From: a virus
Virus record (IMG/VR): IMGVR_UViG_3300017735_000033
Span: 1 to 37,693 of that record
DNA: 37,693 nt
Direction: 5' to 3' (one strand)
This document shows, piece after piece, positions 1 to 37,693 of the stretch (the stretch's first letter is position 1; each line of letters starts with the position of its first letter). The notes below the pieces were generated by a model. That model worked only from the letters and a program-made list of their open reading frames with translations, did not search any database and was not told the DNA's origin. A program made the position numbers and the translations under genes.

Positions 1-1
1 C

Positions 2-181
2 TACCCTGTCGGCGTGGCGCTGTGCCTGTTTTTCTGGGGCGCGGCGCTAGGCTGTGGCAATTCGTTTGGCAATTTGCGCGCGGGCATGCCATTTGCGATT
101 CTGGAGGATGCCACGGGGGCGCGTGCGCGTTTCATGCTAACAATACCCCTTCACATTTTTTCACCAAAACTACTCGTCTAA
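2..181 (+). other. GC-rich open frame truncated at left edge, origin unclear
   Basis: An open frame runs from the window edge to TAA at 179-181. It encodes about 59 residues with a hydrophobic stretch near its start (VGVALCLFFWGAALG), like a membrane segment. Bases 1-140 are much richer in GC than the following phage DNA, and first codon positions are G-rich, as in a real gene. The reverse strand also holds a 45-codon frame ending exactly at base 1, so neither is proven. It could be the end of a non-phage membrane protein, another GC-rich accessory segment, or chance. It converges on the minus-strand gene at 170-400. Confidence 0.25.
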
Positions 182-400
182 CTCATCAATCAACGGAAAG
201 ACAATAATCCAATTAACTTTCTCTCCGCCTAAGCCTAATATGTTATAATCAACAAACTCGACGGCTTCTTCAAAAGACATTCCGTCCTTATAATAGTGCT
301 TACAGAGTTCCGCGTAGCTATACACAAGGTAACCCTCTGGGTCAGTCCCTATGATACAGTCATTTAGACCATCTAGCTTACTTGCGTCTTCTGCAATCAT
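170..400 (-). CDS. Small acidic protein of unknown function, 76 aa
   Basis: I do not recognise this gene. It encodes 76 residues, acidic overall, ending in an acidic stretch (IDELDE). It has an aromatic-rich centre (YLVYSYAELCKHYY), no membrane segment and no catalytic motif I can name. The ATG start lies just after a hairpin in the leader (arms 409-417 and 432-440). It is the last gene in the direction of phage transcription, beyond the large terminase. In T7-like phages this position holds small dispensable proteins such as the gene 19.2-19.5 group, but no homology to those is claimed. Confidence 0.6.
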   Translation of the reverse strand: MIAEDASKLDGLNDCIIGTDPEGYLVYSYAELCKHYYKDGMSFEEAVEFVDYNILGLGGEKVNWIIVFPLIDELDE

Positions 401-408
401 TTTGTTAA

Positions 409-440
409 GTCCGCCCTAAGGGTTTAGCCAAAGGACGGAC
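409..440. repeat. Short inverted repeat in the leader of the last gene
   Basis: GTCCGCCCT at 409-417 faces AGGACGGAC at 432-440, eight of nine positions pairing, with a 14-base loop. It lies directly upstream of the minus-strand ATG at 400. There is no T tract, so it is more likely a leader structure or protein site than a terminator. Function is unknown. Confidence 0.4.
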
Positions 441-494
441 AACACATATTATTATATTACACCATGAAGAACACTAGGCTCATCATTGGTAAAG

Positions 495-725
495 TTATTC
501 TTCCTCGTCTTCTTCTTCATCCCATACAATCTCATACTCGCTGTCAACTTCTATCTCATTTTCTATGACATTTAATCCATGTTTGAGTAGACCTTGAGCG
601 GCATACTTGGAATCGTAGGCAATCATCGCTGTCTGAGGGTTCTCTGGGTCAACCGTTAGAATAACATAGTTATTCATATGCTCACCTAAAATTGCGGCGG
701 CGTGGTCTAAAGGGTGTAAACTCAT
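495..725 (-). CDS. Small protein with acidic tail, unknown function, 76 aa
   Basis: This gene is not recognised. The product has 76 residues: a mixed N-terminal part (HPLDHAAAILGEHM) followed by a probable alpha/beta region and a very acidic C-terminus ending EEEDEEE. Acidic tails of this kind occur in DNA-mimic and protein-binding phage proteins, but that is only a possibility. It lies between the terminase large-subunit gene and the last gene, separated from the terminase by a 176-base palindromic intergenic region. No signal peptide or membrane segment is visible. Confidence 0.6.
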   Translation of the reverse strand: MSLHPLDHAAAILGEHMNNYVILTVDPENPQTAMIAYDSKYAAQGLLKHGLNVIENEIEVDSEYEIVWDEEEDEEE

Positions 726-767
726 TTGACAGGGGTTAAAAGGGGTTATTATAATCGTTCCTATTAG

Positions 768-853
768 GAGCGCACTAGTATAACTAAGGTTATTTATTCT
801 TTAATTATTAATAATAAACATCAACCTTAGTTTACTTTGGTTACTAGAGCGCG
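768..853. repeat. Imperfect palindrome downstream of terminase
   Basis: AACTAAGGTT at 782-791 is a perfect inverted copy of AACCTTAGTT at 823-832, with an AT-rich 31-base loop. The flanks extend the symmetry imperfectly (GCGCACTAGTA on one side, TACTAGAGCGCGC on the other). It sits in the gene-free stretch 726-901, just beyond the terminase gene in the direction of transcription. It may be a transcript-end structure or a DNA maturation landmark; the sequence alone cannot decide. Confidence 0.45.
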
Positions 854-901
854 CTTATAGTTATTCCTAGCTCTTTCGCCCCTACCATATATCGCTGTCA
901 T

Positions 902-2566
902 CTAAATCATCCTCAGGGAGCTTGATTGTTTTACCCCATAGTAGGCTTCAGCGAACTTATCTAGCTCTTGTTTTAAGAGTTGTTCTTTCCTATCGTTGAT
1001 ATTACGGTTAGCATCCTGAGCCATCTGTTCTACCCAATAGTTCACAGCGATACTGAGGGCGTCTAGCCTATCGTCGTGTGTTAGGGCGCCTCTGTTCTTC
1101 GTTATGCGAGACATCTGGTATATCAGTTGATACTTCAGTTGGGACTCTGCGGGGTAACCCTGAGCGCTATCGTAGTCGTTCTTGATGACCTTAGGGCTGA
1201 TAACGAGCCTATGTTGGTTCATAATCGGCTCTAGGGTGTCTATGATGCGCTTCTCTTTTTGAATATTGTGGCGTACCTCTTCGATGGTACACGGGTGAAT
1301 CTTAAATAGAATAGGTTTTAACAACTCTACAAACATACCATCGCCGAAGTTAGACTCGACAACAATCGTATTGACATTGTTTTCCTTGGCTTTGTAGCAG
1401 AGCGCCTTGAGTGTCTCGTCGGAGTATCCGCCTTGAATACCACCTGCGTCAGGGACGAAGAGATTACCATTGAGCATCTTCACTATGGCATATCCTGTTT
1501 CGTCCTTACCGCGCCCTGAGGGGTCGATAGACATCACGGAGCCTGTGTAGGGTATCATATCGCCGATAAGCTGCATCGGGCGGTAGAACCTGTCGCCTGT
1601 CATAGCAACATTAGGAACCGAGGAGTCCCACTCTAGGTGCGGAGATTGCGCCCATACGAGCTTTTCAGGAGCTAACGTAGGGTCTATGTCCATTACTAGG
1701 AGTTCGGACGTTTTAAGGGGGAATCTGTCCATGTCTGACAGCCGCGTGTCGAGCATGAATTGCATAGCGAACCCTGAGCGCCCGTAGGACACCTCTCGTT
1801 CAGCTAAATCAATGTCTGTGAATCTTGTAGGCTCTGTAGAAGTACTCTTCTTCTCAGAATCGACGCAGAATGGGCTTATATTGCCATCGTAGGTCTTTTC
1901 GTTGGTCTTTTGGTCTACGTACTTGCAAGTCCATATGCGCGTCTTGTAGCCCCTCTCAGCGAGCTTACCGTAGATGGTGTCTTCGCATTGAGGTGTACCT
2001 AAGAATAGTATCCTAGATTCATCTTCGGGTTTGATGATGGAGTCGAACTCCTTGACCTGCTCTGAGAGCTTATCGCGCATCCCTTGGGTCTGCGAGTTGT
2101 TCGGGACTTCGACGTCATCAGCAACGATAATATCGGCACGAGAGCCTGTTAGTTGCGATGTGATTCCCAACGACTTAACGGATGGCGCATGGGATGCGGG
2201 GGCAAGTCCGACGTCGAATGAGATTTTAGAGAATCTTTGTTTGTCACTTGGCTTGAGATGAGCGAGGACAGGTAACTCATGGATGAGTCTAAGAGTAAAA
2301 GTAGAGAAATCGTCTGCTCTTGTTTTTGAAGCAGAGACGACAAGTATGTTTTTTCTAGGGTCGAGGAGGAGTTGGTGGACAACGAACGCAGAGCAAATCC
2401 AACTTTTACCGACTCCTCTAAAGCCCTCAATAATAGCTCGTTTATCTCCTCTTTGCATGTATTCAGCGATTTCATATTGAATAGGGGTTGGTTCGGGTAG
2501 ATTTAGTTCGCTCCATACTATATATAGGAAGTTACGAAAGTCCTTTAGTTTGTCGGGGATTTCCAC
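902..2566 (-). CDS. Terminase large subunit (T7 gp19-like, DNA packaging)
   Basis: This is the motor ATPase and nuclease that packages concatemeric DNA into the prohead through the portal. It has 554 residues against 586 in T7 gp19. The Walker A motif GFRGVGKS is at about residues 48-55, and a Walker B-like hydrophobic stretch ending in acids (IIVADDVE) is near 145. The RNase H-like nuclease shows SIDPSGRGKDETGYAIV near 346 and the distal HDDRLDAL acidic motif near the C-terminus. The start is a GTG whose G is shared with the stop TAG of the upstream HNH gene (TAGTG), indicating translational coupling. It lies downstream of the small terminase. Confidence 0.95.
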   Translation of the reverse strand: MEIPDKLKDFRNFLYIVWSELNLPEPTPIQYEIAEYMQRGDKRAIIEGFRGVGKSWICSAFVVHQLLLDPRKNILVVSASKTRADDFSTFTLRLIHELPVLAHLKPSDKQRFSKISFDVGLAPASHAPSVKSLGITSQLTGSRADIIVADDVEVPNNSQTQGMRDKLSEQVKEFDSIIKPEDESRILFLGTPQCEDTIYGKLAERGYKTRIWTCKYVDQKTNEKTYDGNISPFCVDSEKKSTSTEPTRFTDIDLAEREVSYGRSGFAMQFMLDTRLSDMDRFPLKTSELLVMDIDPTLAPEKLVWAQSPHLEWDSSVPNVAMTGDRFYRPMQLIGDMIPYTGSVMSIDPSGRGKDETGYAIVKMLNGNLFVPDAGGIQGGYSDETLKALCYKAKENNVNTIVVESNFGDGMFVELLKPILFKIHPCTIEEVRHNIQKEKRIIDTLEPIMNQHRLVISPKVIKNDYDSAQGYPAESQLKYQLIYQMSRITKNRGALTHDDRLDALSIAVNYWVEQMAQDANRNINDRKEQLLKQELDKFAEAYYGVKQSSSLRMI

Positions 2567-2796
2567 TATTTGTTTCTACCACGGTTCTTTTTCTTAGATT
2601 GTATTCGGAGGTTAGACCTAGAGTTATTCAAGGGGTTTCTGTCCTTGTGGTCAACATCTTTTCCCTTTAAGGCGGCTTTACCGTATCTTTTCACGGCGAG
2701 TTTACGAGCTTTATTACGTCCTGCTCTTCGTTTCTTCTGTGAAGGTTTACCGTGGTAGCGGTTATATTCCGCCTTGTAGTTACGTGGTTTAGCCAT
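2566..2796 (-). CDS. Small basic HNH-type protein in the terminase operon, 76 aa
   Basis: This is a very basic 76-residue protein with a C-terminal HNH-like motif (DVDHKDRNPLNNSRSNLRI at about residues 47-65), matching the VDHxDxNPLNN pattern of phage HNH nucleases. The first His and the central Asn are present. The final catalytic position is Asn (in SNLRI), as in many phage HNH proteins. The N-terminal half is rich in Lys and Arg and may bind DNA. It overlaps the small terminase gene by 8 bases and the large terminase by 1. HNH proteins beside terminases can assist packaging cleavage in other phages; here it could equally be a small homing endonuclease. Confidence 0.75.
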   Translation of the reverse strand: MAKPRNYKAEYNRYHGKPSQKKRRAGRNKARKLAVKRYGKAALKGKDVDHKDRNPLNNSRSNLRIQSKKKNRGRNK

Positions 2797-3013
2797 TGAG
2801 TGCGCGGTCGGTTACATCGTCGAAGGGTAGGTTCTCTATAATCTTCAACATAGGGTTGTCGTTCTTGATTTGAGCGTGGACACCGTTGTCCTTGAGTAGC
2901 TGTCGCGCCGCATTGAGGTCGGAAGGTGTAGCCTCCCCACTCTGTATTCGACGAGTGAACTCATCAATCAAGAGGTCTTGCATAGCGTGTAGCTTGTCTG
3001 TTTTGTCAGCCAT
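2789..3013 (-). CDS. Terminase small subunit (T7 gp18-like)
   Basis: The 74-residue product (T7 gp18 is 89) is called as the DNA-recognition subunit of the packaging enzyme from its position and composition. It is a small, mostly helical protein with the sequence SGEATPSDLNAARQLLKDNG, which resembles small terminases of marine T7-like phages. It lies between the tail and lysis genes and the large terminase. It overlaps the HNH gene by 8 bases. No further motif can be named, so the assignment is partly by synteny. Confidence 0.75.
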   Translation of the reverse strand: MADKTDKLHAMQDLLIDEFTRRIQSGEATPSDLNAARQLLKDNGVHAQIKNDNPMLKIIENLPFDDVTDRALNG

Positions 3014-3016
3014 AGT

Positions 3017-3166
3017 TTATTTCTCGTTTCTTTTATTATGAAAATCAAAAAGTATCTTTACCTTGTCGCTTAGACTTTCGAGGTTGTAGTGCATCCTAGA
3101 TAAGATGATAACAATAGTTATAAAGCCTACACCAACAGACCATAAGGTAGGTATCCATTCACTCAT
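3017..3166 (-). CDS. Single-membrane-span small protein, 49 aa
   Basis: Forty-nine codons start at ATG 3166 and stop with TAA at 3017-3019. The N-terminus is followed by one hydrophobic segment (VGVGFITIVIILS, about residues 11-23), then a charged, probably coiled-coil tail ending HNKRNEK. The start lies inside the end of the upstream holin-like gene (8-base overlap), suggesting coupled translation. The layout of one membrane span with a charged tail resembles small phage membrane proteins next to holins. It could be an accessory lysis factor or a second holin; it lacks the length of a typical i-spanin. Confidence 0.65.
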   Translation of the reverse strand: MSEWIPTLWSVGVGFITIVIILSRMHYNLESLSDKVKILFDFHNKRNEK

Positions 3167-3320
3167 CTTTATCTCTGAGTTCTTTTACGATTTTGATTAG
3201 TAAATACACAAACGACGTCATACCAACTAGGATTGCTACGAGTACGTTTACGTCCGATAGGGTTAACGTCCCAAGGATTCCTAAGAAGCCTACGAGGGAC
3301 GGCATGTGTTCTGATTGCAT
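3159..3320 (-). CDS. Putative holin, two hydrophobic segments, 53 aa
   Basis: Fifty-three codons start at ATG 3320 and stop with TGA at 3159-3161. Two hydrophobic stretches (SLVGFLGILGTLTL and VLVAILVGMTSFVYLLI) are separated by a short acidic turn. They are followed by a charged tail (KELRDKDE). This is the class II holin layout. The gene sits between the tail-fibre genes and the small terminase, where T7 carries its holin gene 17.5. It would form membrane lesions at the end of infection. No endolysin gene is recognised alongside it. Confidence 0.65.
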   Translation of the reverse strand: MQSEHMPSLVGFLGILGTLTLSDVNVLVAILVGMTSFVYLLIKIVKELRDKDE

Positions 3321-3326
3321 GATTTT

Positions 3327-3914
3327 TTAAGCTAGTTTAAATGCGTTAAATGTTGTCACAGGTAAACTTCCTCCTTTTATTGTAGTACTGCTACCAAAGT
3401 CGGTGTACATACGAACCGACACATAGTCTGTATCTGACAGGTAAAATATTCCACTAGTTGAAATGCTTTTAGTTCTGTTAGATGACGAGTTCACGGCTAC
3501 ATCTTCATGTCTTTTGATTTCAGTTGTTGAATTTTTATAAAAAGACAATTCTGTTGTCGCCTGACTGTGTAATCCTTCTATTCTAACAGTAGTACCTAAA
3601 TAATAATAACCCGCAACCGCAGGCGTAAATCTATGAGTAGACGTACTATATTTGCTATCGGGGTCGAACAACTCAGCATCAAACTCTATAAATACAGGAC
3701 TTGTAGAAGGTAGTGTTCCATTAGAACTCGCATAGGCATGAAACATAGGACTGTTAGTCCCGCCTGTAGCTATCGTAGTGCTACCACCTAAGGCGACCGA
3801 ACTACCGTTGATTGTAATAGAGTCATTCGCTAATTTAGTATTAGGAATTTCAGGTACTTGACTAATGGGCAAGTTGCCCTCTAGCATTCGGGTGTTGGCT
3901 TTTGTTAAACTCAT
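3327..3914 (-). CDS. Second tail fibre / tip protein with C1q-like domain
   Basis: This 195-residue protein has a short N-terminal attachment-like segment (MSLTKANTRMLEGNLP) and a small Gly/Thr/Ser linker. A beta-rich C-terminal part from about residue 55 resembles C1q/jelly-roll receptor-binding domains (for example FTPAVAGYYYLGTTVRIEG). This fits a trimeric fibre or tip that contacts the host surface. It is 16 bases downstream of the main tail-fibre gene, which has a similar-looking C-terminal domain. The two may be paralogous receptor-binding modules. It could also be a chaperone or accessory fibre. Confidence 0.7.
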   Translation of the reverse strand: MSLTKANTRMLEGNLPISQVPEIPNTKLANDSITINGSSVALGGSTTIATGGTNSPMFHAYASSNGTLPSTSPVFIEFDAELFDPDSKYSTSTHRFTPAVAGYYYLGTTVRIEGLHSQATTELSFYKNSTTEIKRHEDVAVNSSSNRTKSISTSGIFYLSDTDYVSVRMYTDFGSSTTIKGGSLPVTTFNAFKLA

Positions 3915-3930
3915 ATATCATTTTTTGGGG

Positions 3931-5958
3931 TTAAATTTTCTGTGCTACAAAGGAAACATTTTTTACATACTGGTAATGATTATTGCTGCCTGAATAGTCT
4001 CTAAATTGAAATTTAAAGGTAGCGCCTCCTGTGGGTATGGTTACAAATCTTGCATTCAATGCGTTATATGTTTGGTAAGATGTTGCCGAGGGGTTACCTT
4101 GAAAGTCAGGAGTAGCGGCAGGAAATGTTCCGCTAGTAGTAAGCATTCTATGTTCAAAATAATACGAAGAGGCATATTGACTTTTATAATCAAGAGAATA
4201 CCAGACTAAATACGAACCCTCATTAAGAGTAATTGCATTTGAAGATACCGACATAAAACTAGAGCTTGAAGCCAGAGTAATTGGTATATCGGTATAAGTT
4301 TCCGTCTGGATTCTGTACTCCGCTATTCTAGTAGCTACCGCGGTCGTAGTCGCAGCCGAAGCAACTTGAGCATCAACATACTCTTTAGTTGTTACCTGTC
4401 TGTCGACTGTTATGTCGGATATAGATGCGGAAGGAGTTGTTACCTTCCCATCTGACTGAACAGTAAGTCTGTGAGTAACGGGTTGGTTAGCCCCATCTGC
4501 GTTATTTTGTGCAAGATTTAGATTCTTCCCATTAGCCGAGCGTATAGTCAGTCCATCGTTTGCGAGAATTTCATTAGGGTCAATCGACAGTTTTATGGCG
4601 CTCGCCGAAGTATTACTAGCTAACTGCAATAGCCCACCCGTGTGGTCATTAGGATAAACAGTACTACCTCTTGTTATTTTTACCGCGCCCGAACTTTCAA
4701 TGTTTCCACCTACGATGACGTTTTGTTCGCTATTTAATTGAAGTGCATTACTTGTTGTTCCCGATGAATTAGTAGTTTGAAATATAATGTCCCTACCATT
4801 TGTTTTATTTTCAACGAGAAAAGTACCATCAGTATTGTTGTGTATTCGGGCATCATAATCAGGATTTGTTGCATTCTGACTATGAAAGTCGAGATAAGCA
4901 TATCCGTTACCACCCGTTAGATTTGAATTAATCTCAATTCCCGCAGTTTTATTACCATCACCATTAGTATCTACTCCATCAACTAAAAGGCGACCATTTT
5001 TGAGGTTTACTGTACCATCGAATGTTACATCGTCACCACTAAATGAGGCGGGGAAATTAATTGTGGCGGCGCCTGCGTTGGTAACTACAGATATTACAGC
5101 TCCTGAAGGTGGAGCGGTATCGAATGTAATTTGGTTGAAGGGTGTTAATATAGTGTAACTGTCAGGGCTTTGAGTTAATCCATCAATACTTACATTATAC
5201 GCTTCTTCTTTGCTTGTTTGCGTAGTAAACGTAGTTATAAAAAATGAAGTAGTTGTGCCATCCCCCGTGAAACTTTGGCTTCCGAAGGAAGTTAGATTAG
5301 TGGAAGTTAAGCCAGTCCTAGAGTTAGTATAGGCATTAGCAGAGGCAAGTGTTGAGGTATCCCCTGTGTCAGCATATGTCTGCGCCGAAGATAATGTTGT
5401 AGAATCCCCCGTGTCAGCATATGTCTGCGCTGAAGATAATGTTGTAGAATCTCCTGAGGTTATATTCGCTTGGAGTGTAGCATCTTGTGCATCCACATAT
5501 GTTTTATTAGTTGAGCTTCCGCCTGTAGTGGGGGTAGGTAAGTTTTTAATTTCGCGGCTCTGAGCATCTAGGAAAGTAGAACCACCTGCTGTTACTTCAC
5601 TAATCGCACCGTCAGAAATCTCCGATGCCTCTTCATTGAGGAAACGATTGTGTTGGTAAGCTAAGTCGAGACGAGAGGCTGACAGACGAGAACCATCGGC
5701 GAAGTCTACTAAGTCGGTCGAGGGGTTAGACTGACGTCGAACACGAACAATGTCGCCCGCTGTAGCGCCTGCACCTACTACACCACCGAGTTGGAGAGTA
5801 ACAACGCTTGTTGTCTTGTCTACCGTAAAGTCGGTGTTGTATGTTATTGGTGTGCCGTTAATCTCAACCGCTACGTGCGATTCAAGAAGGACGTTGAAGC
5901 TATAACTGAACGATGTCTCGTTAGAGCCTGCTGTGTAGTCTGTGTATGTATTAGCCAT
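3931..5958 (-). CDS. Tail fibre protein (T7 gp17-like N-terminus)
   Basis: The product has 675 residues, against 553 in T7 gp17. Residues 1-150 match the T7 tail-fibre N-terminal domain that anchors fibres to the tail (YTAGSNETSFSYSF, SRLDLAYQHNRFLNEE). A repetitive Ser/Thr/Asp/Ala region follows (two near-identical 15-residue units, then a diverged third), then a beta-rich shaft. The C-terminal C1q-like domain begins near RIAEYRIQTETYTDIPITLA. It should mediate adsorption. The gene lies between the largest ejection protein and the second fibre gene, as expected. The C-terminal domain resembles the neighbouring 195-residue protein. Confidence 0.92.
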   Translation of the reverse strand: MANTYTDYTAGSNETSFSYSFNVLLESHVAVEINGTPITYNTDFTVDKTTSVVTLQLGGVVGAGATAGDIVRVRRQSNPSTDLVDFADGSRLSASRLDLAYQHNRFLNEEASEISDGAISEVTAGGSTFLDAQSREIKNLPTPTTGGSSTNKTYVDAQDATLQANITSGDSTTLSSAQTYADTGDSTTLSSAQTYADTGDTSTLASANAYTNSRTGLTSTNLTSFGSQSFTGDGTTTSFFITTFTTQTSKEEAYNVSIDGLTQSPDSYTILTPFNQITFDTAPPSGAVISVVTNAGAATINFPASFSGDDVTFDGTVNLKNGRLLVDGVDTNGDGNKTAGIEINSNLTGGNGYAYLDFHSQNATNPDYDARIHNNTDGTFLVENKTNGRDIIFQTTNSSGTTSNALQLNSEQNVIVGGNIESSGAVKITRGSTVYPNDHTGGLLQLASNTSASAIKLSIDPNEILANDGLTIRSANGKNLNLAQNNADGANQPVTHRLTVQSDGKVTTPSASISDITVDRQVTTKEYVDAQVASAATTTAVATRIAEYRIQTETYTDIPITLASSSSFMSVSSNAITLNEGSYLVWYSLDYKSQYASSYYFEHRMLTTSGTFPAATPDFQGNPSATSYQTYNALNARFVTIPTGGATFKFQFRDYSGSNNHYQYVKNVSFVAQKI
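5360..5449. repeat. Two tandem 45-bp repeats inside the tail-fibre gene
   Basis: Bases 5360-5404 and 5405-5449 are near-identical 45-bp units, differing at two bases I can see. They encode two 15-residue copies built on DSTTLSSAQTYADTG, with a more diverged third unit beside them. In-frame tandem units in a fibre shaft allow length change by slippage or recombination. The near-identity suggests recent duplication. Confidence 0.8.
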
Positions 5959-5964
5959 GATAAA

Positions 5965-8900
5965 TTAATTTACTAGATTTTCTTTCTGTTGTTGGGCGTC
6001 ATAATACGCCTGTTGAAGTTGAGGATATTCACGAAGCATTTCTGAGCGCGCTAGGCTTCTGAAGGAACGAAGGTATCGTTGTATTTCTTTAATACGCGGA
6101 CTCTTCTCTCCTACTTTGTCTGCATCTACGGCGCTAGGTAAACTTTGATAATAACTCGTTCCCATCAGTTGCTCTAAGGCTTGACGGAGAGTTCTGTTAT
6201 TAATCTTAACTGTGCCTGCTAGTTCCGCATATCGGTCGTAGGCTGTTTGCCCACCTTCTTCATTACGGAAGTCACGCATGTCGAGGTTCTTATTTCCTCC
6301 TAACAACTCTGTGGGTTTGGAGAAGCCGACGCCCATAGCGCCTATTTCTTGCTCTACGATGCTGTTGGGGATTTCCTTTTGATAAATTGGGTTGAACACG
6401 CCATTCAAGCCATGCGAAGGAACAGTCTCAATTTCACCTAAGAGATTACGACGGGGGCTTAAAGGTTCGATGCCGAGTGCCTTAGAGCCGTCCGCCATCG
6501 GAGTCCTCTTTATCATATAATCCAGTATTCCCCGTGTCTCACGCAGCATACGGTCTTCTGGGTAGTTTTGCGCTTGATTAAAGACATTAGGAACGAAACC
6601 GCCTGCGATATTACCTATGAATCGCTCACCATTCTTAGTTGGGTCACGGAGAACATTAAATAAATTATCCAAACCTTGAACATAAGACTTATTGGTAATG
6701 TTATTCACAATAGTCGAGGCGATGTTAGAGAATACCAAAGATACCGCATCGTCGGTTCCTGACTCGTCATATTTACGATACTCAGCGAGGTCAGCCATGA
6801 TACCAAGTATGGTAGCCATAGGGTCTAGGCGTTGATAACTCACATGTTTATCTGTGTCGTTAGGATTTAAGACGGGTGTGTTTGCAGGTATCCGAATAGA
6901 ATACTCTTGGAAACCGCCTAGTCTCTCAGCATCTCTTTGCTCACGCTTCTTAGAGCCGTAGCCTGTAATGAAGTCTTGGTTAGTAGATACATACCACATC
7001 AATGCTGAGGTTGTAGCGGTAGCCGTCGCTAGGCGTCCAACCATTTCAGATTTCTCTCTTGCGGTTGTTTGGCTAGACATCATCTTTTCACGATAAGACT
7101 TCTTCCACATTGTAGATGCCTCTAGGGTATCCTTGTTGAGGAAGCCTAAGAATGTTCGGGATACACCGAAGGTAAGAATATTAGTTGGAGTTCTTACGAA
7201 CGGAACAACGAATGACATCCAAGGGTTATCTGCGATAAGCTTAGAAATAGTTCGTAGGGAAGCTATGTCAGAGTCTTGTGTATGAGAATTAATCTTAGCA
7301 TACTGCGCTCCGCGTTCTCCTAGAGCTAACTTCTGTTCTCCGTCTCCGAAGTCTGCCATGTTGATGGCTCTTCCTTCGCTGTCGATACGAATAGATTCAT
7401 CTTTTACATAGTGTTTCTCCATGTAATCATTAACGAATGTTTCTCGTTCTTCAAATTGTAGTCCCTTCTCTTCGGCAAGTTTGTTAGCATCTCTCAAGAT
7501 ATTTTCTTCAGAGAATGCTCTTCCGCCGTCAGTAAGGTTTTTCTCTAAACCTAGTTCAACAAACTTAGCTAACTCTTTCGGGTCTTTAATACCCTGTCGT
7601 AGCCCTTGAGTAGATAACTCGGTACGAATGTATTGTCTGTAACTTAGTGCCTTGAAAAATTCGTCACCACCTAAGAGGAAACGAGAAGGCATACGCGATG
7701 CTGTTCCCATCCAATTAAAGGCGGTTTCAGTTAGTCCACCATCTTTAAGGTTTCCGCCAAACATCATGTTAGCGTTCTTACCGTTGATGGCGCCTAGTTC
7801 AAAACTTGTGTCATCGAAGGCGCGGTGATTGGCAATCGTAATCGCCTCATCTTCTCGCACCGCTTTCCACATCAGTCTCCAAGCTTCTGCAACGCTTTCC
7901 ATGTGAAAGGCTAAGTTAAGCTGTGACCTTAATAGTGGTGTGTTTCCTGTTAAAGCAGCGCCCACCGCCGTCTCGGCGCTTCTCATCGCGTACGTAATAG
8001 CATTACCCATGATATTAACAATCTGAGTGGAGGGGGCGGAAAGTAGTGAATTAATCCAATATTCACGGGTCATGTCAAAGAACAATCGACCGCGTGCGCC
8101 TTTACTAATTTTATTTAAGGCTAAAAGACTTTTGTCTATATCGTTAGAGTCCGAAGCGTCCATGAGAAGTTTAATCATTTTCTTCTCACTCATACTGCCG
8201 CGAGCTTGGTTACGATAAGCTTGGTCAGCGGCGGCATTCTTACTTGCCTTGGCGTTGTAGCCAAACTTACGCTTGTAGTGACCCTTCTTGTACATGAACT
8301 TTCTCTGTAATAATCCTAGAGATAAGTTACGTCCGTATAGACCCCACACTCGTTGAACTTCGGTAAATTGGTCTAACAATGAAATTAAATCAGTTCGTAA
8401 TGAATCTACATTACCAACATTCTTCTCCATCGCGTCATTCGTTGCTTTAGCTACTCGTTGAACTTCTGCGCCTATAACTTCTTGGAGTTTGCGGATGGCT
8501 CTTTGTTCTTCTAAAACTTTGTCTAGGTCGCCACCTTCTTTTGCTAACTTAGATATACGAGCAGCCCAACCATTGACGTCGCCGCCCATAATCTCTGCTG
8601 CATCTTTGCTTTCTTTGGTTAGCTCTTTTGCTGTAGTTCTTGGAATAGACTTATCAGCGCGCATTTCTTTAATCTTGAGAAGAGACATAGCTCTTATAAG
8701 CTTTGCTGTCTCAGCAGAATTACGCACAGAACGCGCGGCGGATAGAATAGCTTGTTCTCCGCCTTCTTGTAATTTCTTAAATATACTAACAGTCGGTTGA
8801 CTTAGGTCGGGAGCGCCGTCGTCAGCATCGGGCTTAGGTGGAGGAGTACCTTCAGGTGGCTTACCACCCGAACCTTCGTCAGCCGCTGATTTAATCTTCT

Positions 8901-10446
8901 TAACTTGAACAGCAGAGCCATTCATAGTTTTAGCAGGAACAACAGTAACTTCATATCCATCACCTAGTGTTTGCTGAATATATTCCTGTAGTTCTTTTTT
9001 AGTAAATCCTTTTTGATATGTGCCTTTACTAGTAATTAAAGCTCCTGCCTCTTTAGCAGAGCTATTACCTTTACCAACATCAGAGGCGCTTCGTGTTTGG
9101 ATAATGGCTGTTCCGCCTTCCTTTAATACACGACCAATATCTTTTACAATACCGACACGAACATCGGGCGGCACAACATTTAGAGTATTAAGACTTACAA
9201 CATTTTCATAGCTGTCCGATGGGATGTCTGATGCCTTGTTGTAGTTAGGGTCAAAACCTTCTCTTGGGAATGGCTCATAGCTGTCAGCTTTTAATATGTC
9301 GGAGCCTAAACCTCTACCCGCACCAAAGTCGAGAGTTTTACCTTCCCCCAACAACGGAACTACTTTTTCATAAGTTTTTGTTGTACTTGTGATTTGAGTT
9401 TTCTGAGCATCAGCAGGGTTATAATCAGGTTCGTCTTCTGACTTAAATTGAGTTTCTTCTATTGTATTTCTGCCGCCGCCTGTCTCATTTAGACGAGCAA
9501 GAATTTCTTCTTTAGTTCCCTTGGTGTCTAGACCTCGTTGACGGGCTTCATACCTAAGCTCTTTAATAGTTAGGTCATTTAAATTTTCTTCGGGAACGAA
9601 GTCGTCTCCTGTGTCATCAGCATCGGCATTATCTCTGTCGTGCTTGTTGTCCGCTTCGTCGCGGGAACCGTTGATTTCATCTTCTGTAAGGTCTGACTTG
9701 TCGATAGCATCTTCTGTTGCTTCTTCTTTTGTCTTACCTTCTTGCAAGCCTTTGTTACGATTCTTAATCATCTTAACAGCCTTGAAGAATCCTACAGCAC
9801 CACTTATACCTGCTTCTAAGAAAAAGCCTTCGATAACATTTTTGAATCGACCTTCTATCTCTCCTTCGTCTTCACCTTTCGACGCCAAGTACTCCGTAAC
9901 AGGATTCCTGAGAGATTCATTCATATTAATTAAATTAGAAAGTCTCTCTTCCTGCGCATCGAACACTAAGAAATCTGCGGCAGCACCTGCGGCTACGTTT
10001 GTAGCTATTTTCTCTTTCTTAGATTTACCTAATCTTTTAACAGCCTTTAACTTACGAATTTCTGCGGGAGATAAATCCTTCGACTTTCTAGCAATCTTGA
10101 GTGCAGTCTTGCTACCAACTTTACCTGAGAGTTTTGCGAAAGTTCCTACACGTCCTAGTTGTCCTGCTACAGGAACGAAGCCTGTCATGAACTGTGCGAC
10201 ACCTTCAACTAAACCACCTGCGATTGTGTTAGAGCGTCCTAAGAATCGTTTGTTGTAATCAGGGAGAAGTTCATCTCCTGTAACCCAATCGGCTAGGTTG
10301 TAAATACCTTGTACTGCGCCTTCGACGCCTCTGAAGGGAGCCGCCAACACATCCGTGACGACGTTCTTATCTTCTTGTTGTCCTTGGAGAGGTTGGGTAC
10401 TGCGCGAGGTTGCGGTCGCGCCTTTTACGATTTCGTCAATAGCCAT
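5965..10446 (-). CDS. Internal virion / DNA ejection protein D (gp16-like) with SAP and methyltransferase-like domains
   Basis: This 1,493-residue protein occupies the T7 gene 16 position between gp15-like and tail-fibre genes. It is expected to be ejected into the host and to help build the DNA channel across the envelope. T7 gp16 (1,318 aa) begins with a lytic transglycosylase domain; I see none here. Instead there is a Lys/Glu-rich linker, a SAP-like DNA-binding helix pair (about residues 288-322, LTIKELRYEARQRGL) and a class I SAM-methyltransferase-like domain (about 355-518). The latter has motif I LDFGAGRGLGSDIL and a later strand GGTAIIQTRS. A Pro-rich linker follows, then the long helical ejection part. 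It could modify or protect incoming DNA; that is inference. Confidence 0.85.
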   Translation of the reverse strand: MAIDEIVKGATATSRSTQPLQGQQEDKNVVTDVLAAPFRGVEGAVQGIYNLADWVTGDELLPDYNKRFLGRSNTIAGGLVEGVAQFMTGFVPVAGQLGRVGTFAKLSGKVGSKTALKIARKSKDLSPAEIRKLKAVKRLGKSKKEKIATNVAAGAAADFLVFDAQEERLSNLINMNESLRNPVTEYLASKGEDEGEIEGRFKNVIEGFFLEAGISGAVGFFKAVKMIKNRNKGLQEGKTKEEATEDAIDKSDLTEDEINGSRDEADNKHDRDNADADDTGDDFVPEENLNDLTIKELRYEARQRGLDTKGTKEEILARLNETGGGRNTIEETQFKSEDEPDYNPADAQKTQITSTTKTYEKVVPLLGEGKTLDFGAGRGLGSDILKADSYEPFPREGFDPNYNKASDIPSDSYENVVSLNTLNVVPPDVRVGIVKDIGRVLKEGGTAIIQTRSASDVGKGNSSAKEAGALITSKGTYQKGFTKKELQEYIQQTLGDGYEVTVVPAKTMNGSAVQVKKIKSAADEGSGGKPPEGTPPPKPDADDGAPDLSQPTVSIFKKLQEGGEQAILSAARSVRNSAETAKLIRAMSLLKIKEMRADKSIPRTTAKELTKESKDAAEIMGGDVNGWAARISKLAKEGGDLDKVLEEQRAIRKLQEVIGAEVQRVAKATNDAMEKNVGNVDSLRTDLISLLDQFTEVQRVWGLYGRNLSLGLLQRKFMYKKGHYKRKFGYNAKASKNAAADQAYRNQARGSMSEKKMIKLLMDASDSNDIDKSLLALNKISKGARGRLFFDMTREYWINSLLSAPSTQIVNIMGNAITYAMRSAETAVGAALTGNTPLLRSQLNLAFHMESVAEAWRLMWKAVREDEAITIANHRAFDDTSFELGAINGKNANMMFGGNLKDGGLTETAFNWMGTASRMPSRFLLGGDEFFKALSYRQYIRTELSTQGLRQGIKDPKELAKFVELGLEKNLTDGGRAFSEENILRDANKLAEEKGLQFEERETFVNDYMEKHYVKDESIRIDSEGRAINMADFGDGEQKLALGERGAQYAKINSHTQDSDIASLRTISKLIADNPWMSFVVPFVRTPTNILTFGVSRTFLGFLNKDTLEASTMWKKSYREKMMSSQTTAREKSEMVGRLATATATTSALMWYVSTNQDFITGYGSKKREQRDAERLGGFQEYSIRIPANTPVLNPNDTDKHVSYQRLDPMATILGIMADLAEYRKYDESGTDDAVSLVFSNIASTIVNNITNKSYVQGLDNLFNVLRDPTKNGERFIGNIAGGFVPNVFNQAQNYPEDRMLRETRGILDYMIKRTPMADGSKALGIEPLSPRRNLLGEIETVPSHGLNGVFNPIYQKEIPNSIVEQEIGAMGVGFSKPTELLGGNKNLDMRDFRNEEGGQTAYDRYAELAGTVKINNRTLRQALEQLMGTSYYQSLPSAVDADKVGEKSPRIKEIQRYLRSFRSLARSEMLREYPQLQQAYYDAQQQKENLVN

Positions 10447-10448
10447 AA

Positions 10449-12836
10449 TTATTTAATGAAATATTTCTTTCTGTAATCTTCTTGAGATTTATTAAGTTCT
10501 TCGGGGGTTATTCCTAAGAGTTTCGCGAGTCGTGCGGCATCTTCGGGTGTATCAGCTAAACCATTTATCTTTACTGCTTTATAGCTGTTTTGAAAATAGT
10601 CTTTGTTGTAACGTATTCCAACAGCGTCGGATGCATATAAAGAACCTTCGACATTTCCCGACTCTATAATGTCTGCTACTTCTTTAGCGGTGTATCCTAA
10701 GAATGCTTTTGCGTTTTGATATTGGGTTACGTCGGTTTCGTATGCTTCTTGAGTCTTACGTCTTTTTTGACTGCCAGTTCTTGAACCCGCCAAGTCCATC
10801 GCATTAGCTCGTAAACCACCTATATTCTCTTCGACAACTTCTGTTATTTTTGAATACGCATCGGGAAGCAACTCAGAGCGATTAATATCTCCTGCTTCAG
10901 ACTGAACGAATAAAGAAGAATTATTATATTGTTCGATAAGGTCGGATGTATAATCTTCAGGTGTTTCAAGAGGTTTACCTCCAATAAAACCTTTAGGACG
11001 AACAACTAACTCATCTTCTTTTGTTTTGTTTCTTGGATTACCTGAACCTTTCTTACGAAATGGTAATTTATTTTCAGTTATCTTGTCAAGGGCATTAGTA
11101 GCTTCATCAGCTACTGCTTTTACTCGCTCATCTTCAGCTTTAATTTCTTCTTGCTTTTGTAGCTTTTCAGAAGCGAAAGCTTTTAACTTTACTTTGAGAT
11201 TCTCTTTAAATTTATCTGCGAGTCCACCTTTAGCGTTGAGTTGTTCCATAACCCAAGTGCCGCGCTCTTGTCTAGTTTTGTATCCTAGTTGTGTGGCACG
11301 CTCTAGTAAGTTTTGGTAACCTTGGTGATAAGTGGTACGCTCTTCGCCAATCATTCTAAGAACTTCAGGGTCGAGGTGTTGCTCTAATAACTGCCTTTCG
11401 TTTTGTGGTTGATTATAGAACGGTGAATTTTGTTTACTAACGTCGGGAAAAGAATCCCGTAAGCCTTCTATTTCAGTTAGTAGTAAAGTTTCTACAATCC
11501 GCATACCTGTATTGGCTTCGGTAGATACTTCGGACTTATCAACGAAGTCATTAATATCCTTAATTATCGTATCCATCTTTATAGGCACGTTGCGGTGTTC
11601 TGCTTCTAAGAACGCAATATAATCTCTTTTCAATGAAGGACTTAGACTTTCGTCATTGCTAACTTCTTTTATCTTACCGTCGATATAATTTTGAGTTTCA
11701 TCGACGCCGCCTGTACCTTCGATAACAACTCCGTTTTCATCGGTCTGTCCGTTATAAATGGCATCAAATTCAGGAGTCATTGTATCCTTAAACTTATTAA
11801 GTTGGATGATTTCCTCGTCAATCTTTTCACGCTCGTAGGCGCGCTCTGTGTCATCAATCTTTTCTAACAGTTCATCCATTAAGACCGAGCCAATCATCTT
11901 TTCTGTGCCTATCGTTGTAATTCTAGCAATTTCAGTTAACGCTGTGCGCGCAAAGTCTGCATCTTCTGCTTTAAAACTTTCGGTTAGTTGCGTCATTACC
12001 TTTTTGGTGTCTGCAACATCTAAAGGTTCTAAATAGTTTAAGAATGTAGTTATCTTCTCTAAGCGAGCTTCTTTGGTAATAGTTGCATCCGTAGACGCGG
12101 CGCGTAGATTTGAAACTAAGCTAGGAATATAAACCGTGTCCTTGTGGTGGTCGCTAAATGTTTTAGGAAGTTCTAAAGAAAGCTTCTCTCGTAAATCTTT
12201 GGTTGATGCCAACAAACCTCTGTGGCGCAACGAGCCTTTCTCAAAGAGTTCCCCACCATCCATACCACCTTGTGCATTAAATTCATTTACTAAATTATCT
12301 GCCCAAGCTCTGTAAGCGGCTTCGTCGGGGCGTTGGTCGATAGGTAGCTCCTCTATCTGCTTTTTGTAGTCCTCAATCGCTGATAAACTATATTTTGAAA
12401 ATTCTGTTGAAGCTGCACCGCCTACTAACTTTTCTGCATATATAGAAGCTAGGGGGTTTAAGCCATACTGCCCACGGAGTTGTGAGTTAATGTTCTTCTC
12501 GGTATTTTTTAAAGCTGTTTGTTTTTCATTAATGAGAGTTGTACGTTCTTCATCAGACAGTCCTTGAAAAGTTTCGGCAAACTCCATCTTCTGCATTTCC
12601 GTTTCAGCCATATACCCTTTGTGCAGACTTTGTAGCGCGGGGTTGAGCTTACTTAGAGAATCGGCAAGCATACCGAGTTGGCTCTGACTTGCTTTCTGTG
12701 TTTCCTGAACGGCTGTATAGGATTGACCGCCTTGTTGTATTGTTGGGCGTAAAGGCTTTTTAGCTAAATCTAAGGATGCTTGTACTCTGCCATCACTTCC
12801 ACCAAGGAGACTTTTTAATGTTTTTTTCTTAGCCAT
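10449..12836 (-). CDS. Internal virion protein C (gp15-like)
   Basis: This protein has 795 residues, against 747 in T7 gp15. It is long, largely helical, rich in Glu, Lys and Leu, with no signal peptide or membrane span. Its place between the gp14-like and gp16-like genes identifies it as the middle ejection protein. It assembles in the capsid core and passes into the cell to form the periplasmic part of the DNA channel. The gene ends two bases before the start of the next gene. Sequence similarity within this family is weak, so the call rests on length, composition and synteny. Confidence 0.82.
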   Translation of the reverse strand: MAKKKTLKSLLGGSDGRVQASLDLAKKPLRPTIQQGGQSYTAVQETQKASQSQLGMLADSLSKLNPALQSLHKGYMAETEMQKMEFAETFQGLSDEERTTLINEKQTALKNTEKNINSQLRGQYGLNPLASIYAEKLVGGAASTEFSKYSLSAIEDYKKQIEELPIDQRPDEAAYRAWADNLVNEFNAQGGMDGGELFEKGSLRHRGLLASTKDLREKLSLELPKTFSDHHKDTVYIPSLVSNLRAASTDATITKEARLEKITTFLNYLEPLDVADTKKVMTQLTESFKAEDADFARTALTEIARITTIGTEKMIGSVLMDELLEKIDDTERAYEREKIDEEIIQLNKFKDTMTPEFDAIYNGQTDENGVVIEGTGGVDETQNYIDGKIKEVSNDESLSPSLKRDYIAFLEAEHRNVPIKMDTIIKDINDFVDKSEVSTEANTGMRIVETLLLTEIEGLRDSFPDVSKQNSPFYNQPQNERQLLEQHLDPEVLRMIGEERTTYHQGYQNLLERATQLGYKTRQERGTWVMEQLNAKGGLADKFKENLKVKLKAFASEKLQKQEEIKAEDERVKAVADEATNALDKITENKLPFRKKGSGNPRNKTKEDELVVRPKGFIGGKPLETPEDYTSDLIEQYNNSSLFVQSEAGDINRSELLPDAYSKITEVVEENIGGLRANAMDLAGSRTGSQKRRKTQEAYETDVTQYQNAKAFLGYTAKEVADIIESGNVEGSLYASDAVGIRYNKDYFQNSYKAVKINGLADTPEDAARLAKLLGITPEELNKSQEDYRKKYFIK

Positions 12837-12839
12837 AGT

Positions 12840-13415
12840 TTATCCGAGTGCCTCCGCTTTTTTCTCAGCATATAAGTTTTGTTTGCCTTGTCCGTATATA
12901 GTCATTGTTGACCCTGCAAGGTTAACCATAGAGCCTAAGTAATTAGGCTGTTGAATTGGTTTGTTAATTTTAATTAAATTATTTGAATTACGGAATCCTG
13001 CCTCAGTAAGCTGTAGTTGGTTATTAATACCTGTAAGACGACTCTGCTCGGCTACGGAGAAACGGTAGTCCGCTTCCTGCCTTGTGTAGTCATCCATAAG
13101 CGCATCTACGCTTAGTCCTGAGACTCCTGACTCACCTGCGGAAACCATTGCGGTCGAACGCGCGGCGGTAGCCTTCTTCTGCGACTCCTGTATATCCCTC
13201 GTCATCACTAAATCCTCCTGCGCTTCCTTCAGGCGCATCGCTGAGGCTTCACGCAGGTAGCGCTCATTCTCGCGCTTGGCGGCGGCTTTTTGTGCATCAG
13301 CTTGATTCCTAGCAGCTTGTTGCTGCGCCATCATCGACATAGCTGTAGAAGCTACTGTCGTCGCTAGACTGATTTTCATCATTGTAGCGGCTGTTATTGA
13401 GGTTGGTTCACACAT
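12840..13415 (-). CDS. Internal virion protein B (gp14-like)
   Basis: This is a 191-residue protein, close to the 196 of T7 gp14. A hydrophobic/Ala-rich N-terminus (MMKISLATTVASTAMSMMA) is followed by a Gln/Ala/Glu helical region (QQQAARNQADAQKAAAKREN). That is typical of gp14, which forms the outer-membrane pore during DNA ejection. I chose ATG at 13415 because it overlaps the end of the gp13-like gene by 8 bases and gives the family length. A longer frame to 13460 would add 15 residues that overlap that gene further. It is followed directly by the gp15-like gene. Confidence 0.83.
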   Translation of the reverse strand: MCEPTSITAATMMKISLATTVASTAMSMMAQQQAARNQADAQKAAAKRENERYLREASAMRLKEAQEDLVMTRDIQESQKKATAARSTAMVSAGESGVSGLSVDALMDDYTRQEADYRFSVAEQSRLTGINNQLQLTEAGFRNSNNLIKINKPIQQPNYLGSMVNLAGSTMTIYGQGKQNLYAEKKAEALG

Positions 13416-13893
13416 AATTATTATAGATTGTAAATTTATAGAAAGTCGCCCCGTTAACATCTACGGGGTGAACTAGGGTAGCACCGCACCACATTAACCA
13501 TCGTAGGGAAAAGTGGTTTTCGCTGTGTACCATGTTGGAGTATTTAGGGTATTTGGTTGTAATTTTCTTAATCCAAGGACGAGAAAATCTTATGAAGTCT
13601 GATTTGTAATCGTATATTTCATCAGTCCCTAGCATCCATATATATCCCTCATCTTTGTCTAGGGCGCCGACACCAAACATTGCACACGGTGTTTTGTCTT
13701 TAGTCAAGACGGTGTACGACTCATCATCGTATGATAGTCCCCGCGTCATTCCTTGGTCGGACTTACTACCTAAAAACTCAATTTCAGTCCTATCGGCACT
13801 TCGTAAATTGGTTGCAATGTGTCCCACATGTTCTTTAGAAGCGGGAACAACACTCACACCTGTTTGGTATTCTTTATTTAATAAATCAACCAT
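13408..13893 (-). CDS. Internal virion protein A (gp13-like, GNAT-like fold)
   Basis: This product of about 161 residues resembles T7 gp13, a GNAT-like small protein needed for virion core assembly. Visible parts include VVPASKEHVGHIATNLRSAD, CAMFGVGALDKDEGYIWMLGT and HSLRW-like NHFSLRWLMWCGATLV, which match the usual acyltransferase-like layout. An active acetyltransferase role is not established for the family. The start at 13893 overlaps tail tube B by 8 bases; an upstream ATG at 13926 would overlap it by 41. It overlaps the gp14-like gene by 8 bases at its end. Confidence 0.8.
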   Translation of the reverse strand: MVDLLNKEYQTGVSVVPASKEHVGHIATNLRSADRTEIEFLGSKSDQGMTRGLSYDDESYTVLTKDKTPCAMFGVGALDKDEGYIWMLGTDEIYDYKSDFIRFSRPWIKKITTKYPKYSNMVHSENHFSLRWLMWCGATLVHPVDVNGATFYKFTIYNNYV

Positions 13894-16768
13894 ATCGGTT
13901 AGACCTAGCATGAATAAACGATTCAAACTCGGCGCTCTGTAAGTTACACGGTAGTGCTGTATTATTTTCTAAGGTTATTTTAGCAGAGCTTGCTTTAGTA
14001 AATATAGGAAAGCGGAAGGCGCCGTCGGTAAGTTTAAACTCGTCAGGTAGCTGTGTGCCAATAACTGTAGGAGTAAACTCATTGATTTGCTCTTCTCTAC
14101 CATCGGGCTGTACCTTAACCTTGAAGGACGCAGAGTTGTTAAAGAATATACTTCCGTTTCTTATTAAGAAGTCGTTCGCATTAGAAGGTGACTTTGAATT
14201 ACCTGCGGGCGCTTTAAAAACTAAACGAGAGAACACATACTTCATAGAGTATTTTAGTCCTACATATACGGTTGTGGTAGCGCTCGGTGGCGAAGTAAGT
14301 GTTACTACAGAACCATTTACAGAAGACTCTAGGAGTAGTCCATCGTCGGTGTAGACCTGAACTGTATCTGTAGATTCAGGTGTGTAGGGTAATTGAATAT
14401 CAGAAACTGCTCCACCTACCGTTGCGGAAATTCTCATATCTAAGTGTGTGTTGTAACCGCTTGGGTCTTGTCTACCTGCTTCTAAGAATATTCTTAATAA
14501 GTTAGTTTTACCGTTCTTAGATTGTAAGACATACAACTCTGAGTCAATAAATTTAATACCTCTGACAGCGCCTACTACGGAGAACTTACTCCAACTACTT
14601 AAACCTTTTTGTTGGTTGTTGAAAAAGTATTTATAAATGTATATATCCGTTTCCGAACCCGACGATGCTGTCGTACCACTTGTCATAGCAATTATCTGCT
14701 CTGAGTTAGAACCCGTCAAAGACGTTAAGTTGTTAGGAATATACTGAGGGACGTGTGCTGTGATTTCAACAGCGTCATATATATCCGCTGTAGCATTTAT
14801 AGTAAATTCACGGACGCCACTAAAGCCGCCGCGTTGAAACGGGAAGTATAGGTAGGAACCCAAGGGTATCGGGTCTACACTCTTGACCGTATCGAAGTTA
14901 GTCACCGCTGTAACTGAAACTGATTTAGGAGTAAGTAACTCTCCACCCTTCAAAACAAACTGTGAATTATCTGAGAACAAGATTAAGTTTTCTTGGAAAG
15001 GCTGTGCGCTTCTTAAAGTTGTAACATTATTAGATGACACACTCACGTCGATAGGGTCGCCGTCGAGTAAGTCCGTTACCGTCGTCCTGAAAAAGTTATA
15101 TGACTGAAGGTTAGCATTGGCATCATAACCACCAAAGCCTGCTTCCGACATAATAACAGTATCTTGAGCTAAGAAACCAAGTCGATTCTTATATTGAAAT
15201 ACGTTATTAATTTTATTATCTAAAAAGCTTGGATAGGGATTACTGTCTGTATCACCCGCCTTTAGTTTGTTAAAGGACATCCTGCGTATCTCAAACACAT
15301 TAGGAGCGACGCTTACAAGTAGACGAGGCATTGTAGCTGAGTCTATTGTATCGTTTATTACTGCTCCCGCACATTCTACCCAAGAACCTTGACCGACGTC
15401 GCCGTCGGTAGGCTCGTTAGAGGCTGATTTAAACTCACAATAAAAATCATCCTGTCCTAATTCAGCATCTCCAATTACTTTTACTTTAAAATTGTGCGGA
15501 GCAATGGTGGGCAAATCAGCTAATGAAGATACTTCGCGATGAACAATTCCTATACCGTTTCCTGAAAGACCATCTACAGGTGAAACACTCAAGTCCTTTA
15601 GTAAGCTTAATCCTGATGGAAGTTTCTTATTTTTTAAAATTAGTAGATTATTTTCTGAGTTTTTTGCATCCAATACAAAATATGAATCTGATTGAGAATA
15701 AAAGTACTCTTCAATCCCTGATAATATAACCGATGAATCAATGACTGATGCATTGTTCCCACTTGCTGCTGCGCTTTGATAAGCCGTCCTTGATTTAAGG
15801 GTAAGAGGCGTGGTTGGAGTAGAAGGCGTTGAAGTGTCAGTTGTATGAATTACAGCATGAAAAGACACCACATCTAAATTAGAACCACCCCCGACGCCCG
15901 TATTTTGCATATAATTCCAATTTCCGCTGTTTTCAATAGCACCCGTTAATATTTGACCCTGTGCGCCTACGGTTAATACTTTAAAAGTGGGTTGAGTAAT
16001 TATATTAACATCACCCGAAATAATTTGTTTATTAGTAGTATTAGATAGATAACTCCTAGATGGTGGGAGGGGTATATCAACAATATCGCCCGCCGTAAAC
16101 CCTTTGCCTCGTAGTGATGAGGAGATGGTAAATGTATTTGTTACGTTATATCGCCTAGGGTTAGAGCCGCTGTATGTTTGTTTGAAGGTGATTAAAGCAC
16201 TTGAGTCTTGTCTTAGCGTACCTTCAGTTGTAAAACCATATTTCTTTTTGTAATCGCCTTGTTTAATAAATATTAAAACATCGTCGGATACATCAGTCGT
16301 GGCTGTGGTTGTATCAATAGCAGTCTCCTGCTCTTTATTTAATAGGAACGTCGAGTCACCTATAGTTAAGCCTTTAAGATTTTCTTTTGCCTTTGTACTA
16401 GCAAAATATGTCCCTGTCGTATCCACTTCGTTGTTAGTTATAGTGAAGTCGGATGTAGTCTGCTCTGTAATCGTACACTTCACACCTGTATCAGCGTTGT
16501 GTATTCTTAGAGTATTATTATCTTGAGTGATACAGTATCTTTCTGCATCAGAACGCTTGTAAAGATGAAAGAAAGTATCTTCGGATAAAGCAGTATCAAT
16601 TAAATTACTTGTCCCAACAAACTCCGCCGCAGGGCGTTTCTGTAGTCCTTCAACAACACTACTCAGGGCGTTCTCCTGCTCTTCACATTGTCCGTCATAA
16701 CGAACAGCGTCAGGCTGTTGGGAAACCCCTTGTATAAGATTTGGGAGGGAAGTATTAATTAATGGCAT
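13886..16768 (-). CDS. Tail tubular protein B (gp12-like, nozzle)
   Basis: This is a 960-residue structural protein, longer than T7 gp12 (794). It carries the family N-terminus (LINTSLPNLIQGVSQQPDA, then RYDGQCEEQENALSSVVEGL with KRPAAEFVG), which is strongly diagnostic. It forms the tail nozzle below the adaptor ring. The internal stretch YKNRLGFLAQDTVIMSEAG is also characteristic. It starts at an ATG whose A overlaps the stop of tail tube A (TAATG), so translation is likely coupled. The extra length lies in beta-rich middle regions that could be host-facing insertions. Confidence 0.95.
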   Translation of the reverse strand: MPLINTSLPNLIQGVSQQPDAVRYDGQCEEQENALSSVVEGLQKRPAAEFVGTSNLIDTALSEDTFFHLYKRSDAERYCITQDNNTLRIHNADTGVKCTITEQTTSDFTITNNEVDTTGTYFASTKAKENLKGLTIGDSTFLLNKEQETAIDTTTATTDVSDDVLIFIKQGDYKKKYGFTTEGTLRQDSSALITFKQTYSGSNPRRYNVTNTFTISSSLRGKGFTAGDIVDIPLPPSRSYLSNTTNKQIISGDVNIITQPTFKVLTVGAQGQILTGAIENSGNWNYMQNTGVGGGSNLDVVSFHAVIHTTDTSTPSTPTTPLTLKSRTAYQSAAASGNNASVIDSSVILSGIEEYFYSQSDSYFVLDAKNSENNLLILKNKKLPSGLSLLKDLSVSPVDGLSGNGIGIVHREVSSLADLPTIAPHNFKVKVIGDAELGQDDFYCEFKSASNEPTDGDVGQGSWVECAGAVINDTIDSATMPRLLVSVAPNVFEIRRMSFNKLKAGDTDSNPYPSFLDNKINNVFQYKNRLGFLAQDTVIMSEAGFGGYDANANLQSYNFFRTTVTDLLDGDPIDVSVSSNNVTTLRSAQPFQENLILFSDNSQFVLKGGELLTPKSVSVTAVTNFDTVKSVDPIPLGSYLYFPFQRGGFSGVREFTINATADIYDAVEITAHVPQYIPNNLTSLTGSNSEQIIAMTSGTTASSGSETDIYIYKYFFNNQQKGLSSWSKFSVVGAVRGIKFIDSELYVLQSKNGKTNLLRIFLEAGRQDPSGYNTHLDMRISATVGGAVSDIQLPYTPESTDTVQVYTDDGLLLESSVNGSVVTLTSPPSATTTVYVGLKYSMKYVFSRLVFKAPAGNSKSPSNANDFLIRNGSIFFNNSASFKVKVQPDGREEQINEFTPTVIGTQLPDEFKLTDGAFRFPIFTKASSAKITLENNTALPCNLQSAEFESFIHARSNRYG

Positions 16769-17361
16769 TAGGATATGTCAGTATTTCGATTGATTCCAAT
16801 TCTCTTTGCAACGTCGTAGTTGTCAAACATACTTCTATTTGAGTGTCCGCCATCGGCGTCCTCTAGGCGTGCGCGAGCTTGGTATTCGTCTCTAGCAATT
16901 AGACCTTCTAGTTCTTTACTTCCAACTAGACGTCCTTGGAAAATTCTGGAAGCGCGTAGTGTTATATATCTACGGGCTTGTTCATATAGTTCGTCCCATT
17001 CAAGATAGACAGTTGCTTGAACAACAACATCTTTTGAAAAGATATTTGTATTATTCTTTCTATCGAATAGGAAGTTACCACGCATGGTAATATCTATAGA
17101 TTTGTCGATTGCATCTAACCAAAGTGTGTTAGCAGGAACCGATATACGCCCATCATTAGCAGGCGATAATGTAAGTTTAGGAATAGAGTTGAAGTGCCAA
17201 GTTTCACTTTGAACTTCTTTGGAGACTTCATTTAATGTGGCAATCGCTGTTGATGCCGACACAGGTAAAGCGACTGCATCGCTGATGGTTGACACAGGGC
17301 TTTCACCGATGTGTGCCAACATTGAGTTAACTGCTTCTAATTGATTTGTAAGTGTAGGCAT
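16768..17361 (-). CDS. Tail tubular protein A (gp11-like, adaptor)
   Basis: This is a 197-residue protein matching the T7 gp11 family in length (196). The N-terminus QLEAVNSMLAHIGESPVSTI is characteristic, as is the later EQARRYITLRASRIFQGRLVG. It forms the ring between portal and nozzle. It is the first gene after the capsid terminator and ends in a TAATG overlap with tail tube B. No obvious Shine-Dalgarno precedes its ATG; the leader is a run of A and T. Confidence 0.94.
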   Translation of the reverse strand: MPTLTNQLEAVNSMLAHIGESPVSTISDAVALPVSASTAIATLNEVSKEVQSETWHFNSIPKLTLSPANDGRISVPANTLWLDAIDKSIDITMRGNFLFDRKNNTNIFSKDVVVQATVYLEWDELYEQARRYITLRASRIFQGRLVGSKELEGLIARDEYQARARLEDADGGHSNRSMFDNYDVAKRIGINRNTDIS

Positions 17362-17376
17362 ATTAAAAAAAAATTA

Positions 17377-17424
17377 TAAAAAAAAGCCCCCAAGGACACG
17401 AAAGGATAATGTCCGAGGGGGCTT
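17377..17424 (-). terminator. Strong terminator after the capsid gene
   Basis: On the minus strand AAGCCCCC pairs with GGGGGCTT, with an inner GGACA/TGTCC extension, followed by a run of eight T. It lies 14 bases beyond the capsid stop and before the tail tube A gene. This is the same place as the T7 late terminator after gene 10. It should reduce expression of tail genes relative to capsid. Confidence 0.92.
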
Positions 17425-17437
17425 AGTTTAAATTACG

Positions 17438-18475
17438 TTACGCTTTTACGCAGAACGCGGATTCAGGGCGAAGGACGCCATGTCCGACAGCGTACTTAGC
17501 AAGCATTGCTGTACCCTGTTTGGTCATGATGTACTCTTGCTCTACGGCGAGGTCAAGAAGCTTGACTGTACCGATAGCGCTCTTCTGTCCACCAAGAATT
17601 GGAAGAACAGTAGAGAAGTCCTTGTTGTATCCTGTACCACCACCATGAACGTCATTGTTCACGTTGTCAGAGTCAGTATCTGCACCTGTAGCAGCGCTGA
17701 GGTCTGTGCCTGCAATGCTTGAGATGTGATTAGACTTGACGATTGTGATACCTGCTAACTCAGCAATCTTACCTGTAGCTACAGAACCATTGCCTGCTGC
17801 TGTGTCGGTGTTGATTGCAATATTGTCAGTTGTTACCAACTCGTAGTAACGAGAAGGGTCGAGGATGACGAAACGGTCGTCCGAAGGAACATCGTTCTCG
17901 TCCATCTTCTGAGCGGCAGTACCAATAATCTTGATAATGTCCTCAGCAGCCTCAGACGCTGTGATGCCGTTGGCGTTTAGGTTGACTGTGATACCACCCT
18001 TAGCGCCATCGAAGGCTACGTCAGCAGCAGTTTCCGCAGCAGCAACAAGAGTCTTCATTGTTGCAAGGTCGAAACGCTTTGCAAGCGCGCGTCCTAGTTC
18101 TGCTGAGTATGTGCTACGAACGTCAAAGTGGGACTTTAGTTCGTCAATGTTAGCAACGAATGTTGCGGCGATAAGCATATCATCAATAGCGATTGTACGC
18201 TCACCGTGTTTGATTTGTTGTGCATAGCCGTTGCTTGATTCAAGAACGTCTTGTCCAACTGAGAAGTACTTCGCTTCTGCCGAACCAATAACAGGGAATT
18301 GGGCTTCCTTGCCACTAGAAATAGTGCGAACGGTATGAAGGTCTTTCATAACATTGCTCTCTTCAAAGGTGGTTAGGATTTCATTGCTGAATACTTTGAG
18401 AAACAAAGCATCTGCATTACCTGTGCCATTGATTTGACCTACGCGAGATACTGTATTTACGACACCATTTGCCAT
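17438..18475 (-). CDS. Major capsid protein (gp10A-like)
   Basis: This is a 345-residue HK97-fold major capsid protein of the T7 type, same length class as T7 gp10A (345). Family stretches include DALFLKVFSNEILTTFEES, KEAQFPVIGSAEAKYFSVGQ and RFVILDPSRYYELV. The ATG is preceded by the perfect ribosome site AAGGAGATATAAAACT, essentially the T7 gene 10 site, which fits very high expression. A 138-base intergenic region upstream likely holds a late phage promoter. A strong terminator follows. No frameshift product like gp10B is evident. Confidence 0.96.
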   Translation of the reverse strand: MANGVVNTVSRVGQINGTGNADALFLKVFSNEILTTFEESNVMKDLHTVRTISSGKEAQFPVIGSAEAKYFSVGQDVLESSNGYAQQIKHGERTIAIDDMLIAATFVANIDELKSHFDVRSTYSAELGRALAKRFDLATMKTLVAAAETAADVAFDGAKGGITVNLNANGITASEAAEDIIKIIGTAAQKMDENDVPSDDRFVILDPSRYYELVTTDNIAINTDTAAGNGSVATGKIAELAGITIVKSNHISSIAGTDLSAATGADTDSDNVNNDVHGGGTGYNKDFSTVLPILGGQKSAIGTVKLLDLAVEQEYIMTKQGTAMLAKYAVGHGVLRPESAFCVKA

Positions 18476-18613
18476 AGTTTTATATCTCCTTATTTAGGGG
18501 GTTATTATTATTGTTAGTTGTGCTTTTGTCTTCTCACACATTTCCAAGTATGTTATCCGTCGCAACGGGCATATATTTACTTTGTATAATTAAACGAAAT
18601 TTATAGAAGAGTT
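18476..18613 (-). promoter_or_regulatory. Capsid leader with strong ribosome site, likely late promoter
   Basis: This 138-base gene-free stretch precedes the capsid gene on the minus strand. It ends in AAGGAG seven to ten bases before the ATG, the clearest Shine-Dalgarno in the window. It contains the A/C-rich string AACAATAATAATAACCCC, similar to the leader of the SSB gene at 29661-29706. A promoter for the phage RNA polymerase is expected here by analogy with T7, but I cannot identify its consensus. Confidence 0.55.
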
Positions 18614-18745
18614 TTACTTCTTCTTCTTTTTCTTAGGAAAGCCTTTTTTCATATTATTGTAGGCTTTGCTAGAAACTGTTGATTTTTTCTTAGACCGACT
18701 GATTCCTAGTCGTTTACGTCTATTAATATTTTCATATAGGCTCAT
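18614..18745 (-). CDS. Very basic 43-aa phage protein
   Basis: Forty-three codons run from ATG 18745 to TAA at 18614-18616. The product begins MSLYENINRRKRLGISRSKK and ends KKGFPKKKKKK. I recognise this as a small basic protein widespread in marine and enteric podoviruses next to structural genes, with no assigned function. Its start is two bases after the stop of the 86-residue basic gene. It may bind nucleic acid in the virion or during assembly; that is inference from charge only. Confidence 0.8.
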   Translation of the reverse strand: MSLYENINRRKRLGISRSKKKSTVSSKAYNNMKKGFPKKKKKK

Positions 18746-18747
18746 AA

Positions 18748-19008
18748 TTATCTACACTTCCATCTACGGAGAGCCAAAGCTTTACGCGTTGGTCTACCTT
18801 TTTTATCTTTCATGGCGCCTTTAGCGCCCTTCATGCGCGCACAGAATGAACGCTTACGTGCCGCCCTTTTACCTGTGGGCTTGCTCTCAGTTACAGGAGC
18901 TTTTAAATTACTACCTGTCTTAGAATTATAGTGTTTTCTCCCCGCCGCCGTCAGTCCGCCTTTTTTGGACTTGTGTTTTTTGGTTAGAGAGACACCTTTT
19001 CTTTTCAC
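18748..19008 (-). CDS. Conserved basic phage protein (DUF6321-like), 86 aa
   Basis: This 86-residue, strongly basic protein contains GGLTAAGRKHYNSKTGSNLK, TGKRAARKRSFCARM and RPTRKALALRRWKC. Together these are typical of a conserved phage and bacterial family of unknown role that I believe is DUF6321. The start is GTG sharing its G with the TAG stop of the holin-like gene (TAGTG). The end is two bases before the next basic mini-gene. Placed between scaffold and capsid, it may be a virion or DNA-binding component. Confidence 0.8.
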   Translation of the reverse strand: MKRKGVSLTKKHKSKKGGLTAAGRKHYNSKTGSNLKAPVTESKPTGKRAARKRSFCARMKGAKGAMKDKKGRPTRKALALRRWKCR

Positions 19009-19394
19009 TATTTAATTTGTGAAGAGCCAAAGTAAAAACCAATGATGGCATAGAGGGCTTGTACCACGCTCGGATGGAGGAGGAATCCTTGTTGAGTTTC
19101 ATAAACATCTCTAGCGAATATCCACCAACCTTTGGTAACTTCTACAGTTACGCCGTGTTGTGAAAATGCCATGATAAATGGAACAACAACGATTGCGAAA
19201 AGAACCGTAGCGACGATACCTCTACGCACCCAAACGCCACCGCGAGCCGCGGCTTTGTCAGCACTTGTATCTGCGCCTTCCTGTTTTCTTAACATGAGTT
19301 CGACTTGTGTTTGCTGTGCTTGAACCATAGTGCCGATAAGCTTAAATATAAAGCCACTCACGGCACCGCCAAACATGGGTAGTAGGGTTTCCAT
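19008..19394 (-). CDS. Membrane protein, GTA-type three-TM holin candidate
   Basis: The 128-residue protein has three hydrophobic segments: about residues 8-24 (GGAVSGFIFKLIGTM), 58-80 (RRGIVATVLFAIVVVPFIMAF) and 107-123 (SVVQALYAIIGFYFG). A charged Gln/Glu/Arg/Lys region lies between the first two. The layout matches the three-TM holin family associated with gene-transfer agents and marine podoviruses. It lies between scaffold and the basic genes, which is not the canonical T7 holin position. There may be two holin-like functions in this phage, or this one may be a virion membrane protein. Confidence 0.65.
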   Translation of the reverse strand: METLLPMFGGAVSGFIFKLIGTMVQAQQTQVELMLRKQEGADTSADKAAARGGVWVRRGIVATVLFAIVVVPFIMAFSQHGVTVEVTKGWWIFARDVYETQQGFLLHPSVVQALYAIIGFYFGSSQIK

Positions 19395-19401
19395 AATTTT
19401 A

Positions 19402-20175
19402 TTAGATGTTAGATATTGCTAGTCGTTGTTCGACTTGATTTCGGTATGCAGGGTCTGCTGTATATTGTTTAGAACGCATAGCTTCAGTTACCTGAGCGCG
19501 CGATGTAAACGGAGCTATTGCAGCACCCGTAGTTGAGCCTTGCATAGGCTTAGGAGCGACTCCGCCTTTGTATTGTGCATACAAGGCTTTAACAGCAAAC
19601 TTTGCTTGGTCTACTGTGCCACTCTCGACAGTCTCGTTGTATGCGGTGAGGTCTGCATCAGACAAGGTTTCCCCCGCCCACTCTGACATCGCTTCATACT
19701 CTGACTTGCCACCAATCTCGCTAAAGATGGCTTGAGATTGTTGTTCAATAATTGCTTCTTGTCCTGCAATGTATTGGTCAACCATATCTTTACCTAAACC
19801 AACTTCTGCGAGTTTCTCGTAGGTTGTTTCAGATAATTGTCCATTATCAGCAAATTCAGCGGAGGCATTTTCGATTGTGCCTAACTGCGCTGTCTCTTCT
19901 GCGGACTCCGTTGCTTCTTCTTCAGAAGTGTCTACTTCTTCGCCACCAGATTGTTTACCTTCTAGTTCTGCGTAAGCATTAGCCATGTCTTCGGCTGACT
20001 GAAATTTCTCAGGGAGCCACTCAGGGCGGTCTTCTGAAACTTCAGGTGTTGTTCCTTCAGCGACTGCTTCAGGATTTTCTGTTGCTTTGGCGTCGATAGC
20101 CGCAGCTTCCTCTTCAAGAGTAATATTCTCTGAAGAAGTGTTGTCGTTAATTTCGACTTTTTCGTATTCTGCCAT
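19402..20175 (-). CDS. Scaffolding / capsid assembly protein (gp9-like)
   Basis: This is a 257-residue acidic protein located between portal and capsid, the place of T7 gp9 (307 aa). It has long Glu/Ala-rich disordered stretches (EEEAAAIDAKATENPEAVAE), the scaffold-type PEWLPEKFQSAEDMANAYAE motif and a basic C-terminal end. That is typical of podovirus scaffolds. It directs prohead assembly and is removed before packaging. Acidic, helical and poorly conserved sequence is normal for the family. Confidence 0.9.
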   Translation of the reverse strand: MAEYEKVEINDNTSSENITLEEEAAAIDAKATENPEAVAEGTTPEVSEDRPEWLPEKFQSAEDMANAYAELEGKQSGGEEVDTSEEEATESAEETAQLGTIENASAEFADNGQLSETTYEKLAEVGLGKDMVDQYIAGQEAIIEQQSQAIFSEIGGKSEYEAMSEWAGETLSDADLTAYNETVESGTVDQAKFAVKALYAQYKGGVAPKPMQGSTTGAAIAPFTSRAQVTEAMRSKQYTADPAYRNQVEQRLAISNI

Positions 20176-20207
20176 AATTACTATACCTTGCTATGTTTGT
20201 TTTTGAG

Positions 20208-21746
20208 TTATTGTTCTTCTTGTTGAACGTCGGGGTCGTTCGGTAAATCAGCGAGCGCCTTAACTCCTGCGGGCGCCGCCTTTTGTAGTAGCTGCATTTG
20301 CTGTGCTTGCTGTTGTTCAGCTTGCATCGCCTCTGCATCTTTGATTAGCCCGTCGGTTTTAATACCAAGAGCGGTTGCTCTACGGGCAAAGTATTCATTT
20401 ACATTAACAAACTGTGCTACAGCTTCAGCACCGACAATTTGCGCGGCGCCTGCTAAGAACAAGTCTAGCTTCTGTAAATCATTACCACGTCCTAGAGCTT
20501 CGACACCTGTAATGATAACAGGATTGACCACATCTTTAGGCAGCTTCGGTAATTTCTTAGTCTTATTAAGGACTGATAAAAGTCTATTTACCAAAGGTAG
20601 TTGTAATTCATTACTTAACAACGAATACAATCCACCTAAGGCGCTCTCTAGCTCTTGAGAGAGCATTCTAATTTCTTCGGCTGTAACACGCTCTGCGTTA
20701 CGAACAACTCCTGAGGTAAGGAGGAAAGCCTGTCCGAGTCTGTCCTTGATGACATTAATAGTCTCTTGGGCGACTCTGAAGTCGTTAGCTTTCTGTGTCT
20801 GCAATACTGTGACGTCCGCAGCATTCCCCTGTACGATAGAACCGTTGTCGGCTTCTGCTAACACCTTGCCACGGGTCGTTCCGTTAGGATTAACCAAGAA
20901 CAACGTCTTAGCGGCAATCGCCGAGCCTTCGACAATAGCTTGTGTCAAAGCTTCTAGGGACTGTAGGTCGCCGAGATATTCTTCTACATATCCTCGACCA
21001 TAATCTTCTCCGTCTATTTTTGAGAATCGGAGAGCAATGAAAGGAGCTTTGTTAATATCGAACGTGCCTTCTGTCTCAGGGATTCGTACGCCATTAATAT
21101 CTTGGAACATGTGCCATTTATTGCCTTCTCTAATGCAAGCAGTAAAGAGTTCACATTCTTCGCTAGGCGCTTTACCTGAAGCAAGAGATGCTTGTTTAAT
21201 TTCGTCAGAGAGTGTTTCATAAGATACTGTTTCCTTGGTTGCGATTTTTATTACGTTACCCATCGGGTCGCGTTTGATGACATATCGGTCTAGGTGGAAT
21301 ACGCGCATACCGCCATCTTCGGGGAGATATATAAGAGCGTTACCTGTGACCACTAATTGTTTAAGAGCTTCGTGAACCCCTACGCGATAAGACTGTTGTG
21401 AGATTTCACTCATCACCGTTTCTTCAACTTGTTGTAGGGACTTCTCTATTTCAGAGATAAGAGCTTCGTCGGCGCCTTCTTCCTTGATTGCAAAAGAATC
21501 AATGTTAAGGCGAAAAAATGGGGCGTTAGGTGGCAGAAGAGCCAATAGTAATTTAGATGCAAGGTTGTTAACTCCACGCGCACCTACGCCCGCAAAAGGT
21601 GTGTCTAGTCGGCTAGATGCCCCGAAACCTTCTTCGGGCATGATGTAAGGGAGTGTAAGTTTGGAGGCTGTGCGCGCTCTATCCAAATAGGAGTTTCTAT
21701 CCCCTTCACATTTATGGTAGATTTGCTCTGCTGTTTGATAATTCAT
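20208..21746 (-). CDS. Portal / head-tail connector protein (gp8-like)
   Basis: This is a 512-residue portal, close to T7 gp8 (536). Family segments visible are GARGVNNLASKLLLALLPPN near residue 70, PEDGGMRVFHLDRYVIKRD in the middle and VVRNAERVTAEEIRMLSQEL towards the C-terminus. It forms the dodecameric channel at one capsid vertex for packaging and ejection. The C-terminus is Gln-rich (AEQQQAQQMQLLQ). It is preceded by the 81-residue gene and followed by the scaffold gene, matching T7 order. Confidence 0.96.
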   Translation of the reverse strand: MNYQTAEQIYHKCEGDRNSYLDRARTASKLTLPYIMPEEGFGASSRLDTPFAGVGARGVNNLASKLLLALLPPNAPFFRLNIDSFAIKEEGADEALISEIEKSLQQVEETVMSEISQQSYRVGVHEALKQLVVTGNALIYLPEDGGMRVFHLDRYVIKRDPMGNVIKIATKETVSYETLSDEIKQASLASGKAPSEECELFTACIREGNKWHMFQDINGVRIPETEGTFDINKAPFIALRFSKIDGEDYGRGYVEEYLGDLQSLEALTQAIVEGSAIAAKTLFLVNPNGTTRGKVLAEADNGSIVQGNAADVTVLQTQKANDFRVAQETINVIKDRLGQAFLLTSGVVRNAERVTAEEIRMLSQELESALGGLYSLLSNELQLPLVNRLLSVLNKTKKLPKLPKDVVNPVIITGVEALGRGNDLQKLDLFLAGAAQIVGAEAVAQFVNVNEYFARRATALGIKTDGLIKDAEAMQAEQQQAQQMQLLQKAAPAGVKALADLPNDPDVQQEEQ

Positions 21747-21748
21747 AT

Positions 21749-21994
21749 TTATTCGCCTGAATCAACGAGTTCTCCGTCAACTTCAGGTTCTTCAGTTTCA
21801 AATTCGGAGGCTTGGATATCAAATCCTAGTTCTCCTCCTTTAGCTATAATTTCTTCAACCGTAGTCTTTAAAACTAAAAACTCTTGATTAGTTGTAAGGG
21901 TAGAATCCGCACCTGCTATTCCTACGGTGTAAGCAGTCTGCGCCTCATCATAAGTAAGCCAATAAAGTTCATTTGTTATTTCTACTTCAATCAT
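21749..21994 (-). CDS. Small acidic protein before portal, 81 aa
   Basis: I cannot assign this 81-residue protein. It is acidic throughout, ending EPEVDGELVDSGE. The N-terminal part alternates hydrophobic and polar residues (MIEVEITNELYWLTYDEAQ), suggesting a small beta/alpha domain. Its start overlaps the stop of the BspA-like gene by 4 bases (ATGA), and it ends two bases before the portal start. Small proteins of this kind often precede portals in marine podoviruses. Confidence 0.65.
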   Translation of the reverse strand: MIEVEITNELYWLTYDEAQTAYTVGIAGADSTLTTNQEFLVLKTTVEEIIAKGGELGFDIQASEFETEEPEVDGELVDSGE

Positions 21995-22971
21995 AAATAT
22001 TCTACTCCTCCACCATCGTTAATTGTTCCATTACCTAACTTTTGTTTAAGGATGTTACGCGCTTTATATCCCATATATAAGGAATTATAAAACTGTCCGT
22101 GTTTAAAATAATTTGATTTGGATTGTGTACTCCCTGTTCCTGAGTGAAAGGTCATTGCAGAACCTTTAGGGTCTTGAATGTTTTCAGACCACCTAAGAAG
22201 TAATTTAGTGTAATCTAAGGTTGTCATAGCCGCCTTCCAAAACATTTGGTATAGGTTAGTTACACGTCTTACGTCTAACTTATCACAGTTAACATTAAGT
22301 TTTTTATTAGCTTGATTACTTGGATTGTTATTTCTAAATGTACCGCTTAAATTCGTTAGGTTATCAGATTTAAAATTAAGAAAATCAACATCTGTGAGTG
22401 CTGAATTTTCTGCAAAAGTATTGTCTAATGAGCTAACCACTTCTGTACCGTTTTGCGTTTTATAACTAACTTTAGTTAAGTTAGGATGATTTTTAAATCT
22501 ATAATTAAAACATTCAGGGAACCAACCATTATTACCAAATTTAATCTCTTTAATGTTATCTTTCCAAAGATGCGCGGCTACCCTAGTAGGTTGAATTACA
22601 GGACAGTAACCTCTAATTGTTATTGTTGGAGTATAAAATGCCCCTTGACCAACTCCGTGGTCATCAAATGTATAAACATGCAGACAATTAAAAGACCTAC
22701 CTTTATATTCATTCGATGTCCCATCACCCCAATCAACATGAAAATGAAAATGTTTAGGAAAGTAAGCCAAAGGATTATCTTCGCCACTCACTACGGGTAA
22801 TCCTGTAGCACTATAAGGGACTTTAAAGACAGGTATTTTTACAACACGTTGAGTATCCGAAGAATATAGTCGATAAAAACTTAGTTTAAATTCAGTTCCT
22901 GAGCCAAACCCATTAACACCTGCACACGGTTCTTTTGTTACAGGACGCGCCTGAGGGCTAATTTGATACAT
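21991..22971 (-). CDS. BspA-like (DUF285-type) repeat protein with PKD-like motif
   Basis: This 326-residue protein has a DWGDG turn at residues 80-84 within FHFHVDWGDGTSNEYK, which is PKD-like. Residues about 138-262 have Leu/Asn repeats typical of BspA-like surface proteins (NPNLTKV-type units, LTNLSGTFRNNN, NLYQMFWKA, LLLRWSENIQ). These repeats bind surfaces and other proteins in bacteria. Base composition is more AT-rich than the virion genes nearby. It overlaps the next gene by 4 bases and the preceding one by 1. It may be a head- or tail-associated adhesion protein; no signal peptide is seen. Confidence 0.7.
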   Translation of the reverse strand: MYQISPQARPVTKEPCAGVNGFGSGTEFKLSFYRLYSSDTQRVVKIPVFKVPYSATGLPVVSGEDNPLAYFPKHFHFHVDWGDGTSNEYKGRSFNCLHVYTFDDHGVGQGAFYTPTITIRGYCPVIQPTRVAAHLWKDNIKEIKFGNNGWFPECFNYRFKNHPNLTKVSYKTQNGTEVVSSLDNTFAENSALTDVDFLNFKSDNLTNLSGTFRNNNPSNQANKKLNVNCDKLDVRRVTNLYQMFWKAAMTTLDYTKLLLRWSENIQDPKGSAMTFHSGTGSTQSKSNYFKHGQFYNSLYMGYKARNILKQKLGNGTINDGGGVEYL

Positions 22972-23249
22972 TAATCAAAATCTTGAACTGATGTATAAAA
23001 CACGGAAGCTGAATTAGCGTTCGTTATTTTAATCCGTAAACGAGGTGCATTTGTCTTGAATATAATACCGCCAGACGCAGATAAAGAACCGCCTACGATA
23101 TCGTAGAAAGTTCCATTTATATCTTGTTGTAGGGTTACAACAGCATTCTGCCAATTAGTTGTTTGCACTAGTATATCGCCTTCACCGCCATGCCAACTAA
23201 AAGGTTCGCCGACGGTGTTGCCTGTATATTCTTTTATAGATGCGCCCAT
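22971..23249 (-). CDS. Beta-rich small protein, possible virion decoration, 92 aa
   Basis: I do not recognise this family. The 92-residue product is rich in Thr, Gly, Ser and Val with alternating hydrophobic positions (AVVTLQQDINGTFYDIVGG, RLRIKITNANSASVFYTSV). It looks like a small all-beta domain. It has no Cys and no membrane span. Placed one base from the BspA-like gene and ahead of portal, it may be a structural partner of that gene. The evidence is fold-like appearance and position only. Confidence 0.6.
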   Translation of the reverse strand: MGASIKEYTGNTVGEPFSWHGGEGDILVQTTNWQNAVVTLQQDINGTFYDIVGGSLSASGGIIFKTNAPRLRIKITNANSASVFYTSVQDFD

Positions 23250-23250
23250 A

Positions 23251-23448
23251 TTAGTAATTTACTCCTGAACCACCGCTGACACCTGTGTTAACAGAGGGGC
23301 GGGAGATACTTAGAGATTTAGTACCACGAGATTTACTACTTTTACGCGTCAAACGCTGAGAGCGGTTGTCTAGCTTCTTCACCTTTTTTACTGGAGGAGG
23401 AGGCGGCGCTACTGGAGGTGGCGGGTCGGGCATTTTGGGGGTTGACAT
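23251..23448 (-). CDS. Proline-rich basic small protein, about 65 aa
   Basis: The product has a striking polyproline start (PDPPPPVAPPPPPVKKVKK) followed by a Ser/Arg/Lys-rich segment (SQRLTRKSSKSRGTKSL) and a Gly/Ser tail. Small Pro-rich proteins of this type occur just upstream of portals in marine T7-like phages, with unknown role. I took ATG 23448; a second ATG six bases upstream at 23454 is also possible. It is probably disordered and may bind a virion or replication partner. Confidence 0.65.
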   Translation of the reverse strand: MSTPKMPDPPPPVAPPPPPVKKVKKLDNRSQRLTRKSSKSRGTKSLSISRPSVNTGVSGGSGVNY

Positions 23449-23461
23449 ACACATAATGATT

Positions 23462-23662
23462 TTATTCCATTTTTATGATATTATTTGTTTGTTCTTCTCT
23501 CTTAGAGATTAGAAAGCGAATAACGGAGCGTTGTCCGCTATAAAAGTCCATATCCCGTTGGTCTACCCGTTGAGTGAAATCCTTCATAGGAAAGACTTCT
23601 TCAAGCGACTTTAATAAGTCTTCGGGGACAATCGGGAAAGGCAACTGCATAGCATCTTTCAT
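23462..23662 (-). CDS. Small protein of unknown function, 66 aa
   Basis: This is a 66-residue protein with a distinctive central part (FPIVPEDLLKSLEEVFPMKDF) and a helical C-terminal region (SGQRSVIRFLISKREEQTNN). I associate similar small proteins with marine T7-like phage genomes near the structural module, but no function is known to me. It lies six bases after the diphosphohydrolase-like gene in an unbroken operon. Confidence 0.65.
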   Translation of the reverse strand: MKDAMQLPFPIVPEDLLKSLEEVFPMKDFTQRVDQRDMDFYSGQRSVIRFLISKREEQTNNIIKME

Positions 23663-23668
23663 ATAAGC

Positions 23669-24076
23669 CTACTTTCTTGGGGGTTTTATGTCGTTTAGTT
23701 CTTCAGGAAGGTGTCCTTCTTCAATCCATTTCTTAGTCTGAATGAGGCACATAGCGTTCCATATGATGGCGCCGCCGTGGTCTTCAGCGGTATCGTCTTC
23801 CATAAGCTGCCATAGGTGTCTGTATAGACTGTCTATATAACGACTCAGCGGAATACCCTTCTGCCAATTATCTCGCCCATACTTTGTGGCACCATCTTCA
23901 AACCTCTTAGAGACGGCTCGCAAAGCTTCGATAGGAATAAGGGACGGCATCCCCTTTCCACTCATTGCGTCGCGTACCGCTCCTGTATCGAACTCAGAGC
24001 GCGCCCCTGAGTCGGGTAGTGTTGAGTTAACTTTTTCCATAAGGTGTCCATAGGTTGATTGTTTTTGTTTTGTCAC
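23669..24076 (-). CDS. dATP/dGTP diphosphohydrolase-like protein (MazZ / DUF5664 type)
   Basis: This 135-residue protein shows the family stretch RFEDGATKYGRDNWQKGI at about residues 58-75. It also has YIDSLYRHLWQLMEDD and DHGGAIIWNAMCLI. The family includes cyanophage MazZ, an all-alpha MazG-like enzyme that hydrolyses dGTP and dATP. The start is GTG at 24076, chosen because AAAGGAG lies seven bases upstream; it overlaps the exonuclease gene by 50 bases. A role in shaping the nucleotide pool during infection is likely. No PurZ-like partner is seen, so this is not evidence for a 2-aminoadenine genome. Confidence 0.82.
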   Translation of the reverse strand: MTKQKQSTYGHLMEKVNSTLPDSGARSEFDTGAVRDAMSGKGMPSLIPIEALRAVSKRFEDGATKYGRDNWQKGIPLSRYIDSLYRHLWQLMEDDTAEDHGGAIIWNAMCLIQTKKWIEEGHLPEELNDIKPPRK

Positions 24077-24767
24077 AATAGTCTCCTTTCTGGAGAATGT
24101 ATGCTAACTGAGCATTCATAAGCGCGTCGGCTTCTGTCTGCCCCTTCTTCTCGTATTGAGCTACAACTGTATCCCAAGTGTAGCCATCTTTATCTAATAG
24201 CTTCTTAGCTGTAATAAGCCCTACGCCCGCACAACCTGCATAGCCGTCAACGCTGTCGCCTGCTAGGGTTTGTATGAGGTGGAACTGTCGGGCTTCTTCT
24301 TTTGTATTTTTAATATACTCATCCCTTAAATGATTATACCATTTTATAGGAAGTGTGTTGAAGTCCTTGTCACCACTCACCGCTGTATATTTTCGCGGAT
24401 GTTTAGTACATAGGATACCGCACAAGTCATCCGCTTCCATATTCTCAGCGATGGTTGACGTATAGTTATTACAAGTGAAGTCCCTTACCCATTGCAGACC
24501 CATAGGTTTTCTCTTACCTTTACGGTTGGCTTTGTAGAGAGGAAACAACTTATGTCTGAATGTCGTTTTAGGAGAGAAGATAATGTGAACGTCGTCCACC
24601 TTAGTCTTCTTCTTTATATTATTAATAAAAACAGACACCTCTTTCATAAGGCTAGACTCTGTGGTGTGTAGTGTCCACAAGTCCTCAGTCCATTTTGTTT
24701 CTACTTCGGAGGCAAAGCAGGCGCGGTACGCCATCATATCTCCATCAATTATCGCTGTTCTGTGCAT
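24027..24767 (-). CDS. 5'-3' exonuclease (T7 gp6-like, FEN family)
   Basis: This 246-residue FEN-type exonuclease degrades host DNA and removes RNA primers. Metal-binding and nuclease motifs are visible: AIIDGDMMAYRA at the N-terminus, YKANRKGKRKP (arch), NMEADDLCG, SGDKDFNTL, and the helix-three-turn-helix with GDSVDGYAGCAGVGLITAKKL. T7 gp6 is 300 residues. It overlaps the small coiled-coil gene upstream by 23 bases and the diphosphohydrolase-like gene downstream by 50, as part of the replication operon. Confidence 0.93.
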   Translation of the reverse strand: MHRTAIIDGDMMAYRACFASEVETKWTEDLWTLHTTESSLMKEVSVFINNIKKKTKVDDVHIIFSPKTTFRHKLFPLYKANRKGKRKPMGLQWVRDFTCNNYTSTIAENMEADDLCGILCTKHPRKYTAVSGDKDFNTLPIKWYNHLRDEYIKNTKEEARQFHLIQTLAGDSVDGYAGCAGVGLITAKKLLDKDGYTWDTVVAQYEKKGQTEADALMNAQLAYILQKGDYCDKTKTINLWTPYGKS

Positions 24768-24939
24768 GGTGTATAGTGTTTTTGATTACTTTAATTTCCT
24801 CTAAGACTTCATCTTCTAGGAGTTGTAAATCACCTAACTCTTTAGTGATTTCTCCTAGCTTTATTCTCTTCTTTTCTAGGCGGGCTGTAAGACCCTCTAG
24901 GTAGGCTCTATTTAAATCGTCGTTGTAGTCGATGGGCAT
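24745..24939 (-). CDS. Small coiled-coil protein, 64 aa
   Basis: The 64-residue protein is mostly a predicted coiled coil (LTARLEKKRIKLGEITKELG, LLEDEVLEEIKVIKN) after a short acidic N-terminus (MPIDYNDDLN). I chose ATG 24939 because its A overlaps the DNA polymerase stop (TAATG). A longer reading to 24957 would run six codons back into the polymerase gene. Function unknown; by context it may associate with replication proteins. Confidence 0.65.
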   Translation of the reverse strand: MPIDYNDDLNRAYLEGLTARLEKKRIKLGEITKELGDLQLLEDEVLEEIKVIKNTIHHAQNSDN

Positions 24940-26741
24940 TAGTGTGTCTCCTTCCAATTAAGACCTATTGAATATTCACCATCTAACGGACAATCGAAAT
25001 CTAAAGTCTCTCCTGCGTGTTTGATGGCGTCTACGAATTGCTGACCTAGTTCGTCAGCGTCATCGGCGTTACAACTAAACTGCACTTCGTCATGGACGTT
25101 AGCGTGCATGGTATAAGGCTTAGTTGCTGTATTAACAAACCCGACCAGAGCTTGTTTCATAATCACCGCACCTGCGCTTTGTAAAAGTAAGTTAAGGGCG
25201 GAGTGCGGCGAGCGGCAAGGGAGCTTCCTTCCATCTAGCCCGCGTAGTTGTCCGTATTGTTTAACTTTACGACGTACAGCGTCTGTTAAATAACGAACAG
25301 CAGGATTCTTTCTCATGAAGTTTTCTTTGAGGCGGGCGCCTTCGTCAGCAGAACCATTAACAATGGAGCCAATCTTTGCATCACCTGCCCCGTAGAGCCA
25401 CGCGTAAATGAAGGTCTTAGCGTCGCTACGTGTAGGTAGTCCTGCCGCCTCTTGGTTAGAAGTGTGGACGTCACCTTCTGTTACAATCTTTGCGTAGGCG
25501 CCCTTATCGTAAGATGCCAAATATTGTGCAAGACATCTAAGCTCTAAGCCTGAAGCATCCGCACCAACTAATACTGAACCTTCGGCAGCAGTAAACAACT
25601 CACGACACTCAGCGCCGTAGGGAGAGTTAGTCGAGGGTATCTGCCCCATGTTAGGGCTTCGATGTGAACAGCGTCCGCTTACGGTTCCGTTAGTATTAAC
25701 AGAGCCGTAGATGTGTCCGTTGCGCTCTGATGTTAACCACGCCTGCTTACCTTCTGATATGGCGCCTAGTCTTTTAGATACTAATAAGTATTCTAAGAGC
25801 TTCTCTGATTGCTCTGTGCCTATTTCTTTGAGGACAGCCTCATTGATTGCAGGGCGCTTACCTTCAAAGTAATCAGGTTCCCAACCCGCCTTCATAAGTC
25901 TGTCAGCGATTTGGTCACGACTATTAGGATTGAATGGTATAGTCCTAGTCTTGAAGTCTCCCTTCTTACATTGCTCAGGTTTGTAGCCCGATTCAATCAT
26001 AGCTTTCTTTGTGGGGAACTTATTGCCCGCAGGGTCTACCCACCAACGACTCTTGAGCGTCTCTACAGAAGATTCAAAAACTTCCTGTAGCTCAGAGTCT
26101 AACTCTGCGCGGCGCTCCATGAGTTGTTGATTTAGTTTTTCTGCCTTCTTTACATCGAACGGGAAACCATTGTATTCCTGTTGACGTATGATGATAGCGA
26201 AGTCGTGTTCTAGCTTTACCATCTGCGCGCTAGGGCTTGAACTCATTAGCCAAGTGTAGAGCGCATTAGTGACACGCACGTCCTGCTCGCAGTAGTCCTG
26301 CATTTGATGTGACCACTCAGACCAATCTGAAGTTTCGCCAAACTCACCTTTGTGTAAGTCTAAGCGATGTCCCCAAGCTTTTAGAGAATGAGAACCAATT
26401 AACTTAGCAGGGAAGTTATCTCTTTTGAAATCGTCGTTGCGTAAGTCTGGATAAATACAACGAGAAAGAATAACCGTGTCAGTTAGGTTAGGATGCCCGA
26501 AGCCATATAGCTTGAAGAGCGCGGGTATATCAAAGTTTACAATGTTGTGTCCGATAATTTCATCGGCTCCATTGAGCATTTCGATACCTTCGTGTATATT
26601 CCCTCCGCCTTGATTATTGAAGGAGTGCATAGTCCCCTCGTTGCGGTCGAAAATAGATAAAACGAAAACTTCCTCTAGGTCACTTAGTTTTGCCCAATCG
26701 GTTATTCCGTTTGTTTCGATGTCTATAATATATTGTGTCAT
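24939..26741 (-). CDS. DNA polymerase, family A (T7 gp5-like)
   Basis: This is a 600-residue replicative polymerase with 3'-5' exonuclease. Exo I is IDIETNG (D7, E9), Exo II GHNIVNFD (to D71) and Exo III YCEQDVRV (D154). Polymerase motif A is VGADASGLELR (D395), motif B RSDAKTFIYAWLYGAG (K442, Y446) and motif C NVHDEVQF (D551), so it should be active. Tyr446 corresponds to T7 Tyr526. It is about 100 residues shorter than T7 gp5 and seems to lack the thioredoxin-binding insertion in the thumb. Processivity may depend on another partner. Confidence 0.97.
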   Translation of the reverse strand: MTQYIIDIETNGITDWAKLSDLEEVFVLSIFDRNEGTMHSFNNQGGGNIHEGIEMLNGADEIIGHNIVNFDIPALFKLYGFGHPNLTDTVILSRCIYPDLRNDDFKRDNFPAKLIGSHSLKAWGHRLDLHKGEFGETSDWSEWSHQMQDYCEQDVRVTNALYTWLMSSSPSAQMVKLEHDFAIIIRQQEYNGFPFDVKKAEKLNQQLMERRAELDSELQEVFESSVETLKSRWWVDPAGNKFPTKKAMIESGYKPEQCKKGDFKTRTIPFNPNSRDQIADRLMKAGWEPDYFEGKRPAINEAVLKEIGTEQSEKLLEYLLVSKRLGAISEGKQAWLTSERNGHIYGSVNTNGTVSGRCSHRSPNMGQIPSTNSPYGAECRELFTAAEGSVLVGADASGLELRCLAQYLASYDKGAYAKIVTEGDVHTSNQEAAGLPTRSDAKTFIYAWLYGAGDAKIGSIVNGSADEGARLKENFMRKNPAVRYLTDAVRRKVKQYGQLRGLDGRKLPCRSPHSALNLLLQSAGAVIMKQALVGFVNTATKPYTMHANVHDEVQFSCNADDADELGQQFVDAIKHAGETLDFDCPLDGEYSIGLNWKETH

Positions 26742-26747
26742 GTGTTT

Positions 26748-27113
26748 TTATTTTTTTTGGTGTATGTGTGATATTAAGGTGTTCAAAGGGAGAAGAACTC
26801 CGACTGATGTGTTATTGTCTCCTCCCGTTCTTTCTGAGTCTGTACCTTTGAGAGGTTCAATGAGAACTCTGAGTTTCTCTGTTTCAATAAGCAAGAACAA
26901 ATCTTCAACTTTAAAGCACCAATAATCCGCTTGAGTTGTACTGATGCCGCTGTCTTTCCCTCTGGATTTAAATTCGATAAATAAGTTGCCCGTAGTCTTA
27001 GCTTTGAAATCCGTTTTGACTTCAACCTTCTTGTTTTCAAAAATGTCGCCAAGAGCTTCTTCGGCAACCTTACCAACAGCAAGGTCATACTTAAAATTTG
27101 AGTTATAGTGCAT
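26748..27113 (-). CDS. PD-(D/E)XK nuclease-like protein, 121 aa
   Basis: The 121-residue product contains a plausible PD-(D/E)XK core. An early acidic helix (GKVAEEALGDIFE) precedes KKVEVKTDFKAKTTGNLFIE, where Asp may be the first metal ligand. FIEFKSRGKDSG carries the E-x-K pair, followed by STTQADYWCF, a common restriction-endonuclease-like continuation. It would cut DNA, perhaps in recombination or host DNA breakdown. Its location between helicase and polymerase genes suits a DNA-processing role. The fold is inferred from motif spacing only. Confidence 0.7.
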   Translation of the reverse strand: MHYNSNFKYDLAVGKVAEEALGDIFENKKVEVKTDFKAKTTGNLFIEFKSRGKDSGISTTQADYWCFKVEDLFLLIETEKLRVLIEPLKGTDSERTGGDNNTSVGVLLPLNTLISHIHQKK

Positions 27114-27116
27114 AGT

Positions 27117-28727
27117 TTAGAATGGGTCATTGTTATTTTGCGGGGTTAGGGATGTAATTTCGTGTATGCGTCCTGAGTGCGGATTAAAGACAACATCGCA
27201 AGCGAGTCCTGTCTCTCCTGAAAATCTATTCTTGAGAACTCTGAGCTTAGTAACATTACTATTCTCTTCGTCTTGTAGGTTTCGTTCGCATCCTATGACT
27301 CCATCAGATAATTGACCGATGGAATGACTTCCTCTGAGGTGCGCTAGGCTAGTCGTTTGCCCCTCTTCGTGTCCACGTCCCTCAGGGCGCTTCAGGTGAC
27401 TAACAAGAATCATTCCAATGTTAGCTTCTTCAACTAACGAACGAAGGCTTGTCATGAGGTTATCTAAGATGCGGCGCTCGTCTCCGTGTTCTTGTCCTAG
27501 TCCTGATATAGCTAGACTGATGTGGTCTAAGAAGATGTAGTCACACTCCAATGCTTTAGCAAGGTAACGAACTTTGTTGACGAGGTTGTCAGATTCTAGT
27601 GAACCCCAATGGTCATAGAGAAAGAACTTTCCTGAGCCTACGGTCTTAGCGAAGGCTTCGTTGTAAGCATCATCAACTACAATTGGGTCGAGATGTAAGA
27701 GCTTATTCATCTGTAGTCCTATAATAGAATTAGCTGTGCGCTCTATGCTTTCCTCTAAGGCGATGTAGCCAATCTTACTGTCTGTAGTAGTTAGAATATG
27801 GTGTGCAATCTCCTTGCAGATTTGCGATTTACCCACACCACTTCCCGCACAAAAGGTTACAATCTCTCCCTTACGACATCCGCCGCCAGTCTTTGCGTTA
27901 AGCCCGCTAAAGGGATAAGGAACGCTCTGAAATACCTTAGGATTAATTAATCTATCGTAGATGGATGTACCCGCCACGATACCATCGGGAGTCCATACTT
28001 GTGCATCCCAAAAGGAAGACACCAACTCTTTAGCTCTACCTTCAACTAACATTTCGTTAGGGTCTTTAAGAGCTATCTTGGCAATCTTAGATTTACCGAA
28101 AGGGAGAACTTGGGCGGCTTCCTGAGCGGCAGCTCTGCCTACCTCATCCATATCAAACATAAGAATGACTTCCTCAAATGAATCTAACCATTCAAGGTGG
28201 CGCTGAAAGATACTCTTAGCGCTCGCGGCGCCATTAGGTAAAGAGACAACAGGATACATAGCTTTACCGCCACCTAGTACCTGAGCCATTGTAAGACAAT
28301 CAATCTCTCCCTCGACTACAGTAAGTTTCTTACCGCCGTTAGGAAAAAGATGTTGTCCGTAAAATTGTTTAACGTCTCCAAGACAACTGAATGATTTATC
28401 CTCAAAGCGTAGCTTCTGACCTACCACTTCTTTTGCATCGTTTCGGTAGGTTGCAACGTGGCAAGGTTTACCATTTACGGATGCTATTTTATAATCGTAA
28501 CGTCGGCATATATCTTCGTGCAACTTTCGTTGCGGTATTGGGAGAACTGTTCCTGAGATGAAATTAGTATTTTTAGGTGTCGGTGTATGTGTGTTCAATG
28601 TGTCTCTAGTGTTTGATGGTGTAAACGTATCGCAGGCAAAACATTTTGTTGAGCCGTCGGCATTCAATGAAAGGGCATCTGTGGAACCGCAATCATCGCA
28701 AGGTAAATGTGTTTTTATAAAATCCAT
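27117..28727 (-). CDS. Primase-helicase (T7 gp4-like)
   Basis: This 536-residue fusion unwinds DNA and makes primers at the fork. The N-terminal zinc motif has Cys10, Cys13, Cys29 and Cys32. The TOPRIM part shows VVEGEID near 137-143 and LMFDMDE with D192/D194. The helicase has Walker A GSGVGKS near 295-301, Walker B-like YIFLDHISL and the histidine motif ILVSHLKRP. The C-terminus ends NNNDPF, the acidic/Phe tail that contacts polymerase in T7. I used ATG 28727; an in-frame TTG at 28754 would add nine residues. It overlaps the endonuclease gene by 13 bases. Confidence 0.95.
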   Translation of the reverse strand: MDFIKTHLPCDDCGSTDALSLNADGSTKCFACDTFTPSNTRDTLNTHTPTPKNTNFISGTVLPIPQRKLHEDICRRYDYKIASVNGKPCHVATYRNDAKEVVGQKLRFEDKSFSCLGDVKQFYGQHLFPNGGKKLTVVEGEIDCLTMAQVLGGGKAMYPVVSLPNGAASAKSIFQRHLEWLDSFEEVILMFDMDEVGRAAAQEAAQVLPFGKSKIAKIALKDPNEMLVEGRAKELVSSFWDAQVWTPDGIVAGTSIYDRLINPKVFQSVPYPFSGLNAKTGGGCRKGEIVTFCAGSGVGKSQICKEIAHHILTTTDSKIGYIALEESIERTANSIIGLQMNKLLHLDPIVVDDAYNEAFAKTVGSGKFFLYDHWGSLESDNLVNKVRYLAKALECDYIFLDHISLAISGLGQEHGDERRILDNLMTSLRSLVEEANIGMILVSHLKRPEGRGHEEGQTTSLAHLRGSHSIGQLSDGVIGCERNLQDEENSNVTKLRVLKNRFSGETGLACDVVFNPHSGRIHEITSLTPQNNNDPF

Positions 28728-29095
28728 GAAGAAGGAATTACTTTCTCGCACCAAAGAAATCCTTTCTTATCACACCAAGCGGCGTAGGTTGTTTTAGACT
28801 TCTTTGATAATTTGTTATTTGCATTTAAGAAACAAAAACGAATATCAGCATCGGGATGAGCCTCCCGTACTGCAAGGTGTTTGGTTCTGTCGCTAGGTTC
28901 CCAAAAGCCTTTCGCTTCCACAATGACCCCATTCGGTAGAATGAAGTCAGGCGTGTAGACGCGCTCGACGGTGTAAGGTAACCGCAAGGTTTCGTAGGAG
29001 AAGTTGACCTTAGCTTGTTCAAGAGCCAACGCCAACCTCTCCTCGAAACGGGAGCGATACTTAGAACGGGGCGGCTTCCGACGGTTGTACCTCAT
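28715..29095 (-). CDS. Endonuclease I, Holliday-junction resolvase (T7 gp3-like)
   Basis: This is a resolvase of about 126 residues, close to the 149 of T7 gp3. Catalytic elements are present: an early Glu in SRFEERLA, Asp in YTPDFILPNG, and Glu/Lys in VIVEAKGFWEPSDRTKHL. It resolves branched concatemers and degrades host DNA. The start at 29095 follows a GGAAGA site; a longer frame reaches 29116 and overlaps the SSB gene more. It is followed by the primase-helicase gene. Confidence 0.92.
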   Translation of the reverse strand: MRYNRRKPPRSKYRSRFEERLALALEQAKVNFSYETLRLPYTVERVYTPDFILPNGVIVEAKGFWEPSDRTKHLAVREAHPDADIRFCFLNANNKLSKKSKTTYAAWCDKKGFLWCEKVIPSSWIL

Positions 29096-29660
29096 CTTCT
29101 TCCAATACATCACCAAAGGTTTCTCCTGAAGCGGAGTAACCCTCCGTAGCCGTAAAGCCTGTTTGCTGATACTCTTTTAACTCAAGTATCTGAACAGCTT
29201 TTAGGCGCAGGGTGTATCCGAAGCCCTGCGAAGGAACAAACCATGTGTATGGCGTAACACTCATTTTTAATTTAGTGCCACTACCTATCTTAGGCTCGTG
29301 GGTGATGGGTTTTACATTTGCATCATAAAGAGCAATCTTAAATTCAACAACGCCGTCAGGGTTGTCGGCGGTTGGTGCAACATTAATTTTTGCCGCTTGC
29401 TTTGCGAAGATTTCAAACTCGCCATCATCATTAATTTTGACGGGTGTGTTAGCGCGTTTGACTTCTTTACCTTGTGCGGTGCAAGTAGCTTTGTATGCTT
29501 TCTCTACGATAGGGTCTAGTTGAGCTTGGAACGCTTTGAAGTCGTCCTCACTAACTGTGATACGACAGCTATATAAGCCATCGGCGTTGAACTTTGTGTC
29601 AGGTACAATCAACTTTGGGTAGATTGAAGTTCCGATTCCTGTTGTTAGGGTTTGTGCCAT
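29061..29660 (-). CDS. Single-stranded DNA-binding protein (gp2.5-like)
   Basis: This 199-residue protein is of the T7 gp2.5 functional type (232 aa), probably in the DUF2815 family. It has an OB-like beta-rich body (PDTKFNADGLYSCRITVSE, GYTLRLKAVQILEL) and a disordered acidic tail ending in Phe (LEEDEVQPSEAAPF). That tail is the gp2.5 hallmark that regulates DNA binding and recruits polymerase and helicase. It is the first replication gene after RNA polymerase. The leader contains CACAACAATAATAAACCC and AAAGGAAAA as a probable ribosome site. Confidence 0.88.
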   Translation of the reverse strand: MAQTLTTGIGTSIYPKLIVPDTKFNADGLYSCRITVSEDDFKAFQAQLDPIVEKAYKATCTAQGKEVKRANTPVKINDDGEFEIFAKQAAKINVAPTADNPDGVVEFKIALYDANVKPITHEPKIGSGTKLKMSVTPYTWFVPSQGFGYTLRLKAVQILELKEYQQTGFTATEGYSASGETFGDVLEEDEVQPSEAAPF

Positions 29661-29706
29661 ATTTACTATTTTCCTTTATTGGGTTTATTATTGTTGTGTA
29701 TTCTCA

Positions 29707-32124
29707 TTACGAGAAGAAATACTCGCTTTCCTCGACTGACTTCGGGTCTAAGTTTCCGTAGTCGGGTAAAAGCGGAAATGAAATTCTAGGATGTTGTTCT
29801 TTTAGTTGATGAACGAAATCTTGGAGGAGGTCAACACTAAACAACGATGAACATTCTTTTCTTATAATTTTATTGAATGCCTCACAATTAGGAGCGTGTG
29901 TTCCGTATGAGTCGTGAATCATACTAAAATCCCAAACGTCCGCTTGAGAATTTGCTGCTAGCACAGCTTTCGTAAGTAACGAAGCATCAATGGAATGCAC
30001 AAAATTAGGGCTGATTCCTTGCTTGCTCTTTTTAACTGATACCTTGTCGTTCTCCTTACGGAAACTTACATAGGTTGCTGTACCGCTTATGTTGGTTTTG
30101 ACTTCTTGATTACTAAAACCAAAATAACTTTGTTTGACAGGGAAGCCTGTAGGCGTCTGCCATTTTATCGCTTTGCCTTCTCTAGCTATACGCCCTGCAC
30201 ACTCTTTCAACCAATTCATACACTCGGTAGGCTTCTGTAAAACTTCGTGCATCGCTCTCCAAGCTAATTGTGCTAAATATCCTGTAACGGCATAGCGTTC
30301 GGATTCAGAGAAAGGATTAATTAAATTTTTCTTACGCAGTTTGTCTTGATACCACTCGTCTATGTATGCACGACAACTATAAAACGTAGAGCCGTATGGC
30401 AGCGTCATAACAGGGCGCTTTAGAGTTGTACGGTCGATACCAAAGTCTAACCACTTGCGAGATATCTCCGTATTATCTGTTTGTAAATATTCTTTTACCT
30501 TATCAGCAATATCTCCGTAGATGTCTTCGGGAGTAGCAGTTGGTAGAACATTTGTGGACTTGGCGCCATGTTCGTCGCGCATTAATAATGATAGTATCTG
30601 AAGTCCGTTGTTGGTGGCATCCATAGATACAGGTAGGTGAGTATTTAACTTACCGTTCCTGCAATACTCTGCCCACTCAAAACACCACGCTAAGAACTGC
30701 CACGGCTTATCCGCATGTTCATATTCTCGACATTGCGTTGGATTGTCTGCTATCTTGAGCGCGGTGCTTTCAAAATCATATGCCCACGTTTCGCGTTCAT
30801 CTAAACTTACCTTGTCATTACCCCAAAGGTTTGCTCCGTGTATGCCTAACCATCGCGCATCTTCTTCGTTTTTAATCTTAACTGAGCGAGCGAAGTGTAG
30901 TAACCCACGGGCGTAGTCGGCTGACTGAACATTCAGGAATGATGGGATAGAATAAACACGACCCCTGAAATCACATTGGTGGGGCATGAAGAATCTTTCA
31001 TCTTTAAATTTATTAGCTAAGAACAAAGTCTTAGCAACTAACATACGCCGTGACCGTGTAGACAAATTAAGCTGATAAATCTTAGCCGCCTCACGGCGCC
31101 AATCTCTGTTGACGATGGCGTCAGTTTTAAAGTCAAGGGGAATGGGCGGGAACGATTCATCCTTACGGTTTGGGAGTTCACCTATAGACAAGTTATTGTC
31201 CCACGCCCATCTCATGGCTTCCAATACTTTACTGTTAACCCGCCAAGGGGTCTGTTGTATAAGGTTAACAGCTTCCATCGGTTCTTTTATCTCGCCTTGG
31301 ATGTCGCGGAGGAAGTGCATATCCGTAGTTTTGATAAAAGGTAGACTAGGTAAATGATACCCTTCAGTATTGTAGCCCCCTTCAAAGACATTGTTCTGCC
31401 ACGGTCGAGGGAGTTCGACTGTGGGAAGCCAAAAAGGCTCTAAAAGTTCTCTGTCTTCGTTGTAGTCTTCAATCCACTTGAGAAGCTCTGGAGTCGCGGA
31501 GACGAACCTCACAGGCTTTTTTCCACGGGTTTTTAAAATATAAATATATTCTATTATCCCTGTCGTAGACCGAAGAATCTCTACCATGTTTACGCCCATA
31601 TTGAGCTTGTCGCGGATTGACCACTTAACCCACTCAGGCATCAAGCCTTTCTTCGCTTCGTGAGCCATTGACCCACGCACATGGCGAATCTTTTGTTTCT
31701 GTCCTTTGCGGCGCTTGGCGCCTAGTAGAATACCTTTGCCTTTTTCTTCGTTGTTATCCAACAAGAAACGACATCTAAGTTCATTCTCTACCTGCGCGCC
31801 GAGGTAGATACCTACCTGCGCTAACGGACGATTCTTGGTAATGCTGTCAAGTATCGCTTTGATACTGATATAACCAATAACCTTTGCATCTAAATCTTGT
31901 GTATCTATTTGATACCGCGCCTTGCGGTCGTAGAAAGCAACCTTCTCTTTCCAATCTTCGATACCTTTTGTAAAGTCAGGGAGAACACCACGCATCAATC
32001 GTTGACCGTAGTTCGTTTCTATTTCCGCATCTCTTTTCCTTGCGGATTCAACCTTACCCCTGTATCTTCCAACCCCCATGCTCTGCATGTCGGCATTTAA
32101 AGTCTGCTGTGTAATATCCCCCAT
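29707..32124 (-). CDS. Single-subunit phage RNA polymerase (T7 gp1-like)
   Basis: This 805-residue enzyme (T7: 883) transcribes middle and late genes. Key residues are visible: DFRGRVYSIP, VSMDATNNGLQ with the first catalytic Asp, RTTLKRPVMTLPYGST with the K and Y of the O-helix region, and FVHSIDASLL then MIHDSYGTHA with the second catalytic Asp. The C-terminus ends in FFS, resembling the aromatic foot of T7. The start is taken at ATG 32124; an in-frame GTG at 32130 is the alternative. The N-terminal promoter-recognition region is shorter than in T7, so promoter sequence may differ. It lies beside attP. Confidence 0.96.
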   Translation of the reverse strand: MGDITQQTLNADMQSMGVGRYRGKVESARKRDAEIETNYGQRLMRGVLPDFTKGIEDWKEKVAFYDRKARYQIDTQDLDAKVIGYISIKAILDSITKNRPLAQVGIYLGAQVENELRCRFLLDNNEEKGKGILLGAKRRKGQKQKIRHVRGSMAHEAKKGLMPEWVKWSIRDKLNMGVNMVEILRSTTGIIEYIYILKTRGKKPVRFVSATPELLKWIEDYNEDRELLEPFWLPTVELPRPWQNNVFEGGYNTEGYHLPSLPFIKTTDMHFLRDIQGEIKEPMEAVNLIQQTPWRVNSKVLEAMRWAWDNNLSIGELPNRKDESFPPIPLDFKTDAIVNRDWRREAAKIYQLNLSTRSRRMLVAKTLFLANKFKDERFFMPHQCDFRGRVYSIPSFLNVQSADYARGLLHFARSVKIKNEEDARWLGIHGANLWGNDKVSLDERETWAYDFESTALKIADNPTQCREYEHADKPWQFLAWCFEWAEYCRNGKLNTHLPVSMDATNNGLQILSLLMRDEHGAKSTNVLPTATPEDIYGDIADKVKEYLQTDNTEISRKWLDFGIDRTTLKRPVMTLPYGSTFYSCRAYIDEWYQDKLRKKNLINPFSESERYAVTGYLAQLAWRAMHEVLQKPTECMNWLKECAGRIAREGKAIKWQTPTGFPVKQSYFGFSNQEVKTNISGTATYVSFRKENDKVSVKKSKQGISPNFVHSIDASLLTKAVLAANSQADVWDFSMIHDSYGTHAPNCEAFNKIIRKECSSLFSVDLLQDFVHQLKEQHPRISFPLLPDYGNLDPKSVEESEYFFS

Positions 32125-32214
32125 AATCACAATATTGACTATGGTTTGTCATAGTGTCAATAGTATTTACATATGTGCAAATAATATTATATTGTGTACA
32201 ATCGTTATTTAACA

Positions 32215-32337
32215 GGTGTTTTCATATATGAAACTACTGCGCGAGACTGGCAGCGTAGAGGTCAGGGGTTCGACCCCCCTTGGCTCCACCAAAATCATTG
32301 AAAATCAACGATAATTAGTTTCACATATGAAAACACC
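32215..32337. repeat. 21-bp inverted repeats flanking the att core
   Basis: GGTGTTTTCATATATGAAACT at 32215-32235 and its inverted copy at 32317-32337 match at 20 of 21 positions. They enclose the tRNA-like core asymmetrically. Each arm also has an internal TTTCATATATGAAA-type near-palindrome. They may be core-flanking integrase or directionality-factor sites, or form a cruciform. Confidence 0.8.
32247..32291 (+). other. attP core: 3' half of tRNA-Ala(GGC), partial tRNA copy
   Basis: Bases 32247-32253 read CTGGCAG, an anticodon loop with U33, anticodon GGC and A37. They are followed by the 3' anticodon stem, variable loop AGGTC, T stem AGGGG/CCCCT with loop TTCGACC, acceptor strand TGGCTCC, A73 and CCA. 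T at position 70 would give the G3:U70 pair that defines alanine tRNAs. The sequence before 32247 does not form a D arm or 5' acceptor, so this is not a functional tRNA. Such a copy restores the host tRNA-Ala gene after integration. Confidence 0.85.
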
Positions 32338-32399
32338 ATGTCAAAAATATTGTCAATTTGTCTAAATAAATGACAATTTGTCAAAAGATTGTCAAAGAA

Positions 32400-32573
32400 T
32401 TAGTCAGCTTCGATACCGTTTTGTAGAAGCCTCTCCTTCATTCGTGCAATCTTTTTCTTTAGCTTTTCGATGTCGCTGTTAAGCGTCTGGTTTTGCGTAG
32501 TTAGAACATCGCACATTTTTGTCATTGCGTTTAAGCCGCGCGATAACACTTCTTCTGAGGTTTTATCAAACAT
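32400..32573 (-). CDS. Small coiled-coil protein next to attP, 57 aa
   Basis: Using ATG 32573 the product has 57 residues. The frame continues upstream to 32705 only by reading through the next gene. The C-terminal half is a likely coiled coil (LNSDIEKLKKKIARMKERLL) and the N-terminus is mixed (MFDKTSEEVLSRGLNAM). It may dimerise, and its location suggests an accessory or directionality factor for integration; no DNA-binding motif is clear. The leader is AT-rich (AACAATAAAAACAAATAT) without a Shine-Dalgarno. Confidence 0.55.
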   Translation of the reverse strand: MFDKTSEEVLSRGLNAMTKMCDVLTTQNQTLNSDIEKLKKKIARMKERLLQNGIEAD

Positions 32574-32583
32574 ATATTTGTTT

Positions 32584-32910
32584 TTATTGTTGTTGGTTTC
32601 TGAGTTCGTAGAAATTTGGGTAGTTAAAAGAGCGTCGCCATTTATGATAGCAAGAGGATGATACAAGGTGAGACTCACAGGCTTCCTTAGAGGACATCCC
32701 TTCAAGACGTAGTTTATCTATTGCGTCGCAAAGCTCACGACGTTCGTCATCATCGGAGCCACTAGTGAGATGACTAGAAAGCTTACTTAGATACTCGTCT
32801 GTCCCGTGTTCTTCTCTGAAGCGCTCGTTGTCTTCGTATTCCTTTTGAATACGTTGTTCAGCATAGGTAATAAAGGAGCTAATCTGCTCCGCAGTTGATT
32901 CATATGACAT
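32584..32910 (-). CDS. Putative DNA-binding protein with HTH-like region, 108 aa
   Basis: This 108-residue protein has an acidic helical N-terminal half (EQRIQKEYEDNERFREEHGT). Its C-terminal segment looks helix-turn-helix-like (DAIDKLRLEGMSSKEACESH then SSSCYHKWRRSF), of the kind seen in transposase and phage DNA-binding domains. Lying directly after the integrase gene and before attP, it may regulate excision or early transcription. The leader shares AACAATAAACCCACAC with other leaders here. The function is not established. Confidence 0.6.
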   Translation of the reverse strand: MSYESTAEQISSFITYAEQRIQKEYEDNERFREEHGTDEYLSKLSSHLTSGSDDDERRELCDAIDKLRLEGMSSKEACESHLVSSSCYHKWRRSFNYPNFYELRNQQQ

Positions 32911-32923
32911 AATATGTGTGGGT

Positions 32924-33967
32924 TTATTGTTCTAGTGCTTCCAAGCCAACCATCAATCCATCAGGTGCAAGCTTGGCGTAAATCATTGTAGTTTCAATCT
33001 TAGAGTGTCCCATCCAATCTTTAACGACTGTAATAGGGACTCCGCGTTGAACCATCCTACTCGCGCAGGTGTGGCGGGCAATATAAAAAACAAACTCAGG
33101 GTCTTCATTATTCAAGAAGTCTTTCAACATATCCCAATGACGTCTGCATTGTCCCTTTTCCCAAAACTCCCACGGAGATGTTTTGTTGTGCTTCTGTGCA
33201 TATTCAAATGCAGTATAAGCGCGAGTCGTTAAGGGGATACTACGAGCGCCCTTCGTGCCTGTCTTAGATTGAGAGGCTTTGATGTCTGCTATGTAGCATT
33301 CACGGTTAGGGTCGAAGCGTATCTGATTAGCTTTTAAACGCCTTGATTCTGATGGGCGCATGCCTGTATCAATCGACCAAAACAAAAAGTGTTTGAAAAA
33401 TAAAAAATCTTTCTGAGTGTTGTGCAGCTTGGCATCTAAAGTATCCATTGCATCTACAATTTTTTCTTCTTCTTCAACTGACCAAAAGATTAATCGCTCA
33501 TTGTTCGTAGCGAACCGAGGTATCTTTGGCAAGGCATCTACCCACCCACGGTCGTGTCCATACTTCAACGCTTGTTTGAGCATACCTAGCTTACGATTAA
33601 GTGTGGCGGGTTTGTATCCTAGTCTTTTTAAATGCGTAACATAATCATCCATGTGAGTTGTTTGTAAGGTGCGCGCGGAGACGTCGCCGAAGTATTCGTT
33701 TAACTTCTTTATCTCATACAAACAATTCTGCTCTTGCTCCATGCCTTGCCAAACATTTGAGAACACAACGTCAAGTAAGTCTGATAATGTCTTACCTTGT
33801 TTAGTTCCTTCTACAATATCTTGTAGAGAGAGGTTTAAAGCTATGCGGCGTTTCATTTCCGCTTCCCAAGCAACTGCTTCTACTTCTGTGTCGAAGCCTT
33901 TACGGTGGCGAACGCCTGACTTCATAAAGTCTGCTTGGTATTGGTTTCCTACTGTTCTAATACTCAT
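32924..33967 (-). CDS. int: Tyrosine recombinase integrase
   Basis: This 347-residue phage integrase inserts the genome at the tRNA-Ala site copied in the nearby attP. The N-terminal part (residues 1-55) resembles an arm-binding domain (NQYQADFMKSGVRHRKGFDT), followed by a SAM-like core-binding region. Catalytic residues are R204 (TGMRPSE), K235 (SQSKTGTKG), R298 in YIARHT, H321 (WMGHSKIETT) and nucleophile Y330 (MIYAKLAP). The His of the usual HxxR is Tyr295 here. I chose ATG 33967 because it overlaps the MarR-like stop (ATGA); an upstream ATG at 34024 lies inside that gene. Confidence 0.93.
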   Translation of the reverse strand: MSIRTVGNQYQADFMKSGVRHRKGFDTEVEAVAWEAEMKRRIALNLSLQDIVEGTKQGKTLSDLLDVVFSNVWQGMEQEQNCLYEIKKLNEYFGDVSARTLQTTHMDDYVTHLKRLGYKPATLNRKLGMLKQALKYGHDRGWVDALPKIPRFATNNERLIFWSVEEEEKIVDAMDTLDAKLHNTQKDFLFFKHFLFWSIDTGMRPSESRRLKANQIRFDPNRECYIADIKASQSKTGTKGARSIPLTTRAYTAFEYAQKHNKTSPWEFWEKGQCRRHWDMLKDFLNNEDPEFVFYIARHTCASRMVQRGVPITVVKDWMGHSKIETTMIYAKLAPDGLMVGLEALEQ

Positions 33968-34341
33968 GGTGTCAATGTGTTTAATAAGTCTAACTTCAAG
34001 GCTTTTCCCTTTTCGGTTAGACATAGGAGTCTGTGGCGCGCATCGTTAGTGTCAATAGAAATCTCAACAACACCTACATTAATTAAAGTTTTACATCCGC
34101 GTGTCATTCGTGTCGCGGTGATTTCCATGTCGTTACGCATATCAACAATAGATATTTTGTTTTTAGCACACAACACATACCAAAATATTTCGATGGTTAT
34201 GAGGTCTACATTACCTATCTGCTCAAGGAGGATTTTTCCTCGTTGGATGGAAGCAGATGAGAAAAGCCCATCGGAATGCGTAAAATCGAACTCTGTATTC
34301 AAGAACCCCTTTAAAGTTGTTTCTAACTCTTTTGACATCAT
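33964..34341 (-). CDS. MarR-like winged-helix regulator, 125 aa
   Basis: The 125-residue product has a winged-helix layout of MarR type: a helix pair (LITIEIFWYVLCAKN), recognition-helix-like segment ITATRMTRGCKTLINVGVV, and wing-like EISIDTNDARHRLLCLTEKGKAL. The closing LTEKGK is typical of MarR proteins. The ATG at 34341 is preceded by GGGAG six bases away; a longer frame to 34416 is less likely. Its stop overlaps the integrase start. It may control integrase and lysogeny from the repeats upstream (34462-34496). Confidence 0.75.
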   Translation of the reverse strand: MMSKELETTLKGFLNTEFDFTHSDGLFSSASIQRGKILLEQIGNVDLITIEIFWYVLCAKNKISIVDMRNDMEITATRMTRGCKTLINVGVVEISIDTNDARHRLLCLTEKGKALKLDLLNTLTP

Positions 34342-34500
34342 AGAATCTCCCTTTTCTATTCTTTTCAGTATAGCAGATATTTTCATAGCTGTAAATATAC
34401 CAAATTGTGTAACCAATATTGTACTTCATGCTTCCTCCTATACAGGATTCATAACATGAACGAATCAATTGACTGATTCATGAGAATTTTGAATCAATGC
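34342..34500. promoter_or_regulatory. Upstream regulatory region of the MarR-int operon with operator-like repeats
   Basis: No gene is convincing here. GAATCA at 34462-34467 faces TGATTC at 34474-34479. TGATTCA at 34474-34480 faces TGAATCA at 34490-34496. Three alternating copies of one 6-base half-site on the promoter side of a winged-helix gene resemble a compact operator. The region is AT-rich and likely contains the promoter, for which I cannot pick precise boxes. Confidence 0.55.
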
Positions 34501-34560
34501 AGTTATAACATATCTAAGCATGCTTACACAAATGAAATTTTTACGTATATGCAACTATTT

Positions 34561-34616
34561 GGGCATGCGGGCGTTTGGGCATGCGGGCGTTTGGGCATGC
34601 GGGCGTTTGGGCATGC
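34561..34616. repeat. 3.5 tandem copies of a 16-bp GC-rich unit with GGGCATGC
   Basis: The unit GGGCATGCGGGCGTTT is repeated exactly at 34561, 34577 and 34593, with a partial fourth copy from 34609. Each contains the palindrome GCATGC. The block lies between the MarR operator region and intergenic module A. Identical copies suggest recent slippage or selection. It marks the boundary between the AT-richer core and the GC-rich accessory block. Confidence 0.92.
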
Positions 34617-34672
34617 AGCGCTCCCCCTGCGGCGCGGGCGGCGGCGGCGGAGATTTTGGAGCGCTTCGCGCG

Positions 34673-34868
34673 CTCAAAATGATAGTCACCTCCTGCGACC
34701 GATAGGGAGCCTAGTTAGAGCCTGAGCGGCGACTGAGCGCCTAACTAGGGCGACGATAGGAGCCTAGTCAAGCCCCGCAGGGAAAATTTTTTTGGGGACG
34801 TGAACGACTCTTGGAGGATGTGCGGTGATAGTGCGAAAAAAGGCGCGCCCCGATTTGAGACGCGCCTT
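34673..34868. repeat. Structured intergenic module, copy A
   Basis: This copy runs from CTCAAAATGATAGTCA (34673-34688) to the terminator ending near 34868. It holds a 9-bp stem (CCTAGTTAG 34710-34718 with CTAACTAGG 34741-34749) and paired direct repeats of the GCGACGATAGGAGCCTAG type, then a GCGGTGATAGT motif. Copies B and C share these elements in the same order. It separates the GP88-like gene cluster from the MarR-int operon. Confidence 0.8.
34836..34868 (-). terminator. Terminator after the GP88-like gene cluster
   Basis: On the minus strand AGGCGCG and CGCGCCT form a stem closed by a 13-base loop and followed by a run of T (AAAAAA on the plus strand at 34836-34841). It lies 13 bases beyond the stop of the 22-residue membrane peptide. 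Two similar terminators built on GGCGCGCC end the other accessory genes. Confidence 0.85.
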
Positions 34869-34880
34869 GCATTATTATTA

Positions 34881-34949
34881 TTACGAGATTGAAATTAAAA
34901 CAATCATCAATGAGACGCCCGCAATTGCTAGCATTAAAGGAATAAGCAT
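34881..34949 (-). CDS. 22-residue hydrophobic peptide ORF coupled to GP88-like gene
   Basis: ATG at 34949 lies immediately after the TAA stop of the GP88-like gene. The 22 residues (MLIPLMLAIAGVSLMIVLIS plus IS) are almost wholly hydrophobic, enough for one membrane span, ending at TAA 34881-34883. A terminator follows at once, so it is the last frame of that transcript. Position and composition make it a plausible membrane micropeptide, but translation is unproven. Confidence 0.45.
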   Translation of the reverse strand: MLIPLMLAIAGVSLMIVLISIS

Positions 34950-35606
34950 TTAGTGTAGTGGGTAATCAATATTAGTTAGTGACTTGTCCCAACATTTGCG
35001 GCATGTCATACAACGCCCGCCTTTTTCTTGAGCGTCGCAGATGTGCGCGGAGTCGGTAAAGTCGACGGTCGACGTTTGAACGCCCAACGCCTCGGCGATT
35101 GCCAAAGGCGGAGCGGTTGCCTTAAAATACGCGGATAAACGTATGGTAAGGTTTTCGGCTACGGTGTCGGAGTCCGTGAATTGCTGCACGATTTTATACT
35201 CGCGAGAGGGTAGCCAAAACTTAACAGCGGGCAACGCAAGCGCGATTTCATTGATGGCGCGCAAGTGTTCGACGCTTTGCAAGTCGCCGCTATCGTGCCA
35301 CCGAAAAAAGCCGCTTGTGTTTGTGTTGTGAATTAGCAAGGTCATGTCGGCTTGCCATCCTTCGAGGTCTTGCGTCACTCTGTCGAATCTTCGTTGCAAG
35401 GCGGCTTTGACTGTCGGCATATTATAAAAACCTTTGAGCGCGTAACAATTCGCGCAAGTGCTTTTTCCCGCCTTGCGGAGTTTCGAGCCTGTCAAACATT
35501 TCTGAGCGGGTAGAGAGTAACCTTCGCAAGGCATCTTTGACGGCTTCGACAAGCCACCGACGCGCGCGGAAAGTTCTTTAATCTCTGGCTTTGTTAGTGT
35601 TTTCAT
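34950..35606 (-). CDS. GP88-like phage/plasmid protein, 218 aa
   Basis: The product resembles the 'Gene product 88' family found in phages and plasmids. The pattern KMPCEGYSLPAQKCLTGSKL, then KSTCANCYALKGFYNMPTVK, then FFRWHDSGDLQSVEHLRAIN, fits it. Ten or so Cys residues in CxxC-like groups (CANC, CMTCRKC) suggest metal or Fe-S binding, and the arrangement is reminiscent of radical-SAM-like or zinc proteins. Its biochemical role is not known to me. The start overlaps the preceding gene by 4 bases (ATGA). It is richer in GC than the phage core. Confidence 0.75.
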   Translation of the reverse strand: MKTLTKPEIKELSARVGGLSKPSKMPCEGYSLPAQKCLTGSKLRKAGKSTCANCYALKGFYNMPTVKAALQRRFDRVTQDLEGWQADMTLLIHNTNTSGFFRWHDSGDLQSVEHLRAINEIALALPAVKFWLPSREYKIVQQFTDSDTVAENLTIRLSAYFKATAPPLAIAEALGVQTSTVDFTDSAHICDAQEKGGRCMTCRKCWDKSLTNIDYPLH

Positions 35607-35890
35607 GATTCGACGGGCGGCGTGTTGAAGCTTGTTTGATTATTTGCGATACCATCCTGCCAAGGGTCGTTTTGTTTTTCTATTTCTGCGCGGTCAATAT
35701 GTTTTTGAAGATTACGGAGCCAAGTTGCGCGAGTGACTTTCTTATCGTATAACTTTAAAGGTGCGGTCAGTCTTACGACTTCGCGCCCGTTTTTCAAAGT
35801 TACTTTTTCGCGCTTCATGTTGCGCCCGTCGTAAATCTCGCCGCGCTTTTCGTGCGGGTAATAATGCCCAAATATATTTTGGTAGTTCAT
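35603..35890 (-). CDS. Unknown protein, 95 aa, operon with GP88-like gene
   Basis: This 95-residue protein is not recognised. It is basic in the centre (NMKREKVTLKNGREVVRLTA, RATWLRNLQKHIDRAEIEKQ) and ends in a polar tail. The ATG is preceded by an AT-rich leader ATTATTATTATT without Shine-Dalgarno, similar to the leader of the DUF932-like gene. It overlaps the GP88-like gene by 4 bases, so the two are probably translated together. Its role may be linked to that gene. Confidence 0.65.
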   Translation of the reverse strand: MNYQNIFGHYYPHEKRGEIYDGRNMKREKVTLKNGREVVRLTAPLKLYDKKVTRATWLRNLQKHIDRAEIEKQNDPWQDGIANNQTSFNTPPVES

Positions 35891-36025
35891 AATAATAATA
35901 ATGTGTTGCGCGGCTGAATTGCCACTTTAGACATTTTGAATTGTAGAGAGCGGCGGTCAAGACTCTTTTTCGGGTATGCAGAAAAAAACTTAATCAAACA
36001 TTCTCCAAGGTTCTTTGCCTCGACC

Positions 36026-36243
36026 CTCAAAATGATAGTCAACCACCGCGACCGTAGGGAGCCTAGCCTGAGGCGTCGCCGTCTGAGACGCCCCGCGGCG
36101 AGCGTGAGGCGGAGCGCCGATTGAGCGCCCAGAGTTGCGGGAGGCACGAGCGGAAGACCAATCGGAGCGACGAAGGAGCGGAGGAAAAGTTTTTAGGCGG
36201 TGATAGTAGGCACGAAAAAGGCGCGCCCCGTTAAGAGCGCGCC
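36026..36243. repeat. Structured intergenic module, copy B
   Basis: This copy begins with the same CTCAAAATGATAGTCA at 36026-36041, continues with GCGACCGTAGGGAGCCTAG, a more diverged GC-rich centre, GGCGGTGATAGT, and ends with the terminator at 36215-36243. It is 218 bases long and less similar in the middle than A and C. The conserved ends with a variable middle suggest function at both ends. Confidence 0.75.
36215..36243 (-). terminator. Terminator after the DUF932-like gene
   Basis: The stem GGCGCGC at 36220-36226 pairs with GCGCGCC at 36237-36243, with a 10-base loop. AAAAA on the plus strand (T run on the minus strand) lies at 36215-36219. It is 15 bases downstream of the gene's stop. 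Confidence 0.85.
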
Positions 36244-36258
36244 CGTGGTCGTTAGCGG

Positions 36259-37035
36259 CTAGGCTACAAGCTCGGCATCTAACACCGTTCGAAGTGCGGC
36301 AGAGCGGCGGACAGTCTGGAGCGGGGCGGCGCGCCAAATATTGCTGAACGCGTTTTGCATGCTCCAGAGCGTGCGGTCGCTGAAAGCTTCCTCGTGTTCG
36401 GGGTTGTGCCATTGGTCTACGACCTTCCCCAAATGCGCGGGCGCGATTGCGTCAGTCATTGACGCGCGGCAAAGCAAATCGTGCGCCGCTAGGTCGGTGA
36501 GTTCGTGAGACTTGAGCGCTTGAACGCGCTTGGCGGCATCAACGCGGGAGTCCAACAAGCGGTCGAGCGCTTCGGCGAACAGTTGCGGCAAGTCGCGGCT
36601 GATTTCGACCGTGTGCTTGCGCCCCACAACAATCTCATTATTGAAGATGAGATTAGAGCAGACAAACGGCGCATCGCCCGCGCAGATAGATGCGGCGAAA
36701 GCTTTGTCGTGTGAGTTGCGAAGACCTACAACGGTCGCGACATCTTCCCCGATTGAAGCGCCGCGGACTTCAAACAGTCCGAAGTAGCGCTTGTCGTCGC
36801 GGTGAGTGAGGTGTGACTCTTGGACGATTTCAAGACCCGCGCCGCCGACTTTCTCGCGCATTAGGTTGATGACTTCGGCGTGGGGCAACGGCTTCCAACT
36901 GTCAGTTGGTTCGGGCGCGCCCATCTTCTCAAGCTCGGCGAAGTCGACGCGGTTGCCGCTTCCCATTAGGTTTAAGTTGAGCATTGGCGCGGGTGCCGCG
37001 GCGGCGGCTTCGTGTGGTGTGGTTGTTGTAATCAT
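36259..37035 (-). CDS. DUF932-like plasmid/phage protein, 258 aa
   Basis: This 258-residue protein has the pattern of the DUF932 family of plasmid and phage proteins. It has an N-terminal Thr/Ala-rich tail, then PLPHAEVINLMREKVGGAGL, a central VVGLRNSHDKAFAASICAG and FVCSNLIFNNEIVVGRKHTV, then a helical C-terminal part. Family function is unknown. GC content is well above that of the phage core. The ATG follows a leader with GGCAATTCCGCC and CATTATT but no Shine-Dalgarno. It is flanked by repeat modules B and C and ends with its own terminator. Confidence 0.75.
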   Translation of the reverse strand: MITTTTPHEAAAAAPAPMLNLNLMGSGNRVDFAELEKMGAPEPTDSWKPLPHAEVINLMREKVGGAGLEIVQESHLTHRDDKRYFGLFEVRGASIGEDVATVVGLRNSHDKAFAASICAGDAPFVCSNLIFNNEIVVGRKHTVEISRDLPQLFAEALDRLLDSRVDAAKRVQALKSHELTDLAAHDLLCRASMTDAIAPAHLGKVVDQWHNPEHEEAFSDRTLWSMQNAFSNIWRAAPLQTVRRSAALRTVLDAELVA

Positions 37036-37140
37036 AATAATGAGGCGGCGTTGAAGGCGGAATTGCCCGCCGCATTATTAGATTGAACGAGTAACCAAGC
37101 TTTTACGAGTCTTTTTTTACAGCGGGGCAAAGTTTTTTTG

Positions 37141-37180
37141 TGGGTATGCTGTCGACCGTGTGGGTATGCTGTCGACCCCG
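37141..37180. repeat. Two tandem 20-bp units with GGGTATGC and GTCGAC
   Basis: TGGGTATGCTGTCGACC begins at 37141 and again at 37161; the units differ only in their last three bases. Each carries GGGTATGC, the same motif seen near modules A and B, and the palindrome GTCGAC. They lie upstream of the DUF932-like gene in the direction of its transcription, so they may be promoter or operator elements. Confidence 0.8.
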
Positions 37181-37211
37181 ACCCGACCCCGCCGCGCCGC
37201 GCCCCGACCCC

Positions 37212-37391
37212 CTCAAAATGATAGTCATTACCCTGCGCGATAGCGCCTATTTAGAGGCGAGCGCCGACTGAGCGCCCAACTAGGGCGACGATAGGAGCCT
37301 AACTACGGAGCGAGCGATAGCGAGCGCAGCGGAAAATTTTTTGGGCGGTGATAGTGGGCGCAAAAAAGGCGCGCCCTGTTAAGAGCGCGCC
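37212..37391. repeat. Structured intergenic module, copy C
   Basis: It opens with CTCAAAATGATAGTCA (37212-37227), contains GCGCGATAGCGCCTAT and GCGACGATAGGAGCCTA direct-repeat elements around AGCGCCCAACTAGGGC, then GGAAAATTTTTTGGGCGGTG with ATAGT, and ends in the terminator. It is 180 bases and aligns best with copy A. Confidence 0.8.
37362..37391 (-). terminator. Terminator after the right-edge gene
   Basis: GGCGCGC at 37368-37374 pairs with GCGCGCC at 37385-37391 across a 10-base loop; a run of six T follows on the minus strand (37362-37367). It lies 15 bases beyond the stop of the edge gene. Confidence 0.85.
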
Positions 37392-37406
37392 CGTGGTCGG
37401 TGTGGT

Positions 37407-37693
37407 TTATTCGGAGTCTTCGGCAGCATACCATGCGACCATGACGCGCTCGAAGTCGTCTTGCACGTCTTGCGGCGTGTCGGCGTCCCAACTCCAGTTT
37501 GGCACGTTGTCTACAATCTCATCATTGAAGGTAATTATGTCGAGGTTGAAAGTGTATTCTTTCAAACAGTAGACGCGCTTGAACTCAATCGCGCCTTGCT
37601 CGCAACGGGTGACCATGTGCAAGGCTTCTTGGTAAGACGGGCGGTCGTCTGTCCAGTCTTCGCAATCTGTGGCGGCGTGGAGTTTGAAGCCGA
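37407..37693 (-). CDS. Unknown acidic protein, N-terminus beyond right edge
   Basis: The reading frame stays open to the window edge, so the beginning of the gene is missing; at least 94 residues are present. A TTG at 37622 is an internal codon rather than a convincing start. The visible part is acidic (TDCEDWTDDRPSYQEAL; ending MVAWYAAEDSE) with aromatic residues and no recognisable motif. It has its own terminator and GC-rich codons like the DUF932-like gene. Function is unknown. Confidence 0.65.
   Translation of the reverse strand, partial: GFKLHAATDCEDWTDDRPSYQEALHMVTRCEQGAIEFKRVYCLKEYTFNLDIITFNDEIVDNVPNWSWDADTPQDVQDDFERVMVAWYAAEDSE

Follow-up and report, generated by a model that had tools for sequence, protein, structure and literature searches.

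A SAP domain and a predicted class I methyltransferase as the candidate payload of a gp16-type ejection protein in a marine T7-like phage

Main finding

Our results point to an ejection protein that doubles as a delivery chassis. The sequence investigated here, IMG/VR record IMGVR_UViG_3300017735_000033 (37,693 nucleotides, hereafter the window), comes from a marine, T7-like phage, and one of its ORFs combines a SAP domain, a methyltransferase domain and gp16 parts in a single, putatively delivered polypeptide. We consider it probable that the gp16-type part brings the SAP domain and an active methyltransferase into the host, where the enzyme would act early on a target. The computed evidence comprises gene position, domain identity, SAM-pocket motifs, purifying selection, the distribution of the methyltransferase family and a variable slot in gp16-type proteins.

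The ejection protein and its neighbourhood

By gene position and homology, the 1493-aa ORF is a gp16-type ejection protein. It matches the PHROG 6651 family 'internal virion protein' (E = 1.6e-37), and its tblastn matches are 'internal virion protein D' of pelagiphages and roseophages. The genes follow the T7 order of TerL, tail fibre, gp16 ORF, gp15-position ORF, gp14-like ORF, tail tubes and capsid (Table 1). TerL is 72% identical to that of Ayaqvirus S45C18, and the gp15-position ORF had no family match.

The N-terminal segment of the protein is defined by matches to gp16-like ORFs without the methyltransferase, and the profile of the C-terminal hub matches 158 gp16-like ORFs. AlphaFold modelled this hub with a pLDDT of 83. 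Comparing the hub with solved folds such as T7 gp16 gave only chance helical matches, with nothing significant in Foldseek and a best VIA Z of 4.1, and searching the hub profile against PDB sequences likewise gave chance matches only.

Table 1. Features of the window relevant to the ejection protein and its candidate payload.
Feature	Position	Strand	Basis
Terminase large subunit (TerL)	902..2566	-	PHROG 38, E 2e-117
Tail fibre, gp17-like N-terminus	3931..5958	-	Pfam Phage_T7_tail, E 9e-15
Gp16-type ejection (internal virion) protein, 1493 aa, putative payload carrier	5965..10446	-	PHROG 6651 and tblastn
Conserved C-terminal part of the gp16 group, ~residues 755-1475, mostly helical hub	6022..8184	-	158 matches
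Predicted class I SAM-methyltransferase domain, residues 345-520	8887..9414	-	AlphaFold, PDB matches, TIGR04096, 50-row alignment
Motif I DFGAGRGLG, residues 373-381, predicted SAM-binding loop	9304..9330	-	50/50 conservation
SAP domain, HeH-type nucleic-acid-binding module, residues 289-321	9484..9582	-	Pfam PF02037
Conserved N-terminal segment of the gp16 group, ~residues 30-258	9673..10359	-	blastp and profile matches
Gp15-position protein, 795 aa	10449..12836	-	Position and size, between gp14-like and gp16-like ORFs
Gp14-like internal virion protein	12840..13460	-	PHROG 805, E 1e-20

The SAP and methyltransferase domains

Positions 8893-9585 on the minus strand encode residues 288-518 of the ejection protein. 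The original prediction placed a SAP-like helix pair at residues ~288-322, followed by a Rossmann methyltransferase-like domain at ~355-518, and both were recovered. Pfam PF02037 matches the SAP domain with E = 1.6e-7 and 31.2 bits, above its cut-off of 23.9. The gp16 protein of locus L009, which is 58% identical to that of the window, matches SAP as well (E = 4.3e-8). There are two SAP units in L008 and L009, and one in the window protein.

For the methyltransferase, the Pfam evidence alone is only suggestive, since Methyltransf_23 matches residues 368-462 with a score under its cut-off (E = 2.9e-4). Comparison of the SAP-methyltransferase region with PDB sequences gave weak, generic matches only. 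The AlphaFold model of the domain, built on 50 aligned relatives of 45-68% identity, reached a pLDDT of 91 and a pTM of 0.89; the closest PDB structures (Z ~14-16) all belong to the class I SAM methyltransferases, in line with the predicted Rossmann fold. Eleven residues are invariant in all 50 relatives (D373, G377, G379, E391, N423, R430, R452, Q478, K479, G480 and F481), which include the motif I glycines and the acidic residue after strand 2 (E391) expected of class I enzymes. Moreover, the dN/dS of the domain is 0.18-0.21 when compared with two relatives, which indicates purifying selection. Chance or artefact is ruled out by this conservation, the dN/dS and the structural model together, and the domain is apparently an intact methyltransferase of the class I SAM type. 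As predicted, no transglycosylase was seen: no such family reached E 1 in Pfam, which is an absence of match and not proof.

A variable slot in gp16-type proteins

In gp16-type relatives, the conserved N- and C-terminal parts enclose a slot of 167-1086 aa. Its contents vary, and include zincin-like motifs, another methyltransferase, SAP and ART; two members bear ART-PolyVal. Judged by these sequences, the window protein exemplifies a wider pattern of variable payloads. Only the lineage of the window has the present methyltransferase in the slot, and 156 of the 158 gp16-like ORFs lack the domain, so that gp16 function appears independent of it. Such a patchy occurrence might be expected of a degenerate or purely structural insert without catalysis. 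We regard this explanation as most improbable, however, because motif I and other pocket residues are invariant and dN/dS is as low as ~0.2.

A phage methyltransferase family related to TIGR04096

The methyltransferase family was found at 243 confirmed viral loci (contigs) and at only 3 cellular loci in a survey of 84,980 species with one genome each. Hence, it is nearly confined to phages. Its members are usually fused within large head-module proteins. At 39 of 80 loci the domain lies inside the TerL-portal-X-coat cluster of CRP-3-type phages, and head modules also house Myrna gp97, CRP-3 gp36 and CRP-738 gp40. In other T7-like phages (L011, L012, L013 and L016) it is part of a very long ORF (~2400 aa where complete), located downstream of gp14 and/or upstream of TerL. 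In the family tree, the window lineage and the gp16-position loci L013 and L016 group with L010, L020 and LS06 in a clade of weak support; long rows disturb this tree, which does not separate one acquisition from several.

A short standalone form occurs at ~12 of the 80 loci, which shows that members of the family need not be fused to a delivered protein. Together with the late, structural nature of gp16, this standalone form could mean that the enzyme works at the assembly stage: inside the cell that makes the phage, it would act on part of the virion or on the DNA before this is packaged, and would afterwards be just a passenger. This seems unlikely to us, because an assembly enzyme would not need to be fused repeatedly to injected-effector domains and ejection proteins.

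The nearest named family is TIGR04096 (dnd_rel_methyl), a DNA phosphorothioation-associated putative methyltransferase. It matches the window domain with E = 1.8e-5, although the score of 23.7 bits does not reach the curated cut-off of 150. The same model matches 46 of 50 family members (best E = 7.4e-8), and hhalign of the phage family against TIGR04096 gave E = 2.7e-9. The two families share a methyltransferase core with distinctive LNV and T[FY]QK.F motifs, but the overlap is limited to approximately positions 29-151 of 478, with scores far under 150 bits. They also differ in context, as TIGR04096 is a cellular gene whereas the window methyltransferase resides in a virion-type protein. One cellular member of the phage family adjoins dndA, dndB, dndC and dndD. 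The tie of TIGR04096 to a DNA-modification operon keeps a DNA-related role possible.

Comparison with other virion-borne enzymes

The arrangement resembles that of the polyvalent proteins of phages and conjugative elements, which are large virion- or transfer-associated proteins that combine unrelated enzymatic and DNA-binding domains and are described as injected with DNA (Iyer et al., 2017; PMC5512222). The same study also lists SAP/Rho-N HeH domains, which are rare, and presents in its main text a dyad of DNA adenine methylase and helicase; the terms SAM-dependent, AdoMet, T7-like and gp16 were not found in the text. Neither ART nor zincin nor LPD was matched in the window protein itself. 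In contrast, many other carriers of the methyltransferase bear ART-PolyVal (4 of 38 hosts of the domain), LPD23 or peptidase domains, including a metallopeptidase, and lysozyme and cell-wall hydrolase domains co-occur as well. By sequence, these are the domains of injected polyvalent proteins.

The window protein shares with T7 gp16 and the phage PhiM1 TEP its place between gp14 and gp15 on one side and the tail fibre on the other, a long helical C-terminal part and an enzymatic domain in the N-terminal third. However, the enzymatic domains of these two proteins act on peptidoglycan (PMC8954989; PMC11440229), whereas the window protein has a methyltransferase and SAP instead. The N4-type virion RNA polymerase is also brought into the host by an ejection protein (PMC12633501), although both the enzyme and the phage group are unrelated. 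No description of this methyltransferase domain in ejection proteins was found in the literature searched, which mostly lies outside subscription papers.

Delivery and candidate targets

We infer packaging, cytoplasmic delivery, activity, target and purpose as follows. The gp16-type protein would serve as the chassis, with a lineage-specific payload between the N-terminal segment and the C-terminal hub: the SAP domain and, after it, an active SAM-dependent methyltransferase of class I from the phage-specific family. By analogy, the protein would be present in the virion, its payload packaged in the head with gp16, and enter the host with the genome or ahead of it. During the first minutes the enzyme would methylate a target in the host, most likely blunting host defence or another barrier to takeover, and the SAP module may tether the enzyme to the incoming DNA. 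Because the slot lies in an ejection protein, entry with the genome is probable. That the protein is of the ejection type, as first proposed, agrees with gene position and homology; its entry with the DNA is the best reading, since the domain family typically occurs in multidomain proteins borne by virions. SAM is not expected in the periplasm. In T7 gp16 the periplasmic part comprises the N-terminal 228 residues, and modelling places residues from 411 onward in the cytoplasm (PMC8954989); residues 268-528 of the PhiM1 equivalent contain a peptidoglycan-acting domain (PMC11440229). The payload lies between these T7 zones, so the slot could face the periplasm.

The original prediction suggested that the domain could protect the incoming DNA, in functional analogy to P1 DarB. 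In DarB, LPD36 and a SWI2/SNF2 helicase accompany an adenine methylase of the EcoKI/TaqI-like type that bears NPP(Y/F) (PMC5512222). The window domain is not of this adenine methyltransferase type, and we found no evidence for a DNA substrate. Neither [DNS]PP[FYW] nor PC[QAE] occurs in all 1493 residues, motif IV reading N-x-L-N-V-V-P instead; no SWI2/SNF2 helicase was matched in Pfam up to E 1 or indicated by a Walker A motif, and LPD36 had no Pfam match up to E 1 (Pfam may hold no LPD36 model). As the helicase and both the NPPY and the PC motif are missing, the domain is not a DarB homologue, and membership of DarB is ruled out. What remains is a likeness in working, as both are head-borne with a methyltransferase region, and DarB is thought to act on entering DNA. 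DarB-like protection, in which SAP keeps the enzyme on the entering genome and base methylation blocks restriction, is therefore possible but rather doubtful. It would agree with the head-borne position, with SAP adjoining the methyltransferase and with the Dnd-linked relatives. Yet, in addition to the missing motifs and helicase, there is no target-recognition domain, nearly all other carriers of the methyltransferase lack SAP, and L131 and probably L137 have SAP but not the methyltransferase.

Alternatively, the injected enzyme might modify a host protein, RNA or small-molecule signal, and thereby disarm defence or redirect the host. We find this quite conceivable, if somewhat short of probable. 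The fold neighbours are small-molecule, protein and tRNA methyltransferases (e.g., METTL6 and a heterocyclic toxin methyltransferase), and the domains that accompany the methyltransferase in other carriers target proteins or the cell wall. Against this, fold similarity at 12-20% identity says little about the substrate, and SAP suggests nucleic acid. A very unlikely variant is that gp16 is a general payload carrier, and that the window methyltransferase counters phosphorothioate-based (Dnd) or related backbone-modification defence by acting on sulfur-modified DNA or Dnd-linked chemistry, not on bases.

Implications

The probable delivery of a SAP-methyltransferase payload by a gp16-type protein suggests that short-tailed phages deliver effectors through their ejection machine, which would offer an exchangeable slot for them. 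Furthermore, a widespread, unnamed phage methyltransferase family is now linked to a Dnd-associated cellular family, which offers a first hypothesis for both. Among the relatives of this T7-like group are phages of abundant marine bacteria, about whose defences little is known.

A gp16-type ejection protein with a methyltransferase domain

By position and homology, the window protein is a gp16-type ejection protein, in agreement with the original prediction. Its gene is preceded on its own strand by those of a gp14-like protein (PHROG 805) and a 795-aa protein in the gp15 position, and followed by those of a T7-type tail fibre and the terminase; the terminal parts of the protein match 'internal virion protein D' from pelagiphages and roseophages. 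The record is viral; its terminase shares 72% identity with that of Ayaqvirus S45C18, which is uncultured, and about 60% with those of roseophages. The conserved C-terminal part (the hub) was predicted with a pLDDT of 83, and its fold had no significant match in the PDB, T7 gp16 included. For the gp15-position protein, PHROG gave no match and Pfam no convincing one. It evolves fast: it is only about 40% identical to its counterparts in relatives whose terminase is 91% identical.

The SAP-like helix pair proposed earlier was recovered as a SAP domain at residues 289–321, above the Pfam cut-off (E 1.6e-7). The methyltransferase match was sub-threshold (E 2.9e-4), and therefore an alignment of 50 members from viral contigs was built and the structure predicted. 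The predicted domain (mean pLDDT 91, pTM 0.89) has the expected class I SAM-methyltransferase fold, and the closest solved structures are enzymes of this class (Z about 14–16 over roughly 150–178 residues). Loss of the motif I glycines, which would speak against an active enzyme, was not found among homologues: D373, G377 and G379 are identical in 50/50 members, as are E391, N423, R430, R452 and Q478-K479-G480-F481. The domain's dN/dS against two close relatives is 0.18–0.21, a rough ratio because synonymous sites are near saturation. The number of SAP units differs among close relatives, with two in tandem in L008 and L009 and one in the window.

Coordinates of the features discussed
Feature	Locus	Position	Strand	Remarks
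Window protein ORF	window	5965-10446	minus	1493 aa
SAP-methyltransferase region	window	8893-9585	minus	residues 288-518
gp15-position protein	window	10449-12836	minus	
CRP-3 gp36	L002	4627-8505		carrier between portal and coat
CRP-738 gp40	L003	5491-7998		carrier between portal and coat
Slot methyltransferase (VNVDIGGG...FNVLNVIKEP)	L167	residues 767-857 of ORF 1987-8040		zincin-like motif follows
Region of a TIGR04096 protein	L111 (cellular genome)	8661-17859		near dndA, dndB, dndC, dndD and a dndE-sized ORF

A probable payload slot, variable in content

Sequence comparison indicates that METHYLTRANSFERASE is payload and not part of the gp16 core. Among 158 gp16-like ORFs collected with the hub as query, only two contain the methyltransferase, both of the window lineage (L112, the contig of L009, and L114, the contig of L008). 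In Gjalp gp35 and CRP-403 gp34 the conserved parts align and the SAP-methyltransferase block is absent. N-terminal segment and hub were both recognised in 115 ORFs, and in these the slot separating them is 167 to 1086 residues long. Zincin-like HExxH motifs, a sequence pattern with no family score, occur in the slots of L139, L135, L128, L136, L180 and L167, which suggests self-processing or effector peptidases within ejection proteins. L167 also has a second methyltransferase of another subfamily (Pfam E 9.5e-7). The slot of L131, and probably that of L137, has SAP but no methyltransferase; 2/30 ORFs scanned have ART-PolyVal. In the gp16 equivalent of PhiM1, residues 268–528 contain an endolysin/exotransglycosidase-like domain (PMC11440229), compared here by residue numbers and not by alignment. 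Because length and contents, the PhiM1 domain included, differ so among gp16-like ORFs, we read the region between N-terminal segment and hub as an exchangeable payload slot.

Distribution and kinship of the methyltransferase

The domain occurs at 243 confirmed viral loci and at only three loci in 84,980 cellular species (one genome each). Of these three, two look like phage DNA to judge from the protein they encode, and one is a distant homologue from an archaeon. Carriers are mostly long proteins, and about 12 of 80 fetched loci have a short, standalone form. At 39/80 the neighbouring genes are those for terminase, portal, gp35 or coat in CRP-3-type phages. L011, L012, L013 and L016, from another T7-like group, have the domain in a very long ORF, and in L049 and L067 it adjoins a portal gene, in L067 also near a major head gene. 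Other domains in carriers are ART-PolyVal (4/38), LPD23, DUF6782 metallopeptidase, Hydrolase_2 and lysozyme, company that is the signature of injected polyvalent proteins (PMC5512222). In the cultured roseophages CRP-3 and CRP-738 the carriers, annotated as hypothetical, also contain Hydrolase_2 or DUF7178; they are suitable bench subjects. Rhodobacteraceae phage LS06-2018-MD07 (L006) devotes about 9 kb of its 42.7-kb genome to a >3000-aa protein in which the methyltransferase is accompanied by a zincin-like motif, HEFTH.

Among NCBIfam models, TIGR04096, a DNA-phosphorothioation-associated putative methyltransferase family, was matched by 46/50 members (best 7.4e-8); the second-ranking family had matches from 11. 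A profile comparison against two TIGR04096 members from cellular genomes gave 96% probability (E 2.7e-9), with the motifs LNV and TFQK/TYQK in common. One cellular member adjoins dndA, dndB, dndC and dndD; around the other, the 19.5 kb examined contain no dndA–dndD homologue. Because the phage domains score far below the TIGR04096 cut-off, their sequence relation is one of kinship, not membership. A description of what TIGR04096 does was not found in the literature searched.

Proposed delivery and target

gp16 and its payload would be packaged in the phage head and, at infection, threaded out together with gp14 and gp15. The payload would refold in or near the host, where host SAM would permit methylation of some target, and the SAP module may retain it on DNA. 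Topology is the weak link of this proposal. T7 gp16 is periplasmic as far as residue 228 and is modelled as cytoplasmic from residue 411 on (PMC8954989); the payload falls between these limits, and in the periplasm it would be without SAM. SAP and the TIGR04096 kinship suggest DNA as the target. However, SAP and methyltransferase are seldom linked in other proteins, and the DNA-base methyltransferase motifs looked for in the window protein are absent. The original prediction of an injected, DNA-bound protector like P1 DarB stands in part: the protein may function like DarB, yet it is not a homologue.

In character the window protein belongs with the polyvalent proteins. Compared with the literature searched, three things appear to be new: the occurrence of this methyltransferase family within virion proteins, its relatedness to the Dnd-associated TIGR04096, and a payload slot in proteins of the gp16 type.
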